Positions 1 through 64,000 of a DNA stretch of 64,000 bases are shown here, one piece after another. The translations under genes and the position numbers were made by a program. Location of the stretch: contig NZ_JACHJW010000001.1 in the NCBI RefSeq assembly GCF_014203835.1, forward strand, positions 6,894,501-6,958,500, written 5' to 3'. The first letter of the stretch is position 1. Each line of letters opens with the position of its first letter. Source of the DNA: Micromonospora polyrhachis. GTDB lineage: Bacteria; Actinomycetota; Actinomycetes; Mycobacteriales; Micromonosporaceae. A model generated the notes under the pieces. That model was given only the letters and a program-made list of their open reading frames with translations. It ran no database searches and was not told the DNA's origin.

Positions 1-71
1 CCGGTTCGATGACGGCGCTGATACGGCACGTTCGGTGATGCGATCGGAGCTGTGGTCGGCCGGCGCGGCAC

Positions 72-1046
72 TCAGGAGAGCAGGCCCACCTCCCGATTCA
101 CGTCGATGAGGACCTTGCCGCTCGTGTCCCGGGCGGCCATCGCGGCATGTGCGGCACCGACCTCGTCGAGCGCGACGATCCGGTCGATTCGGGCAACCAG
201 TTCGCGCCGGCCGGCGAGGGCGAAGAGCTGGTCGGTGATCGTGCGGAGTAGCCTCCGGTCGGCCACGACGTGCCGCATCCAGAAGCCGACACAACCGACC
301 GACAACTCCGCCAGGTGCTCCGTCGACACCTCGTCGGGTTCGTCCCGCCAGCCGATGCAGACCAGCCGTCCAAACGGCCTCAGTCCACGCATCGCCGATC
401 GCAGCACCGCGCCTCCGACCGAGTCGACGAACAGGTCGACGCCGCCGCCGGTGGCCTCCCGCAGCCGCTCGGCGAGCTGCGGGTCGGCCGGGTCCAACGC
501 CACGTCGGCACCGAGCGTCTGGACGAGTTTCCGCTTCTCCGGCGTGGAGGCGAGGCCGACGACCGTACCGGCGCCCAGTGACCGGGCCAGTTGGATCGTC
601 AGGTGTCCCACCCCGCCGGCAGCCGCCGACACGGCGACGCTCTCCCCACGCTGGAGCCGCCCGGCGAGGACCAGGGCCCCGTACCCGGTGGCCCCCTGCT
701 CCAGCAACGCGGCGGCCTGCTGATCGTCCACCTCGTCCGGAAGCTCCACGGTGTGGGCGTCGGTGGCGGCGACGACCTGGGCGTACCCGCCGCCCTGACG
801 TAACAGGACCGCCACCCGGTGGCCGTCGAACCGGCGGCGACCCACCGCGTCCACTCCGAGCACCGCGGGTAGTGAGTGCGGGTGGTGCCCGCTGCGTAGG
901 TCCAGGTCCTCGTAGTTGACGCCGGCAAACACCACGTCGACCAGGCTCTCTCCGGGGCCGGCGACGGCCTCGGGTACGTCCTCGACCCGGAACACCTCCG
1001 GTCCACCGGTACGACGTACCACGGCCGCACGCATCCGCCCGCTCAC
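72..1046 (-). CDS. Quinone oxidoreductase-like MDR enzyme
   Basis: Medium-chain dehydrogenase/reductase of the NADPH:quinone oxidoreductase type, about 324 aa. The N-terminal GroES-like part has the family segment FAGVNYEDLDLRSG. The Rossmann part carries AAAGGVGHLTIQLAR, the glycine-rich NADP-binding motif. No structural or catalytic zinc cysteine cluster is visible, so this is a zinc-independent member, expected in the cytosol. I chose the GTG at 1046 because GGGAGGA lies 5 nt upstream; an ATG at 1034 is the alternative. It follows the ATP-grasp gene by 34 nt and is probably co-transcribed, so it may tailor the same small molecule. The substrate cannot be deduced. Confidence 0.85.
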   Translation of the reverse strand: MSGRMRAAVVRRTGGPEVFRVEDVPEAVAGPGESLVDVVFAGVNYEDLDLRSGHHPHSLPAVLGVDAVGRRRFDGHRVAVLLRQGGGYAQVVAATDAHTVELPDEVDDQQAAALLEQGATGYGALVLAGRLQRGESVAVSAAAGGVGHLTIQLARSLGAGTVVGLASTPEKRKLVQTLGADVALDPADPQLAERLREATGGGVDLFVDSVGGAVLRSAMRGLRPFGRLVCIGWRDEPDEVSTEHLAELSVGCVGFWMRHVVADRRLLRTITDQLFALAGRRELVARIDRIVALDEVGAAHAAMAARDTSGKVLIDVNREVGLLS

Positions 1047-1080
1047 CGTGTCCTCCCGCCCATGGGCACCACGAACCTGG

Positions 1081-2415
1081 TCACACCGACACACCGGTCA
1101 GCAGGGCGGCCAGCCGACGTTGGTACTCCCGTACGGCGGCCAGGTCCTCGGCGACGACGCAGTACACGACGGTGTCGTCGGCGGGCACGTGGCAGGAGGT
1201 GAGGATGATGCCGGTTCGGGTGGCCGGGTCATAGGCGAGACCGGCGGCGGTGAGCTGTTCGAGCGCTCCGGTGAACGACGCCGCTTGCCATCCGCCCCGT
1301 TCCATGATCACGCGATGGTCCCGATGGTTGGCACCGACGACGCGCGCGCCGATCACCGCGTGCAGATGGGTGGAACCGGTGATCCGGCCGTTCGTCTCAC
1401 TGAAGACGATCTCGCCCTCCGGGGTGAGGATGGCGTCGGTGCTGAGGTTTCCCCGGTAGCCAAGCCCTCGGATCGGCTCGCACAGCCGGCGGCCGGCGAC
1501 GACGAGCCGGTCCCGTACCTGCGGATCGATGGACTGGGCCGGAACGATCTCGCCGACCGCCACCGGCTCCATCAGGATCTCGCCCACACCGAGGAGTTCG
1601 ATCTCCTCGTCGGTGATGACGAACTCGGCGTAGATCGTGACGGAGTCGGCGAAGTACCGCTCCACCACCAGCCGGTGGCCCCGTCCACCGGTGAGCCAGG
1701 TCCAGCGTTGGGTCACGTAGTCGGTGACGGCCGGGCCATCCGGCAGCACGACGACCTGCGGCGCACCGGCCGGCCGCAGCGCGTCGGTGGTGGCGAGGAT
1801 CTCGTTGCCGAATCCACCACCGTGAAACTCCTGTTTGACCATGACCGGATATCCCTGGCCCAGTAACGCGTTGATGGCCGCCTCGGCCTGCTCCGGTCGG
1901 GTGACCACGGTGCCCGGGGCGATCGACACGCCGGTACCGGCGGCCATCGCCCGGAAGGCTGCCTTGCTGTTGACCAAGGCGTCGCCGCCCTGGGCGCTGA
2001 ACCGGTGACCGGGCAGTGCGGGCTCGATATCCAACACGGTGGCGAGTTCCGCGATGGCGGTGTCGGTGTAGACGGCCAGCACCTGATCGATCCGTCGGGT
2101 GGTGAGCACTGTCCGTAGTTCGTCCCGGAAGCCCTCATCGGCCAGCCGGTCCGGGGTCAGGATGTCACCGCCGAGGAAGCCGGGCGGCGGTACGACCAGT
2201 GTCAACGTCGCCAGCCGGGTACCGGTCAACGCGGTGACGTAGTTCAGATAGGCGGTCTCCGGCAGCCAGGGCAGCACCAGGATGTCACCGTCCCGGGCAT
2301 ACCAGAGCATGCGTTGGGCGCCACAGCCACCACTGACCAGATCATCCGGGGAGAGTGTCGTCAGGTCGCCCACCATCTCCTCGGTACGGCTGTTACCCAC
2401 GATCAATGTCGTCAT
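1081..2415 (-). CDS. ATP-grasp peptide ligase, PGM1/BesA-like
   Basis: A 444-aa protein with a pre-ATP-grasp N-terminus (TLIVGNSRTEEMVGD, then LVSGGCGAQRMLW) and an ATP-grasp core. Visible features are the Lys of YPVMVKQEFHGGG (lid/ATP binding, near residue 200) and the metal-binding end GEIVFSETNGRITGSTH (near 345-360). The overall layout matches the PGM1 (pheganomycin) and BesA (L-propargylglycine-glutamate ligase) family, which joins amino acids or peptides by acyl-phosphate chemistry. The ATG at 2415 is preferred over 2421 because GGAG sits 8 nt before it. It lies between an MFS exporter and an MDR oxidoreductase on the same strand. The family assignment is fairly sure; the amide product is unknown. 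Confidence 0.8.
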   Translation of the reverse strand: MTTLIVGNSRTEEMVGDLTTLSPDDLVSGGCGAQRMLWYARDGDILVLPWLPETAYLNYVTALTGTRLATLTLVVPPPGFLGGDILTPDRLADEGFRDELRTVLTTRRIDQVLAVYTDTAIAELATVLDIEPALPGHRFSAQGGDALVNSKAAFRAMAAGTGVSIAPGTVVTRPEQAEAAINALLGQGYPVMVKQEFHGGGFGNEILATTDALRPAGAPQVVVLPDGPAVTDYVTQRWTWLTGGRGHRLVVERYFADSVTIYAEFVITDEEIELLGVGEILMEPVAVGEIVPAQSIDPQVRDRLVVAGRRLCEPIRGLGYRGNLSTDAILTPEGEIVFSETNGRITGSTHLHAVIGARVVGANHRDHRVIMERGGWQAASFTGALEQLTAAGLAYDPATRTGIILTSCHVPADDTVVYCVVAEDLAAVREYQRRLAALLTGVSV

Positions 2416-2981
2416 GCCCATGTCTCCGCTCTACGTGCCACGGTGCCGTCCATCAGCGCTGGCGTGCCGTCATAAGCGCTGGCCAGTGGCCCCGGATCGC
2501 TCCGGAGAGCAGGAGCCGAATGATGTTTCCGGTGATCGGTGCCAACGTCCCGCCAAGCCGAACCTGAGCTGGTCCGAGAATTCCGATTCGGAGCTCTTGG
2601 TCCCGACCGGATGCGATTTCCGCAACATTTTCATCGACGCACGTCAGCGGCCATTCTGCAGCCTTCCCGTGATGTCACAACGGGAGATCCGCGTGGATCT
2701 TGCCCGGGTTGTCACCTGGCTACAGGCTTACACAGTCGCCAGCCCATCGCAAGATACACATTGAACAACATCAACTGACAGACGCTTCGACCAGGGCCCC
2801 CGCGGCGACCGGAGGCAGACCCAACCGCCCCAACCGCAGCCCTCCCGGCGATCCACACCAGAGGCGGACGACCAGCCCAGAGTCGACCTGATCCACCGCC
2901 AAACACGACCCAATTACATTGTCCACAATAAATATATTGCGTTGATTCGTGGGGGCGACACGGAGCGACCTCCGGAACTGG
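2416..2981. other. Non-coding gap between MFS and ATP-grasp genes
   Basis: About 566 bp without a convincing gene. Short open frames here have no family resemblance and no ribosome binding site. The part around 2690-2960 is clearly AT-richer than its surroundings (for example the stretch near 2920-2945). It is probably promoter DNA for the ATP-grasp/MDR pair downstream on the minus strand. I could not define a -35/-10 pair with confidence. Confidence 0.4.
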
Positions 2982-4265
2982 TCAACGCCCGGTGTGGTCG
3001 GTGGCCACCGCGCTCGACCGGCGGGTGGTGACCGTGCGCCGCAACGCGAAGAAACCGGCGGCGAGGATCCCGACCACGACGATGGAGACCGCCGAGGCCA
3101 ACAGGGTCCCGCGGGCGCCCAGAACCACCAGGGCGGGCGCCCCCAGTACCGCACCCAGCGGTACGGATATGACCGTCACCGCCCCCCGGGCGGCCAACAC
3201 CCGAGGTAGGTTCTGCGCATCGGTCGACTGCTGGAACAGCGTGATGGTCGTCGAGGGAAAGGGCCCCCAGATCAGGCCACACAACGCGAAGGCGGCCCAG
3301 GCGACGGTGGTGGGCACGCCCAACCCGAGCGGCACCAGGGCGACACCGAAACACAGGACGATCCCGATACTGGTCGGCAGCAGCGGCCAGGTCCGTAGGT
3401 ATCCGGCAGCGAACGCGCCCACCACCGCGCCGATGCCGAAGGCGGTGTAGAAGGCGGCGAGCGTGGCGGGGGTCCCACCCAGCTCCTCCACCGCGTACAC
3501 CGGGAGGGCTACCGTGACCGGCCCGTAGAGGAAGAACCAACCGAAGGAGAGGGCCAACAGGCCGAGCAGCCGGGGGTCCCGCCGGATCACCCGCAATCCG
3601 GCCGTACGGGACGCACTGGACTTCGGCTGAGCGGCACTGGCCCGGGGAAGGGCGTACCGGTAGGTGACGGCGAGTACCGCGAAGGTGGCCGCGTCGACAG
3701 CGATCACCCACACCGCCCCGCTACCGCCGATGAGCAGGGCGGCCATCGGCGGACCGACCACGGTGGTGAACTCCAGCATCATGTTGACCACCGCGTTGCC
3801 GGCGAGCAGGTGTCGCTGGGGCAACAGTTCGGTCAGCATCGTGTAGCGACCGGCCGTCCCCCACGCATGTAACAGGGAGGAGACGCCCAGCAGGACGACG
3901 TACCAACCCACGGTCAGCGCACCCAGCAGATGCGCAAGCGGGATCGCCGCGAGGGTGCCGGCCCGGAGCGTGGCGTCCCAGCCGGCGAGTTGGGCGCCGC
4001 TACGGCCGCTGAGGAGCCGACCGAACAGCAACGCGCCGGCCGCACCCGGCAGGGTGTACGCGGCCACCGCCAGCGCGACCCAGAGACCACGTTGCCCGGC
4101 CGGGGCGAGTTCCAACGCCAGCCAACTGATCGCGACGGTGCTCATGCCGTTACCCAGGCTGGACAGTCCAATCCCGGGTAGCACCCGACGCAACAGCGGA
4201 TGCCTCAGCACCGGCCAGTACGGCGAGCCTGCGACGGTCCGACCCACCGTGACGCGAAGCGACAT
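2982..4265 (-). CDS. MFS transporter (drug/peptide exporter type)
   Basis: A 427-aa integral membrane protein with about 12 hydrophobic segments and typical MFS loops, for example GRLLSGRSGAQLAGW after the second helix. It resembles the actinobacterial MFS exporters that sit in natural-product clusters. The ATG at 4265 has only a weak GAG upstream. It runs in the same direction as the ATP-grasp ligase, 566 bp before it, so it may export that ligase's product; this is inference from neighbourhood only. The substrate cannot be read from sequence. Confidence 0.85.
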   Translation of the reverse strand: MSLRVTVGRTVAGSPYWPVLRHPLLRRVLPGIGLSSLGNGMSTVAISWLALELAPAGQRGLWVALAVAAYTLPGAAGALLFGRLLSGRSGAQLAGWDATLRAGTLAAIPLAHLLGALTVGWYVVLLGVSSLLHAWGTAGRYTMLTELLPQRHLLAGNAVVNMMLEFTTVVGPPMAALLIGGSGAVWVIAVDAATFAVLAVTYRYALPRASAAQPKSSASRTAGLRVIRRDPRLLGLLALSFGWFFLYGPVTVALPVYAVEELGGTPATLAAFYTAFGIGAVVGAFAAGYLRTWPLLPTSIGIVLCFGVALVPLGLGVPTTVAWAAFALCGLIWGPFPSTTITLFQQSTDAQNLPRVLAARGAVTVISVPLGAVLGAPALVVLGARGTLLASAVSIVVVGILAAGFFALRRTVTTRRSSAVATDHTGR

Positions 4266-4369
4266 CGCTCAACTACATCCATCGATACCTGGGGCGTCAA
4301 GGCTCTTGCAACATCCACGGCAGTTGTTAGCCGGACGCCTGATCCCGGTGGCTTGGCCGGTGGGTCCCG

Positions 4370-6988
4370 TCAACCGGCCCCGAGGCAGACGAAGGCGGCT
4401 GCGGTGGCCTCGGCCCGCCCGTCGTCGCGTCGGGCGAACACCTGCTGTGCCCCGGCCAGCGCCGACGCGGGTGGCTCACCAGACCGCATCCGGTGGTGCA
4501 GGTCGAGCATCAGGGCTGTGGTGAGGTCTGCCGGTACCGGCAGCACACTGGCGATCAGCGTACGGGTACCGGCCGCCAGCAACACCGAGGTGAAGCCCAA
4601 CAACTCGTCACCGGGCCGTACCCCGGACAGACCGGAGTCACAGGCGGAAAGGACGACGCACCCGGGCGACCGCGGCAACCGCTCCAGTTCGTAGGCGGTC
4701 AACGGCCCGTCGGCCAGCTCCAGCGTGGAGAAGAGCGGATTGTCCGCCCGAAACGTGCCGTGCGCGGCGACGTGGGCCAGCCGGGTACCGTCCAGCGCGG
4801 CGGTCACCGCCTCGGCCGTCGCGGCGGAACCGGCCAACACCCGGGATGTGGGCAGGATTCCGGCGAGCGCGCGTACCTCGGTCTGGCCGGCCGGCAGCCG
4901 CGCTCCGGCGACCAGGACCGGTGCCCGCTGCGGGATCTCCCGGCCGGTGGCCCGGAGCCAGGCCGCCGCCGAGGGCGCCACCGTGACCGACCGGCCGACA
5001 CAGGTCGGCAGCCCGGCCCACGGTACGGCGTGCAACTGCCCGATCGGGACGATCACCAGCGGCCAATCGGCCAGCCGTCGGCGGATCGAGCCGAACAACT
5101 GTTCATCCAGGACGCGCGCCGAGGCCAGTACGCTTTCCCGCACCGCGACCGAGTCGCCCTGGGTCACCAGCCGACGCAGCCCGAACCGGTGTAACCGGCT
5201 CTGGCGCAGCACTTCGGCGAGTGGGCCGAGGTCGTGCAGGGTGGCCCGCCCGGCGCGGACCACCACCGCACCCAGCCGTTGGTCGTTGGTCACCAATTCC
5301 ACCAACGCCGCGTTGTCCAGTCTGGTGGAGAGCGCTCGGATTCCCGGTGGCCGGTCCGCGGGCCCACCCCCGGCGTCGACCTGCCGGGTCAGCTCCCGGA
5401 TCCGCTGCTCCAATTCGGCCTGGCGCCGCCGCAGGCTCCGCACCGGGCGGCCCGCCAGCAGTGCGTCCTCCAACGCGGTGCTGACCATCCGCAGTTCGGC
5501 CAGCACGTCGGCGAGGTCAGGGTCCCGGGGCGGCACCGCCGGCCGCACCCGTAGCGCGTTCGCCCGCCAGCGTTCGGCCCAGGCCAGGACCTGCCCGGGT
5601 ACCCGGGAGCCAATCGCGATGTCGAGTCCCTCACCGGCGAGTTCCTGCCCGTGCGAGCCACTGTTCGCCCGGAGTTCGGTCGCCCCGAGCGACGCCCGGT
5701 AGCCGTCCAGCACCGCTAGTCCCCGTCGCAGCGCCGCAGCGGCCCCCCGCTCGTCGCCGTCCAGTCGGCGCAGGAGGGCCAGTGCGTACCAGCCCTGCGC
5801 CCGGCGACTGGCGGTGCCCTGGCGACGAGCCCCGCTGGCGCGGCTGAGCAGGTCCCGGGCCTGGTGGCGCCGACCCAGCCCGAGGGCGACCCGGGCCGCC
5901 TCGATCCGGGCGACCAGCGGCGGCCCGGGCCAGCCAGTGGCTTCGAGCAGGGCCACGTTACGCACCATCGCCCGGAGCAGGACCGCGGTCCGGGTCCCCC
6001 GGCGGTACTCGGCACGGAGCTCGACGTGTCGGGCGAACGCCGCCCAGGTGTGCCGGCCCTGCCTCCGAAACCGGCCGGCAGCCTGCCGGGCCGTGGTGGT
6101 GGCGGTGTCGAGGTCGTCGGCGAGCAGCCCCGCCCGGGCCCGGGCCAGCAACGCCTCGGCGAGGTCCGAGGTCATCGCCCGGCGACGCAGCTCGGTGACC
6201 GCGGTGGTGGCGACCTCGACCGCCTCGTCGACCAGCGGCACCGACAACAGCAGCTCGACCCGATCGAGCAGCAACGCCGGGCGGGGCACCGCCAACCTGC
6301 GGTACTCGTCGTCGCCGGCGTCAAAGATGCGCAGGGCACCCCCGACGTCACCCCGCTGGGCAGCGGCGATACCCAGGTTCCAGCGCGCGTCCGCAGCCGC
6401 GAGTTCGAGGCCGAGCCGACTGAAGATCTCCGCCGACCGGTCCAGGTCGTCGTCCGCGCCACGCACGGTGCCTCGGTGTGCGTTCAACAGGCCCCGGTTG
6501 TTCCGGGCCCGTGCCTCCAGCAGCAGGTCACCCTCGCGTTGGGCGATCTCCACCGCCGCCCCGTAGTCCCGCACCGCCTCGTCGTACCGCCCCCGGTAGT
6601 GCAGCACCACCCCCCGCTGCATCCGAGCCCGTCCGGCGTCGGCCCCGGTCAACTGGGTCAGGGCCGCGGTGACCGTCCGCAGCGCGGCGGTGTTCCGGCC
6701 GGCGGTGGCCAGGACGTATCCGAGGCTCATCCGGGCCAGTGCGGTCACCCGGGGCGAGCCGGTACGGGCGGCCACTCGTACCGCCCGGCGTAGCTGCCGC
6801 AACGCGCCCGGTAGGTCGTTGAGTTCCCGTAGGGCCAGGCCGATGGCCCGGTGGGCGGTGGACCGTTCGTCCGGATCGGCCGAGGCGGGTACCCGCTGAC
6901 CGAGGGCGATGGCCTCACGGGGAAAGCGTTGCACGGCGGCCAGCGCCGCCTGGGCCAGACTGCGGCCGGGGTCAGCGCTGTCGACCAT
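4370..6988 (-). CDS. TPR-CHAT (caspase-like) protease protein
   Basis: About 872 aa. Residues roughly 1-500 are Ala/Leu/Arg-rich helical repeats of TPR character (for example the segment with ARNNRGLLNAHRGT). The last 300 residues form a CHAT domain, the caspase-HetF-associated peptidase fold. The catalytic pair is visible as His in LAHVAAHGTF (about residue 741) and Cys in VVLSACDSG (about 783). CHAT proteins cleave specific protein partners, often within regulated multi-gene systems. It is transcribed divergently from a subtilisin gene followed by an ECF sigma factor, with 165 bp between them. The start is uncertain: ATG at 6988 is chosen, a TTG at 7024 is possible, and neither has a strong Shine-Dalgarno. 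Confidence 0.88.
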   Translation of the reverse strand: MVDSADPGRSLAQAALAAVQRFPREAIALGQRVPASADPDERSTAHRAIGLALRELNDLPGALRQLRRAVRVAARTGSPRVTALARMSLGYVLATAGRNTAALRTVTAALTQLTGADAGRARMQRGVVLHYRGRYDEAVRDYGAAVEIAQREGDLLLEARARNNRGLLNAHRGTVRGADDDLDRSAEIFSRLGLELAAADARWNLGIAAAQRGDVGGALRIFDAGDDEYRRLAVPRPALLLDRVELLLSVPLVDEAVEVATTAVTELRRRAMTSDLAEALLARARAGLLADDLDTATTTARQAAGRFRRQGRHTWAAFARHVELRAEYRRGTRTAVLLRAMVRNVALLEATGWPGPPLVARIEAARVALGLGRRHQARDLLSRASGARRQGTASRRAQGWYALALLRRLDGDERGAAAALRRGLAVLDGYRASLGATELRANSGSHGQELAGEGLDIAIGSRVPGQVLAWAERWRANALRVRPAVPPRDPDLADVLAELRMVSTALEDALLAGRPVRSLRRRQAELEQRIRELTRQVDAGGGPADRPPGIRALSTRLDNAALVELVTNDQRLGAVVVRAGRATLHDLGPLAEVLRQSRLHRFGLRRLVTQGDSVAVRESVLASARVLDEQLFGSIRRRLADWPLVIVPIGQLHAVPWAGLPTCVGRSVTVAPSAAAWLRATGREIPQRAPVLVAGARLPAGQTEVRALAGILPTSRVLAGSAATAEAVTAALDGTRLAHVAAHGTFRADNPLFSTLELADGPLTAYELERLPRSPGCVVLSACDSGLSGVRPGDELLGFTSVLLAAGTRTLIASVLPVPADLTTALMLDLHHRMRSGEPPASALAGAQQVFARRDDGRAEATAAAFVCLGAG

Positions 6989-7153
6989 GTGATGAGGGTG
7001 GCCGATCCGCCATCCCTGGGTCAAACCGGTCGATGTTGTCGGTCTCCGTGGTTCGGACTCCCACCATCGGCGCGGCTCACACCACGGTCAATCGAGGGGC
7101 GACTATATTTGCCTCTGATCCCTGACGGAGTCGCACTGACCCCTGGAGGAGCG
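6989..7153. promoter_or_regulatory. Divergent promoter region, CHAT / S8 protease
   Basis: A 165-bp region between the start codons of the CHAT and subtilisin genes. It must hold both promoters. An AT-rich core (ACTATATTTG near 7099-7108) stands out in otherwise GC-rich DNA and could be part of a -10 element for the plus strand. The nearby ECF sigma factor may act here, but no promoter consensus could be established from one copy. Confidence 0.4.
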
Positions 7154-8464
7154 GTGTCCGCAGCCTGGTTCAACGAGTCCCGACCGACGGGCGGCATGTC
7201 ACGCCGGCAGCTCATGTTCCTCTCCACGGCGGTGGCCACCGCACCGCTGGTAGCCCCGCTATCCGCCGGTACGGCGCACGGCGCGGAGGGCGAGGAACAG
7301 GCGTACCAGCAGGCGTTCGAAACCATGCTGGCCACCGACCCGAACGTCCGCCGCCACCGGGAGCCGGGACGCGAGTTCTGCTACCGACCCCGACAACTAC
7401 TCGTGGCCCAGGCCGACACACCGCGCGTTGTCGCCCGGCTCCGGGAGTACGGCCACCCCACACAGACCGGAGGTCGCTTCGCCGGGGTGACCAAACTGGT
7501 CTTCGGCACCGAGGCCGACATCCCGACGCTCGTCAGACGACTACGGGACCCGAAGCAGTGGCCGGGTGGTGCGGTCCCGGCGGTGCAGCCACACCACGTG
7601 GCGGTCGGCTTCGGCAACATCATGGGTAACCCTGGCGCACCGCCCCGGGCTGCCGGTGCGCTGCCCGTACCCGACCCGGCACGCCTCGGTGAGGGAGCCG
7701 GGGTGACCGTCGGTGTCTGCGACACCGGCATCTGGCGCGACGCCGGGGCCTACCATCCGGTCTGGCTCGCCGGCAGCTACCTGCCGGAGTTCGACGACGA
7801 GGATCCGGTCTACCTGCACGACGACGTCCTCGCCGTGCAGGGCGGCCATGGCACCTTCGTCGCCGGAGTCGTCCGGCAGGCCGCCCCCGGCGTCCGGTTC
7901 GATCCCGAGCAGGCACTGAACCGTTCCGGTGTCGGAGACGAGGAGATGCTGGTCGGTGCGCTCGCCCGGCTCGGGCAGGCGGTGAGCATCGTCAACCTGT
8001 CACTGGGCTGCTTCACCCAGGACGACGTACCGCCGGTGCCGATTGTCAACGCGGTGGCGGCCCTGCCGGACCGTACCGCCGTGGTAGCAGCGGCGGGCAA
8101 CGCGGGCGTCGGCCGTCCAACCTGGCCGGCCGCGCTGGACCGGGTGGTGGCGGTGGCCGCCGTACGCCGCTCCGGTACGACCATCGAGCCGGAGCCGGCC
8201 AGCAACTTCGGCCCCTGGGTGTCGGCGTGCGCCATCGGTGACCGGGTGAGCACCTACGTGCCGGGGGTGTTCCCTTTACCCGGGCTGCCGGACCGACTGT
8301 TCGACGGCTTCGCCTCCTGGTCCGGCACCTCGTTCGCCGCAGCGCACGTCTCCGGTCGGCTGGCCGCGATGATGACCGCCGGCAATCTCGACGCCGAACA
8401 GGCCCGGCTGGCACTGCTCGCCACCCCGCCCTGGCACCCGGACTACGGGGTGTTCGTCAGTTGA
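7154..8464 (+). CDS. Tat-exported S8 (subtilisin) serine protease
   Basis: A 436-aa subtilase. The catalytic triad is clear: Asp190 in VGVCDTGIW, His232 in GGHGTFVAGVV and Ser393 in SGTSFAAAHVSG, with the oxyanion Asn in VAAAGNAG. The N-terminus has a twin-arginine-like signal, SRRQLMFLSTAVATAPL, followed by a hydrophobic stretch and GTAHGAEG, so secretion or attachment outside the cell is likely. The GTG at 7154 has GGAGGA 3 nt upstream. It is followed after 46 bp by an ECF sigma factor and is divergent from the CHAT protease gene, which suggests a linked proteolytic and signalling unit. The target is unknown. Confidence 0.92.
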   Translation: MSAAWFNESRPTGGMSRRQLMFLSTAVATAPLVAPLSAGTAHGAEGEEQAYQQAFETMLATDPNVRRHREPGREFCYRPRQLLVAQADTPRVVARLREYGHPTQTGGRFAGVTKLVFGTEADIPTLVRRLRDPKQWPGGAVPAVQPHHVAVGFGNIMGNPGAPPRAAGALPVPDPARLGEGAGVTVGVCDTGIWRDAGAYHPVWLAGSYLPEFDDEDPVYLHDDVLAVQGGHGTFVAGVVRQAAPGVRFDPEQALNRSGVGDEEMLVGALARLGQAVSIVNLSLGCFTQDDVPPVPIVNAVAALPDRTAVVAAAGNAGVGRPTWPAALDRVVAVAAVRRSGTTIEPEPASNFGPWVSACAIGDRVSTYVPGVFPLPGLPDRLFDGFASWSGTSFAAAHVSGRLAAMMTAGNLDAEQARLALLATPPWHPDYGVFVS

Positions 8465-8510
8465 CCAGCCGACCCGCAATCGGATCCGGTACCGAGAAGA
8501 CAGGGACATG

Positions 8511-9149
8511 ATGACCGAAACCCCCAGCAACCTGGTGGCAGCCGCCACCACCGGGGACGAGGATGCCTGGGCCGAACTGGTCCGGAGGTACACCCCGCTG
8601 GTCCTATCGGTGATCAAGTCGTACGGCCTGGACCGGACCGACGCGTCGGACGTCAACCAGACCGTCTGGCTACGTCTGGTGGAGCATCTGGACCGGATCG
8701 AGAAGCCGGCCGCTCTGGCCAGTTGGCTGGCGAGCACCACCCAGCGAGAGTGTTACCGGTTGCTGCGGCTCGGCCGCCGAACGCAGCCCGTCGACGTGTA
8801 CGACGAAGAAGCATTCGAGTCCCACCTCGGAATGTCCCTACTGACGGATTCGGCCACTCCGGACGAATACCTGCTGCGAGCAGAACGCCTGCAGGCGTTG
8901 CGGGAGGGCTTCGCCCAACTCCCGAGACGGTGCCAGGACATGTTGTCCATGCTCACCGCCGATCCGCCGGCCAGCTATCGCGAGATCAGTGAACGGTTGG
9001 CAATGCCGATCGGCAGCATCGGGCCGACCCAGGCCCGGTGTCTGCACAAGCTACGGAACTGCCCGGCGATCGTCGCGTTCGTCCGGGCGGTCCAGCACGC
9101 CGACGGAGAGGAAGGTGACCGTGATGGGATCGTGGCGGCTGGACGATGA
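8511..9149 (+). CDS. ECF-type RNA polymerase sigma factor
   Basis: About 212 aa with the sigma-70 region 2 segment (AWAELVRRYTPLVLSVIKSY, then DVNQTVWLRLVEHL) and a region 4 helix-turn-helix (YREISERLAMPIGSIGPTQA, then RCLHKLR). No region 1.1 or 3 is present, as expected for an ECF factor. No anti-sigma factor gene is adjacent. The second ATG (8511) is preferred because AGGGA lies 4 nt before it; 8508 is the alternative. It sits between the subtilisin gene and a small unknown gene that overlaps its 3' end, so the three are probably one operon. Confidence 0.9.
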   Translation: MTETPSNLVAAATTGDEDAWAELVRRYTPLVLSVIKSYGLDRTDASDVNQTVWLRLVEHLDRIEKPAALASWLASTTQRECYRLLRLGRRTQPVDVYDEEAFESHLGMSLLTDSATPDEYLLRAERLQALREGFAQLPRRCQDMLSMLTADPPASYREISERLAMPIGSIGPTQARCLHKLRNCPAIVAFVRAVQHADGEEGDRDGIVAAGR

Positions 9150-9585
9150 CGGGGCTCTGCTGGTTGACCTCGGAGACGCGCTCAGGGCAGCGGAGGTTCC
9201 GGCCGAGTTCCTGATGGCGGCCCGCGGGGCGCTGGCATGGCGCACGGTGGAAGAGGATCTGGCCCTCGCCGAGCTGACCTTCGACTCCGCCTGCGACGCG
9301 GAGCCGGCCGGTCTCACCCGCTCCGGTGCCGCCACCCGGACGTTGTCCTTCGACAGCGGTACGGCCTGCGTCGAGATCGAGGTGACCAGCGGTGGCATCG
9401 TCGGCCAGGTCTCGCCGGCGAGCCCAGGTCGGGTAACGATGGACACCGCTCACGGCACTCGGGAGGAGGTGGCCGTCGACCCTGGCGGCTACTTCACCCT
9501 GTCGGGTCCTCCGTCCGATCCGGTCCGGCTGCACGTCCGTACGCCGGCCTGCACGTTGGTGACCAGCTGGATCTGCCTGGCCTGA
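9121..9585 (+). CDS. Small uncharacterised protein of the CHAT/S8 island
   Basis: A 154-aa soluble acidic protein I do not recognise by family. It starts within the end of the sigma-factor gene (29-nt overlap) with AGGAAGG just upstream of the GTG at 9121, which argues for translational coupling. The N-terminal half is helical (LGDALRAAEVPAEFLMAARG). The C-terminal half is beta-rich, with GGYFTLSGPPSDPVRLHVR reminiscent of beta-sandwich folds. There is no signal peptide or membrane segment. Its position suggests an anti-sigma or adaptor role in the island, but that is a guess. Confidence 0.7.
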   Translation: MMGSWRLDDDGALLVDLGDALRAAEVPAEFLMAARGALAWRTVEEDLALAELTFDSACDAEPAGLTRSGAATRTLSFDSGTACVEIEVTSGGIVGQVSPASPGRVTMDTAHGTREEVAVDPGGYFTLSGPPSDPVRLHVRTPACTLVTSWICLA

Positions 9586-9710
9586 GCCGTCGGCCGCAAC
9601 CTGTCGACCAGCCTACGACCAGCCCACGACCAGCCCACGGTCCATTTGGGATGGCCACTGGAGATCGACCGCTGTGCGGTCAGCCACTCCGAACACCATT
9701 CGATCGAAAG

Positions 9711-9729
9711 ATAGGTTAGCCTACCCTGC
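9711..9729 (+). promoter_or_regulatory. Iron box (DmdR/IdeR-type) before binding-protein gene
   Basis: The sequence around ATAGGTTAGCCTACCCT matches the actinobacterial iron-box consensus TTAGGTTAGSCTAACCTAA at about 15 of 19 positions, including the AGGTTAG and CTA cores. It lies 67 bp before the GTG of the siderophore-binding lipoprotein gene. DmdR/IdeR with Fe(II) represses at such boxes, so the gene should be induced under iron starvation. Confidence 0.8.
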
Positions 9730-9796
9730 GAAAGCGGGCCCTCGAATCGGCCGGAGCAGCGCCGTAACCCGCTCGCCTACGCAAGGAGGAAACCAA

Positions 9797-10837
9797 GTGC
9801 GGACAGCGCTTTTCCGTCGCTCGTCGGGCGACGGGGCCGACACCGGCAAGCTGGGTATCCGGCGGCGGGCTGGCCTCGTGGCCGCCGCTGCGGTCGTCGC
9901 CGTCACGGCGCTCGCCGGTTGCGGCTCGGACACCGACGAGCCGGCCGACAACGGCACGGACAAGGCCCGTAGCGTCACCCACGACGCTGGCACCACGGAG
10001 AACGTACCGGCCAAGCCGAAGCGGATCGTCTCGCTCAGCGTCACCCTCACCGGTCACCTACTCGCCCTGGACGCCCCGGTGGTGGCCACCCAGGTCGCCC
10101 CCGGCCCGTTCTCCGACAAGACCGGCTATTTCCTCCAGTGGTCCGATGTCGCCAAGCAGCGCAACGTCGAGGTCGTCTATGCCGGTGCCGAGCCGAACCT
10201 GGAGAAGGTCGTCGAGGCCAAGCCCGACCTGATCATCGGGGCCGCGTCCGGCGCGGACAGCACGGCGAAGTTCTACGACCAGCTCAAGGGCATCGCGCCG
10301 ACGCTGATCTACCGCTACGACAACATTTCCTGGCAGGACCTGACCAGCAAGCTGGGTGAGGCGATCGGCTTGGCGGACAAGGCCAAGGAGGTCCTGGGCA
10401 AGTTCGACGCGCAGGTGACCGCGGTCAAGGGCAAGATCAAGGTCCCGACGCAGGATGTTGCCCCGCTGCGCAACAACGGTACCCAGATCGTCATCTTCAC
10501 CAAGGAGTCCGCGCAGGGCAAGCTCCTCGCCACCCTCGGCCTGAAGGTCCGGGAGGTTCCGAAGAACTTCAGCGCCGACGGTCCCGAGGGGGGCAACCGC
10601 AACGACGTCGTCACCGTCGCCCAGGAGAACCTCGGACCGGCACTCGCCGACAGCTCAGTCTTCTTCGTCGGTCACAACGCCGAGCAGATCGCCACGGCCA
10701 AGGCCGCGCCGCTGTGGAAGTCGCTGCCCGCCGTCACCGAGAACCGGGCGTACGACCTGGGTCTGGACTCGTTCCGGATGGACTACTTCAGCGCCAGCGC
10801 GGTGCTGGAGCGGATCGAGAAGACCTTCGCGGTCTGA
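9797..10837 (+). CDS. Fe-siderophore binding lipoprotein (FepB-like)
   Basis: A 346-aa periplasmic-binding-protein-type lipoprotein. After RRRAGLVAAAAVVAVTALA comes the lipobox cysteine in ALAGCGSD, so it is anchored outside the membrane. The mature part has class III binding-protein features: AKPKRIVSLSVTLTGHLLAL at the N-lobe start and EPNLEKVVEAKPDLIIG. The GTG at 9797 has a perfect AAGGAGG 7 nt upstream. An iron box precedes it and a strong terminator follows it, so it is a single-gene unit. Its permease and ATPase partners are probably the genes at 12942-15921, and its ligand the catecholate made by the 16-25.7 kb operon. Confidence 0.9.
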   Translation: MRTALFRRSSGDGADTGKLGIRRRAGLVAAAAVVAVTALAGCGSDTDEPADNGTDKARSVTHDAGTTENVPAKPKRIVSLSVTLTGHLLALDAPVVATQVAPGPFSDKTGYFLQWSDVAKQRNVEVVYAGAEPNLEKVVEAKPDLIIGAASGADSTAKFYDQLKGIAPTLIYRYDNISWQDLTSKLGEAIGLADKAKEVLGKFDAQVTAVKGKIKVPTQDVAPLRNNGTQIVIFTKESAQGKLLATLGLKVREVPKNFSADGPEGGNRNDVVTVAQENLGPALADSSVFFVGHNAEQIATAKAAPLWKSLPAVTENRAYDLGLDSFRMDYFSASAVLERIEKTFAV

Positions 10838-10853
10838 TCCCCACCACGATCCG

Positions 10854-10892
10854 AACCTGCGGGCTCCCGGCACAGCCGGGAGCCCGCAGGTT
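10854..10892 (+). terminator. Strong intrinsic terminator after binding-protein gene
   Basis: A perfect 18-bp inverted repeat with an ACA loop (arms AACCTGCGGGCTCCCGGC and its complement), ending in a short T stretch. It starts 16 bp past the stop codon and is the clearest terminator in the window. It may work in both directions, also ending the minus-strand deaminase transcript that stops at 11020. Confidence 0.9.
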
Positions 10893-11019
10893 TCTATGGC
10901 TGCGGAGTTCGGCGACGACCGGCACCGGTGGGTACGGATCGTGCCTGGAGTCCAGCCCCCTGACGCTGCTGGACTTCGACCCGGTGATGGCCGGGAGGGC
11001 TCGCGGCCACGCGGATGCC

Positions 11020-11445
11020 CTAGTAATAGTTGTCGATCGGCTGGCGTGCCTCATCGAACAGCGCCGGTCCCTCGTACCGGACCGGGGGCAGCGGCGGGGT
11101 GGCTGGCCTGACCTCCTCGAACTGCTCGCTGGAGAGGGCGTACACGACCCGGCCGAGACCGGACCGGTTGATCGCGGTCGTGCACATCGGACAGGGCTGG
11201 CAACTGGTGAACATAGTGGTGCCAGCGGCCAGGTCGGGGGCGAGTTCCCGGGCGGCCCAACGGGCCAGCTTCAGTTCCGGATGGGCGGTGATGTCCGAGT
11301 CGGCGACCACGGTGTTGTGGTCCTCGATCAGGACGGTGCCGTCCGCACCGACCAGCAGCGAGCCGAACGGCCGTTCGCCGGACGCTCCGGCCATGCCGGC
11401 GAGTTCCACGGCACGGCGGAGGAACTTCTCGTCGTCGGGGGTCAT
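11020..11445 (-). CDS. Nucleoside/base deaminase (CDA superfamily)
   Basis: A 141-aa zinc deaminase. The zinc ligands and catalytic Glu are seen in DITAHPELKLARWAA (H-x-E) and TSCQPCPMCTTAI (P-C-x-x-C). The general layout fits guanine/cytosine deaminases and tRNA adenosine deaminase relatives; the exact substrate is open. The ATG at 11445 has AGGAGG 4 nt upstream and overlaps the stop codon of the preceding oxidoreductase gene (ATGA), so the two are translationally coupled. It has no obvious link to the siderophore genes that surround it. Confidence 0.88.
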   Translation of the reverse strand: MTPDDEKFLRRAVELAGMAGASGERPFGSLLVGADGTVLIEDHNTVVADSDITAHPELKLARWAARELAPDLAAGTTMFTSCQPCPMCTTAINRSGLGRVVYALSSEQFEEVRPATPPLPPVRYEGPALFDEARQPIDNYY

Positions 11446-12293
11446 CGGTCCTCCTGGGATCTGTGGTACGCGGCCACGGCCGCAAGTGTCCGCCAGGCGC
11501 GTTCGGGCTGGCGGATCTCGGTCAGGTCGTCGTTGAACGGGTCGAGCACCACCGTCTCCGCGCCGAGCAGACGCATCTGATCGATGTCGGAGATGATCTG
11601 CTCGATGGTGCCGACACCGGCGAGCCGGTCCGGGGCGGTGATCGCTTCTCGGGTCTCCCGGAGTTTGATGCGCGGCGTCAACGCGGGCACCGGGCGGCCC
11701 AGTTCGTCGGCGGTGGCCTTCAGTCGCCCGGCTGCGTCCGCCAGCCATCCGGTGTTAACCCGCAGCGGGTGCCAGGCGTCACCGAGCAGTACCGCGCGAC
11801 GCATGCCGGCTTCGCTGTTGCCGCCGACCCAGATCGGGATCGCGGCTGTGTCGTAGTCGTCGGTGTTCCGCCAGGCGTCGCGCATGGTGTGCAGGTACTC
11901 GTCGGTCAGCGCGCCGCGCCGCCGGAACGGCACACCAAGCGCCTCGAACTCCTGCCGAGCCCAGCCCACACCGACGCCGAGAACGAGTCGGCCCGCACTG
12001 AGCCGGTTGAGGTTCGCCGCCATCCGGGCGGTGAGCAGCGGGTGCCGGTACGGAACGATGAGTACCGTGGTGCCCAGCCGGACCCGCTGGGTCACCCCGG
12101 CCAGCCAGGACAGCGTGGTGAACGGCTCGTAGAACGGCGCCGGATACTTCTCGGCCACGTCCGGGGTCACCGCGATGTGATCGGAGACCATCAGCAGGTC
12201 GAAGCCGAGGCCCTCGACCGTCTGCGCCCACCGTCGCAGCACATCGGGGTCGGTACCCGGAGCGAAGTTCGGTACGTTCACACCAATTTGCAC
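11442..12293 (-). CDS. LLM-class (F420/FMN) oxidoreductase
   Basis: A 283-aa luciferase-like monooxygenase-fold protein. Typical strand and loop sequences are MQIGVNVPNFAPGT at the N-terminus, FDLLMVSDHIAV and the conserved RLVLGVGVGW segment. In actinobacteria most members with this layout use F420. The GTG at 12293 begins the conserved first strand. The gene is divergent from an Lrp regulator 93 bp away, which probably controls it. It is coupled to the downstream deaminase gene. The substrate is unknown. Confidence 0.87.
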   Translation of the reverse strand: MQIGVNVPNFAPGTDPDVLRRWAQTVEGLGFDLLMVSDHIAVTPDVAEKYPAPFYEPFTTLSWLAGVTQRVRLGTTVLIVPYRHPLLTARMAANLNRLSAGRLVLGVGVGWARQEFEALGVPFRRRGALTDEYLHTMRDAWRNTDDYDTAAIPIWVGGNSEAGMRRAVLLGDAWHPLRVNTGWLADAAGRLKATADELGRPVPALTPRIKLRETREAITAPDRLAGVGTIEQIISDIDQMRLLGAETVVLDPFNDDLTEIRQPERAWRTLAAVAAYHRSQEDR

Positions 12294-12386
12294 GTCTTAT
12301 ACGCTAGCCAGGGTGAGTCCGCGCGGGAACATCGTGTTCCCTGCCTTTGCCGGCTTTTCCCGTGGTTCCACCGGTAAAATCGCCCG

Positions 12387-12845
12387 ATGGCCGAGAATCT
12401 TGATTCTGTCGATTGGTCCATCCTGATCGAGTTGCAGGACGATGGCCGACTGCCCATCACCGAACTCAGCCGCCGGGTGAAGTTGAGTGCGTCGGCCACC
12501 AGTGAACGGGTGAGGCGGCTGGAGGCGACAGGCGTGATCAGCGGCTACCGCGCCGAGGTCGACCTACCCAAGGCGGGCTTCGCCGTGCTCGCGGTGGTCC
12601 GGCTGAAGTATCCCGGCAGCCGGCACGAACCGCTGCACCGGCTACTGGAGCGACGGTCGGAGATCCTGGAGTGCCTGCGCACCACGGGAGACGACTGTTA
12701 CGTGCTGAAAGTGGCCGCGACGTCGATGGCACACCTCGAACAGGTCGTCAACGACCTCGCCGGGTTCGGCAGCACCACCACCAACGTGGTCTACAGCGCC
12801 ACCCTGCCCTATCGCGGCCCGCGCCCGACGCCGTCCCGCACGTGA
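12387..12845 (+). CDS. Lrp/AsnC family transcriptional regulator
   Basis: A 152-aa protein with an N-terminal winged helix-turn-helix (LDSVDWSILIELQDDGR, then ITELSRRVKLSASATSERVR) and a C-terminal RAM ligand-binding/oligomerisation domain. Members sense amino acids or related metabolites and often control the divergent neighbour, here the LLM oxidoreductase/deaminase pair. The start ATG at 12387 fits the family's usual N-terminus. Confidence 0.92.
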   Translation: MAENLDSVDWSILIELQDDGRLPITELSRRVKLSASATSERVRRLEATGVISGYRAEVDLPKAGFAVLAVVRLKYPGSRHEPLHRLLERRSEILECLRTTGDDCYVLKVAATSMAHLEQVVNDLAGFGSTTTNVVYSATLPYRGPRPTPSRT

Positions 12846-12941
12846 CCGCCGCACGAACGCCCCTGCGGCTGCACCTACTGACTCTGGTCTGCTCGGAGCC
12901 CGTGCGGAGCGGTCCACGGCGAAACGGTGGAGCGGAACGGT

Positions 12942-14018
12942 TCAGGCGCGGCCGGACCGATGCTCACGCCACAGCAGCCAAGCCAGGTAGCCACCGCCGA
13001 GACCGCCGGTGACCACGCCGACCGGAAGTTGGCCGGGCAGTGGCAGCAGCCGAGCGACCAGATCGGCGACGCAGAGCAGCAGGGCACCCATGAAGGCCGC
13101 CGGGATGACACCGACCCCGGGGCCGGCGGTGAGTCGGCGGGCGAGTTGCGGAGCGGCGAGCGCCACGAAGGCGATCGGTCCGACCGCGGCAACGGACACC
13201 CCGGAGAGGATGACCGCCGTGGCGAGCACCGCCAGCCGGGTCCGCTCCACCCGCAGCCCGAGCGAACGGGCCGCCTCGTCGCCCAGACTCAGCTGGTCCA
13301 GCGGCCGGGACAGCATGACCGCCGCCGGCACCAGCAGCACGATCACGCCCACCAGCAGCCAGACCTGGTCCCACTTGGTGGCGGCGAGGCTTCCGACGAG
13401 CCAGACGTGCGCCGCCTGCGACTCGTAGATGTCGGCCTGGATCAGCAGGTAGGCGGTGACGGATTCGAGCATCGCGCTGACCGCCACGCCCACCAGGACC
13501 AGTCGCACCCCGTTCACGCCGCGCCGCCAGGACAACAGGTACATGATGACGGCGGTGGCCAGGCCGAAGCCGATCGCGCCGGTGGACACCGCCATGGCCT
13601 GCTCACCGATGACCAGCAGCACGAAGACCGCACCGGCCGACGCGCCGCTGGTGAAACCGACGATGTCGGGGCTACCCAACGGGTTACGGGTCAGGCTCTG
13701 GAACTGTGCCCCGGCGACGCCGAGGCAGATTCCGACCAGCAGTGCCCCCAGCACCCGGGGCAGCCGGATCTGGAAGACCACCAGGTCCGTGGCCGGGGTA
13801 CCGGCACCGACCAACGCGGCCAACGTCTCTGCGACCGGCACCGCGCTGCCCCAGCTCAGTGAGAACAGGGCGGTGCCCACCGCGAGCACCAGGAGCAGCA
13901 GGCTCACCAGCAACGGCCGGCGACGAAGCCGTACGGAGAACCGGTCGGTGGGCGAGCGCAGGGCCGGGGTCAGCGTCACGCCGACCCCGCCGGCCGAGCG
14001 GTGGTCCATGGCCGTCAC
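12942..14018 (-). CDS. Fe-siderophore ABC permease (FepG/FecD-like)
   Basis: A 358-aa FecCD/BtuC-type permease with about nine to ten transmembrane helices. Family landmarks are RLPRVLGALLVGICLGVAGA and SLTRNPLGSPDIVGFTSGAS. The GTG at 14018 is chosen because GAGG sits 6 nt upstream, and it starts 20 bp after the stop of the first permease. It forms the second half of the heterodimeric importer channel. It is the last gene of the three-gene uptake operon. Confidence 0.92.
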   Translation of the reverse strand: MTAMDHRSAGGVGVTLTPALRSPTDRFSVRLRRRPLLVSLLLLVLAVGTALFSLSWGSAVPVAETLAALVGAGTPATDLVVFQIRLPRVLGALLVGICLGVAGAQFQSLTRNPLGSPDIVGFTSGASAGAVFVLLVIGEQAMAVSTGAIGFGLATAVIMYLLSWRRGVNGVRLVLVGVAVSAMLESVTAYLLIQADIYESQAAHVWLVGSLAATKWDQVWLLVGVIVLLVPAAVMLSRPLDQLSLGDEAARSLGLRVERTRLAVLATAVILSGVSVAAVGPIAFVALAAPQLARRLTAGPGVGVIPAAFMGALLLCVADLVARLLPLPGQLPVGVVTGGLGGGYLAWLLWREHRSGRA

Positions 14019-14038
14019 GGGTTACCTCGCTTGGCGGG

Positions 14039-15106
14039 TCAGTGCGTCACCGCGTGCCGGCGGCGCAACAGGACGATGAAGATCGGCGCGCCGAGGAAGG
14101 CCATGACGATGCCCACCGGCACCTCGGCGGGGAAGGCGATCACCCGGCCGAGTACGTCGGCAAGGAGCAGCAGGGCCGGGGCGTAGACGGCGCTGTAGGC
14201 GAGCAGCCAGCGATGGTCCGGACCGGTGATCAGCCGTACGATGTGCGGCACCGCCAGGCCCAGGAAGTGGATCGGTCCGGCCCCTGCGGTGGCCGCCCCG
14301 CAGAGCAACAGCACCGCCAGCGTGCCCAGGGCTCGGGTACGGCCGGGGCGGGCACCGAGCGCGCGACCGGAGTCGTCGCCGAGGGCGAGCGCGTTCAGCG
14401 ACCGGCCGAGGAAGAGGGCCAGCACCGCGCCGACGGCGATCAGCGGTGCCACCCCGACGACGACCTCGGCCTCTCGGCCGGCGAAGGTCCCCACCAGCCA
14501 GAACCGGATCTCGTCGTACGCGGTGGCGTTCATGGTGGTGAAGCCGTGGGTGACCGCCTGAAGCGCGGCGGCGACCGCGAACCCGGCCAGCGCCAGCCTG
14601 GTGTGGGAGGAGGGACGGCCGGCTCCCCCGAGGACGTAGACCACCGCCGCGGTGAGGCCCGCGCCGAGGAGCGCAAACCACAGGTATTCGCCGGGTTCGG
14701 TGAGGCCGAAGAACACCACGGCGGAGACCACCGCGAACGCCGCACCGGCGTTGACCCCGAAGAGGCCGGGATCGGCCAACGGGTTGCGGGTCAACGCCTG
14801 CATGAGCACACCGGCGAGACCGAGCCCGACCCCGACCAGCAGACCGAGCAGGGTGCGCGGAATCCGCAGTTCGTGGATGGTGACCGACAGTTCGGATCCG
14901 TCCGGATGCCACAGCAGTTGCCACACGGTGTCGGGCGGGATCGCCCGGGCCCCGACGGCGATGCTGAGCAGCATGGTGACAGCGAGGATGACGAGACCGA
15001 CGACGAGACCGAGCCAGCGGCGGCCACGGGGTCGACCGAGCGGGGGCGGCGTCGCCTGGTGTGCTGGTGTGCCGGTGTCGCCAGGGTGGACCGAGGCGGT
15101 GGTCAT
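14039..15106 (-). CDS. Fe-siderophore ABC permease (FepD/FecC-like)
   Basis: A 355-aa FecCD-family permease; it shares RIPRTLLGLLVGVGLGLAG and ALTRNPLADPGLFGVNAGA with its neighbour. The N-terminal 25 residues are a cytosolic Pro/Gly-rich lead. The start codon overlaps the ATPase stop (ATGA), so the operon order is ATPase, permease, permease under the iron box at 15944. It pairs with the permease at 12942-14018 to import the ferri-siderophore. Confidence 0.92.
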   Translation of the reverse strand: MTTASVHPGDTGTPAHQATPPPLGRPRGRRWLGLVVGLVILAVTMLLSIAVGARAIPPDTVWQLLWHPDGSELSVTIHELRIPRTLLGLLVGVGLGLAGVLMQALTRNPLADPGLFGVNAGAAFAVVSAVVFFGLTEPGEYLWFALLGAGLTAAVVYVLGGAGRPSSHTRLALAGFAVAAALQAVTHGFTTMNATAYDEIRFWLVGTFAGREAEVVVGVAPLIAVGAVLALFLGRSLNALALGDDSGRALGARPGRTRALGTLAVLLLCGAATAGAGPIHFLGLAVPHIVRLITGPDHRWLLAYSAVYAPALLLLADVLGRVIAFPAEVPVGIVMAFLGAPIFIVLLRRRHAVTH

Positions 15107-15921
15107 GCGCCGACCAACGCGGCGGACCTGGCCCGGCGCCGGGCGACCGGCACCACCAGGGGGCCACCGGACTGCGGGTCGGTGATCACCTCACAGTCCA
15201 GGTCGAACACCCGACGGACCAGCTCGGCGTCGACGACCTCGGCCGGTACGCCCTCGGCGACGACCCGGCCGTCCCGCATCGCGATGATGTGAGTCGCGTA
15301 CCGGCACGCCTGGTTGAGGTCGTGCAGGACGGCTACCAGGGTCCGACCGGCTTCCTGGAGGTCGGCGCAGAGGTCGAGCACCTCGATCTGGTGGGTGATG
15401 TCGAGGAACGTCGTCGGCTCGTCCAGCAGCAGCAGATCGGTGCGTTGGGCCAGCGCCATGGCGAGCCACACCCGCTGCCGCTGGCCACCGGAGAGTTCGT
15501 CGACCCGCCGCTGGGCAAGGTCGGTTACGCCCGTGGCCACCATGGACTCGTGTACGACCCGTTCGTCCTCGCGTGACCACTGCCGCCACACCGTCTGGTG
15601 TGGATAGCGCCCCCGGGCGACGAGGTCGACCACGGTGATCCCGTCTGGGGCGATCGGGGTCTGCGGTAGCAATCCGAGCTGGCGGGCCAGTTCCCGGGCC
15701 GGATAGGTGGTGATCTGCCGACCGTCCAGGTAGACCGCGCCCGCCTGGGGACGCAGCATCCGGGACAGCGCCCGCAACAGCGTCGACTTCCCGCAGGCGT
15801 TCGGTCCGACGATCACGGTGAACGAGTTGTCGGGAATCGTCACGTCCAGGTGCTCGGCGACGACCCGCTGGTCGTAGGCGAGCGCTAGTCCCTCGGCGCG
15901 CAGCCGGGAGGATCCCGCCAC
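15103..15921 (-). CDS. Fe-siderophore ABC transporter ATPase (FepC-like)
   Basis: A 272-aa ABC ATPase with Walker A GPNACGKST, signature LSGGQRQRVWLA and Walker B LLLLDEPTTFLD, all intact. Sequence and context place it in the FepC/FhuC group. The GTG at 15921 is chosen because AGAGAGG lies 8 nt before it; longer readings would run into the iron box. It drives the two downstream permeases. Confidence 0.92.
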   Translation of the reverse strand: MAGSSRLRAEGLALAYDQRVVAEHLDVTIPDNSFTVIVGPNACGKSTLLRALSRMLRPQAGAVYLDGRQITTYPARELARQLGLLPQTPIAPDGITVVDLVARGRYPHQTVWRQWSREDERVVHESMVATGVTDLAQRRVDELSGGQRQRVWLAMALAQRTDLLLLDEPTTFLDITHQIEVLDLCADLQEAGRTLVAVLHDLNQACRYATHIIAMRDGRVVAEGVPAEVVDAELVRRVFDLDCEVITDPQSGGPLVVPVARRRARSAALVGA

Positions 15922-15943
15922 GACGATCACCTCTCTTCTTAAC

Positions 15944-15962
15944 TTTGGTGAGGCTAACATAA
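15944..15962 (-). promoter_or_regulatory. Iron box before the siderophore uptake operon
   Basis: TTTGGTGAGGCTAACATAA matches the IdeR/DmdR consensus at about 16 of 19 positions. It lies 23 bp upstream of the ATPase start at 15921 and likely overlaps its promoter, giving iron-repressed import. Confidence 0.82.
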
Positions 15963-16008
15963 GCCCACCCATCGACCGTCCGGCTCGATTCCTGCTCGGC
16001 CGTCGGAC

Positions 16009-19000
16009 TCAGCAGCCGGGTGCGGGTAGCAGCCCGACCTTGACGGCATGGTCGAGGTAGCGGTGCATGAGCGCTCGATCGACCGGTGGGCACGGTGGGC
16101 CGGCAACGGGCGGCTGTACCTCGAGGAAGCCGGGCCGCCGGCCCGATCCGGGCTGGCCGGAGCCGACTCGTCCGGGCTGGCCGGAGCCAATGGACTCGGG
16201 CCGGTCAGGGGCAATGGAATCGGCCTGGTCGAAGAAGGCCAGGGTGGCGCTGTCAGGGTCCGAGGCGTCGGCCCGTACCCGGTCCCGCCACCTGGGCAAC
16301 GGCACCGTTTCCACGGCGAAGCCGTAGTCGCTCACCCAGGCGGCCACCTGCGACAGCCGTACCGGGGGCAGCGGCACCAGGTTGTGCACGCCGGTCGCAC
16401 CGGAGCGGGCCAGCGCGACCACCGTCGCCGCCACCCAGTCAACCGGTGTCCACGGCTCGGCAACCCCGAGATCGGGCAGCACTCCACGGGGTACACCCGC
16501 ACGCAGGATCCGCCAGACCAGGTCGTCGGGGTTGACGTAGCCGGTGTCGGCCGGGCCGACCACCCGCCCGAGTCGGTAGACGGTGACCGGGAGACCCCGG
16601 TCACCGGCCTGTCGGACGAGTTCCTCCGCGGCCCACTTGGACCGCTGGTAGCCGTCCCGCAGGCCGGGATGCGCCGCGACGAAGCCGGGTTCAGTGGCGA
16701 CCGCGACGGTGGAGACGTGGTGAAACGGCACGCCCAGGGCGAGCAGGTGACGCGTACCGTCCACGTTGGCCGGACGCAGGCTGCGATAGCCGCGTACGAC
16801 GCTGACCGATGCTCCCGCGTGGTAGACCTCGTCCACGGTCGGCCCGGCGTACGGCTGGGCCAGGTCGCCGACCACGACGTCCACCCGGTCCAGTGGCACC
16901 CGCAGCCCGTGCCGGTCCAGGGTCTCCCGGAGCCGGTCCAGTCCGGCGGCCGGGTCACCGGCCCGGACCAGGCAGGCCACCCGGTCAGCCGAGCTGGCGA
17001 GCAGTTCGGCGAGGAGGTGGACCCCGACGAACCCGGTGGCCCCGGTAAGCAGGACCCGGCCGACACCGGGCACCGGGCGGCGGATGATCCCGGCCGGCAG
17101 TACCGCGTCCCTGACGTGTTCGGCGACCTCCTCCGCCGGCGGGGCGGCAAACCGGGCCGGCGCTGTTGCGACAGCCGGCTCCGGTCCGGACCGCTCGGCC
17201 AGCACCCGGGCCAGCCCGGCGGCGGTCGGATGCGCGAACACCGTCGCCACCGGCACCCCGAGCCGGTTGGCGACCTGGATGCTCTGCAACGACTGCCCGC
17301 CCAGGGCGAAGAAGTCGTCGTCCGGCCCGATCCGACCGGCACCCAGCACCTCGCGGAGCACCATCAGCACCGCGCGCTCGGCGTCGCTGGCCGGCTCGTC
17401 GGTCTCGGTCGGCGCGGCCTCGACCGCCCGCAGAGCCGCCCGGTCGATCTTTCCACTGGAGTTACGCGGCAGCCGCGTCGTGCGGACGAAGACCGACGGC
17501 ACCAGCGCCGCCGGCAGTGCCCGGCCGGCGTGCTCCCGCAACTCCACATCGGACAGCTCGGTGACGACATGGGCCACCAGGTGCTTGACTCCCCCGGTGC
17601 CGGCCCGGCCGACCACAGCCGCCTCGGCCACGCCGGGATGGCGCAGCAGCACCGACTCGACCTCACCCGGGTCGACCCGATGCCCACTGATCTTGAACTC
17701 TTCGTCCACCCTGCCGGCAAAGACGAGTTGGCCGTCGGGACGCAGCCGCACCCGGTCCCCGGTGCGGTAGGCCCGCGCACCGGCCAGCGCGCCGAACCGA
17801 CGCCCGGTCAGCTCCGGCTGGCCCAAATAGCCGGTGGCCAGTCCCCCGCCGAGCAGCCACAACTCGTCGTGTACGACCGCACACCGCACACCCGGCAACG
17901 GGCGCCCGATCGGCACCTCGGTCTCGTCCGGCGTCAACTCGGCGACGGTGGCCACCACGGTCGCCTCGGTCGGGCCGTAGGTGTTGAACAACCTCACGTC
18001 CGTGTCGACCGTCTCGTGCCAACGGGCGACCCGCTCTGGGAGCGCCGCCTCCCCACCGATGATCACCGTACGGAGTCCCGGGGGCATCGGCAGTCCCGCG
18101 TACGCCAGCTCGTGCCAGTACGCGGTGGGCAGGTCCAGCACGGTGACGCCGTACTCGGCACAGCCGCCCAGCAGGTCGGCAATGGACTCCAGCATCTGCT
18201 CGGTACGCACCACCAGCGTGCCGCCCGCACACAGGGTCAGGAAGATCTCCTCCACGCTGGCGTCGAAGTGCAGCGGCGCGAACTGGAGCACCCGATCGGT
18301 GCCGGTGATGCCGTACCGGTGGGTGGCGCCGGCGACGAAGTGGGCCAGTGCGGCCCGGCCGACCGCCACCCCGTTGGGACGTCCGGTCGAGCCGGAGGTG
18401 TAGATGACGTAGCCGAGGTCAGGGTCCCGCTCGATCCCGTCCGACCGGCGCTGGATGCCATCCGCCGTGATGCTCAGGGCAGGCCGGGCGTCGGCAAGCA
18501 CGGTCTGGGCCCGCTCGACCGGCCCGTCCGGGTCGAGTGGCAGGTAGGCGGCACCGGACAGCAGGGTCCCGAGGATCGCGGTGACCGCCTCGACGCCCCG
18601 GGGTAGCGCCACCGAAACCAGAATGCCTGGTCCGGCTCCGAGTGCGGCCAGCCGGTCGGCGACCCCGGTCGCGTCGGCGAGCAGCTCGGCGTAGGTCACC
18701 TGGCGGAGGCCGTCAACGACCGCGACCCGGTCCGGATGGGTGGTGGCCGCCCGACGGATCAGCTCGGTGACCGGTTCGGCGGGCACCGGCAGCGGTCCAC
18801 CGTCGAGGATCGGCACCGGCCGGGTCACCGCGGCATCCCGCTCTACCGTGGCGAGCAGGTCGAGCAGCTCCTCGGCGTAGCCGGCCAGATCGGCAGCCGA
18901 ATAGGCGGCCGGGTTCGCGTCCAGGTCGAGGTGCCGGCCGTCGCCCCGGTCGGCCACCGCGACGGAGAGGTCCTCCACCGGCCCGGCGGAGACGTTGTGG

Positions 19001-20043
19001 CTGGTGGCGGTCAGCCCGTCGAACGCGAGCCGGTAGTCGAACGGCATGATGTTGACCACCGGCCCGAAGAGCCGCCAGTCACCGCCGACCAGTCCCAGGT
19101 CACGGCGCAACTGCTCGTAGCGGTAGCGGTGGTGCGGTCGGGTGACGCGCAACTGGGCACCGACGACGGCGGCCAGGTCGGTCAGGGTCGCCTCGGGCGG
19201 GACGGGGATCCGCAGCGGCACGATGTTCATCGCCATGCACGGCACCCGCAGCGCGGCGGAACCGAGCCGCCCCATCACCGGCAGGCCGAGCACGACTTCG
19301 CCGGCCCCGGTACGGCGGTGCAGCAGCGCCACCACCGCCGCCAGCACCAGATCGGGCCAGCCTGTGCCGCTGGCGTCCAGCGTTGCGGGTAGCGCCACCC
19401 GGTGCCGCCGCACCCCGTGTCCCATCGAGATGGCCGGGGCCAGCGAGACGGGGGCCGGCGCGTCGGCAAGGTACTCCGTCCAGAACTCCCGATCGGCGGT
19501 GTACCGCTCGGAGCCCCGGTAGGCGAGGTCCTCGTCCAGTACGGGCCGCAACGGTGCGAACCGGCCGCGTTGTGCGTCGCGGCCGGTCCGGGTGGCGGTG
19601 TAGAGCTGGGCGACCCGTCGGGCCAGCAGCGCGAAGGCGTAGCCGTCGGCGGCGATGTGGTGCACCCGCTGATACCACAGATGGGTGTCCGGACCGGTGC
19701 TGATCAGCGCCTGGGTGAAGAGCGGACCGGCCGTCAGATCTGCCGGGGTGGCCAGGTCGGCGCGCATCCAGGCCAACGCCTCCGCCTGGTCGGCCACCTC
19801 GACCCGGTGCAGCGGCCACTCGACCGTCGAATCGAGGCGTTGCGCCGGGGCGTCGGTGAACCGGGCATGCAGTGCTTCCGCCTCGGCCATCGCCTGCCGC
19901 AGTGCCGCCTCGAACACCGGTACATCGAGCGGGCCGCGCAGTTCGACGTACTCCCCCGCGTTGTAGGCCGGGCTGCTCCGGTCGAGCTGCTGGCCGGCCC
20001 AGATTCCGGCCTGCGCGGCGGTCAGGGGCAACGCGTCGGTCAC
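16009..20043 (-). CDS. NRPS C-A-T-Reductase, myxochelin (MxcG) type
   Basis: 1344 aa. Domains: condensation (HHIAADG near residue 129), adenylation (YTSGSTGRPNG near 546), thiolation (GGQSLQS near 911) and a C-terminal NAD(P)H thioester reductase (LLTGATGFVG near 998; Y-x-x-x-K in GYQRSKWAAEE near 1134). The ten specificity residues I read are D-A-E-D-I-G-T-V-V-K; acidic residues at positions 239 and 278 suit a basic side chain such as lysine. This is the architecture of MxcG, which links two dihydroxybenzoates to lysine and releases an aldehyde/alcohol reductively. The GTG at 20043 overlaps the DAHP synthase stop (GTGA). No aminotransferase is adjacent, so an alcohol-type product is likelier than an amine. 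Confidence 0.9.
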   Translation of the reverse strand: MTDALPLTAAQAGIWAGQQLDRSSPAYNAGEYVELRGPLDVPVFEAALRQAMAEAEALHARFTDAPAQRLDSTVEWPLHRVEVADQAEALAWMRADLATPADLTAGPLFTQALISTGPDTHLWYQRVHHIAADGYAFALLARRVAQLYTATRTGRDAQRGRFAPLRPVLDEDLAYRGSERYTADREFWTEYLADAPAPVSLAPAISMGHGVRRHRVALPATLDASGTGWPDLVLAAVVALLHRRTGAGEVVLGLPVMGRLGSAALRVPCMAMNIVPLRIPVPPEATLTDLAAVVGAQLRVTRPHHRYRYEQLRRDLGLVGGDWRLFGPVVNIMPFDYRLAFDGLTATSHNVSAGPVEDLSVAVADRGDGRHLDLDANPAAYSAADLAGYAEELLDLLATVERDAAVTRPVPILDGGPLPVPAEPVTELIRRAATTHPDRVAVVDGLRQVTYAELLADATGVADRLAALGAGPGILVSVALPRGVEAVTAILGTLLSGAAYLPLDPDGPVERAQTVLADARPALSITADGIQRRSDGIERDPDLGYVIYTSGSTGRPNGVAVGRAALAHFVAGATHRYGITGTDRVLQFAPLHFDASVEEIFLTLCAGGTLVVRTEQMLESIADLLGGCAEYGVTVLDLPTAYWHELAYAGLPMPPGLRTVIIGGEAALPERVARWHETVDTDVRLFNTYGPTEATVVATVAELTPDETEVPIGRPLPGVRCAVVHDELWLLGGGLATGYLGQPELTGRRFGALAGARAYRTGDRVRLRPDGQLVFAGRVDEEFKISGHRVDPGEVESVLLRHPGVAEAAVVGRAGTGGVKHLVAHVVTELSDVELREHAGRALPAALVPSVFVRTTRLPRNSSGKIDRAALRAVEAAPTETDEPASDAERAVLMVLREVLGAGRIGPDDDFFALGGQSLQSIQVANRLGVPVATVFAHPTAAGLARVLAERSGPEPAVATAPARFAAPPAEEVAEHVRDAVLPAGIIRRPVPGVGRVLLTGATGFVGVHLLAELLASSADRVACLVRAGDPAAGLDRLRETLDRHGLRVPLDRVDVVVGDLAQPYAGPTVDEVYHAGASVSVVRGYRSLRPANVDGTRHLLALGVPFHHVSTVAVATEPGFVAAHPGLRDGYQRSKWAAEELVRQAGDRGLPVTVYRLGRVVGPADTGYVNPDDLVWRILRAGVPRGVLPDLGVAEPWTPVDWVAATVVALARSGATGVHNLVPLPPVRLSQVAAWVSDYGFAVETVPLPRWRDRVRADASDPDSATLAFFDQADSIAPDRPESIGSGQPGRVGSGQPGSGRRPGFLEVQPPVAGPPCPPVDRALMHRYLDHAVKVGLLPAPGC

Positions 20044-21122
20044 GGCTGGGAAACCTCGTCGTCGGGGTGGGCACGGTGCCGCCGCTGTCGTACCGCGTCG
20101 GCCAGGGTCGCCAGGGCAGCGGTGGTGTCGGGCCAGCCGAGGCAGGCGTCGGTGACGCTCATCCCGTACCGCAGTGGGGTCGCTTCTATCTCCTGTCGTC
20201 CCTCGGCGAGGAATGACTCGATCATCACCCCGACCAGGCCCCACTGGCCGGCGGAGAGCTGTGCGGCCAGATCGGCGACGACCAGCGGCTGCCGCCGGTG
20301 GTCCTTGCCGCTGTTGCCGTGCGAGGCGTCCACCACCAGCCGGGCCGGTAGTCCCCCGGCCCGCAGGACCGCCCGCGCCGAGGCCATTGAGGCGGCGTCG
20401 TAGTTCGGTGTCACCCCACCGCGCAGCACCACGTGGCAGTCCCGGTTACCGGCGCTGTGCAGTACCGCCGGATGGCCGTCCGGGTCGAGCCCGGCGTAGA
20501 CGTGTGCCGCGGCGGCGGCGTGCACCGCCTCGGCGGCGGCCTTGACGTCACCGCTGGTGGTGTTCTTCATACCGACCGGCATGGGCAGGGCCGAGGCCAG
20601 TTGCCGGTGCGGCTGGCTGGCCACGGTCCGCGCGCCGATCGCTCCCCAGGAGACCAGGTCGGCCAGGTACGGGGCGAAGAGCGGCTCCACGAACTCGTAC
20701 GCCAGGGGCAGGCCGAGTTCGGCGGCCCGACACAGGAACTCCCGCCCGATGCGTAGCCCCGCGCCGAGGTCCTGGGTGCCGTCCAGGTACGGGTCGGCCA
20801 ACAGCCCCTTCCACCCGATCATGGTGCGGGGCTTCTCCAGGTAGGCCCGCAGCACGATCAGCAGGTCGTCGGCGAACTGGTCGGCGACGGTCGCCAGTTG
20901 GCGGGCGTAGTGCAGCCCGGCTGCCGGGTCGTGCACCGAGCAGGGTCCGACGACGACGAGGAGCCGGTCGTCCGCCCCGTCGAGGACGTCGGCGATGGCC
21001 CGCCGATGCCGGCCGATATCCGCCTGCCGCTCGGGTCCGAGCGGGTACGCGGCCCGCAGCTCGGCGGGCGTGGGCAGACCGGCGACGACGCGCGGGCCGG
21101 CCTCCACAAGTGCGGCGTTCAT
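20040..21122 (-). CDS. DAHP synthase, AroF/G/H class
   Basis: A 360-aa class I 3-deoxy-D-arabino-heptulosonate-7-phosphate synthase. Motifs: [39 protein letters not shown] and [15 protein letters not shown], which hold PEP-, phosphate- and metal-binding residues. It catalyses the first shikimate step, so it boosts chorismate supply for dihydroxybenzoate. Its ATG overlaps the carrier-protein stop (ATGA). As an extra copy inside the siderophore operon it should be made only under iron limitation, independent of housekeeping feedback. Confidence 0.93.
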
Positions 21123-21337
21123 CGGGCGTCGGCGTCGGCGAGCAGGGTGGCCCACCCGGCGATCGTCGGGTCCTCGGCCAGGTCGAGGAAGGACACCTCG
21201 TGCCCGTCGGCCCGCCAGCGTTCTACCAGGGTCATCAGCCGGATCGAGTCCAGCCCGGCGTCGAGCAGGTTGTCGTCGTCGCCGACCGGCTCGCCCAGTA
21301 CCTCGATCACCTGCGCGCGCAGCGTCTCGATGGTCAT
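21119..21337 (-). CDS. Stand-alone aryl carrier protein
   Basis: A 72-aa carrier protein; the phosphopantetheine serine lies in [12 protein letters not shown]. In EntB and DhbB this domain is fused to isochorismatase; here it is a separate gene that overlaps the isochorismatase stop codon by 4 nt. It receives dihydroxybenzoate from the DhbE-like ligase and presents it to the C domain of the NRPS. Confidence 0.92.
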
Positions 21338-21972
21338 GCCGCCACCCCCAGCAGCGCGTCGGCGGCGGACCGGGTGGTGGTGACGTAGCCACAGCGCTGG
21401 GCGACGTGGCGCAGGGTGTCGCGGTGGTGTTCGGCGGTGAAGTCGGCCACCGCGTCGGCCAGCAGGAACGGCTGGATGTCGCGCATGAAGGCGTCCAGCA
21501 CGGTGGCGAGCACACCGATGTGGCCGTACACGCCGGTGACGAGCAACTGGTCCCGCTCACCGAAGAGCGCGTCCAGGTCAGTGCGGACGAAGGCGCTGTA
21601 GCGCCACTTGGTGAGCTGCACGTCGCCCGGTGCGGGGGTGAGCGCGTCGGTGATCGCGGCGGCGCTCGGATCGGCCGGCAGACCGTCGCCCCAGAAGTCG
21701 AGCAACAGCCCGCGCTGCTCGGAGGTCTGCCCGCCGGGCTGGGCCGAGAAGACCACCGGCACGCCCAAATCGATGCAGTGCTTGCGGATCGCCGCGATGT
21801 TCTCCACCACGCCGGGCAGGGGCGTCTCGTGCGTACCGAACGCGTCGAGGAAGTAGTTCTGCATGTCGTGGATGAGCAGAACCGCGCGGGCCGGGTCGGG
21901 CCGCCAGGCCACCCGGTTGGCGGGCAGCTCCGCCTCGGTCGGCAGTGGATAGGGAGCGATGCTGGGCAGCAC
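21334..21972 (-). CDS. dhbB: Isochorismatase (DhbB/EntB N-domain)
   Basis: A 212-aa isochorismatase-fold enzyme that hydrolyses isochorismate to 2,3-dihydro-2,3-dihydroxybenzoate plus pyruvate. It keeps the family Asp ([10 protein letters not shown]) and Lys (LTKWRYSAF). The residue corresponding to Cys of other cysteine hydrolases is Gly ([10 protein letters not shown]), as in true EntB-type isochorismatases. It lacks the C-terminal carrier domain, which is encoded by the next gene. The GTG at 21972 has GGAAGG 7 nt upstream. Confidence 0.92.
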
Positions 21973-21975
21973 GGT

Positions 21976-23586
21976 TCAGCCTTCCTTCGGAGTGGTCGAG
22001 CTGGCGAGTCGGTCCCGCAGGGCGGCGCGCAGGTCCTTGCGACTGACCTTGCCCACGCCGGTGACCGGGAACGTGTCGACAAACTCCACCTTGTCTGGGA
22101 TCTTGTACGCCGCCAGCCCGCGCTGCCGGACGAAACCACGGATCATGGGCGCGGTCATCGGCTCCGTGTCCGGGCGGGCGACGACGAACGCGTACGTCCG
22201 TTCGCCGAGATACGGATCGGGTACGGCGACCACGGCGACGTCGTGCACGCCGGGGTGGGCCAGGATGTGGTTCTCCACCTCCTCGGCGGCGATCTTCTCC
22301 CCGCCCCGGTTGATCTGGTCCTTGGCCCGGCCGGTCACCACGAGGTAGCCGCCGTCGACGACCCGGACCAGGTCACCGGTGCGGTAGAACCCGTCCGGGG
22401 TGAACGCGGTGGCGTTGTGCTCCTCGGCCCGCCAGTAGCCCCGGATCGTGTACGGCCCCCGGGTGAGCAGATGACCCACCTCCCCCGGTGGGACCTCGAC
22501 CCCCTCGTCGTCGACCACCCAGATCTCGTCGTCGGGTGAGATGGGCCGGCCCTGGGTGTGCAACACGATGTCGCCCGGGTCGCCGAACCGGGTGTAGTTG
22601 ACCAGACCCTCGGCCATACCGAACACCTGCTGAACCTGGCAACCGAGGGTCGGGCCGACCCGCCCAGCCACCTCGTCGGCCAGCTTCGCCCCACCCACCT
22701 GCAACACCCGCAGGGTGGACAGGTCGGCGGCGGTGCCGGGCCGGGATGCGGCGTCCAGCCAGAGCAGCGCCAGCGGCGGGACCAGGGCGGTGATGGTGAC
22801 GCCCTCGCGTTCGATGAGCGGAAATGCCGTGGCCGGGTCGGGCCGGGGAGCCAGGACGACCCGCCCTCCGGCGTACAGCACACCGAGGACGCCGGGCGAG
22901 GAGAGCGGGAAGTTGTGCGCCACCGGCAACGCGCACAGGTAGACGGTGTCGCCGGAGAGTTCGCAGATCTCGGCGCTGGCCCGCACGCTGTAGAGGTAGT
23001 CGTCGTGGGTGCGTGGGATCAGTTTCGGTAGCCCGGTGCTGCCGCCGGAGAGCTGGAGGAACGCCAGGTCGGCGGCGGCGGGGCCGGGTGGCAGCGCGGT
23101 CGGTGTGAGGTACAGGTCGGCCAGGGCGGTGTGCTCGCCCGGGTCAGCGGCCACGATGACCCGCGCATCCCCGGCGACCGCGGCCAACTGCCGGTGGTCG
23201 AAGCCCTCGTGCACGGCGGTGGTGATGTACGCGACGGCCTCGGTGTGCGCACAGAAGTAGCCGATCTCGGCGGCCCGGTGGGCGGGCAGCGCGAACACCG
23301 GCAGGGCACCGAGGCGGAACAGCGCGAAGATGACGTCGAAGAACTCCACGACGTTGGGCAGCTGCACCACCACGCGGTCGCCGTGCCGCACGCCGATCCC
23401 GGACAGGCCGGCGGCCAGCCGATCAGCCCGGTCAGCCAGCTCGGCGTAGCTGACCCGGCGCTCGCCCTCGACCACGGCGATCTGGTCGCCGTAGCGCCGG
23501 GCGCAGGTCGCCAGCAGGTCGCTGAAGGTCTCGCCGCGCCAGTAGCCCTGGGCGCGGTAGCGGGCGGCGAACTCTTCAGGCCACAT
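21976..23586 (-). CDS. dhbE: 2,3-dihydroxybenzoate-AMP ligase
   Basis: A 536-aa acyl-adenylate ligase. Motifs include [19 protein letters not shown] (A3), [13 protein letters not shown] (A5), FYRTGDLVR (A7) and the catalytic Lys in [13 protein letters not shown] (A10). [15 protein letters not shown] with Asn in the A4 position is characteristic of DHB/salicylate activating enzymes. It charges the separate aryl carrier protein. It overlaps the isochorismate synthase gene by 11 nt. Confidence 0.94.
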
Positions 23587-24760
23587 CGGACACCCCCAGC
23601 GCGGTCAGGAAGGTACCGAACTTGGCGGTGGTCTCGGCCAGTTCCGCCTCGGGCACCGAGTCGGCGACGATGCCGGCTCCGGCGTAGAGCCGCAGCGTGT
23701 CCCCTTCGGCCAGGCCGCAGCGCACCGCCACCACCCATTCGCCGTCGCCGTTGGCGTCGCCCCAGCCGACCAGCCCGGTGTAGAACCCCCGGTCGAAGGG
23801 TTCGAGTTCGGCGATGGCTGCTCGTGCGTCGGCAGCCGGGGTGCCGCAGACCGCCGGGGTCGGATGGAGGGCGGTGGCCAGGGCCAGCGCCGAGATCGCC
23901 GGATCGGCGACCTCGCCGGTGACCTGAGTGGAGAGGTGCCAGAGCGCCGCCGTACGGACCAGCGACGGTTCGGCCGGTACGTCGAGGCGGGCGCAGAGCG
24001 GCCGAAGGCCAGCGGCGACCGCGTCCACCACCACCGCGTGTTCGTGCCGGTCCTTGGCCGAGGCGAGCAGGGCAGTGCCTCGCCGCGCGTCCTCCACCGG
24101 ATCGGGGTGCCGGGCGGCCGAGCCGGCGATCGGGTTCGCCACCACCCGTGCCCCGAAGCGGGACACCAGCAGTTCGGGGCTGGCCCCCACCAACGTACGA
24201 CCGGCGCCCAGGTCCATCGCGAAGGTGTAACCGTGCGGGTCCCGCCGGGCAAGGGCTCGGGGCAGTGCGGGCAGATCCAGCGGGGTGGTCGCGGTCAGCC
24301 GCAGCGATCGGGCGAGCACCACCTTCGTGTAGTCGCCGCCCCGGATCCGACCGACGGCGCGGCCGACCGCGTCGGCGTACTGGCGGGGCGCGGGCTCGGC
24401 CTGGACGGTGCAGCGTAGTGCGGTAGCCGGTCCAGCCGCCGGGACCGGCGCGAAGGCGGACAGTGGGCCGGCCCGCCGGACCCGCTGTGGGACCACCAGA
24501 TGGGCCGACGCGCCGGGGTCGAAGGGAACCGCGCCGACGACCACGCGGGTCTCGTGGCCGGCCGCCTCGGCGACACCGAGCCCAGCCTGGACCCGTTCGG
24601 CGAGGTCGCCCAGCCCATGCGGTCGGGCGGAGGGCGGTACGGCGAAGTACGTGCCCTCGGCGAGCAGGGTGCCGCGCGGCGAGACGAACAGCGACGACGT
24701 GCCCGGTTCGTAGGCCGCCACCAGTTCGGTGGCGGTGGCGTCCGGCGGGGCGATGATCAC
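23576..24760 (-). CDS. dhbC: Isochorismate synthase
   Basis: 394 aa, chorismate-binding family. Signature parts are [12 protein letters not shown], the active-site [11 protein letters not shown] and [14 protein letters not shown], then [12 protein letters not shown] and [12 protein letters not shown]. It converts chorismate to isochorismate at the start of the catechol branch. The GTG at 24760 has GGAG 8 nt upstream. A 131-bp gap separates it from dhbA, enough for a weak internal hairpin (CCTCG/CGAGG arms) but no own promoter is evident. Confidence 0.92.
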
Positions 24761-24891
24761 GGTGGCGACTCCATTCGACAGGCACGGCGCTGTCCTGCGG
24801 TGACAGATTGTTGAGCTGGACGGCACGGGGTGGTGGCCCCGGGTCCGGGACTGCTCCTCGGGCGGCCGGTCGGACCGCTGCGAGGGCTGGA

Positions 24892-25668
24892 TCAGGCGCG
24901 CAGCGTGGCGCCGCCGTCGACGTACAGGTCGTGCATGGTGATGTGCCGGGCCTGGTCGGAGACGAGGAACAGCACGGCGTCGGCGATGTCCTCGGGGGCG
25001 GCGAGCCGACCCAGCGGAATGCCGACCCGGTACGTGTCCGGTGTGCCGGCGATCACCCGAGCGGAGTCGTCGTCGCCGGTCCACAGTGCCCGCTGCATCG
25101 GGGTGTCGGTCGAGCCCGGGGCGACGACATTGCATCGAATGCCGTGCGGGGCCAGTTCCAGGCCGAGGGACTTCGTGAACATGGTGGCGGCGGCCTTGGA
25201 TGCGGCATAGGCGGCCATGCCGACACGCGGCACGCCGGCGGCGTTGGAGGCGACGGTGACGATCACTCCCTGTCGACGCGGGGTCATCCGTCGGGCCACC
25301 GCCCGGCAGGTGTGGAAGACGCCGGAGGTGTTGACCGCGAAGGTGGTCGCCCAGTCGGTGTCGCGGTAGTCGAGCACCGCCCCGACCCGGAGCACACCGG
25401 CCACGTTGACCAGGATCCCGATCGGACCGAGGTCACGCTCGACGGTCGCCACAACCTCGTCGACCTCTGTCGACTGGGCGACGTCGGCGCGGTAGCCGAG
25501 GATGGTGTCCGGGTGTTCCTGAGCCAGTCGTTGGATCCCGGTGGCTTCCCGGTCCACGGCGGCGACCCGAGCCCCGTGTGCCTGCAGCGCTCGTGCGACC
25601 GCCAGTCCGATGCCCTGGCCAGCACCGGTGACCAACGCGGTCACCCCGGCGATTCCACTCTGGCGCAT
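24892..25668 (-). CDS. dhbA: 2,3-dihydro-2,3-dihydroxybenzoate dehydrogenase
   Basis: A 258-aa short-chain dehydrogenase: cofactor motif [16 protein letters not shown] segment and catalytic Y-x-x-x-K in [12 protein letters not shown]. It oxidises the isochorismatase product to 2,3-dihydroxybenzoate, making it the EntA/DhbA counterpart. The ATG at 25668 has GGAGG 6 nt upstream; an in-frame start further up would overlap the control region. First gene of the siderophore operon, just behind an iron box. Confidence 0.93.
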
Positions 25669-25710
25669 TCCATTCCTCCCGATCAAGGGGTGCCCGACCA
25701 TCCACACTAT

Positions 25711-25729
25711 GTAGGTGAGGCTAGCCTTA
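25711..25729 (-). promoter_or_regulatory. Iron box before the siderophore biosynthesis operon
   Basis: GTAGGTGAGGCTAGCCTTA matches the IdeR/DmdR consensus at about 15 of 19 positions. A second, weaker AGGCTA-centred half (about 25726-25744) overlaps it, so two repressor dimers could bind side by side. It lies 42 bp before dhbA and should repress the whole 25668-16009 operon when iron is plentiful. Confidence 0.82.
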
Positions 25730-25958
25730 GTTAGGCTAGGGCAACATAACCCCTCGGGACGCTCCTGTCACCCTCCAACACCCCAATAAACCGAAGTTTG
25801 TCGATTGAATGACGTGTTGATCTCGACCTACGTCGGAGAAGTGTCGAAGGTCACGGGGCGTCGAAGACCGCGCAGTACTCGACCGGGCGCAGGCGACGAC
25901 CCTGTTCGTGGCTGGCACCGCCCTCGTCCGCCAGCGGCTGGCTCTGCGCCAGATCCGA

Positions 25959-26855
25959 CTACGTCACGCTGGGGGTGACCATCCGCGCCGCAGCGGCAAA
26001 GGCCCGGACGTGTGCGCTCTCACCTTCGGCGGCCCACACCAGGACGAACTCGGCAGGGGCACCGTCGATGACGGGGACGTAGGTGATGTCGGGGCGTTGG
26101 AAGTACTGGCCAGCCTGGGCCGTGGCCAGGGCGATACCCTGGCCCGCCCCGATAATCGTGAGCCCAGCCTGGACGGTGTCGACGTCCGGGCCACGGTGGA
26201 TGGGCCTGCCGCTGGGAGTTCGCGTGGGGTGGTGGAACTCCTGCCAGTACGCTGGTGCCGGACTTGCGGCATAGATGGCGGTTTCCCCGGCCAGATCCTC
26301 CAGCGTGATCTGGTCCCGCCGAGCGAAGGGATGACCGGTCGGCACCGCCAGGATGCGTCCCTCCCGCAGCAGGCTCGGACCGACCACCAGGTCGGGTTCC
26401 TCGATCGGAAGCATCGTGGCCAACACGTCGACCATGCCCTCCCGCAGCGCGGCAACATGATCGCTGAGCGACGCCTCCAGGACCACCTGCACCTCGCAGC
26501 CCGGATGGCGGTCTCGGTAGGTGCTGATCACTCGGAAGAGGACGGCACCCGTCGCGGGTCCCAGGAATCCCACGCGCAGGATGTGGCTAGCGTCTCGGGC
26601 AGCGGCTGTCGCACGGGCGACGGCCTCCTGGATGGCGCGGTGATGCGGGGCGATGTCGTCATACAGGCGGCGACCGACCTCGGTCAGCTGGACGTGGCGG
26701 CTGGTGCGCTCGAACAGCGCCGAGCCGATACGACGTTCCAGCTTGGCGATGGTCTGGCTGACCCGGCCGCTACTGATGTGCAGCCGCTCGGCGGTACGAC
26801 GGAAGTGCAGTTCCTGCGCGAGAGCGAGGAAGGTCTCGATCTCGTGACGCTCCAT
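25959..26855 (-). CDS. LysR family transcriptional regulator
   Basis: 298 aa with the N-terminal LysR helix-turn-helix (EIETFLALAQELHFRRTAER, then LHISSGRVSQTIAKLERRIG) and a C-terminal two-lobed effector domain beginning at ILRVGFLGPATGAVL. It is divergent from the DHFR-fold reductase gene, with 172 bp between the starts, and by the usual LysR rule may control it. It is separated from dhbA by 290 bp and convergent with nothing; a role in siderophore control is not supported. Confidence 0.9.
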   Translation of the reverse strand: MERHEIETFLALAQELHFRRTAERLHISSGRVSQTIAKLERRIGSALFERTSRHVQLTEVGRRLYDDIAPHHRAIQEAVARATAAARDASHILRVGFLGPATGAVLFRVISTYRDRHPGCEVQVVLEASLSDHVAALREGMVDVLATMLPIEEPDLVVGPSLLREGRILAVPTGHPFARRDQITLEDLAGETAIYAASPAPAYWQEFHHPTRTPSGRPIHRGPDVDTVQAGLTIIGAGQGIALATAQAGQYFQRPDITYVPVIDGAPAEFVLVWAAEGESAHVRAFAAAARMVTPSVT

Positions 26856-26980
26856 CACACCCCGCTATCGCTTAGTTCTGCTAATCGGACGTTCCGCGAC
26901 TAGCTATTGTTCCAGGTGAGACCCGGCGGTAATGATGAAGATCCGGCGGCGGGAGGCGGCAGCCACCGTCGCTGTCCGTT

Positions 26981-27020
26981 ATCTCATGTCTCTAGCGAAG
27001 ATCTGATATCTCTAGCGAGG
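26981..27020 (+). repeat. Tandem 20-bp repeat in a divergent promoter region
   Basis: Two adjacent 20-bp units, ATCTCATGTCTCTAGCGAAG and ATCTGATATCTCTAGCGAGG, differing at three positions. They end 8 bp before the TTG start of the reductase gene and include its Shine-Dalgarno (GAGGGA follows on). One unit per two helical turns is the spacing expected for paired regulator binding. Confidence 0.7.
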
Positions 27021-27027
27021 GAACCTC

Positions 27028-27936
27028 TTGCGCAAGCTCGTGTACTACATCGCCTCAACGCTGGATGGCTTCATCGCCGGTCCTGATGGCGCCGACCCCA
27101 CCGGGCCCGGTGGGTTCTGGCCGATTCCAGAGGACTACCTGCGTCACCTGGTTGCCGAATACCCGGAGACCCTGCCGGGGCCGGCCCGGCAGGCGCTCGG
27201 CATCACCGCCGAGGGGACCCGCTTCGACACCGTCCTGGAGGGCCGTCACTCCTACGAGATCGGGCTGAAGGCCGGCGTCGCCGACGCCTATCCGCACCTG
27301 CGCCACCTGGTGTTCTCCCGTACCCTGTCGGAGAGTCCGGACCCGGCGGTGGAGATTGTGTCCGGCGATCCCATCGCCAAGGTTAGGGAGCTGAAGCAGC
27401 AGCCCGGCAAGGACATCTGGGTGATCGGCGGCGGCAACCTGGCCGGGGCCCTCTACCCGGAGATCGACCAGCTCATCGTGAAGCTGGCGCCCCTGACCAT
27501 CGGCACCGGCATTCCGCTGTTCGGACACGGAGCCGAGTTCGACCCGCGTACGTGGGAACTCGTCGACCACCGCGTCATGGACAGCGGCGCGCTCTTTCTC
27601 ACCTACACCCGCACGACCAGCGGACAGAACTCCGCGTGCCCGCCCCCCGCACCACCCTCGGCGAGGTGCCCTTCGCCTGCGACCGAGCCGGCTACGTCAA
27701 CTTCGAACGCCCCACCAACATGGCCTGTTAGCGACGGCGAGGCCGACACGTCGCTCGACTCCCGGGCCGGTGTGTACGTCGACTGGTCCGGTCGACGCAC
27801 CCACCGGCCGGGATGCGCTGATGTGGTGGAACACAGGGTCGATCCTGGCCAGAGGATTAGCAGCGGCATGCCTCGTCACCTCCAGTCGCCGGATGCAACT
27901 GATCGACGTGTTCAGGCTGAGCCAGACCGACACTGA
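27028..27936 (+). CDS. DHFR/RibD-C fold reductase, extended C-terminus
   Basis: The first 190 residues are a dihydrofolate-reductase-like (RibD C-terminal) domain: RKLVYYIASTLDGFIAGPDG, GRHSYEIGL, DIWVIGGGNLAGAL and a closing FLTYTR. Family members usually end there. Here the frame continues for about 110 Pro/Ser/Arg-rich residues without recognisable structure, so the natural stop may have been lost or shifted. TTG start at 27028 with GAGGGA 5-7 nt upstream. Cytosolic, NADPH-dependent reduction is likely; the substrate is unknown. The annotated end is the first in-frame stop, the functional end probably near 27610. Confidence 0.75.
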   Translation: MRKLVYYIASTLDGFIAGPDGADPTGPGGFWPIPEDYLRHLVAEYPETLPGPARQALGITAEGTRFDTVLEGRHSYEIGLKAGVADAYPHLRHLVFSRTLSESPDPAVEIVSGDPIAKVRELKQQPGKDIWVIGGGNLAGALYPEIDQLIVKLAPLTIGTGIPLFGHGAEFDPRTWELVDHRVMDSGALFLTYTRTTSGQNSACPPPAPPSARCPSPATEPATSTSNAPPTWPVSDGEADTSLDSRAGVYVDWSGRRTHRPGCADVVEHRVDPGQRISSGMPRHLQSPDATDRRVQAEPDRH

Positions 27937-27961
27937 GCCGTTCGACTGCGACAATCAGAAA

Positions 27962-29098
27962 ATGAACGACAGCGATGGGAACGACGGTCGTACCTCCGAA
28001 GCCGCGAACTTCCTGGAATGGAACTTCACGATCATGGCCAACAGTTCGCCGTGGTCGGTCGAGCAGGGCATGACGCAACTCCTTGCCCACCAGAGCGCGG
28101 AAGGCTTTGGACCGGCGCTGTCCGATGCGGTGCAGATCGACGCCAGCATCATCCACGAGCTGGGTCGCCGACAGACACCAACGGCCCTGGCGGCGCTACG
28201 CGCCTTCCAGGCGATGAGCACGATCGATACCCAACGGGAACTTGCCCGGTCGCACGCCGACCGACTCGTCCAACAGGGTCTGCCAGAGCCGTCCTGGGCA
28301 CCCAGAATCGGTCAGGTACGGGTGGACGGCTGCTGGTGGGCACACGACCAGTTCGACGAGACCGCGATCCTGCTCTGCGCCTTCTCCTACGACGGGGTCG
28401 ACGAACACGGCATCCTGGCCATGATCGACCGTACGATCGGCACCGGCCTGTTCCGGGAACTGACACTCGGCACGCACGTGGAATCGCTGCTCGACCTTCT
28501 TCACGATGCTGGAAGCGGCAACGACGGCCTGGTCACCACGCCGCTCGACCCCGCATACGCCCGGCGGCTACTCGAAGACGCACTGGCTACCTCGGACGAA
28601 TTGCTCGAAGACCGAGAGTACCGGCCCAAGCCGATGCCGACAGCGTACCGGAAGATGCGCGCACTGACCCTGGCGCGCGCCCGCGCTCTGAGCGATGTCG
28701 CCGCACCACCGGAGCCCTTTCCCGACGGTGTGGAAATCGAACTCCTGAAACGGTCGTTCCTCGCTTCCGATGCCGCGTCGACGCTCCCCTCGACCTCGGC
28801 GACAGGGCAGGCAGTCGACCTGCTCGTCGCGCACTTCGTCGAAGAGGCTGGCTGCCACCCCCTGCACCTTGGTCCGCGCCGGATCCTGGCCGTCCTGGGC
28901 CTGCCGACCCTCGCTGCCGACCAGGTCGGTGACCCGGCCGTGGCGCGAGTTCTTCCTGATGTTGCCGATGCGTGGATCTCCTGGACCGCGGTGGAGCGTG
29001 GTCTCGCCGATGACGCCGCCCATCGTCTCGGGCAAGCCGCACGGCAGGCCCAGGTACGTTGCCACTCCACCGAGGTCGAGGGTCAGGAAACAGCCTGA
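27962..29098 (+). CDS. Uncharacterised actinobacterial protein, 378 aa
   Basis: A soluble protein with no motif I can name. The central part holds VDGCWWAHDQFDETAILLCAF and EHGILAMIDRTIG, which look like a conserved core of alternating strands and helices. There is no signal peptide or membrane segment. The ATG at 27962 is chosen because upstream sequence in frame is low-complexity. It stands alone, 26 bp after the end of the reductase frame and 55 bp from the convergent methyltransferase gene. GC and codon use fit its neighbours. Confidence 0.65.
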   Translation: MNDSDGNDGRTSEAANFLEWNFTIMANSSPWSVEQGMTQLLAHQSAEGFGPALSDAVQIDASIIHELGRRQTPTALAALRAFQAMSTIDTQRELARSHADRLVQQGLPEPSWAPRIGQVRVDGCWWAHDQFDETAILLCAFSYDGVDEHGILAMIDRTIGTGLFRELTLGTHVESLLDLLHDAGSGNDGLVTTPLDPAYARRLLEDALATSDELLEDREYRPKPMPTAYRKMRALTLARARALSDVAAPPEPFPDGVEIELLKRSFLASDAASTLPSTSATGQAVDLLVAHFVEEAGCHPLHLGPRRILAVLGLPTLAADQVGDPAVARVLPDVADAWISWTAVERGLADDAAHRLGQAARQAQVRCHSTEVEGQETA

Positions 29099-29153
29099 AC
29101 GACCCCACTGGCGGTGGTCCGGTCGGGATCCGGCCGAGAAGCGCTGCCCCCGG

Positions 29154-30194
29154 TCACTCCGCGAACGGTTCTTCGGGTTTGACCGCGATGACCAACTCCC
29201 AGGTACCGGGCAGCACCTCCACCTTCTCGAAGCCGACCTCCTGCAGCAGTCCGGTATAGAACTCCGCGTCCCGCAGGCGACTGAAGGAACTGTCGACACC
29301 GATGAGGAAGTAGCTCCAGAAGAACTGCATCGCCAGCCGGTCCGGGGTACGGAACTCCTCGCAGATCAGCAGCAGGCCACCTGGTGAGAGGGCCTGGTAG
29401 GCACTTTCGACCAGTCTGCGGGAGACGTCGTTCGGCCAGTCGTGCAGCACCCGTACGAAGGCCAGCGCGTCGTAACCGGACGGCAGCGGCTCAGCGAAGA
29501 AGTCGCCTCCGACGAACCCCAGCCGCTGCGGATCAACACACCGGTCCCGGGTCCGGTCGACCAGCGGCGCCACCTCCGGCAGATTGAAGACGTCGACCAG
29601 CAGGTCCGGAGCGTCGCCGAGCACCTGAGCGGCGAGCGTGCCGTCCCCTCCGCCGACGTCGAGGAAGCGGCGTCGTCCCGGCCACAACCGGTACGCGTGG
29701 CGATGAAACGTCTCGATGGCTGGGCCGAGCCCCGCGGACATGCTCTGTTCGAAGGCCGCGGTTTGCTCGTGGGTCTTGGGGGGCCAGCCGAAGTCGTCGT
29801 CGGGGATGGCGATCTCGCCCCGCAGGCTCTCCGCCAGTCGCCCGTGCAACTGCCGCCACGGGTACCGGTCCCGATCACGCTCGATCGCGTCCGGCCCGAC
29901 GACCGCCACTACCGCAGCCCGGAGTCCGGGAACGGCGGCGTACGTGGCCTGCTCGATGTCGTCGTCGGGCTCGTCGCGTACCACGCACCCGAGACTCTCC
30001 AGACAGTCCAGGAACTTGTAGAGCCGCACTGGTTGCAGTCCGAACCGTCCGGCGAGGTCACCGAGGCGGGCCGGGCCCGACTCCAACGTGTCGAGCAGCC
30101 CGAGGTCGAGTGCGGTCGTCAACACGTCCATGGCCTTGGCCCCGTTGGCCAGCAGACTCATCAGTGCTCGGGGGGACAGGGTTACGGTCGTCAT
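29154..30194 (-). CDS. SAM methyltransferase (O-methyltransferase-2 family)
   Basis: 346 aa: N-terminal winged-helix dimerisation domain (about 1-100) and a class I methyltransferase domain with SAM motif FLDVGGGDGTLAAQVL and the His-containing HDWPNDVSRRLVE loop. The family methylates phenols, and in actinomycin/sibiromycin-type pathways relatives C-methylate 3-hydroxykynurenine. The ATG at 30194 has GAGGGA 7 nt upstream and overlaps the TDO-kynureninase stop codon (ATGA). Position in a tryptophan-degrading operon suggests an aromatic kynurenine or anthranilate substrate; this is inference. Confidence 0.85.
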   Translation of the reverse strand: MTTVTLSPRALMSLLANGAKAMDVLTTALDLGLLDTLESGPARLGDLAGRFGLQPVRLYKFLDCLESLGCVVRDEPDDDIEQATYAAVPGLRAAVVAVVGPDAIERDRDRYPWRQLHGRLAESLRGEIAIPDDDFGWPPKTHEQTAAFEQSMSAGLGPAIETFHRHAYRLWPGRRRFLDVGGGDGTLAAQVLGDAPDLLVDVFNLPEVAPLVDRTRDRCVDPQRLGFVGGDFFAEPLPSGYDALAFVRVLHDWPNDVSRRLVESAYQALSPGGLLLICEEFRTPDRLAMQFFWSYFLIGVDSSFSRLRDAEFYTGLLQEVGFEKVEVLPGTWELVIAVKPEEPFAE

Positions 30195-32674
30195 CGACGG
30201 ATCCCTCGCCATTCCTGCTCAAGTGCGTCCATGAACTCGTCGATCTCGTCCAGCGTGTTGTAGACGTGCGGACCGACCCGCAGGTACCGCCGCCAACTAC
30301 AGATCAGGTTCCGCTCGGCCAGCCGGCGTTTGACCGCCTCGCCGTCGGGGACGTCCAGGCACATGACACCACCGCGCCGGTGCGGCTCCACCGGGCTGAC
30401 CACGGGTATGCCGGCTGCCTCGGCGCGGGTCAGGATCCGCTCCGTACACGCCAGGGAGTGCGCCCGGATCGCGTCAATGCCGAGCCCGGTCAGCAGGTCC
30501 AGCCCGGCCTGGGAGACCAGTGAGGTGAGTGGGAACGGCGTGCCGCCAGCGAACCGTTGGGCACCGGCCGCCCAGCCGGTCGACGGCTGGAAGGTCAATG
30601 CCCGGTCGCCGGCCTGCCAGCCGGTCGCTGCGGGTTCGAGGACGGGCAGTAGCTCCGGACGGACGTACAGGAAGGCGGTGCCGACCCCGCACAGCCACTT
30701 GTGCGCGCCACCGAGAACGAAGTCGACGCCGAGCGCTGCCACATCGAGTGGCATGACACCGACGCTCTGGAAGGCGTCGACGACCACCAGGGCACCGACG
30801 TCGTGGGCCCGGGTCACCAGGCGCGACAGGTCGATGGTGGCACCGGAGGAGTAACTGGCGTGCGGTACACACACCAGTAGGGTCCGTTCGTCGATCCGCT
30901 TCTCCAGGGCGTCCTCGTCGAACTGCGGACCACCGGAGTCGACCATATCGAGTTGGGCGCCGTACCGGCCGTATGCCTGCCAGATGAACGGTACCGTCGG
31001 AAACTCCAGGTTGGTCGTCACGACCCGGTTGCGGGGCGCGCGGTAGTCGAAGCAGGAAGCGACCCTCGCCAGCAGCGTGCTCAGGTTCGCGTCGGTGATC
31101 ACGCTTCCCGGCGGAGCGCCGATGAACGTGGCTATCCCGTCGGCGTATCTCTGGAGGCCGTCGTGCCACCCCATCCACACGTCGTCCCGCCAGGTCCGCA
31201 GCGTCTCCCAGTAGTGGGTCAGGACGTTCTGCGCTGCCTGGGGAACCGCGCCCGTGGAATTGCTGTTCAGGTAGACGCAGGTTTGTAGCAGGGGGAACTG
31301 GGCACGTAGCGCGGCCCGGGAGTCGTCGTCCAATTGTCGTGTCCCGTCGACCACAGGCTCCGGATCAGGTTCACTCACTTGATTCAGCCTCCAGTCGGTT
31401 CGGGCGGGTGGGGAGTCCTGGGCGACAGTGGTGAAGACCGGGATGGATCGGATCGCTGCCAGATAAGGCGTCCCCTCGGTGTATCCGGTGCCCGGCCGCG
31501 TGGTGCCGAGCATGCGGGTCGCCAGCCGGTAGTGGGTCTGGCGCCACTGGAGGAGCGCTGTGGCGAACTCTCGCATCCGCTGCTCGATCAGGTGCTGCTC
31601 CGACTTGGTCAACCGGCCGGCCCGAATCGCACTCTGGTACGCCTGGTCGACGGAGAGCTGTCCGGCCAACACCCGCTCCCGGATCTCGGGCGCCGCCCGG
31701 TAGGCGGCGGAGGCCAACCGGGAATCCTCCGGGAGGCGACACAGCGACTCGACCAGCTTGTAGGAACGTGACTGGATGGCGCTGGCTCCCTCGGTGTAGA
31801 CCCGGAACGTGCGGAACGAGTCCGGCTGCATCGTGGCCAGCAGGGAGAAGAGGGGTGCCGCAAGGTCGAGCTGCTCCCGCGCATAGGCCAGTCGCTCAGC
31901 CGCCAGGTGCGCCAGGCCCTCGGACAGGGCGCTGATCGTGGCGTGCAACTCGACGGCGAGGGATGCGAATGTGCACTCGTAAGCCTGAAGGACCCGGATG
32001 AACAGGTATTCGTCGTGCATCACGTAGACCGGCAGCAGGCTCACCCCCAGGGCGGTGCGCTCCGCTGCGGTCTGGTCAGCGAGGGCCACCGCGTGCAGGG
32101 CCGTAGCCGCTGCGGCCGGATCCGCGGCGGTGTCCGGTATGCACAGCCCGATGCGGGTGAGTACGGGCGATGTGGCGCGCAGCCCCAGCCGGTATCGCTT
32201 CGTCACCAGGGATGCTGCCGGGCGGTGCATCGGAAGCAGGTCGGTGGTGCCCGTCTGGGCGGCCAACTCGAAGGCCAGGATGTCGGCTATCAGCTGGAGG
32301 AAGAGGCGATCCCGCTGTCGGCGGGGCTCGGTCAGGTCCACCTCGGCCCCGGCTCCGTCCGGTTCCGGTGCCGTGGTCATTGGCAGTAGGTTCAGGGCAA
32401 GGTAGCTGCGGTAGTCGTATCGGCCGTCCCACTTGTCGAGCGTGACGTCGAGGAAGTCGCGGAGCAGTCCGATCGGGGTATGCCCCTTCGCGACCGGGAC
32501 CGCGGTACCACCGGCCGCCGGCACGGTGGTTTCCGCCCGGACCTGATCGAGGAGGGCGAGTAGTTCCTTGTCGACGAAGTGCTTACCGGTCCGGTGGAGC
32601 TCCGCCACCACCGCGGGGTAAGGAAATCTGTCGGGATCAGCCCCATCGGACAGCCAACTTGTCAACTCGCGCAC
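30191..32674 (-). CDS. TDO-like / kynureninase fusion protein
   Basis: About 827 aa. Residues 1-410 resemble tryptophan 2,3-dioxygenase: VMHDEYLFIRVLQAYECTF (helix A region), SAIQSRSYKLVES and the heme-ligand His in QTHYRLATRMLG (about residue 379). Compared with canonical TDO the distal-pocket His is Leu (VLQAYE) and the carboxylate-binding Arg appears as Lys. Residues about 440-827 are a fold-type I PLP enzyme of kynureninase type: CVYLNSNSTGAVP, WMGWHDGL, PLP Lys in GGAHKWLCG (about 659) and a terminal RVGPHVYNTLDEIDEF. It should turn a kynurenine into an anthranilate plus alanine. The start is uncertain: GTG at 32674 chosen, weak GGGA upstream. A frame open further upstream would overlap the TDO gene. 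Confidence 0.82.
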   Translation of the reverse strand: MRELTSWLSDGADPDRFPYPAVVAELHRTGKHFVDKELLALLDQVRAETTVPAAGGTAVPVAKGHTPIGLLRDFLDVTLDKWDGRYDYRSYLALNLLPMTTAPEPDGAGAEVDLTEPRRQRDRLFLQLIADILAFELAAQTGTTDLLPMHRPAASLVTKRYRLGLRATSPVLTRIGLCIPDTAADPAAAATALHAVALADQTAAERTALGVSLLPVYVMHDEYLFIRVLQAYECTFASLAVELHATISALSEGLAHLAAERLAYAREQLDLAAPLFSLLATMQPDSFRTFRVYTEGASAIQSRSYKLVESLCRLPEDSRLASAAYRAAPEIRERVLAGQLSVDQAYQSAIRAGRLTKSEQHLIEQRMREFATALLQWRQTHYRLATRMLGTTRPGTGYTEGTPYLAAIRSIPVFTTVAQDSPPARTDWRLNQVSEPDPEPVVDGTRQLDDDSRAALRAQFPLLQTCVYLNSNSTGAVPQAAQNVLTHYWETLRTWRDDVWMGWHDGLQRYADGIATFIGAPPGSVITDANLSTLLARVASCFDYRAPRNRVVTTNLEFPTVPFIWQAYGRYGAQLDMVDSGGPQFDEDALEKRIDERTLLVCVPHASYSSGATIDLSRLVTRAHDVGALVVVDAFQSVGVMPLDVAALGVDFVLGGAHKWLCGVGTAFLYVRPELLPVLEPAATGWQAGDRALTFQPSTGWAAGAQRFAGGTPFPLTSLVSQAGLDLLTGLGIDAIRAHSLACTERILTRAEAAGIPVVSPVEPHRRGGVMCLDVPDGEAVKRRLAERNLICSWRRYLRVGPHVYNTLDEIDEFMDALEQEWRGIRR

Positions 32675-32747
32675 GGACGTATCCCAACGTTCAGATGAGA
32701 TGATCGCGGACAGTGACGACCCTGTGCTGTCAGAACCAGTCAGTACG

Positions 32748-33470
32748 CTAGGCGGGGCTCGCGACGTGCTGATCGCCACCAGCACCGCCCGCCCCGGCAA
32801 GGTCGACACGCACCTGCCACAGCTCCGGAAAGAGCCGGTGGTCAATCAACTTGGCGAGCATGTTCGCCGGACTGCCCTTGGTGCCGATCCGGCCGTGGCC
32901 GCCGATCCGGACGGCGAGCTTGTAGTGACGTACCCGCCACAGCGAGACCCGCTCGTCCCACTCCACCATCGCCTCGGCCAACCGGTAGCAGGGGTGTGCC
33001 GGATCCCCCGCATAGAGTGTCGGTAGATCGAGGTGCTGCTCGGCGAGGAACCTGGTGAACGCCGGGCCGAGCCGCCGGCTCGCGGTCTGGATCTGGCGCC
33101 ACCCCGGCGACTCCGCGCCGGAGCCGTTGCCGAGCGCCGGTTGGAGCGCCTGGAAGACGGCCGGCGTCAGATGATCGAGCATGTCCAGTTGGTCGGTGAC
33201 GAGCCGGACTCCGAGCGTCGCTCTGCCCAGCAGCATCTCGGCGCGTCCCGGCTCGCCGGCGTCGACCTGGTTGGCCGCCTCGGCCAACTCGGCCGCCGCC
33301 AGTTTGAGCCACAGCTCGCTGGACTGGTGCACCACCTGAAAGAGCAGTTCGTCGCGGTGGATCATTTCCTCCCCGCGTCGTTGCAGATCGAGCAACTCGT
33401 CCGTACGCATGTAGCGCGCGTAGTCCGTGGCACCGTCGCCGGGCAGCACAGGCGCGTAGTCCCGCTTCAC
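32748..33470 (-). CDS. Tryptophan 2,3-dioxygenase family enzyme
   Basis: 240 aa, heme dioxygenase. Conserved features are HRDELLFQVVHQSSELWLK with the distal His, the Arg-containing SPGWRQIQTASRR loop, proximal heme-ligand His in WRVRHYKLAVR and GTKGSP near the C-terminus. It opens the indole ring of tryptophan to N-formylkynurenine. The GTG at 33470 has AAGGGA 6 nt upstream. It heads the operon TDO, TDO-kynureninase fusion, methyltransferase. No kynurenine formamidase or 3-hydroxylase is visible in the window. Confidence 0.88.
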   Translation of the reverse strand: MKRDYAPVLPGDGATDYARYMRTDELLDLQRRGEEMIHRDELLFQVVHQSSELWLKLAAAELAEAANQVDAGEPGRAEMLLGRATLGVRLVTDQLDMLDHLTPAVFQALQPALGNGSGAESPGWRQIQTASRRLGPAFTRFLAEQHLDLPTLYAGDPAHPCYRLAEAMVEWDERVSLWRVRHYKLAVRIGGHGRIGTKGSPANMLAKLIDHRLFPELWQVRVDLAGAGGAGGDQHVASPA

Positions 33471-33542
33471 AGGGCTTCCCTTCCGCCGGGGCAGGTGTTC
33501 TCGGACACGACCCAGCACGGGTCCATGATCGTTGCGCGGCCC

Positions 33543-33572
33543 ATTATGCAGTGATCGTCAACAATATGTCAC
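33543..33572 (-). promoter_or_regulatory. Possible promoter of the kynurenine operon
   Basis: On the minus strand GTGACA (33567-33572) and CATAAT (33543-33548) are 18 bp apart, a fair match to an HrdB-type -35/-10 pair in an AT-richer stretch. It would start transcription about 65 bp before the dioxygenase gene. Confidence 0.35.
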
Positions 33573-33717
33573 GCGTTCTTGGGGCTTGTTTTTCTCGACC
33601 AGGGAGGTCAGCATGCACCACCACTGACACAGTCGGACGCAGCCAACACGTACCACTGCCGTGCCGAACAGGAGTTGGACGGCGACAGGGGGAGCCTGGG
33701 CGGGCTACCCAAGCAAA

Positions 33718-33760
33718 CGCCCCGGGTGCCGCCGCCATCACGGCAGGCGAACCCGGGGCG
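33718..33760 (-). terminator. Terminator after the small secreted-protein gene
   Basis: A hairpin with a perfect 10-bp outer stem (CGCCCCGGGT/ACCCGGGGCG) and an inner GCCG/CGGC pairing. On the minus strand it is followed by TTTGCTT. It begins 18 bp after the stop of the gene at 33779 and isolates that gene from the dioxygenase operon. Confidence 0.75.
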
Positions 33761-33778
33761 GGTGAGGTCAGCCGACCA

Positions 33779-34132
33779 TCACCAGATCCGCACCTCGTAC
33801 ACGCTGACAGTGTTGCTGCCGAAGCCGACTCCCTGCCATTTCTCCAGAGTGCTCGTGTAGTACTGGCTACCGAACTGGTAGTTGACCGTCACCTTGTTGT
33901 TGCCCGACGTGATCTGGTAGACGCCGCCGATGTCCACCGCCACAGCGCCGGAGTTGGCGAAGCACCTATTGGTGCCCAACCCTCCACCCAACGAGATGTC
34001 AAGCTTGAGGAAGTCCGTCCGGTTTCCGCAGGCGACCGAGTTTATGGCGAAGGCAGGGCTTGCTGGAAGCGCGAAGGTCAGGGCGAGGGCGGCCGCCGCT
34101 CCAAGGGTGAACTGCTTCAGACGCTTTCTCAT
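33779..34132 (-). CDS. Small secreted beta/gamma-crystallin-like protein
   Basis: 117 aa with a classic Sec signal peptide: RKRLKQF, hydrophobic GAAAALALTFALP, then cleavage near ASPAFA-INS. The mature 85 residues are beta-rich with two Cys (SVACGNR, TNRCFAN) that could form a disulfide. The pattern resembles Streptomyces metalloproteinase-inhibitor/killer-toxin-like proteins of the beta/gamma-crystallin fold; this is a fold-level impression. The ATG at 34132 has AAAGGA about 11 nt upstream; a TTG at 34141 is possible. It stands between the NRPS operon and the kynurenine operon, with its own terminator. Confidence 0.7.
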   Translation of the reverse strand: MRKRLKQFTLGAAAALALTFALPASPAFAINSVACGNRTDFLKLDISLGGGLGTNRCFANSGAVAVDIGGVYQITSGNNKVTVNYQFGSQYYTSTLEKWQGVGFGSNTVSVYEVRIW

Positions 34133-34319
34133 GCCAGGCAAGGTCCTTTCTGGTCCGCGACAACCTCGGGATCGACCGATGCCTATGGCACTCTATACCC
34201 GTCGACAGCTTCCCGGGCGCACGGTCTGACGCGTGACGGAACGGTGGGCTCCCGGTTCGGCAGCCAGAACTGGACATACGGCGATCCGCCCGGTAGCGGA
34301 GAACGGTGACAAGAACCGG

Positions 34320-34347
34320 GGTGAGCCGGGCATCGGCCCGACCCACC
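34320..34347 (-). terminator. Possible terminator of the NRPS-PKS operon
   Basis: Imperfect 12-bp inverted repeat (10 pairs) with a 4-nt loop, just 15 bp past the stop of the last NRPS gene. No clear T-run follows on the minus strand, so efficiency is uncertain. Confidence 0.4.
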
Positions 34348-34362
34348 CCGATTGTCACCGAC

Positions 34363-37300
34363 TCAGCCGACCGAGACCTTCTCGCCGTCGACCTTCGCCT
34401 CAGCCAGGCGCCGTTCCCGCTCCTGCGCGCCGATCAGGTCGTCGGGCAGGGAGTCGGGCACCTCGGTGTCGAACCGGCGCAGCGTCTTGATCATGAAGCC
34501 GCCGCACGTCACCAGCATCAGCAGCACCCCGAACACCAGGTACGAGAAGCCGATCCCCCGGCCCTCACCGACACCGATCAGTGCGCCGACCGAGTCGGCA
34601 AGCGCGCCGCCCGGGGCGAACATCGGCTCGAACAACGCACTCGCCCCGGGGGCCACCAGCGCGAACCCGATCGGCAACGTCGACCACGAAATCGTCTGGT
34701 TGAGTGCGAACACCCGACCGTGGTACCGCTGCGGCACCTTGACCTGCACGATCGTGGCGTAGATGCCCTGCGCGGTGGTCATCGCCATGGCCATCCAGAA
34801 CACGCCGATGCCGATGGCGACGACCGACGGGTGCACGCCGATCAGGAAGCAGCCGATGGCGGTACCGAAGTTGCCGATCAGCACCCCGATCATCCGCCGG
34901 TGCCGGGGACCACCCCAGAGCGACATCAGCACACCACCCGCGATGCCGCCGAGCGCCTCCGCCAGGGCGACCTGCGCCACCTGCGTCTGGGTCGCGAACG
35001 ACAGCACCAGCGGGGTGATCAGCACCAGTGCCGGGGCTAGGAAGATGTTGCCCAGCGAGAAGTAGCCGAGCATCAACCGGAAGCCCCGGTGGTTCCACGA
35101 GTAGCGCAGGCCGTTGACGATCGCCACCAGCAACCGCTCCTTCGGCCGCCAGCCGAGCAGGTCGGGGAAGCGGATGAAGGCCAGCGCCACCACGGCGAAG
35201 ATGTAGCTGCCGATGTCGATCAGCAGGATGCCCTTGAGGCCGATCGCGGCCAGCAGGCCCGCCGCGATGACCGGCATCATCAGCATCGCGAAACCGTTGG
35301 ACATCTGGGTGATGCCCATGGCATGCCCGAGGTAGCGCTTGGGCACCAGCTGCGGTACGGCCGACTGGAAGGCGATCCGCTGGAACGACGACGCCACCTG
35401 ACTCAGTGACACCAGCAGGTAGATGTGCCAGAGCTGGAGATTATCCGACCAGAGCAGGGCAGCGAGGATCACCTGCAACGAGCCGGAGGTGCAGCTGGCG
35501 ATCATCATGATCCGACGCCGGTTCACCCGGTCGGTGATGGCTCCCGCCAGCGGCAGCATGAGCACGCCGCAGAGTAGTGCCAACGCCCACAGCAGACCGA
35601 GGTTGGTCACCGAGTTGGTGGTCTGGTAGAGCCAGATCGGCAGCGCGAACGCGGTCAGCGCCGACCCGGTGGTCGAGACCACCTGGCCGAGGGTGACCGC
35701 CACGAACCGACCCATGCTCGGCTTGACGACCTTCCGGCCGGTCGCCGCAACCGCGTCCGCCTGCCACCGGTCCCGGACCGTCCAGGCGGCCAACTCACCC
35801 CGGGCTTCCGGACCCATCGCCGAGATGTCGCCGGCCACCACCGCCGGATGCACGGTGGTGACGATCGCGGCGAGTTCTTCCGCACGGTACTTGAGGAAGA
35901 AGTGCCCGGCCTGGTCCAGCACGACCAGCCCGAGGGTGTCACTGAGGAACTGCCACTCGATGTACCGCTCGGTGAAGTAGTCGGTCACCGGATCCTCGGA
36001 GCCGACCACCGAGATGATCGGTGCGCGCAGCTTCTCGGCTCCCCGGTCGAGCAGGCCGGTGAAGTACTCCTCCGAAGCCCGGGAGTCGGCCCGCATGTTG
36101 CTGATGATCCGGTCAGCCTGCTCCGGGTCCAGTTCCTCGGTGTCGACGCCCATCGACTTCAGCCAGTCGGCGTAGTGCCGGTTACTCTTGAGCGCCTCCA
36201 GCTTGTTACGAATCGCCGAGAACGGCCCCTTCGGGCGGGCGAACGGGAACATCGCCCCGATGTAGATGGCGTCGATTTCCCGACCGGCGGCCTCGACCTT
36301 GCGCGCCACCTCGGCGGTGATCGCGCTACCCACGCCGCAGTGACCGTAGAGCGCGATCGGTCCCTCGATCCGCTCCACGATCTCATCGGCGACCCGGCTG
36401 GTCAGCTCGTCGAAGGGCAAGCCGTCCTCGTCGAGTCCGACGTCGTGCCCGGGGATCGCCAGCGAGTACAACGAGTGGCCGGACGGCAGCGCGTCGGCCA
36501 GCGGCTGGTAGACGATGGCGCTACCGCCGCCGTAGGGCACACAGACGTAGGTCAGTGTCCGCTTCCCGGCCGGAATCGGCTTGGTCAGCTCGTAGAGCAG
36601 GCGACGCGGCCCGTCGTCCTCGGCCGACCCGGTCATGAAGGCCGCCAGGTCGCGGATCGTCCGGTGCTGGAACAGGTCCATCACACCGACCGCACGACCG
36701 TTCTGGTTCACCTTGCGGATCTTCGCGACCACCTGGGTGGCCAGCATCGAGTGGCCGCCCAGGTCGAAGAAGTCGTCGTCGATACCGAGCGTGGGTACGG
36801 CCAGCACCTCCGACCACATCTGCGCCAGCATCCGCTCGGTCTCGTCCCGGGGCTCGACCAGTTCGACGGAGGACTCGCGGGACACCACCGGAGCGGGCAA
36901 CGCCTTACGGTCCAGCTTGCCGTTCGGCGTCAACGGCAGGACATCCAGCGTGACGAAGGCGTTCGGCACCATGTACTCGGGCAGCGAGTCCTTGAGCGCG
37001 ACCCTGAGGTCCGCGCTCTGCGCCGAGCCGACGACGTACGCGGTCAGTCGCTTGTCCCCGGGTACGTCCTCCCGCACGATCACGACGGCGTCGGTGACCC
37101 CGTCCTGGTCACGCAGTGCGCTCTCAATCTCACCCAGCTCGATCCGCAGGCCGCGCAACTTGACCTGGTGGTCGATCCGGCCCAGGAACTCGATCACGGC
37201 GCTCGGTGCCGCGTCCGGTGAGCCGATGCTCGACTCGTGGTTCGGCGAAGCCCCGGCCGGGTCGGCCGCCGGATCCGCCGCCCGCCAGCGGGCCAGGTCA

Positions 37301-39924
37301 CCGGTGCGGTAGAGCCGGGCACCCGGGGTCGTGGCGAACGGGTCGGGAACGAACCGCTCGGCGGTCAGCGAGGCCCGCCGATGGTAGCCCCGGGCCAGGC
37401 CCACCCCACCGATGTAGAGCTCCCCGCTGACCCCGACCGGCGCCGGGTTGAGCTGCTCGTCCAGCACGTACAGCCGCAGGTTGTCGATGGGTGTGCCGAT
37501 CGGCACGCTGGTCAGCCCGGCCAGCGCCGCCGGGGCACAGTGCCACGAGCTGACGTCCACGGCGGCCTCGGTCGGCCCGTACAGGTTGTGCAGCTCGCAG
37601 TGGGGGAACCGGCCGGTGAAGTCGATCGCGGCGGCCAGCGGCAGCTCCTCACCGCTACAGATCACCCGACGCAGGCTCGTGCACGCCTCGATCCCGTCCT
37701 CACCGAGGAACACCGTCAACATCGACGGTACGAAGTGCGTGGTGGTGACCCGCTCGGAGATCAGCAGGTCGCGCAGGTAGCCGGCGTCCTTGTGCCCGCC
37801 GGGCTTGGCCAGCACGATCCGCGCCCCGGTCTGCAACGGCCAGAAGAACTCCCACACCGAGACGTCGAAGCTGGCCGGTGTCTTCTGCAGCACCGCGTCG
37901 TCGCCGCCCAACCCGTACCGCTTCTGCATCCAGTCGAGTCGGTTGACGATGCCCCGGTGGGTGTTCGGCACCCCCTTCGGGCGTCCGGTCGAGCCCGACG
38001 TGTAGATGACGTACGCCAGGTTGCTGGCGGTGGCGGTCGGCTCCGGGTCGTGCGTGGGCTGGTCGGCCCACTCCGACTCGTCGTCCAACGCCAGGATCCG
38101 GGCGTCGGTGGCAGGCAGCACGTCCCGCAGCCGGTCGAGCACCAACACCACCGGTACCGCCGCGTCGGCGACCATGAACGCCAGCCGGTCGGCCGGGTAC
38201 TCCGGGTCCAGCGGCAGGTAGCCGCCACCGGCCTTGAGCACCCCGAGCAGCCCGGCGACCAGTTCGACGGAACGCTCCGCGCAGACCCCGACCAGGGTCT
38301 CCGGCCCCACGCCCTCGGCGCGCAGCCGGTGGGCGATCCGGTTGGCCATCGCGCTCAGCTCGGCGTACGACACCGAGCGCCCCTCGAAGGTGACCGCTAC
38401 CGCGTCCGGGGTCCGGGCGGCCTGCTCCTCGACCAGGCCGTGCAGGGTGGCCGTGTCGGGGAAGGCGCTGCTGGTGTCGTTGAGGGTGTCCAGCAGCAGC
38501 CCACGTTCCTGCGGTGCCAGCAGGTCCAGCTCCGACACCCGGGCGGCCGGGTTGGTGACGATCGACCGCAGCAGGGCGCGGAACCGGTCGGCCATCCGCT
38601 GCACGGTGGCCCGCTCGAACAGGTCGGTGTTGTAGACAAGCTTGCCCCAGAGCCCGCCGGTGACCTCGACCAGGTGCAGCTCGAAGTCGAACCGGGTGGC
38701 CCGCAGCTCCATCGGGGTCCACTCGAAGGTGACCGCCGTACTCTCCGACGCCTGCGCGAACCGGCCCATCTCGTAGTTCTGCAACACGAACATCGACTGG
38801 AACACCGGCGACCGGCTGACGTCGCGTGGCAGGTTCAGCTCCTGCACCACCTTGGCGAACGGCACCTCGGCGTGTTCGAAGCCGTCCAGCACCCCCTGCC
38901 GGGTGCGGGCCAGCAGTTCGGTGAAGGCCGGATCGCCGGCGAGTTCGGCGCGCATCGGCAGCATGTTGATGAACATGCCGACGACGTTCTCCAGCTCCGG
39001 CGCGGACCGGCCGGCGACCGACGCGCCGACGGCGAAGTCGTCCTGTCGGGAGTGCCGGGCCAGCAGGACCTGGTAGGCGGCCAGCAGCGTCATGAACAGC
39101 GTGCCGCCCCCAGCCCGGGTCAACTCGGCCAGCCCCTCGGTGACCTCGCCGTCCACGGTGAACTCCACGAAGTCACCGCGATAGGTCTGGGTGGCCGGCC
39201 GGGGCAGGTCGAGCGGCAGCTCCAGCGGGGTGATGCCCGATAGCCGCTGGATCCAGTAGTCGAGGTGTGCCCGGGACTGCGCACCGTCGAGCGACTGCGC
39301 CTCCCAGTGCGCGAAGTCGCCGTACTGGACCGGCAGCTCCGGCAGCGGGCGGTCCTGGTACAGGGCGATCAGGTCCCGTATCAGCACGTCGACCGACCAG
39401 CCGTCACCGACGATGTGGTGCTTGGTCAGCAGCAGCACGTGGTCGTCGTCGGTGATCCGGATCAGCAGTGCCCGCAGCAGCGGACCGTTGGCCAGGTCGA
39501 ACGGCTCCAGCACCGCGTCGTCGACCAGTGCCTGCGCGGCGGCCTCGTCGACAGCGTCGACGACCCGCAGCGGCACCTCGACGGCGTCGGCGACGACCAC
39601 CAGTGGTCGGCCGTCCTCGTCGGCCGGGAAGCGGGTCCGCAGCGCCTCGTGCCGCTGGGTCAGCCCGGCCAGCGCCGTCCGCAGCGTGTCCACGTCGAGC
39701 GGGCCACGGACCCGCAGTGGTACGGCGATGTGGTAGGCGGCCTCGCCCGGAGCGATCTGGTCCATGAACCAGACCCGCTCCTGGGCGAAGGAGAGCGGCG
39801 GGACGGTGCCCGCCGGCCGCGGTGCGATGGTGACGGCGGCTGATGCGGCTCGGCGTTTGCGCAGCCGTTGCGCTATCAGCGCCTCCCGGGCGGCGGTCCG
39901 CTCGGCGTCCTTCAGGTCGGTCAT
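34363..39924 (-). CDS. NRPS C-A(Ser)-T-TE fused to an MFS transporter
   Basis: 1853 aa. C domain (KHHIVGDG near 170), A domain (YTSGSTGRPKG near 641), T (GGHSMLA near 1056), thioesterase (about 1100-1370) and a C-terminal MFS transporter of about 12 helices (1410-1840). Specificity residues read D-V-W-H-I-S-L-V-D-K, the well-known serine code. The TE nucleophile elbow is GHCGVG, with Cys (about residue 1196, codon TGC at 36337-36339) in place of Ser; the His is in DQAGHFFLK. The MFS part starts at GRFVAVTLGQVVSTTGSAL and ends with a charged cytosolic tail. It is the last gene of the operon and should add Ser, release the product and export it. Its ATG overlaps the previous gene's stop. Confidence 0.93.
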   Translation of the reverse strand: MTDLKDAERTAAREALIAQRLRKRRAASAAVTIAPRPAGTVPPLSFAQERVWFMDQIAPGEAAYHIAVPLRVRGPLDVDTLRTALAGLTQRHEALRTRFPADEDGRPLVVVADAVEVPLRVVDAVDEAAAQALVDDAVLEPFDLANGPLLRALLIRITDDDHVLLLTKHHIVGDGWSVDVLIRDLIALYQDRPLPELPVQYGDFAHWEAQSLDGAQSRAHLDYWIQRLSGITPLELPLDLPRPATQTYRGDFVEFTVDGEVTEGLAELTRAGGGTLFMTLLAAYQVLLARHSRQDDFAVGASVAGRSAPELENVVGMFINMLPMRAELAGDPAFTELLARTRQGVLDGFEHAEVPFAKVVQELNLPRDVSRSPVFQSMFVLQNYEMGRFAQASESTAVTFEWTPMELRATRFDFELHLVEVTGGLWGKLVYNTDLFERATVQRMADRFRALLRSIVTNPAARVSELDLLAPQERGLLLDTLNDTSSAFPDTATLHGLVEEQAARTPDAVAVTFEGRSVSYAELSAMANRIAHRLRAEGVGPETLVGVCAERSVELVAGLLGVLKAGGGYLPLDPEYPADRLAFMVADAAVPVVLVLDRLRDVLPATDARILALDDESEWADQPTHDPEPTATASNLAYVIYTSGSTGRPKGVPNTHRGIVNRLDWMQKRYGLGGDDAVLQKTPASFDVSVWEFFWPLQTGARIVLAKPGGHKDAGYLRDLLISERVTTTHFVPSMLTVFLGEDGIEACTSLRRVICSGEELPLAAAIDFTGRFPHCELHNLYGPTEAAVDVSSWHCAPAALAGLTSVPIGTPIDNLRLYVLDEQLNPAPVGVSGELYIGGVGLARGYHRRASLTAERFVPDPFATTPGARLYRTGDLARWRAADPAADPAGASPNHESSIGSPDAAPSAVIEFLGRIDHQVKLRGLRIELGEIESALRDQDGVTDAVVIVREDVPGDKRLTAYVVGSAQSADLRVALKDSLPEYMVPNAFVTLDVLPLTPNGKLDRKALPAPVVSRESSVELVEPRDETERMLAQMWSEVLAVPTLGIDDDFFDLGGHSMLATQVVAKIRKVNQNGRAVGVMDLFQHRTIRDLAAFMTGSAEDDGPRRLLYELTKPIPAGKRTLTYVCVPYGGGSAIVYQPLADALPSGHSLYSLAIPGHDVGLDEDGLPFDELTSRVADEIVERIEGPIALYGHCGVGSAITAEVARKVEAAGREIDAIYIGAMFPFARPKGPFSAIRNKLEALKSNRHYADWLKSMGVDTEELDPEQADRIISNMRADSRASEEYFTGLLDRGAEKLRAPIISVVGSEDPVTDYFTERYIEWQFLSDTLGLVVLDQAGHFFLKYRAEELAAIVTTVHPAVVAGDISAMGPEARGELAAWTVRDRWQADAVAATGRKVVKPSMGRFVAVTLGQVVSTTGSALTAFALPIWLYQTTNSVTNLGLLWALALLCGVLMLPLAGAITDRVNRRRIMMIASCTSGSLQVILAALLWSDNLQLWHIYLLVSLSQVASSFQRIAFQSAVPQLVPKRYLGHAMGITQMSNGFAMLMMPVIAAGLLAAIGLKGILLIDIGSYIFAVVALAFIRFPDLLGWRPKERLLVAIVNGLRYSWNHRGFRLMLGYFSLGNIFLAPALVLITPLVLSFATQTQVAQVALAEALGGIAGGVLMSLWGGPRHRRMIGVLIGNFGTAIGCFLIGVHPSVVAIGIGVFWMAMAMTTAQGIYATIVQVKVPQRYHGRVFALNQTISWSTLPIGFALVAPGASALFEPMFAPGGALADSVGALIGVGEGRGIGFSYLVFGVLLMLVTCGGFMIKTLRRFDTEVPDSLPDDLIGAQERERRLAEAKVDGEKVSVG

Positions 39925-42900
39925 GCAGAACTTCCCTCTTGCGCCGCGAGCAGGGCGGCGACTTCGGCTTCGGACAGGTCGTCGAGCTCGGCGGCGATCG
40001 ACTGCTCGATCTGGGCGGCGAGGTCGGCGACCACGGGATAGGTGAACAGCGACCGCATGGGCAGGTCGACGTCGACCTCGGCGCGGATCCGGGCCATCGC
40101 CCGCATCCCACGCAGCGAGTTACCGCCGAGGGCGAAGAAGTCGTCCTCCGCGCCGACCTGCTCCACCTGCAGGATGTCGCTGAAGATGTCGGCGACCAGC
40201 CGCTCCGCGTCGGTACGCGGGGCCACGTGGCCCACCGACGCGGCTGCCGCCGCCGGCTCGGGCAGCGCGGCCCGGTCCAGCTTGCCGTTCGGCGTCAACG
40301 GCAGCGCGTCCAACGGAATGAAGGCGGTCGGGACCATGTGGGCGGGCAGGGTACGGGCCAGGTCGGCGGCGAGTTCCGCCTCGCCGACCGTGGCCACCAC
40401 ATAGCCGACCAGGGTGGACTCCCCCAGGTCGTCGGCGCGGACGACCACCACCGCCTCGGTCACCTCGGGATGGGCCAGCAACGCCGACTCGATCTCGCCC
40501 AACTCGACCCGCATACCCCGGATCTTGACCTGGTGGTCCGAGCGGCCGAGGTAGTCGATCGTCCCGTCCGTCCGCCACCGGGCCACGTCCCCGGTGGCGT
40601 ACATCCGCCGCCCCGGGGCCCCGAACGGGCAGGGCAGGAACCGTTCGGCGGTGAACGCCGGGCGGCGCAGATAGCCCCGGGCGACCTGGTCGCCGGCGAC
40701 GTACAGCTCACCCGGCACGCCGGGCGGCACCGGTTGCAGGGCCGCGTCGAGCAGGTACACCTCGGTGTTCCACACCGGACTACCGATGCTGACCTGCCCG
40801 CCGGGCAACTGCTCGCCCGGTGCGATCCGGGCGGCGACGCAGCCCACAGTCGCCTCGGTGGGGCCGTACTCGTTGGTCACCGTGGTGTCCGGGTTCGCCG
40901 CCCGCCAGGCGGCCAGTGCCTCGCTGGCCAACGCCTCGCCGCCGAGGACCAGGTCACCGGTGGGCGACAGTTCGCCGTCCAGCAACGGCAGGTGTCCCGG
41001 AGTGGCCTTCAGGAACGTGGGGCGACCGCCCACCCGGGCGGCGGCGTCGTCGATGGCGGCCAGCCGGACCGAGCCGCCCGCGGTCAGCGGGCCGAGCAGC
41101 CCGGTGACGGTGAGGTCGAACGAGACCGGCGAGTGCAGCAGCGCGGCACCGGCCAGACCCGGGTACGCCTGCCGGGCCCAGACCAGGTAGGCCACGACCG
41201 AGCGGTGCTCGACCACGACCCCCTTGGGGCGGCCGGTGGAACCCGAGGTGTAGATGACGTACGCCGGGTTGGCCGCGTGCAGCGGCGCGATGCGCTCGGC
41301 GTCGGTCAGGTCGGCGTCGGTCACGTCGGCGTCGACACCGTCGACGTCCGTCCCGTCGACGGCGGTCCCGTCGCCCGCAGTGCCGAGCACCAGCGCGTCC
41401 GCCGGCACCAGCTGGGCGGTCTCCGGGGCGGCCAGCACCAGCGTCGGCGCCGCGTCGGCGAGCAGGAACGCGATCCGCTCGGCCGGGTAGGCGGTGTCGA
41501 CCGGAACGTAGGCGGCACCGGACTTCAGCACCGCCAGGATCGCGACGACCAACTCGACCGAACGCGGCACCGCCAGCGCGACCAGCGACTCGGGCCCCGC
41601 GCCCCGGCCGATGAGCACCCGGGCGAGCCGGTTGGCCCGGGCGTTGAGCTGTGCGTAGCTCAGCGTCTCGCCGGCACAGACCAGGGCGGTCCGCTCCGGG
41701 TCACGCCGGACCTGCTCCTCGATGACCGCCACCAGGGTGGTCTCGACGGTCTCGCGTGCGGTGTCGTTCCAGGTACGCAGCACCACCTCCTGCTCCACCG
41801 CATCGAGCAGTGGGAGTTGGGACACCCGGAGTGTGGTGTCGGCGACGAGGGCTTCGAGCAGCCGGAGGTAACGACGCACGATGGCCTCGGCCGTGCTCCG
41901 GTCGAACAGGTCGGTCCGGTAGAGCAGTCGGCTGGTGTCGGTGGTGATGTCGAACGCCAGATCGTCCTTCGTGGTGCCCAGCGCCACCGGTTCGATGCCG
42001 GAGTCCGGGATGTAGTTGAACGCCACCTGGAAGATCGGCTGCACCGACGGGTCCCGCTGCGGGGCGACCGCCTCCACGACCCGCTGGAACGGCGTCTGGC
42101 CGTACTCCATCGCCTCCAGCAACCCGTCGCGGACCCGCAGCAGCAGTTCGTCACCGGTGGGGTCGCTGCTGACGTCGCACCGCAGCGGAAGCGGGTTGAC
42201 GAACATCCCGATCAGCGTGTCGAGTTCGGGGCGGTCCCGGCCGGCGGTGGAGATCCCGACGACCACGTCGTCGCTGGCGGCCAGCCGGGACAGCAGCGCG
42301 GCGTACGCGGTCAGCAGCACCATGAACGGCGTCGCTGCCGCCGACCGGCCCACCTCGGCCACCCGGTCGAGCAGGCCGGCAGGCAGTTCGAAGCGCACCT
42401 CGTCACCGGCGAAGCCCAACTGGGCCGGCCGGGGCCGGTCCAGCGGCAGCGCGGTCACCGGTGGGGCGTCGCCCAGCCGGTCCTGCCAGAACGTCAGCTG
42501 TTTGTCCAGCTCCGCCCCGGCGAACTGGTCGTGCTGCCACACCGAGAAGTCCGCGTACTGGATGCTCAGCTCCGGCAACCGCGCCGTCGTACCGGCGAGC
42601 GCCGCCTCGGCGAGGAGGTTCAGCTCCTCGGTGAGGATCATCAGTGACCGGCTGTCGAACACCGCGTGGTGTACGACGAAGGCCAGCACCCACTCGGTGT
42701 CGGCGTAGCGCAGCAGCCGGCCGCGCCACAGTGGCGCCTGGTCCAGCGGGATCGGCTGCCGGGCCAACTCCGCGCCGATCCCGTTCACCCGGTCCAGGCG
42801 CTGCTGGCCGGTGAGGTCACCGACATCGGTGATCGGCAGTTCGAACGGCTCGGCGGCCTGGACCACCTGCACCAGCGCCCCGTCGGCGGTACGCAGGTGG

Positions 42901-43094
42901 GTGCGCAGTGCCTCGTGCCGGGCGACGACCTGGTTGATCATCTCGGTGATCTGCGCGCTGGTCAGTCCGACCGGGGACTTCCAGAACGCCGGTACGTTGT
43001 AGACCGGCGATTCGAGGTCGAGCTGGTTGGCGATCCAGACCCGCTCCTGCGCGCCGGAAGCCGGGAAGGTCCATTCCCGAGGTGCCTGCGTCAT
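39921..43094 (-). CDS. NRPS module C-A(Asn)-T
   Basis: 1057 aa. The condensation motif near residue 141 reads HHAVFDS, so the final Gly of HHxxxDG is Ser. The A domain (YTSGSTGRPKG) has specificity residues D-L-T-K-V-G-E-V-G-K, one step from the Asn code (DLTKLGEVGK). T domain Ser in GGNSLRG near 991. No epimerase or methyltransferase domain. The ATG at 43094 overlaps the mbtH stop and has GGGAGG upstream. It is flanked by an Asn/Asp hydroxylase-like dioxygenase, so the residue is probably beta-hydroxylated. Confidence 0.92.
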   Translation of the reverse strand: MTQAPREWTFPASGAQERVWIANQLDLESPVYNVPAFWKSPVGLTSAQITEMINQVVARHEALRTHLRTADGALVQVVQAAEPFELPITDVGDLTGQQRLDRVNGIGAELARQPIPLDQAPLWRGRLLRYADTEWVLAFVVHHAVFDSRSLMILTEELNLLAEAALAGTTARLPELSIQYADFSVWQHDQFAGAELDKQLTFWQDRLGDAPPVTALPLDRPRPAQLGFAGDEVRFELPAGLLDRVAEVGRSAAATPFMVLLTAYAALLSRLAASDDVVVGISTAGRDRPELDTLIGMFVNPLPLRCDVSSDPTGDELLLRVRDGLLEAMEYGQTPFQRVVEAVAPQRDPSVQPIFQVAFNYIPDSGIEPVALGTTKDDLAFDITTDTSRLLYRTDLFDRSTAEAIVRRYLRLLEALVADTTLRVSQLPLLDAVEQEVVLRTWNDTARETVETTLVAVIEEQVRRDPERTALVCAGETLSYAQLNARANRLARVLIGRGAGPESLVALAVPRSVELVVAILAVLKSGAAYVPVDTAYPAERIAFLLADAAPTLVLAAPETAQLVPADALVLGTAGDGTAVDGTDVDGVDADVTDADLTDAERIAPLHAANPAYVIYTSGSTGRPKGVVVEHRSVVAYLVWARQAYPGLAGAALLHSPVSFDLTVTGLLGPLTAGGSVRLAAIDDAAARVGGRPTFLKATPGHLPLLDGELSPTGDLVLGGEALASEALAAWRAANPDTTVTNEYGPTEATVGCVAARIAPGEQLPGGQVSIGSPVWNTEVYLLDAALQPVPPGVPGELYVAGDQVARGYLRRPAFTAERFLPCPFGAPGRRMYATGDVARWRTDGTIDYLGRSDHQVKIRGMRVELGEIESALLAHPEVTEAVVVVRADDLGESTLVGYVVATVGEAELAADLARTLPAHMVPTAFIPLDALPLTPNGKLDRAALPEPAAAAASVGHVAPRTDAERLVADIFSDILQVEQVGAEDDFFALGGNSLRGMRAMARIRAEVDVDLPMRSLFTYPVVADLAAQIEQSIAAELDDLSEAEVAALLAAQEGSSA

Positions 43095-43279
43095 CGGGCG
43101 GCCTCCCGTACCGACCGGGGCCGCATGTCGGTCCAGACCTCGTCCACGTGCGCCAGGCACTCGGCCCGGGTGCCCGTGAACCCGGCGTCGTGCCAGCCCG
43201 GGGGAAGCTCCCGGTCGGCCGACCAGATCGAGTACTGCTCCTCGTCGTTACGGACGACGACAAAACGGGGCTCGCTCAT
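43091..43279 (-). CDS. MbtH-like A-domain chaperone
   Basis: 62 aa with the MbtH signature: NDEEQYSIW, LPPGW, and VDEVWTDMRP. The residue after the conserved Trp is Ser instead of the usual Pro. MbtH proteins bind and activate adenylation domains, here most likely those of the Asn and Ser modules directly downstream. Start and stop both overlap neighbours by 1-4 nt. Confidence 0.94.
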   Translation of the reverse strand: MSEPRFVVVRNDEEQYSIWSADRELPPGWHDAGFTGTRAECLAHVDEVWTDMRPRSVREAAR

Positions 43280-44229
43280 CACTGCTCCTGCTGGTGGGTG
43301 GAGGGGGCGTACGGCTCGGCCATCGCGACCGCGATCTTGCGGGGACCGGTGAACGGCTCACGGGCGTGCGCGGCGGTCATGTTGTCCACGACCAGCACGT
43401 CGTCCTGGTGGTAGTCGAACCGCACCGAGGCGGACCGGTACACCGATCGCAGGTGGTCCATCACGTCGGCCGGGATGGTGCCACCATCGCCGTAGTAGGT
43501 GTTGGTCGGCAGCCCCTCCTCGCCGAACATGGCCAGCAGCGCCTCCTGGAGGTCCTTGGCCAGGGTGCTCACGTGGAAGAAGGTGGCGTGGTTGAACCAG
43601 CGCGGCTCGTCGCTGCCGGGCCGGAAGTGGATGGCGTCGCGGACCGAGGTGGTCCGCATGCCGTCCTTACCGAACCATTCGATCTTGATGCCGTTCTTCT
43701 CACCGTAGGCGGCGATCTCGTCCCGGTCGTCGGTGTTGAACACGTGCTGCCACGGCGTACCGAAGTCGGGGTGGAAGTTGCGCACCACCATCCAACGCCG
43801 CCGGGCGAACTCCTCCCGTACCGCCGGGTCGATCTCCCGATACACCCGCCGGACGTCGGCCAGCGGGGTGGCGCCGAGCGAGCTGGGCGGCGTGATGCAG
43901 TAGAAGTACAACGTCAACGGCCAGGCCGCCTGGTACGAGTTCTCGTTGTGCAGGAAGATCTCTTCCTCCGGCGGATAGTCCGTCGAGGTGTAGACCTGAC
44001 CCTTGATCGTGCTGCGGGGTGACGAGCGCTCGGTGTAGGTCAGCGGGTCCCCGGACAGGGTCCGGACCACCTGGTCGAAGCCGTCGACCCCACCGACGTC
44101 GAAACCACGGAACAGTACGCCGCCGTGCTCGACCAGCGCCGCGCGGATCTCCGCGCGACGACCGGCGATCAGTTCGGTTATGGGGGTGCCGTCCGACTCG
44201 ATGGTCAGCGGCAAGGTTGTCTCGTTCAC
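43279..44229 (-). CDS. TauD/SyrP/AsnO-like Fe(II)/2-OG dioxygenase
   Basis: 316 aa non-heme iron oxygenase. The facial triad is HNE in FLHNENSYQ (H-x-E, as in AsnO and clavaminate synthase rather than H-x-D of TauD) with the distal His in TAAHAREPF; the 2-OG Arg lies in GPRKIAVAM. Relatives hydroxylate the beta carbon of Asn or Asp, free or on a carrier protein. Next to the Asn module, beta-hydroxylation of Asn is the natural guess. GTG at 44229 is chosen for its AAGGAGA 4-5 nt upstream; the ATG at 44253 overlaps the PKS stop codon. Confidence 0.88.
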   Translation of the reverse strand: MNETTLPLTIESDGTPITELIAGRRAEIRAALVEHGGVLFRGFDVGGVDGFDQVVRTLSGDPLTYTERSSPRSTIKGQVYTSTDYPPEEEIFLHNENSYQAAWPLTLYFYCITPPSSLGATPLADVRRVYREIDPAVREEFARRRWMVVRNFHPDFGTPWQHVFNTDDRDEIAAYGEKNGIKIEWFGKDGMRTTSVRDAIHFRPGSDEPRWFNHATFFHVSTLAKDLQEALLAMFGEEGLPTNTYYGDGGTIPADVMDHLRSVYRSASVRFDYHQDDVLVVDNMTAAHAREPFTGPRKIAVAMAEPYAPSTHQQEQ

Positions 44230-44249
44230 TGGTTCTCCTTGGGTCCCTG

Positions 44250-47200
44250 TCATCCGCGCGGCAGCCGGGGGATCGCCTGGATCTGCGGCTCCGGCGCGGC
44301 CTCCTCGGCCGACGCGGCCCGCAACTCCTCGATCCGGGCGGCGAGACCGGCCACCGTGGGCGTCTCGAACATGCTGCGCATCGGCAGCCGGACACCGACC
44401 GCCTTGCGCATCGCGGCGATCAGCTGGACCGCGACCAGCGAGTTGCCGCCGAGGGCGAAGAAGTCGTCGTCGACGCCGACCACCGGCACGCCGAGCGCGT
44501 CCCGCCACACCTCGACGAGGGTCGCCTCCAGCTCGCTGGAGGGTGCGGCAGCCGTACCGGCCGAAGTGGTCACGACGGCGGTCGTGGGATCCACTTCGGT
44601 CTCGATCGTGTCCGTGGTGACCCGACGGGCCCGGTCGAGGATCTCCGCCACCGCCCGGGTGACGATCACCACCTGGGGTCCGAGGTCGGCGGCCACCGTC
44701 CGACGGAACGCCTCGGCACCGTCGACCGGCCGGATATCGTCGGTCAGTACGGCCGGCACGTCGACCGCCGCCGCGTCGGTGCCGGTGAGGCCACCGGTCA
44801 CCGCGTCCTGGTCGACCCGGCGCAACACGAACTCACTGATCGTGACCAGTTCCCGGCCATCGGCGTCGACCAGCGACAGGTCGGCGGCGACCACGTCGTC
44901 GGTCGAACTGTCCCGGTAGCGCAGGTAGCTGTAGAAGGTCCGGGGCAGGCTGCCGCGCACCACGATCCGGCCGTAGGAGAGCGGCAGGTAGGTGCCCTCG
45001 CCCCGGCCCCGGCCGAACGCCGTCGCCACGTCCAGCAGCGCGGGCTGCAATCCCCACGCCGACAAGTCGTCGAGCGCCACCTCGGGCGCCTCGATCCGGG
45101 CCAGTTCCTCGGTCTCGCCCAGGTAGTGCTCCCGCAACGAGGCCCAGCGCGGCCCGAAGGTCAGCATGCTGGTCCGGCCCCGGCCGAACGAGTTGTCGTC
45201 GTCGATCCGGCGGGACCGGGCGATGACTCCGGCGATGTCCACGGCCGGTCCCGGCTGCTCGCTGGTCCACCCGGTCGACCCGCGTACGTGGGTCCGGGCG
45301 GTTCCGGCGGTCAGGCTCTGGATCTGGAACTCCGCACCGTCGCCGTCACCGGTCAGCTCGACCCGGTACTGCGCCACCGCGCCGTCCGGTACCGAGAACG
45401 GCTCCAGGAAGGCGACGTCCCGCAGCTCGACCACGTGCCCGTCACCGGGGGCCGGCACCGCTTCGGTGACCGCGGCCCGGGCGCACTCCAGGTGCCCGGT
45501 GCCGGGCACCACCGGCACCCCGCCGATGCGGTGCTCGTCGAGCAGCCAGTGGGTGCCGGCCGAGACCAGACCGTGCACCACGGTCTGGTCCGCCGAGACG
45601 ACCCGGGTGGCGAGCACCGGATGCCGAACGGCGCTGCTGACGCTGTCCCGGTTCACGCCGGCGAAGCCAGCCGGCGCCTTGGTCTCCACCGCCATGCCGA
45701 CCTCGGCCCAGCCACCCCAGTTCTGCGACAGGACCGGGGCGGTCCAGCCGTGTCCACCGCGGGCGTACGCGTCGAGGAAGTTGTTGGCGGCGCAGTAGTC
45801 GACCTGCCCGAAGCCCCCGGCCACCGCCGTGATCGACGAGCAGAGCACCACGAAGTCCAACGGCAGGTCACCGAAGACCTGGGCCAACGCCAGGGTGCCG
45901 GCCAGCTTCGGGGCGAGCACCCGCTCCGCCTCGGCCCGCTCCTTGATCTCGGCCATGCCACCACCGGGCAGACCGGCGGCGTGCACGATGCCGTCGACGC
46001 CGCCGAAGCGGGCCTCGGCGGTCTCGCGTACCCGACGCAGGTCGGCGGGGTCGGTCACGTCGGCGGCGAGCACCAGCACCTCGGCCCCGGCGCTCTCCAT
46101 CCGGCGGATCGCGGCGATGGCCCGGCCAGCCCGGTCGTCACCGCCGTGCACCGCGAGGTGGTCGTCCCACTCCTCGCGCGGCGGCAGACCGGACCGGGCC
46201 AGCAGCACCAGCTTGGCCTGCGCCCGCCGGGCGAAGTCCTCGGCGAGGGTGATGCCGATACCGCCAAGACCACCGGTGATGACGTACCGGCCACCGGGAC
46301 GCAGGGCACCCGCCTCCGGCTCGCCGTCGAGGCGTACCTGCTCGTAGCCGGTGACCCAGCGCCGGTTGCCCCGCAGGGCGACCTCGGCTCGGTCCGGCCC
46401 GTCGGGACGCCGCAGTTCGGCGACGATCCCGGTGACCGCGTCGGTGGCCGGGTCCGCGTCGATCAGCCGGACCGCCACTCCCGGCAGCTCCACCGGGAGC
46501 ACCCGGGCCAGGCCGAAGAGGGTGGCGTGCTCCGGGCGGACCAGGTCATCGCCTCGGACGTCGCCGATGCCCGATCCGATCAGGTCCAGCCGCAGACCGG
46601 ACTCCCCGGATTCGGCGGTGAGCCCGGCCCCGGCCAGCGCCTGGGTCAGGTGCAGCACGCTGAAGAAACCGAGGTCCTGGGCCGCCCAGGCGGCGTCGAT
46701 GTCGATGCCGACGGCGTCACCGTCGAGCGCGAACGCGTGCACCACGCGCGGCGGCATCCCGATGCCGGCCAGCGCATCGACCAGGGCGTCGTAGTCGGCG
46801 CGTACCCCGGGTCGCAGCTGGTAGCCGATCGACGTGGCGGTGAACTCCGGACCCGGTCGTACCTCGACCAGGTCGGCACCGGCTGCCCGCAGCGCCTCGG
46901 CCAGCGCGGTGCCCCGGGGACCGGCCACGAAGGCCAGGCAGCGGCCCAGCGGCAAGGTGCCGGTGTCGGCCGCGACCTGCCGCCAGGTCGGCACCGCGAA
47001 CCACTCGGCCAGCGGGCGGGGACCGCTGGGCGCGGCCACCGCCGCCGGCCCGGTCTCGGTCACCGGGTCCGGGTCGATCCAGTAGCGGACCCGCTCGTAC
47101 GGGTACACCGGCAACGGCACCCGGCGGATCCCCACACCGTCGCCGAAGCGTACGGCGACCCCGTGCACCCACAGCGCACCGATGGCCGCGAGGAGGATGG

Positions 47201-49757
47201 CGGCGTCGCCGGTGGACTCCCCGGGGGAGGGCAGGCTCGGCAGCGGCGTCAGCTTCCGCTGCGCCGGCTCCCCCTTGGCGACCTGCATCCGGGCCAGGCT
47301 GGCGAGCTGCTTGCCGGGGCCACACTCGACCAGTGCCCAGGTCCCCTCGGCGAGCAGCGCCGCCACGCAGGCCCCGAACCGCACCGGCTGACGCAGGTGG
47401 GCCGCCCAGTAGGCCGGATCGGTGGCCTGCTCGTTGGTGATCCAGGTGCCGGACACGTTGGACATGAACGGAGTGGCCGGGCGACGCAGGGTGGTACCGG
47501 CCATGATCGCCGTGAACTCGTCCAGGATCGGGTCCATCATCGACGAGTGGAAGGCGTGCGACGTGCGCAGCGCCTTGACGCTGATCTTCTTGCCCTTGAC
47601 GCCGTCGTTGATGCTCTCGGCGAAGGCTGCCACCGCATCGCTCTCCCCCGCCACCACACAGGTGCCCGGGCCGTTCACCGTGGCGACGGTGACCCCGGCC
47701 GGCAGCCGCTCGGCCACCACCGACTCGTCCAGCGACACGGCGAGCATCGACCCGGCCGGCAACGACTGCATGAGCCGGCCCCGGGCGACTACCACCCGCA
47801 GCGCGTCGGGGAGGGTGAAGACGCCGGCCACGGTCGCCGCGACGTACTCGCCGATGGAGTGGCCGATCATCGCCGCGGGCCGGACCCCGAGGCTCTGCCA
47901 GAGGGTGGCCAGGGCGTACTCGACCACGAACAGGGCTGGCTGGGTGTAGCGGGTCTGGGTGAGCAACTCCCCCGCGTCGTCGACCCGGCCCAGGATCAGG
48001 TCCCGGATGTCGAGCCCCAGATCGGGAGCGAGCAGCGCGGCGCACTCGTCGACGGCGGCGGCGAAGGCCGGCTCCTGGGCGTACAACTCGGCACCCATGC
48101 CCGCGTACTGGGCCCCCTGGCCGGAGAAGAGGAAGGCCACCCGGGGTGCCGCGCCCTCCACCGTGCCGATCAGCCGTCGGTTCTTGCTCCGCAACGCGGC
48201 GACCGCGTCGGGCAGGTCGGTGGCCACCACGCTGGCCCGGTGGGTGTACTCCGGGCGACCGAAGCGCAGTGTGGCCGCCACGTCGGCCAGATACTGCGGG
48301 CTCGCCTCGGTGGTGCCGGCCAGGTGGTCGGCGAGCTGCGTGACGGCACTGTCGAGCGCGGTCGCGGACTTCGCGGAGACCTGCAGCAACTGTGCGGGTC
48401 GGGCGTGCACGTCGATGGCCCGGCCTGGCTCCGGCGCCTGCTCCAGTACGACGTGCGCGTTGGTACCACCGATGCCGAAGGAGCTGACGCCGGCCCGGCG
48501 GGGCACCCCGTCGGTGTCCCACTTGGTCAGCGTGTTCGCCACGTAGAACGGGGTCTCGGCGAAGTCGATCGCCGGGTTCGGCCGCTCGTAGTTGATGGTG
48601 GGCGGAATCAGTCCGTGCTCCATGGCGAGGACCGTCTTGATCACGCTGACGATGCCCGAGGGCTGGCTCAGGTGACCGATGTTGGACTTCACCGAGCCGA
48701 TTCCGCACCAACTGCGGTCGCTGCTGTCCTTGCCGTAGACCGACGACAGCGCGGCGATCTCGATCGGGTCGCCCATCGCGGTGCCGGTGCCATGTGCCTC
48801 GACGTAGGTGATGGTGCGCGGGTCGACCCCGGCCACCGCGACGGCCTGGGCGATCGCCTCCATCTGGCCGTCGATGCTCGGGGCGGTAAAGCCGACCTTG
48901 CTGGCCCCGTCGTTGTTGATGGCGTTACCGAGCACGACCGCCCGGACGGTGTCGCCGTCGGCGATGGCGTCGGAAAGCCGCTTGAGCAGGGTCACCCCGG
49001 CACCGCTGCCCCAGACCGTGCCGCTGGCGTCGGCGTCGAACGGTCGGCAGTGCCCGTCGGGCGAGGTGAACCCGTCCATGCCCAGGTAACCGGTGGGCGG
49101 CTCGATGTTGACGCCACCGGCCAGGGCCATGTCGCACTCGCCGTTGCGCAGCGCCTCGCAGGCGAGGTGGAACGCGACCAGCGAGGTCGAGCAGGCGGTG
49201 TGCAGGGTCAGGCTCGGCCCGCGCAGGTCCAACCGGTACGACGGGGTGGTGGCCACGTAGTTGGGCGAGTTGCCGGTGGCGATGGAGACCGCCGTGTGCG
49301 GGGAGCCGCTGACCCGCTTGTTGCGCAGCACGTTGTCGCGGAAGTAGTTGTTGCCGCCGGTGCCCGCGTACACCCCGATCGCGCCGGAGTAGCGGGCCGG
49401 GTCGTAGCCGCCGTCCTGCAGGGCGGTGAAGCACGACTCCAGGAACATCCGGTGCTGCGGGTCCATCACCTCGGCTTCCCGGGCGGTCATCCCGAACAGG
49501 CCGGCGTCGAACTTGTCGAAGTCCTCGACGATCGGCGCGCTGTTGACCCAGCCCGGGTCGTCGAGCTCCTCCGGCTTGGCGCCCCGGGCGAGTTGCTCCT
49601 CCCGGGTGAAGTGGGTCAGCGACTCGACCCCGTCGACCAGGTTGCGCCAGAACTGACGCACGTCGTTCGCGCCGGGCAGCCGGGCGGCCAGCCCGATGAT
49701 CGCAATCGGCTCGACACCGAACTCCGCGTCGTCGGCGGGCTGGTTCTGCTGTTCCAT
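44250..49757 (-). CDS. Type I PKS module KS-AT-KR-DH-ACP
   Basis: 1835 aa. KS (HTACSTS, EAHGTGT, SNIGH; residues about 14-440), AT (GHSIGEY near 632; HAFH near 736, malonyl-type), ketoreductase (structural half, then GGLGGIG near 1167 and the Tyr in VDYCAANNF near 1322), dehydratase (DEHRIGGVPVVPG near 1410 and Asp in QPALLDVA) and ACP (GGNSLVAVQ near 1772). All catalytic residues look intact, so one malonyl unit should be added, reduced and dehydrated to an enoyl. The order KR before DH is unusual. ATG at 49757, GAGGG 8 nt upstream, 13 bp after the previous gene. Confidence 0.93.
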   Translation of the reverse strand: MEQQNQPADDAEFGVEPIAIIGLAARLPGANDVRQFWRNLVDGVESLTHFTREEQLARGAKPEELDDPGWVNSAPIVEDFDKFDAGLFGMTAREAEVMDPQHRMFLESCFTALQDGGYDPARYSGAIGVYAGTGGNNYFRDNVLRNKRVSGSPHTAVSIATGNSPNYVATTPSYRLDLRGPSLTLHTACSTSLVAFHLACEALRNGECDMALAGGVNIEPPTGYLGMDGFTSPDGHCRPFDADASGTVWGSGAGVTLLKRLSDAIADGDTVRAVVLGNAINNDGASKVGFTAPSIDGQMEAIAQAVAVAGVDPRTITYVEAHGTGTAMGDPIEIAALSSVYGKDSSDRSWCGIGSVKSNIGHLSQPSGIVSVIKTVLAMEHGLIPPTINYERPNPAIDFAETPFYVANTLTKWDTDGVPRRAGVSSFGIGGTNAHVVLEQAPEPGRAIDVHARPAQLLQVSAKSATALDSAVTQLADHLAGTTEASPQYLADVAATLRFGRPEYTHRASVVATDLPDAVAALRSKNRRLIGTVEGAAPRVAFLFSGQGAQYAGMGAELYAQEPAFAAAVDECAALLAPDLGLDIRDLILGRVDDAGELLTQTRYTQPALFVVEYALATLWQSLGVRPAAMIGHSIGEYVAATVAGVFTLPDALRVVVARGRLMQSLPAGSMLAVSLDESVVAERLPAGVTVATVNGPGTCVVAGESDAVAAFAESINDGVKGKKISVKALRTSHAFHSSMMDPILDEFTAIMAGTTLRRPATPFMSNVSGTWITNEQATDPAYWAAHLRQPVRFGACVAALLAEGTWALVECGPGKQLASLARMQVAKGEPAQRKLTPLPSLPSPGESTGDAAILLAAIGALWVHGVAVRFGDGVGIRRVPLPVYPYERVRYWIDPDPVTETGPAAVAAPSGPRPLAEWFAVPTWRQVAADTGTLPLGRCLAFVAGPRGTALAEALRAAGADLVEVRPGPEFTATSIGYQLRPGVRADYDALVDALAGIGMPPRVVHAFALDGDAVGIDIDAAWAAQDLGFFSVLHLTQALAGAGLTAESGESGLRLDLIGSGIGDVRGDDLVRPEHATLFGLARVLPVELPGVAVRLIDADPATDAVTGIVAELRRPDGPDRAEVALRGNRRWVTGYEQVRLDGEPEAGALRPGGRYVITGGLGGIGITLAEDFARRAQAKLVLLARSGLPPREEWDDHLAVHGGDDRAGRAIAAIRRMESAGAEVLVLAADVTDPADLRRVRETAEARFGGVDGIVHAAGLPGGGMAEIKERAEAERVLAPKLAGTLALAQVFGDLPLDFVVLCSSITAVAGGFGQVDYCAANNFLDAYARGGHGWTAPVLSQNWGGWAEVGMAVETKAPAGFAGVNRDSVSSAVRHPVLATRVVSADQTVVHGLVSAGTHWLLDEHRIGGVPVVPGTGHLECARAAVTEAVPAPGDGHVVELRDVAFLEPFSVPDGAVAQYRVELTGDGDGAEFQIQSLTAGTARTHVRGSTGWTSEQPGPAVDIAGVIARSRRIDDDNSFGRGRTSMLTFGPRWASLREHYLGETEELARIEAPEVALDDLSAWGLQPALLDVATAFGRGRGEGTYLPLSYGRIVVRGSLPRTFYSYLRYRDSSTDDVVAADLSLVDADGRELVTISEFVLRRVDQDAVTGGLTGTDAAAVDVPAVLTDDIRPVDGAEAFRRTVAADLGPQVVIVTRAVAEILDRARRVTTDTIETEVDPTTAVVTTSAGTAAAPSSELEATLVEVWRDALGVPVVGVDDDFFALGGNSLVAVQLIAAMRKAVGVRLPMRSMFETPTVAGLAARIEELRAASAEEAAPEPQIQAIPRLPRG

Positions 49758-49770
49758 CTGTCAGTCCCTC

Positions 49771-52700
49771 TTATTCCGCGATGCCGCTGGCACGGCGAGG
49801 TGGGTTACGACGAATACGGCCCCGGCGGGCGGCGGCCCGCTCCACGGCTCTGGTCAGTTCCGGTCGTTCGGTCGCCCCATCGAGGTGGGCGGCGAGCGCG
49901 CGGATGGTCGGATAGCGGAACAGGTCGAGCATCGCGACGGTGCGCCCGGTCTCGGCGACCAGCCGCGCGTGTACGGCGGCGAGGGCGAGCGAGTGTCCGC
50001 CGATGTCGAAGAAGTTGTCGGTCACCCCGAACCGGGTGTGCTCCAGGACCTCCCCCCAGACCGTGTTGATCAGCTGCTCGGTTCGGGTCAGCTCGTCGGA
50101 TCCGACCGGTACGGGCGGGCGGGGCGGCTCGGCCGCGACGGTGGTCATCGCCCACGGATCGGCGGCCCGGATCGCCGGCCGGGGCAGGTGGACGGCGACG
50201 GTGTCGGCCGGCTGTTCGGCTGCGACGGTCAGTGCCCCGGTCAGCTCCGCCAGGTCGGCGAGCATCCCGGTGATCCGGTCGGCGTCGAACAGGTCGGGGT
50301 TGTAGACGACCTCGAACCCGATCCGACCCGCCCGCTCGACGACGTACAGGGTGATGTCGAAGGGCGATCCGGGCTTGTCGACGGTGATCTGCTCACCGTC
50401 CAGTCCGGGCAGCCGAAGCTGCGGCTCGGTGAAGTTGAGGACGTTGAACAGCACCTGGACCAGCGGCGCCCGGGAGGTGTCGCGGCCGACGCTGAGCGCC
50501 TCCACCACCCGTTCCAGGGGTGCCCCCGGGTGGGCGACCGAGTCGCGTAGCTCGACCGAGGCCCGCTGGACCAGTTCGGCGAAGGTGGTCCCACCGTCGG
50601 TGCGTAGCCGCACCGGAACGGTGTCGATGAAGAACCCGATCACGTCGTCGAACGCGGCCAGCCGCCGGTCGGCGACGATCGCGCCGATCACCTGGTCGTC
50701 GCTACCGGTCAACCGGTTGATCAGTTGCCCGAAGCCGGCGAGTAGCACCCCTGCCGGGGTGACCCCCAGCCGCGCCGCGAGTTGCCGTACCGCCCGGTCG
50801 GTCGGCTCGGACAGCGCCACGGTCGCCTCGGCACCCGAATAGGTCTGCACCGCCGGGCGGGGCCGGTCCCGGGGCAGGTCGAGCACGGTCGGCGCGCCGG
50901 AGAGGTGGTTCACCCACCAGTCCAGGTCGGACTGTCCCCGGCGCTGGTCGCGGTCGGACCGCCAGACGGCGTAGTCGGCGTACGAGGCCCGCAGTGGCGG
51001 CAGCCGCATCGGGTCACCCGAGACAGCGGCCTGGTACGCCTCGGCCAGATCGTTGTAGAGGACCGCCTGCGACCAACCATCGAAGACGGCGTGGTGCAGG
51101 GTGATCGCCAGGACGTGCTCGGTCGGGCCCAGCCGGTAGACGGTCACCTGCCAGGCCGGGCCGGTGGCCAGGTCGAAGGTGTGGCTGGCCCCGGCCGCGA
51201 GCATGGTACGCAGTTCGGTGGCCTGGTCGGGGCTGTCGGTCAGGTCGACGACCGGTGCGGAGATGTCGGTCGGCTCCTCGCACATCGCGTAGGGCACACC
51301 GCCGGTCTGTGGCACCCGCCACCGCAGTACGTCGTGCCGCTCGGCCACTGCGCGGAGCGCACGACCCAGCGCGGCCACGTCCAGTTCGCCCCGCAGCCGG
51401 GTGGCGAGGGCGATGTTGTACGGGGCGCTGGACGGTGCGAGCTGGTCCATGAACCACAGCCGGCGCTGCGGCGGGGAGAGCGTCGGCGGGTTGCCGGTGG
51501 TGAACTCGTCCGCGGTCAGCGGCTCGGCGTCCGCCACCCGCTCGGCCAGTCCGGCCAGGGTGCGGCCGGTGAACACGTCGTCGGCGTTGACCTGCCGACC
51601 CAGTTCCGCACGGAGCCCGGCGACGAGCCGCATCACCGCGATGGAGTTCCCGCCGGAGAGGAAGAAGTCGGTGTTCCGACCGGGCGTCGACCCCAGTACC
51701 TGGCACCAGATCCGGGCGACCGCCTGCTCGGTGGGGGTGGCGGCCGGGTCGTCCACGGCGGCGTCGACCGGGTCGGCGGCGCTGGTGGCCAACTCCCGCA
51801 GGGCCGCCCGGTCCAGTTTGCCGGTGACCGGATTGACCGGCAGCTCGGCCAGTCGCAGCACTCGGGCGGGCAGCATTCCGCTGGTCAGCCGGGTCTGCGC
51901 GTAGGAACGCAACTGCGCTTCGGTCGGCGCGGTGGCCGGGGTGAGGAATGCGACCAGTTCGGCCCCGACGGGGCCGGGAACCGCCTCCACGGCCGCCTGC
52001 CGCACGTCCGGATGCTCGCCGAGCACCGTCTCGATCTCGCCCAGTTCGATCCGCTGTCCACGGATCTTGACCTGGCGGTCGGCGCGGCCCAGATAGACGA
52101 TCCGGCCGTCGGGTAGCTGGCGCACCAGGTCACCGGTGCGGTAGAGCCGCTGCCCGGGCAGGTCGGAGTAGGCGTCCGGCACGAACCGGTCGGCGGTCAG
52201 GCCCGGTCGGTTGAGGTAGCCGGTGGCCAGGCCGGGGCCACCGATCAGCAGTTCGCCGATCTCACCCGGGCCGACCAGACGAAGGTCGGCGTCCACCACG
52301 TACGCCCGGTGGTTGGGTAGCGGCCGACCGATCGGCATCGGGTCCTGCGGCAGCCCGGACACCTCGTCGGTGACGACGAGAACGGTTGTCTCGGTGGGAC
52401 CGTAGCTGTCGATGAACCGCCGCCCGGGCAGCCATCGGGCGGCGAGTTCGGCGGGCACCGCCTCGCCACCGCACATCACCAGCCGCCAACCGGGCACCTC
52501 GGCCGGGTCGAGCATGGACAGCATGGTCGGGGTGATGAAACCCCAGTTCACCTCGTGTTCGACGACGAACTGCCGTAGGCGGGTGGGGTCGCTGCGATCC
52601 TCGACGCCCAGCAGTTGCACCGAGCCGCCGAGCGCCAACGGTACGAACAGGTCAATGCTGGCGGCGTCGAACCCCAGGGAGGCGATGCCCAGGGCCCGGG

Positions 52701-53286
52701 TCGACTCGTCGGCACCGGTCGTCGCCGCGCAGCCGAAGACGAACTCCACCACGTTGCGGTGGGTGGTGAGCACTCCCTTCGGGCGACCGGTGGAGCCCGA
52801 GGTGAACAACACGTAGGCGGTGTCGTCCGGCGTCGCGGGGCAGGCGTCGGGCGAGCCGGGAGCCGGCAGTCCGAGGGTACGAATACCCGGCAGGTCACCG
52901 AACTCCGCCTCGGCGCGGTCCCCGACCACGACGGTGAGGCCGGCGTCGTCGACGATCTCCAACAGCCGCCGGCGCGGTCCGCCCGGCTCCAGTGGCACGA
53001 AACAGCCGCCGGACATGAGTACGCCCAGCACCGTGGCGACCAACTCCGGTCGCCGTAGGCCGCAGACACCGACCCGGGTCTCCGGGCCGACGCCCAGCTC
53101 CCGAAGGGCGGCGGCGACACCGGCCGCCTGGTCGACGAGCTGCCGGTAGGTGAGTTGGGCCGACCACTGGCGTACCGCCACCGCGTCCGGGCGGCGCTGC
53201 GCCTGGGTCACGATCAGATCTGCCAGGGTGGCGTCCGGATAGGACAGTGCGGCGCCGGTGGCGACGCTCGGCAGGGTTTCGGTCAC
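49771..53286 (-). CDS. NRPS A-T-C-T
   Basis: 1171 aa. Adenylation (FTSGSTGRPKG; YGPTETT; NPVTGKLDR), thiolation (SGGNSIAVM near 547), condensation (HHAVFDG near 730, intact) and a second thiolation domain (IGGHSLALA near 1097). The second T has no own A domain, so it must be charged in trans or by this A domain. The specificity residues read D-A-I-F-V-C-S-V-L-K; I know no match. The GTG at 53286 overlaps the LanB stop and has GGAG 7 nt before it. The C-terminal 40 residues are Arg-rich (GRIRRNPPRR) and could be a docking tail. Confidence 0.9.
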   Translation of the reverse strand: MTETLPSVATGAALSYPDATLADLIVTQAQRRPDAVAVRQWSAQLTYRQLVDQAAGVAAALRELGVGPETRVGVCGLRRPELVATVLGVLMSGGCFVPLEPGGPRRRLLEIVDDAGLTVVVGDRAEAEFGDLPGIRTLGLPAPGSPDACPATPDDTAYVLFTSGSTGRPKGVLTTHRNVVEFVFGCAATTGADESTRALGIASLGFDAASIDLFVPLALGGSVQLLGVEDRSDPTRLRQFVVEHEVNWGFITPTMLSMLDPAEVPGWRLVMCGGEAVPAELAARWLPGRRFIDSYGPTETTVLVVTDEVSGLPQDPMPIGRPLPNHRAYVVDADLRLVGPGEIGELLIGGPGLATGYLNRPGLTADRFVPDAYSDLPGQRLYRTGDLVRQLPDGRIVYLGRADRQVKIRGQRIELGEIETVLGEHPDVRQAAVEAVPGPVGAELVAFLTPATAPTEAQLRSYAQTRLTSGMLPARVLRLAELPVNPVTGKLDRAALRELATSAADPVDAAVDDPAATPTEQAVARIWCQVLGSTPGRNTDFFLSGGNSIAVMRLVAGLRAELGRQVNADDVFTGRTLAGLAERVADAEPLTADEFTTGNPPTLSPPQRRLWFMDQLAPSSAPYNIALATRLRGELDVAALGRALRAVAERHDVLRWRVPQTGGVPYAMCEEPTDISAPVVDLTDSPDQATELRTMLAAGASHTFDLATGPAWQVTVYRLGPTEHVLAITLHHAVFDGWSQAVLYNDLAEAYQAAVSGDPMRLPPLRASYADYAVWRSDRDQRRGQSDLDWWVNHLSGAPTVLDLPRDRPRPAVQTYSGAEATVALSEPTDRAVRQLAARLGVTPAGVLLAGFGQLINRLTGSDDQVIGAIVADRRLAAFDDVIGFFIDTVPVRLRTDGGTTFAELVQRASVELRDSVAHPGAPLERVVEALSVGRDTSRAPLVQVLFNVLNFTEPQLRLPGLDGEQITVDKPGSPFDITLYVVERAGRIGFEVVYNPDLFDADRITGMLADLAELTGALTVAAEQPADTVAVHLPRPAIRAADPWAMTTVAAEPPRPPVPVGSDELTRTEQLINTVWGEVLEHTRFGVTDNFFDIGGHSLALAAVHARLVAETGRTVAMLDLFRYPTIRALAAHLDGATERPELTRAVERAAARRGRIRRNPPRRASGIAE

Positions 53287-55604
53287 GTGGGTTCTCCACT
53301 GGTCCGGTGGGGCGCTGGGTCGGTGATCTGGAGCCTGAGTTCGCTGACGTAGGTCTGCCCGGCGGCGTCCGGCAGCCAGGTGTCCTCGGGGCCGGGCAGC
53401 AGTTCGCTGACCACCACGCTGACCTGGTCGCCGGTCTTGGCGGCGGTACGCAGCATCGTGCAGAACGTCGAGGCGTACAGCGGGCCGCGCAGATCCAGGT
53501 AGCACGGCTTGGTCTCGGTCCCGATCTTGACGAAGATTCGCTCCGGCAGGCCGAGTCGCTGCCGCCAGCGACGGACGGCGAGGAACCGCTCTCGCTCACC
53601 CTTGACCTCGGTGAGACCGGTCTCCCCGACCGTGGTGCGCCAGGTACGCCGGGCCACCACCAGCCGGTCGATGGTGATCCGTGGGGTGTGCGGGGCCGGA
53701 GCCAGCAGCTTGAAGCTGTCCAGAAGCAGCACACCGAGCAGGTGACCGAAGACATCGATCAGCGGCCAACTGCGTCCGTCCGGCAGTACGGCGGTCAGCT
53801 CGCCATCGACCCGGTCCACCAGCACCGTCGACATGGACACCAGCAGGTCGACGTTGGCCCCTCGGGCCTGGTCGACGCCCAACTGGCCGTCCAGCGGCCC
53901 GTCGAGCCCATGCTGGGTCCGGGTGGTCTGCCGGGGGAACCCCTCCGGGTAGAGCAGCCGCAGCCGGGCCGGGCCGAGATCCGTGTCCATCGCGGCGCGC
54001 AACGCCGCCGGGTCGGCGTGCCACATCGCGAACACCGCGCTGTCGAAGGGAATCGACGCCGGGTGCATCTCGCCGAGCACCAACTGGAACTCGCCCCGGT
54101 TCATCGCCTCGACACTGCGCGCACAGATCTGGATGTCCGGGCTGTGCACCCGGGCCGACGTCCATCCCGGACGGTCGGCGGCGAAGACCTCCGCCGCCCG
54201 ACCCGCCAGCTCGGCACTACTGAGCTGAAGCTCCGCCTGATCGGTCGGCAGGGAGTCGAGGCCGAACAGGCGGGACCACCGGGCGGTGAAGTCTGCCGCG
54301 ATGCTCCCGGTCGGGCTGTCCTCGACGCTGAAGAGCAGCCCCTGCGCCAGGCGCCACACGTCACCGAGGCGCACCGGCTCGGTGCCGTGCAACTCTTCGT
54401 ACAGCTCGGCGACCACGTCCGCACACGCCCGACCGAACTCGGCGGTCAGCCAGCGGGCGGCCTGCAGGACGATCGCCAGTGGTGCGGCGAGCTCGTCGAC
54501 CAGCGCCCGCCCGAGAACCAGCTCGACGTCCCGGGTGGTCTCCTCGTAGACCACGGTCCGACCGGCGTACATCTGCCCGCTGTTGCGCTGGGACTCCTGG
54601 CCGGTGACGCCGGTGAACTCCGCGTTCAACGCGACCATCGCGATGCCCAACTTCTCCGGGTCACCGGCTGCGGCGGCCACGGCGTCCCGGGCGGCGCAGA
54701 GCCGGTCGAAGTCCGCGCTGACGCGGGCCCGGACGTCCGCGTCGCCGATGGCCGCGATCCGGGTCCAGAGCGTACGTTCGGCGTCCGGGCTCATCGGCAG
54801 CGTCGCGTCCCAGGAGAGCAGCCCGCGTTGCACCATCCGGTCGAGCAGTAGGAAACCGTCCTGGTCCGAACGGACCCCGAGGGCCGGGTCGTCACGTAAC
54901 CGCTGGACCACCTGCCAGGCCGGCGTACGCCCGTTGCAACTTGCCAGCGCCACCGCCTCCGGTGCCGGCAGCGGGGTCGGCGGCTGAAGCGGACGGATCA
55001 GCTCCCGACCATCGACGACCAGGTGAGGAGCAAGCAACGGTGCCCACCACCGACGTACCGCCAGGTCCTGGCCAACCTGGTTCGCGTAGGCCTCCAACGC
55101 CCACGACTCGAAGATCACCTTGCGCTTCGCCACCAGTGCGGGACCAGGATCCACCCTGGTGTCCGGCGTCTTCTCGGCCAATGCGGCCCAGGACACCGGG
55201 CCGAAGAAGCCGATCGTCTCGCTCTTGCCGCAGTATCGCTGCCAGTAGAGCAGCAGCGTCTTCTCCCGCTCGCGCCGGCGATTGTTCCGTGGGCTGTCCG
55301 GGCCACCGGAGACCAGCCGCTCCAGCGCCACGAGCGCACCCGGGTTCTGCCAGGTGACCGCCTCCCGCAGCAACGGATCGGCGGCGACCTCGCTGGCCGC
55401 CGTCGCAGCATCCCGCACCGCGACCTCGAACGCCTGGTCGAAGTCGGTCGGGTCGCCGCCGTCGGTCAGCAGCTCGTCGGCGACGGCGGCCGCCTCCGGC
55501 GCGGCGAACCGGTCCAGGCCGGCTGCGGGAAATCCGGCCGAACGCAGCAGTACGTCGCGCCACACGGACCAGCCGGTGTCGCCGAGTGGAAATCGGTAGC
55601 TCAT
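53283..55604 (-). CDS. LanB-type tRNA-dependent enzyme, no elimination domain
   Basis: 773 aa, lantibiotic dehydratase N-terminal (glutamylation) domain over its whole length. Family features: WRDVLLRSAGF start, GKSETIGFFGPVSW, GQMYAGRTVVYEET, and the closing ETKPCYLDLRGP...VSELRLQI segment that ends the glutamylation domain in full LanB proteins. The C-terminal elimination (SpaB_C) domain is absent. LanB N-domains transfer glutamate from Glu-tRNA to Ser/Thr; small LanBs lacking elimination (PEARLs) instead add amino acids from aminoacyl-tRNA to a peptide end. No precursor peptide gene is near. It is a close paralogue of the C-terminal part of the next protein. Overlaps both neighbours by 4 nt. 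Confidence 0.88.
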   Translation of the reverse strand: MSYRFPLGDTGWSVWRDVLLRSAGFPAAGLDRFAAPEAAAVADELLTDGGDPTDFDQAFEVAVRDAATAASEVAADPLLREAVTWQNPGALVALERLVSGGPDSPRNNRRREREKTLLLYWQRYCGKSETIGFFGPVSWAALAEKTPDTRVDPGPALVAKRKVIFESWALEAYANQVGQDLAVRRWWAPLLAPHLVVDGRELIRPLQPPTPLPAPEAVALASCNGRTPAWQVVQRLRDDPALGVRSDQDGFLLLDRMVQRGLLSWDATLPMSPDAERTLWTRIAAIGDADVRARVSADFDRLCAARDAVAAAAGDPEKLGIAMVALNAEFTGVTGQESQRNSGQMYAGRTVVYEETTRDVELVLGRALVDELAAPLAIVLQAARWLTAEFGRACADVVAELYEELHGTEPVRLGDVWRLAQGLLFSVEDSPTGSIAADFTARWSRLFGLDSLPTDQAELQLSSAELAGRAAEVFAADRPGWTSARVHSPDIQICARSVEAMNRGEFQLVLGEMHPASIPFDSAVFAMWHADPAALRAAMDTDLGPARLRLLYPEGFPRQTTRTQHGLDGPLDGQLGVDQARGANVDLLVSMSTVLVDRVDGELTAVLPDGRSWPLIDVFGHLLGVLLLDSFKLLAPAPHTPRITIDRLVVARRTWRTTVGETGLTEVKGERERFLAVRRWRQRLGLPERIFVKIGTETKPCYLDLRGPLYASTFCTMLRTAAKTGDQVSVVVSELLPGPEDTWLPDAAGQTYVSELRLQITDPAPHRTSGEPT

Positions 55605-58600
55605 TGTGTCCCCGTTGCATCGTCGAAGATGTGTATCCGTAACTCGCTGAAGTAGTGCCGCCCCTCGTTGTCAGGCACCCACGCCTGCTCCGGCGTGGGC
55701 AGCATCTCGCTGATCATCAGGGAGACCTCGTCGCCGGCTTCGCGGTGCGCCGCGCGCACCATCGCGCACAGATGGCCGGCATAGAACGGGCTGGCCAGGT
55801 CGACGAAGCAGGGCTTGGTCTCGGTGCCGAGCTTGACGTACACCTGCTCGGGCAGGCCGAGCTGCTGCCGCCACCGCCGGACCGCCAGAAACCGCTCGGG
55901 TTCGCCGAGGACACTGGCAAGCCCGGTCTCCCCGACCGTGGTGCGCCAGGTCTGCCGTGCGACGACCAGCCGGTCGATGGTGATCCGCGGGGTGTACGGC
56001 GCCGCCGCGACCAGTTTGAACGCGTCGACCGCATGCGCGCTGAGCAGGACGGAGAACATCTCGATCAGTGGCCACCGCCGACCGTCCCGAGCCGTCGCCA
56101 CGAGGGCACCGTCCACCTCGGAAACGCTGACGTCGACCGTCGGCAGCAACCGACCGGTCCCAGCGGCCGGGGCCGGGGCGAACGCCAGCCGCCAATCCGT
56201 CGGGCCGACCAGGCTCTCCGCCATCCGACTGGTCCGCCGGGGCCAGTCGTTCGGAAAGAGCAGCCGGACCCGATGCTCGCCCAGGTCCTCGGCGAGCCCG
56301 GCGCGCAACCGTTCCGGGTCGGGATGGGAAGGGGTGAACGCCGAACAGTCGAACGAGGCCCAGGCGGCGTGCAGCTCGCCCAGCACCACCGTGTAGTCCC
56401 CGCGGGCCAACGCCTCCGGGTCGGTGGCGCAGATCTGCAGGTCCGGGCTGTGAATCCAGCCCGCTGACCAGGTCGGTCGGGCTGCCGGAAAGACCTCGGC
56501 CACCCGGGCTGCGAGATCCGCGCTGGTCAGCTCCACCTCGGTCGTTCCGGCCGGAAGGCGGTCCAGGCCAAACAGCCCGGACCAGCGGTGGGCGAATTCG
56601 GCGGCCAGCGTGTCCACCGGGCGTTCGCCGGTCCCCCAGAACAAGCCCTGGGTGAGGAACCACAGGTCGGACAGGGCCACCGGGCCGGCACCCCCGTCGG
56701 CGCGCAGCTCGTCGTAGAGCTCACGCAGCACCGCCTCGTAGGACTCGTGCAGGGCACCCACCATCCACCGGGCGGCCCGCAGCAGGACGTCCATCGGGGC
56801 GGCAAGTTCGTCGAGCAGCGGTCCGCCGAAGACCACATCGAGGTCCCGGCTGGTGTCCTCGTAGCAGAGCGTGCGGCCGGCGTACATCTGGCCGTCCCGA
56901 CGCCGGGGCGGCTGGCCGGTCAGCTCGGTGAACACCTCATCCAACCGGGAGAGCGCAGCACGCAAGACGATCGGGTCACCCGCCGCCGCCGCGACCTCGT
57001 CCCGGGCCGCGCACAGTCGGTCAAGCCCCGACCGGGCGGCGTCACGGGCGGCATCGTCCCCGATCGCCATGATCCGTTCCCGCAGCACCGCCTCGGCGTC
57101 CGGGCTGACCGGCAGCGCCGCGTCCCAGGTGATCAATTCCCGCTCGACGAGTCGTTCGAGCAGCGGGTAACCGTCGTCCGGGCGGCGCAGCCCCAGACTC
57201 GGATCGGACACGATCGTGACCGCCGGACGCGATCCGTCACACGCGGCGAGCATCGCCGCCTCGACCGGGGAGACCGCTACCGGTGGCCGTCCCGGCCGCA
57301 GCACCTGCCGGTCGACCAGGCTGAGCTGGGGGCACAGTACGGGTGCCCACCAGCGTCGGACGGCCGGGTCGGCGGTGAGGATGTCCGCGTACGCCGCCAG
57401 TGCCCAGGACTCGAACACCACCCATCGACGTCGGGTCAACCCGGGGCCGGCGGTAGCGGTCACCGGCTGCGGAGCCGCCGGATCGACAGTCACCCAGCAG
57501 CTGGGTCCGAAGAAGCCGACGGTCTCGTTCTTTCCGCAGTAACGCTGCCAGTACTTCAGTACGGCTCGTTCCCGATCCCGACGCTTGACGTTGCGGGGCG
57601 CGTCGTCGCCGCCTCGGATCAGGCCATCCAGCGCGGTCAACGCGCCGGGATTCTGCCAGGTGATCGCCTCACGGAACAACGGGTCCGCTGCGATCGCCCG
57701 CATCCGGTTACCGCCGGTCCGCAACGCCTCGGCCACCGCCGTGGCGTACCGGTCGGCACCGGTGCCGGTGGCGATCAACTTGTCTGCCGCCACGGCGGCC
57801 TCAGGCGCGGAGAGCAGGGTCAAGCCGTCGGCGGGGAATCCGGTGGTACGCAGCAACGCGTCCCGCCACACCGACCAGCCGGTGTCGCCGAGCGGCACCC
57901 GGTGCGCACCGGTGGTACGCGCACCACCGCTCCGGTCGACGTCACCGACCGGACCGGCCGACAGCAGGTCGGTCCGGAGCAGACCGATCAGCTCGGTGCG
58001 TACGTCGTGCAGGAAGAAGTGACCGGCGTCCAGCTCGTACAGGGTGAACCCGGCGGCGGTGTGCTCGGCCCAGGCCTGGCTCTCGGCCAGCGTCACCGCC
58101 CGGTCGGTCCGGCCGGAGAACGCCACGATCGACACCGGTAGCGGCTCCTCCGGCAGGTAGGTGTACTCGTCCACCCGACCGAAGTCGGCCCGCAGCAGCG
58201 GCAGCAGTAGCTCCACCAACTCCGGGGTGTCGAGTATCTCGGCCGGCAGGGAGCCGCTCGCCGCCAGGCGACGCAGCAGCTCTTCGTCGTCCACCTTGGA
58301 CAGCCCGTCGAAGAGGCTGACGGAGTCGACATGCGGGGCGCGCGCCCCGCCCACGTACAGCTTGTTGGGCAGCCGCCGCCCGGCCCGCCGCAGCTCGCGG
58401 ACCACCTCGAAGCCGACGCGTCCCCCCATCGAATGGCCGTAGATCGCGTACGGCCGGTCGGCGCGCTCCGCGATGGCGGAGGCGACCTCCGCGATGGTGA
58501 ACCTCGGGTCCTCCATGATCCGGTGTTCCCGGCCGGGCAACTGGACTGGCAGCACCTCCACCTCGGGACCGATCTCGTCCTGCCAGCCCCGGAACGCGCT

Positions 58601-58681
58601 GGCACCCGCCCCGGCGTAGGGCAGGCAGAACAACTGTGTCCGAGCGGTGGAGCGAGGGTTCGTGGGAGCGAACCAGTTCAT
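55601..58681 (-). CDS. Thioesterase-LanB fusion protein
   Basis: 1026 aa. Residues 1-240 are a type II-like thioesterase: QLFCLPYAGAGASAF, nucleophile Ser in YGHSMGGRVGF and His in LDAGHFFLHD. After a short linker (GPVGDVDRSGGART) residues 262-1026 form a LanB glutamylation-type domain with GDTGWSVWRDALL, GKNETVGFFGPSCW, GQMYAGRTLCYEDT and a closing ETKPCFVDLASP...FSELRIHIF. The elimination domain is missing here too. The fusion implies that the tRNA-dependent step and thioester hydrolysis act on the same carrier-bound chain or that the TE clears stalled chains. ATG overlaps the stop of the A-T-KS gene. Confidence 0.88.
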   Translation of the reverse strand: MNWFAPTNPRSTARTQLFCLPYAGAGASAFRGWQDEIGPEVEVLPVQLPGREHRIMEDPRFTIAEVASAIAERADRPYAIYGHSMGGRVGFEVVRELRRAGRRLPNKLYVGGARAPHVDSVSLFDGLSKVDDEELLRRLAASGSLPAEILDTPELVELLLPLLRADFGRVDEYTYLPEEPLPVSIVAFSGRTDRAVTLAESQAWAEHTAAGFTLYELDAGHFFLHDVRTELIGLLRTDLLSAGPVGDVDRSGGARTTGAHRVPLGDTGWSVWRDALLRTTGFPADGLTLLSAPEAAVAADKLIATGTGADRYATAVAEALRTGGNRMRAIAADPLFREAITWQNPGALTALDGLIRGGDDAPRNVKRRDRERAVLKYWQRYCGKNETVGFFGPSCWVTVDPAAPQPVTATAGPGLTRRRWVVFESWALAAYADILTADPAVRRWWAPVLCPQLSLVDRQVLRPGRPPVAVSPVEAAMLAACDGSRPAVTIVSDPSLGLRRPDDGYPLLERLVERELITWDAALPVSPDAEAVLRERIMAIGDDAARDAARSGLDRLCAARDEVAAAAGDPIVLRAALSRLDEVFTELTGQPPRRRDGQMYAGRTLCYEDTSRDLDVVFGGPLLDELAAPMDVLLRAARWMVGALHESYEAVLRELYDELRADGGAGPVALSDLWFLTQGLFWGTGERPVDTLAAEFAHRWSGLFGLDRLPAGTTEVELTSADLAARVAEVFPAARPTWSAGWIHSPDLQICATDPEALARGDYTVVLGELHAAWASFDCSAFTPSHPDPERLRAGLAEDLGEHRVRLLFPNDWPRRTSRMAESLVGPTDWRLAFAPAPAAGTGRLLPTVDVSVSEVDGALVATARDGRRWPLIEMFSVLLSAHAVDAFKLVAAAPYTPRITIDRLVVARQTWRTTVGETGLASVLGEPERFLAVRRWRQQLGLPEQVYVKLGTETKPCFVDLASPFYAGHLCAMVRAAHREAGDEVSLMISEMLPTPEQAWVPDNEGRHYFSELRIHIFDDATGTQ

Positions 58682-61600
58682 CGTTGCTGTTCCTTAACTG
58701 GGGGATCGATCCAGTACCTGGCGCGTTGGAAGGCGTACGTGGGCAGGTGCACCCGCCGTCCGGGCCGGCCACCGAGGCTGGACCAGTCGACCTGACCACC
58801 GGCCACCCAGCGCGACCCGGCGTCGAGCCGGTCGGTGGGGACACCGGCAAGCTGCCGGTCGGTGGCGAGCAGTTCGTCCAGCGCGGCGATCACCTCGGGA
58901 CGGTTCGTCCCGCCGGCCACGGCCCGGCAGGCGAACTCCCGCCGACCCACGGCCAACGTGTAGACGACGTCACGCAGGGCGGGCGCCCCGGTCGTCAGGT
59001 ACACGCGCAGCCGGTGGATGGCCGCCCGCAACGCCGCCGGGGTGTGGGCCGAGATGGGCAGCAGATAGCTGTCCGATCCCCCGTCGCCGGCCGCGTCGTC
59101 CGACTCGACCGGTGGTGCCTGCTCGACGAGCACGTGCGCGTTGGTGCCCCCCATCCCGAAGGAGCTGACGCCAGCTACCCGCCGGTCCACGGCCGGCCAG
59201 TCCCGCACCTTGGTCGGTACGTAGAACGGTCCACCCACCAGGTCGACCTCCGGATGCGGCCGGGTGAAGTGCAGATTCGGCGGGATCACGCCGTGGTGCA
59301 CGGCGAGCACGGCCTTGATCAGGCCGGCCACGCCAGCCCCCGCGTCGAGGTGACCGATGTTGGTCTTGATCGAGCCGAGTGCACACAGGTCACCCCGGCC
59401 GGCATCGCCGTACGCCTCGTTGAGCGCGGAGACCTCGATCGCGTCGCCGAGCGGGGTACCGCTGCCGTGCGCCTCGACGAGGTGTACCTCGTCGGGGGTG
59501 ACGTCGGCGGCGACCAGCGCCCCGGCGATGGCGGCAACCTGGCCACCGGGGCCAGGCACGGCGAACCCCGCCCGGTCCGCTCCGTCGTTGGTGATCGCCC
59601 AGCCGGGCAGGATCGCGTAGATCCGGTCCCGGTCGGCGAGTGCGTCGGCCAGGCGGCGCAACACCACCACACCGGCTCCCGAGCTGAATCCCGAACCGTC
59701 GGCGGCCTCGTCGAACGCCCGACAGCGGCCATCTGCCGAGGCCATGCCACCGGTGACGTACCGGTAGCGGGGTGAGGTGACGCTGACACCCCCGGCCAGC
59801 GCGACGTCGCACTGGTAGTCGAGCAGACTCTGCGCGGCCATGGCCACCGCGACCAGCGAGCTGGAGCAGGCGCTCTGCACCGCGACGGCCGGACCGGTCA
59901 GGCCCAGCCGGTAGGCGACCTGGCCCGGCAGGTGGTCGGTGAACTGTCGGGGCGGGATCCGGGCCTCCCAGTCGTCCGGGTCGACCTCCCCCACCACCGC
60001 CGGGTTGTCCATGAGGTGGAACAGGAAGTACCGGTTGGCCGAGGCTGCGGAGAAGACGCCGATCGTCCCGTCGAACCGGGCCGGGTCGTGCCCGGCGTCC
60101 TCAAGGGCCTCCCAGGACGTCTCCAGGAACAACCGGTGCTGCGGGTCGGTACGCGCGGCCTCCTCGGCACCGAAGGAGAAGAACTCCGCGTCGAAGTCGG
60201 CTATCCCGTCGAGCCGCCCGCCGGCGCGTACGTGCCGGGGGTCTTTCCGCAGGCCCGGCCCGATCCCGAGCCCGGCCAACTCCTCGTCCGTGTAGTCGTG
60301 GATGGAGTCCGCACCGACACACAGGTTCCACCACAGGGTGGACACGTCGGGAGCGCCGGGGAACCGGCCGGCGAGGCCGATCACCGCGATCTCGTCACCG
60401 GTGTAGTCCCGAACGCCGGGCTGGGTGGACGGTCCGTCGGGATCCGCTGTGCCCGGCCCGCTCCGGTCGACCGGTTGGGCAGGTCTCCCGGCGGCTTCCT
60501 CCCCGGTCGGTGGCGTGCTGCCGGCGAGCCCGTCGAGGAACCGGGCCTGGGTGGTGACGGTGGAGTGGTCGAACAGTCGCAACATCGGCACCCGGACGCC
60601 GAATTCGGCGATCATCCGTTGCTGGACCTGCCCCAGCGACAACGAGTGTCCACCGAGGTCGAAGAAGTTCTCGTCGAGCCCCACCCGGTCGACTCCGAGT
60701 ACGGCGGACCAGATGTCGTGCACCGTCCGCTCGGTGGGCGTCATGGGCCGCTGCGGCATGGTCGAGGAGGCGGGCTCCGGTAGCGCCCGCTCGTCGATCT
60801 TTCCGGTGACGGTCAACGGGAACTCGTCGACGACCACGACCGCACGGGGCAGCGCGTAGTCCGGTAGCCGCTGGGCCAGCGCGTCCCGGAGCTGGGCCGG
60901 GCTGGGCGTCGCCAACGCGGGCCGCAGCCGCACGTAGGCCAGCAGTTGGCCGTCCCGCGCGATCGCCCGCGCCGCTACGACGCCCGGCTGGGCGAGCAGC
61001 CCGGACTCGATCTCGGTGAGTTCGACGCGGAACCCGCGCACCTTGACCTGGCGGTCGAGCCGGCCGAGGCAGACCAGGGCACCATCGGGGTGGAGCTGTC
61101 CGAGGTCACCGGTGCGGTAGGTGATCCGACCGTCGGCGCAGACCTGGAACCGGTCACTGTCCTGATTGGCATAGCCGGGAATCAGGCGGTGACTCGTGAC
61201 GGCGATCTCGCCGGTCCCGGCCAGCAGGCTCACCTCGTAGCCCGGCAACGCGGTGCCGATCGGCAACGGTCCGCTGCGGTCCTCGACCGACTCGGCCGGC
61301 GGCAGCTGGTATTGCGCCGCGAAGGTCACCTCGGTCGCGCCGTAGCCGTTGACGAAGACACAGTCCGGCGCGAACCGGGCCCGACCCCGTGCCACGTCGG
61401 CGTAGGTGGACTGCTCGCCACCGAAGAGCACCACCCGCACCCGGTCCAGGCAGGTGCTACCCAGGGCGTCGAGCAGGTACCGGTAGACGGTGGGGGTCGA
61501 GTGGTAGACCGTCACGCCGTGTCGGGCGAGTGCCGCCGCCGCGTACGGCACGCCGTGGCGGCGTAGGTCGATCGGCACCACCGAGGCACCGGTAAGCAGT

Positions 61601-62220
61601 GCCGGGTAGAGATCCGGGATCGCCGCGTCGAAGCTGAACGAGGCGAGCAGGCTGAGCCGGTCGGCCGGAGTGATGGCCAGGGTGGCGATCTGGTTGTCCA
61701 CCGCGTGCAGCAGGTTGCGATGCGTCTGCTCCACCGCCTTGGGGACACCGGTGGAGCCGGAGGTGCAGAGCACGTACGCATGGTCGTCGAGGTCGACCGG
61801 CTGTGCCCGTAGCGGCGCGGGGGGCACCTGGTCCGGGACGATCACCAGGCGACGCTCCGGCCCGCAGAGCCGCCGAGCCAGCTCGACGTGCTCGGGATCG
61901 GTGAGGATGGTGGTGACAGCGGCGGCGGTCAGCACGTGCCTCAGCCGCTCGACCGGAAAGCTGGCATCCAACGGCACGTAGACGCCGCCGTGGGCGAGTA
62001 CGCCGAGAATGCCGGTGACCGTCCGTCCACCGTGGGCGGTGAGTAGGCCGATGCGCTCGCCGGTCCTCGTGCCGGCCTCGGTGAGTACGGCGGCGTAGCC
62101 GCCAGCCTGAGCAGCCAGGTCAGCGTAGGTCAACACGCTGTCATCGCTGACAAGCACCGGGTTGTCCGGAAAGCGCTCAGCGATCTGGATGAAACGACTG
62201 ATTGTTGTCGACTGTGTCAT
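58678..62220 (-). CDS. NRPS-PKS hybrid A-T-KS (no AT)
   Basis: 1180 aa, first gene of the operon. Adenylation (CTSGSTGVPKA near 155; VTGKIDERAL), thiolation (GGHSLSLG near 527) and ketosynthase (SACSSS near 782, EAHGSGT, TNIGH). After the KS comes only a linker and LPTYAFQRARYW, the sequence normally following an AT domain, so the AT is absent or deleted. A-domain residues read D-A-P-H-V-F-G-F-A-K; no match known to me, and the A5 motif is GYGATEV instead of YGPTE. It probably loads the starter, possibly a kynurenine/anthranilate-type acid from the 29-33 kb genes. ATG at 62220 has only a weak ribosome site. Confidence 0.88.
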   Translation of the reverse strand: MTQSTTISRFIQIAERFPDNPVLVSDDSVLTYADLAAQAGGYAAVLTEAGTRTGERIGLLTAHGGRTVTGILGVLAHGGVYVPLDASFPVERLRHVLTAAAVTTILTDPEHVELARRLCGPERRLVIVPDQVPPAPLRAQPVDLDDHAYVLCTSGSTGVPKAVEQTHRNLLHAVDNQIATLAITPADRLSLLASFSFDAAIPDLYPALLTGASVVPIDLRRHGVPYAAAALARHGVTVYHSTPTVYRYLLDALGSTCLDRVRVVLFGGEQSTYADVARGRARFAPDCVFVNGYGATEVTFAAQYQLPPAESVEDRSGPLPIGTALPGYEVSLLAGTGEIAVTSHRLIPGYANQDSDRFQVCADGRITYRTGDLGQLHPDGALVCLGRLDRQVKVRGFRVELTEIESGLLAQPGVVAARAIARDGQLLAYVRLRPALATPSPAQLRDALAQRLPDYALPRAVVVVDEFPLTVTGKIDERALPEPASSTMPQRPMTPTERTVHDIWSAVLGVDRVGLDENFFDLGGHSLSLGQVQQRMIAEFGVRVPMLRLFDHSTVTTQARFLDGLAGSTPPTGEEAAGRPAQPVDRSGPGTADPDGPSTQPGVRDYTGDEIAVIGLAGRFPGAPDVSTLWWNLCVGADSIHDYTDEELAGLGIGPGLRKDPRHVRAGGRLDGIADFDAEFFSFGAEEAARTDPQHRLFLETSWEALEDAGHDPARFDGTIGVFSAASANRYFLFHLMDNPAVVGEVDPDDWEARIPPRQFTDHLPGQVAYRLGLTGPAVAVQSACSSSLVAVAMAAQSLLDYQCDVALAGGVSVTSPRYRYVTGGMASADGRCRAFDEAADGSGFSSGAGVVVLRRLADALADRDRIYAILPGWAITNDGADRAGFAVPGPGGQVAAIAGALVAADVTPDEVHLVEAHGSGTPLGDAIEVSALNEAYGDAGRGDLCALGSIKTNIGHLDAGAGVAGLIKAVLAVHHGVIPPNLHFTRPHPEVDLVGGPFYVPTKVRDWPAVDRRVAGVSSFGMGGTNAHVLVEQAPPVESDDAAGDGGSDSYLLPISAHTPAALRAAIHRLRVYLTTGAPALRDVVYTLAVGRREFACRAVAGGTNRPEVIAALDELLATDRQLAGVPTDRLDAGSRWVAGGQVDWSSLGGRPGRRVHLPTYAFQRARYWIDPPVKEQQR

Positions 62221-62755
62221 CTCAGTACGGAAGCGTCACCCGACTGTCCACGGGCACGCGACACCCCACGCGGAAACGCGCAATCATGAATTTCCCCCAG
62301 GCCTTCTAAAGTGGAACGCAGCCTAAGGCTCGGGAACTGGGCCTGGGGAAGAACCGGGGCAGATTTGACTGAAGGTATTACGTCTGCTTAGCCGTTTGAC
62401 CGAAAGACCTAGGCCATTCGGCCCTGTTGACGACAAAAAATACGTCCAGACCCCAACCGAACCATACACGCCGCGAAGCCTTACGGTCACCCCGAGCGAC
62501 ACCATTGCCAGCCGGCGCGAGCGTGACGAAACCGCCGTCAGACCAGAATTGAACGACAATCTCCGATAGATTATTCGAACTCGGGTCAGTGCGCCGACGG
62601 ATGAAATCCTGACAAGTCTCGTTAGCCAGTTCTCGCTCACGCAGATCGGCTTCAATTCGCGGGCAATGCGACCCGCTGTCGCAAGGGTCTGCGTTCCGGC
62701 ACGGTTCGTGCCGCCACCGGCACCGCCGGCCAGCGCGGGGTGGACCGAAGGTCGA
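62221..62755. other. Non-coding gap upstream of the NRPS-PKS operon
   Basis: About 535 bp between the NRPS-PKS operon and the MFS gene. No credible gene. It holds the operon promoter, which I could not define, a small CGCG-GAAA-CGCG hairpin at about 62269-62280, and AT-richer DNA around 62380-62640. Confidence 0.5.
62697..62713 (-). terminator. Possible terminator after the MFS gene
   Basis: Perfect 7-bp stem CGGCACG/CGTGCCG with a 3-nt loop, 43 bp past the MFS stop on the minus strand. No T-run, so a weak or rho-assisted terminator at best. Confidence 0.35.
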
Positions 62756-64000
62756 CTACCGGGCCGGGTCGCCGTTGGCGTTCCGGCCGTCGCCGTTGTT
62801 GTCCTGCGGGTGTGGCCGAGAGGATCCTGCCGACGTGGTACCGGGTGCGTCGGGCCGGGTGGCATCAGCAGCAGGTGGGGTGAGTTCGGCCGGCGCGGCG
62901 GTCATCTCCCGATAGGCGATCACCCCCACCAGGGCGGCCAGTAGGCCACCACCGAGGATCACCGGTCGAGTGCCATCGATGACTATCGAACTGTCCCAGA
63001 TCGTCACTGTCCGTGGCTTGATGAGGGTGACCAGCAGTGGTGCCAACGCTACCGAACAACCCGCCACGACCTTCAGCATGGACTGGTAGAGGGCGTTGAT
63101 CCGGCCACGCATCGCATCCTCGACCCGGGATCCGATGATCGTGGTGCCGGTCAGGAACGCCGCTCCCGCGCATGCCCCCACCGCCGCCACGGCGAGCATG
63201 GAGAAGGCCAGGTGTGGGGAGAACGCGACCGGGACCAGCCCCGCCCCCGCAGAGACGATCGCGATGCCGAACACGCGGTCGTGGGGCCACCAACGGGCGA
63301 GCTTCGGTGCCCCGAGGAGGCCGACAACCAGTCCCGCGAAGATCGACAGAAGCAGCAGTCCGAAGGCGGCCTGTCCGCCCAGCAGGCTCAGGGCGTAGGT
63401 CTGTGCGACGCCGACGATGGCCCCCCCGGCAGCGAACGCGCCCATCAGACCGACCAGCAGTCCGCGTACGAGCGGGGTGCGCCGGATGTAGGCGGCGCTG
63501 TCACGCAGCATCCGGCCGGCTCCCGGCCCGCTCGGCTGGCTGTCTCGTGCCCCGGCGGCGCTGGCCGGCTGCTGGCCCTCCCCCGCCGGGACGACGGCGG
63601 TGGGTCGCTGCGACAACTCGGGCAGCCGCACCGCAATGATCATCGCGCTGGTCAGGTAGAACAGCGCGGCGACGACGACGGCGATCCGGGTCAGCCCGAC
63701 CGCGTCCAGGAACTCCGGTGGCAGGCGCAGGGTGGTACCGGCACCGGTGATCAGGGTGAACAGGCCACCACCGACGAGTACGGCGATGCCGTATGTCATG
63801 ACCAGGCCCAACTGGGTGGCGGGCTCCATCTGGTCCGGCCGGCGCAGCAGGTTGGGTAGTGCGGCGTCCTTCGACGGAATCCACATGATCGCGGCGGCCT
63901 GGATCAGGAACGTGCCCGCGAAGATCCACCAGTAGCTACCCACGATCACGATCGAGATCAGCAGGGCAGCCCGCACCAGGTCGGCCACAACCATGATCAC
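62756..64000 (-). CDS. MFS transporter, truncated by window edge
   Basis: The C-terminal 414 residues of an MFS protein; the start lies beyond position 64000. Visible parts include the helix-loop YWWIFAGTFLIQAAAIMWIP, followed by SKDAALPNLLRRPDQMEPAT, about ten helices, and a hydrophilic Pro/Asp/Asn-rich tail of 50 residues. The first visible helices resemble the MFS half of actinobacterial MFS-thymidylate-kinase fusions, but no kinase domain follows here. It could export the product of the adjacent operon or be a housekeeping neighbour. Confidence 0.8.
   Translation of the reverse strand: MIMVVADLVRAALLISIVIVGSYWWIFAGTFLIQAAAIMWIPSKDAALPNLLRRPDQMEPATQLGLVMTYGIAVLVGGGLFTLITGAGTTLRLPPEFLDAVGLTRIAVVVAALFYLTSAMIIAVRLPELSQRPTAVVPAGEGQQPASAAGARDSQPSGPGAGRMLRDSAAYIRRTPLVRGLLVGLMGAFAAGGAIVGVAQTYALSLLGGQAAFGLLLLSIFAGLVVGLLGAPKLARWWPHDRVFGIAIVSAGAGLVPVAFSPHLAFSMLAVAAVGACAGAAFLTGTTIIGSRVEDAMRGRINALYQSMLKVVAGCSVALAPLLVTLIKPRTVTIWDSSIVIDGTRPVILGGGLLAALVGVIAYREMTAAPAELTPPAADATRPDAPGTTSAGSSRPHPQDNNGDGRNANGDPAR

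Follow-up and report, generated by a model that had tools for sequence, protein, structure and literature searches.

A predicted four-gene Micromonosporaceae operon encoding a two-domain TDO-like heme oxygenase and a kynureninase-like partner

The window analyzed here, a 64,000-nucleotide stretch of the Micromonospora polyrhachis genome, carries on its minus strand a short gene of the tryptophan 2,3-dioxygenase (TDO) family, a long open reading frame (ORF) and a methyltransferase gene (Table 1). The long ORF consists of a TDO-like part, designated TDOL, and a class-V PLP part, designated KYNL. The first-pass annotation had described it as one frame joining a TDO-like heme domain to a kynureninase-type PLP domain, and this architecture was confirmed, as TDOL matched PF03301 with 54.6 bits and KYNL matched Aminotran_5 with 122 bits and KYNU_C with 38.4 bits. 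The methyltransferase gene belongs to the same operon and lies beyond the range covered by that annotation (30191-33470). Judging from gene order and sequence comparison across genomes, the conserved unit is an operon of four genes encoding the short TDO, TDOL, KYNL and the methyltransferase; roughly one in six of the Micromonosporaceae genomes that were searched contain it, normally with TDOL and KYNL as separate genes. A gap of about 0.85 kb between the end of the neighboring NRPS gene and the operon holds one weak promoter match on the operon strand (one sigma-70-like match in 33300-34500 versus a mean of 0.1 in shuffled sequences).

Table 1. Features of the operon and its surroundings, in window coordinates.
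Feature	Position	Strand	Remarks
Short TDO-family oxygenase	32748..33470	-	GTG start at 33470 gives 240 aa; the open frame reaches back to 33518
Gln of the short TDO at the XcTDO Arg117 position	codon 33141-33143	-	hand-placed from motif position
Fused ORF (TDOL + KYNL)	30191..32845	-	one open frame, 884 aa
TDOL, first part of the fused ORF (predicted TDO-like heme oxygenase with two domains)	31379..32674	-	
Candidate start of TDOL	GTG at 32674	-	
Distal Leu of TDOL	31988-31990	-	residue 286 of the 884-aa ORF, counted by hand
Proximal His of TDOL	31532-31534	-	residue 438 of the 884-aa ORF
Junction element	31376..31392	-	putative ribosome-binding site GGAGG, 31388-31392; GTG inside the frame, 31376-31378
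KYNL, kynureninase-like class-V PLP enzyme	30191..31378	-	C-terminal part of the fused ORF
SAM methyltransferase (Methyltransf_2)	29154..30194	-	ATG overlaps KYNL stop (ATGA)
Sigma-70-like promoter match upstream of the short TDO	33543..33572	-	weak, consensus match only
Terminal NRPS module, C-A-PCP-TE	34363-39924		major-facilitator transporter domain at end
NRPS/PKS cluster	43279-62220		A-PCP-KS, A-PCP-C, PKS, TauD-type dioxygenase
Catecholate-siderophore-type gene set	9674-26858		periplasmic binding protein, FecCD permeases, C-A-PCP-reductase NRPS

TDOL scored 57.6 bits against the TDO equivalog model (TIGR03036) and thus did not pass its cut-off of 390.7 bits. A profile alignment to 1yw0, the TDO of X. 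campestris (XcTDO), with its His55 and His240 as the distal and proximal references, bore out the earlier observation that the TDO-like part retains the proximal His and has Leu in place of the distal His. With a TDOL profile of 14 rows covering the TDO-like half, 112 relatives were found in named genomes, and the best 80 of these, together with three from a plasmid collection, make up the 83 loci examined. The locus scan used the peptides HDE[YW]LF[IV]R and TEGASAIQ, and the sample is therefore biased to loci that keep them; the distal Leu and Arg117 lie just outside both peptides. The distal position was Leu in 84 of 84 TDOL rows, Phe51, Arg117 and Ser123 were each retained in 84 of 84, and the proximal His240 was present in 83 of 83 rows, one further row being gapped. 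Phe replaced Tyr113 throughout (84/84), and Thr254 was found in 81 of 84 rows.

The structural model of TDOL (pLDDT 91.6, pTM 0.93) was built without heme. Its residues 198-421 matched the TDO core (2nox; Z 18.1, rmsd 2.9, 218 aligned), residues 14-420 matched PrnB (2x67; Z 17.6, rmsd 3.7, 270 aligned, 12% identity) and residues 15-418 matched IDO1 (6e46; Z 16.9, rmsd 3.9, 269 aligned, 16% identity), where rows no more than 1 apart in Z count as ties and a common fold is no proof of function. Neither PrnB nor IDO was among the 15 PDB sequences matched by the TDOL profile at E ≤ 1. On the basis of the model, TDOL is predicted to be a TDO-like core joined to an IDO/PrnB-like front domain, and to represent a little-known branch of the heme oxygenases. 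Model and alignment together reveal a helix-bundle fold of the heme-protein type and an invariant His at the ligand position, in keeping with membership in the HDAO superfamily. TDO, IDO, PrnB, MarE, TyrH and SfmD are all members of a single superfamily of His-ligated heme proteins and have very different reactions.

Loss of the distal His alone is no proof of a new reaction, because the genome's other TDO (positions 6100-7203 of locus L113, read by eye) and human IDO1 both have Ser at this position. For IDO1, the titles of S167H mutant structures identify residue 167 as Ser, and we take this residue to be the equivalent of the distal His. TDOL stands out by combining an invariant Leu with the extra domain and the partner genes. 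Plasmid records annotate the protein as 'hypothetical protein' or 'tryptophan 2,3-dioxygenase family protein', and no description of the operon or of the TDOL family was found in the open-licence literature, as judged by title and start of abstract, in searches of which one was weakened by the comma in the enzyme name. Searches of this literature for the roles of individual residues likewise gave no result.

The separate TDO gene preceding TDOL had been described as canonical, with both His residues in place. The His residues are indeed present, with His55 in 74 of 75 partner rows (one gap) and His240 in 73 of 75 (two gaps), but the protein is not canonical in other respects. It matched PF03301 with 77.6 bits and, at 117 bits, also failed to pass the TDO equivalog cut-off. 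The position of XcTDO Arg117 is occupied by Gln in 23 and Lys in two of the 25 Micromonosporaceae partner rows (Gln in the window), whereas Arg was found in 48 of the 50 partner rows outside this family (one Ala, one gap). An insert is missing as well: 58 residues lie between two landmarks that are 110 residues apart in XcTDO, while in five Rhodobacteraceae partner rows this stretch is long, with 108 residues.

The model of the short TDO (pLDDT 89.1) was closest to the 2-oxindole-forming monooxygenase MarE (Z 22.5 and 22.2; rmsd 3.3, 217 aligned and 24% identity for the row with Z 22.5), while XcTDO gave Z 19.0, rmsd 2.5, 212 aligned and 33% identity; the family profile scored 192 bits to XcTDO versus 67 to MarE. 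In MarE, helices F and G are absent and Arg118 binds the substrate carboxylate (PMC11904535); the sequence of its active-site loop is SLGGR (PMC12312684). The active-site loop of the short TDO reads GTKGS in the window, and Thr occupies the loop position in 62 of 75 rows. Loss of Arg117 counts against free tryptophan as the substrate, and the Gln in its place, on sequence grounds, suggests a substrate without a free carboxylate, for which no version of the route considered below yet accounts.

The kynureninase-type label given earlier to the PLP part stood insofar as the best PDB match of the KYNL family profile was kynureninase 1qz9 (160.4 bits), followed by a cysteine desulfurase (104.0 bits). 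It did not extend to equivalog level, as KYNL reached 74.5 bits against the kynureninase model (TIGR01814; cut-off 246.4) and scored higher, at 119.7 bits, against the SufS model, whose cut-off of 475.1 was also missed. The methyltransferase was nearest to RedM, with a score of 45.7 bits for SibL.

The joining of TDOL and KYNL in one frame proved to be rare. The fused protein was matched at E ≤ 1e-100 in 63 of 354 same-family genomes; 49 of these carriers had two separate matches, 11 had one half only above the threshold, and three, namely the window genome, G559 and G525, were fused. On a tree of the PLP half (44 rows), in which the place of the window is weak (75/54), the three fused rows need three changes, and well-supported branches force three. 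Separate gains of the three fusions are the simplest reading; one gain followed by two losses also gives three. When 61 loci were read for the TDOL stop, 52 gave one and nine gave no row; some of the rows are one genome represented twice, and two of the 52 are the fused loci L116 and L117. The stop lay inside ATGA or GTGA in 50 of 50 split rows, including L012 and L054 (one genome), where it came earlier than usual, and base-by-base reading of nine split loci placed the beginning of the PLP gene at this overlap in most of them. The window junction retains a GGAGG and a GTG at the usual place of the PLP start, now in frame, and this internal GTG is likely to be the original KYNL start. In the other two fused genomes the PLP start is likewise retained and the usual stop is present in another frame. 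All three fusions can be explained by an indel in the poorly conserved tail of TDOL. Each fused genome is assembled as a single contig, and the comparison covered one genome only of the window's genus, so that in any one of the three a sequencing or assembly error may also be the cause of the fused frame; tolerated indels in the tail fit equally well.

The TDOL-KYNL fusion is therefore incidental; what matters here is the operon and the TDOL family. The fusion was rejected as a functional unit on the grounds of its frequency (3/63), the three changes on the tree and the uniform position of the stop in split loci (50/50). Since the genes are split in most carriers, a channelled fusion is not the conserved feature, and the separation of the two parts in relatives, which the first-pass annotation had named as grounds for refuting its proposal, was observed. 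In five of the genomes searched the TDOL and KYNL matches did not adjoin, lying on separate contigs in G212 and about 65-167 kb from each other in G440, G453, G526 and G468, reflecting either a dispersed cassette or a match to a second TDOL.

Among the 24 Micromonosporaceae loci of the window's type, TDO and TDOL were present in all 24, KYNL and the methyltransferase in 22 each, and every other sense-strand family in seven or fewer. Two loci were incomplete, one (L038) stopping at a contig end and the other (L053) carrying only a 43-residue piece of KYNL. Outside the Micromonosporaceae (other actinomycetes, Chloroflexota, Photorhabdus and Cysteiniphilum), the usual order was TDO-KYNL-TDOL. Two more families often came after it, with 24 of 59 loci for each; the representatives scanned were a flavin ring hydroxylase and a PF04199 enzyme, PF04199 being a family that contains kynurenine formamidase. 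Other genes after TDO-KYNL-TDOL were, again by scanned representatives, an aminotransferase, a methyltransferase, ATP-grasp ligases and a transporter. Over the 83 loci (best 80 of 112 relatives plus the three from plasmids), TDOL had a TDO-family gene in range in 74 and none in range in nine. Locus L097, from Actinomadura chibensis, has TDOL immediately ahead of a kynureninase whose 249.5 bits exceed the equivalog cut-off of 246.4, and the neighbors of this pair are two ketosynthase-type genes, an acyl-CoA dehydrogenase and a pre-ATP-grasp ligase.

Several loci departed from these arrangements. Nitric oxide synthase (NOS) genes were found near TDO-KYNL-TDOL in four of the 83 loci (L026, at 15642-22483, L080, L090 and L092), L026 lying on a 203-kb plasmid of Micromonospora zamorensis. 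In Actinoplanes italicus (L074, 8716-11203) and Smaragdicoccus niigatensis (L077, 9884-12924), TDOL lies next to a sodium/hydrogen exchanger gene, with no TDO or KYNL match in range. Four Streptomyces loci (L027, L055, L058 and L061) combine NRPS matches with TDO and TDOL, without KYNL, and a hydroxykynurenine-type NRPS building block is possible there; the annotation of L027 includes LysW and sulfate-activation genes.

The operon lies between a catecholate-siderophore-type gene set, which also includes a DAHP synthase, an AMP ligase, a chorismate-binding enzyme and a LysR regulator, and NRPS/PKS genes, among which are two tandem proteins with lanthipeptide-dehydratase N-terminal domains, one with a thioesterase domain in front. 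The NRPS/PKS cluster was tracked across genomes by its lanthipeptide-dehydratase-like gene, taking the best place per genome at an E-value of about 1e-240 or better and dropping weaker matches; close orthologs were found in 65 of the 354 same-family genomes. In the 24 genomes with both cassette and NRPS/PKS, the two were about 23 kb apart in the window only; in 11 genomes they share a contig but lie 318 kb or more from each other, and in 12 they are on different contigs, which fixes no distance between them. Co-occurrence of the cassette with the dehydratase-like gene (Fisher p 4e-5) is confounded by genus, both being mostly from one genus, and was used neither for nor against a link. Supply of the adjacent NRPS was rejected as the general role of the operon, given adjacency in only one of 24 genomes having both. 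Some observations speak against this rejection: the fused genome G559 has NRPS-type matches (30-44% identity) from about 3 kb past its methyltransferase onward, and an adenylation-type match lies about 9 kb away in G525; among the 24 Micromonosporaceae loci, NRPS/PKS-type matches within 10 kb of the cassette occurred in three (L034, L037 and L046).

The same genome carries, at 4.79 Mb, a conventional set of TDO, kynureninase and flavin hydroxylase. This TDO scored 305.9 bits, also below the equivalog cut-off of 390.7; the kynureninase passed its cut-off (403.1 versus 246.4 bits); and the flavin hydroxylase was nearest to VioC (164.3 bits), below the cut-off of that model. A 2-oxo-3-hexenedioate decarboxylase-like gene near the set is cut by the end of the stretch. 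Because a conventional set is present elsewhere, the operon probably belongs to an additional, specialised pathway.

Hydroxy-(methyl)anthranilate branches of the actinomycin/sibiromycin type use TDO, hydroxylase, kynureninase and methyltransferase steps, and the gene set of the operon, with its predicted indole opening, ring oxygenation, side-chain cleavage and methylation, fits a methylated hydroxyanthranilate route. The reading that we tentatively favor, at somewhat less than even probability, has TDOL acting as a ring hydroxylase that depends on heme, in a pathway whose product is a methylated acid of the hydroxyanthranilate type and whose operation does not involve the adjacent NRPS. The short TDO would open the indole ring of tryptophan or of a derivative with its carboxylate masked or absent, the latter being proposed because the Arg is lost. 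TDOL, with a His-ligated heme, a retained carboxylate-binding Arg and a non-polar distal residue, would then add one oxygen to the aromatic ring of the intermediate, a kynurenine or an anthranilate, and so take over the step of the flavin kynurenine hydroxylase; KYNL would cleave the side chain in a kynureninase-like step, and the methyltransferase would cap or C-methylate the ring. This reading draws on the recurrent four-gene set of the Micromonosporaceae loci, the flavin ring hydroxylase and PF04199 families of loci elsewhere, the kynureninase after TDOL in Actinomadura chibensis, the conserved pocket residues and the model of TDOL, and the conventional set at 4.79 Mb. A bolder proposal, which we consider rather doubtful, is that TDOL founds a new HDAO subfamily bridging TDO and IDO/PrnB and acts as a heme-dependent kynurenine/anthranilate hydroxylase, the heme counterpart of flavin kynurenine 3-monooxygenase, with a carboxylate-blind TDO as its partner. 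Several results count against the methylated hydroxyanthranilate route, including the KYNL replacements at the positions of His204, Tyr226 and Asp132 together with the higher SufS score, the methyltransferase being nearest to RedM, and the nine of 83 TDOL loci without a TDO in range; in addition, the flavin ring hydroxylase often found in clusters outside the Micromonosporaceae could itself carry out the hydroxylation assigned to TDOL.

The altered oxygenation that the first-pass annotation had offered as its second option stays plausible, as each of the two oxygenases departs from the canonical type and every one of the 84 TDOL rows has the Leu. In the main rival to the methylated hydroxyanthranilate route, which we judge unlikely, the two oxygenases would be indole oxidisers of the MarE type, the short TDO making a 2-oxindole or mono-oxygenated indole that TDOL re-oxidises before KYNL cleaves the side chain. 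The MarE-like model of the short TDO (Z 22.5 and 22.2 versus 19.0 for XcTDO) and the insert missing in both proteins point in this direction, and the PF04199 enzymes of other cassettes could presumably be isatin-hydrolase-like; however, identity in the structural alignment is higher to XcTDO (33%) than to MarE (24%), the family profile also prefers XcTDO, the window loop is GTKGS and not SLGGR, and a kynureninase beside TDOL points to ring opening. That TDOL is instead a non-catalytic or regulatory partner in a mixed oligomer with the short TDO is improbable. It would agree with the TDO-family gene in range of TDOL in 74 of 83 loci and with complementary losses in the Micromonosporaceae, where TDOL lacks the distal His and the short TDO lacks Arg117, but the other TDOL pocket landmarks checked are fixed or nearly so and nine loci have no TDO-family match in range; moreover, the complementarity is not general, because the partner outside the Micromonosporaceae keeps Arg117 in 48 of 50 rows.

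We regard as very improbable a machine that channels tryptophan to anthranilate within one fused protein and feeds the adjacent NRPS, despite the single open frame, the juxtaposed oxygenase and kynureninase-like parts, the NRPS/PKS genes on the same strand and the NRPS-type matches beside the fused cassette of G559: three of 63 carriers are fused, the tree needs three changes, the internal start and GGAGG are retained, and cassette and NRPS/PKS are adjacent in one of 24 genomes. That TDOL uses nitric oxide to nitrate an aromatic ring, whether in general or just in the loci close to NOS genes, is extremely improbable, since NOS matches were confined to four of 83 loci, with none in the other 79 within the range examined, the Pfam scan of window ORFs gave no NOS match either, and the sole precedent known to us for nitration of this kind is TxtE, a P450.

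TDOL, with its TDO-like core, IDO/PrnB-like architecture, fixed Leu and kynureninase-type partners, offers a natural test of the roles of the distal residue and the front domain. Because the operon is compact, with four genes, expressing it in a laboratory host should give access to the product. Compared with TDO of X. campestris and R. metallidurans, TDOL has the same core fold, proximal His, Arg117, Phe51 and, mostly, Thr254, and differs by the distal Leu, Phe for Tyr113 and about 200 extra N-terminal residues. It resembles PrnB of the pyrrolnitrin pathway and IDO1/IDO2 in its two-domain architecture, at the low identities and with the lack of a PDB sequence match given above. The short TDO shares with MarE the nearest fold and the absence of the F/G insert, but has Gln in the window where MarE has Arg118, a different active-site loop and different gene neighbors; at 33% identity to XcTDO, it differs from that enzyme by the loss of Arg117 (in the Micromonosporaceae) and the missing insert. 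In KYNL, by hand numbering, Trp64, Asp201, Lys227, Trp256 and Arg375 are identical to those of P. fluorescens kynureninase (1qz9), while Gln replaces His204, His replaces Tyr226 and Val replaces Asp132. Finally, the operon has the same set of steps as the actinomycin/sibiromycin-type branches, with a heme protein where those have a flavin hydroxylase, and with a methyltransferase only distantly like SibL.
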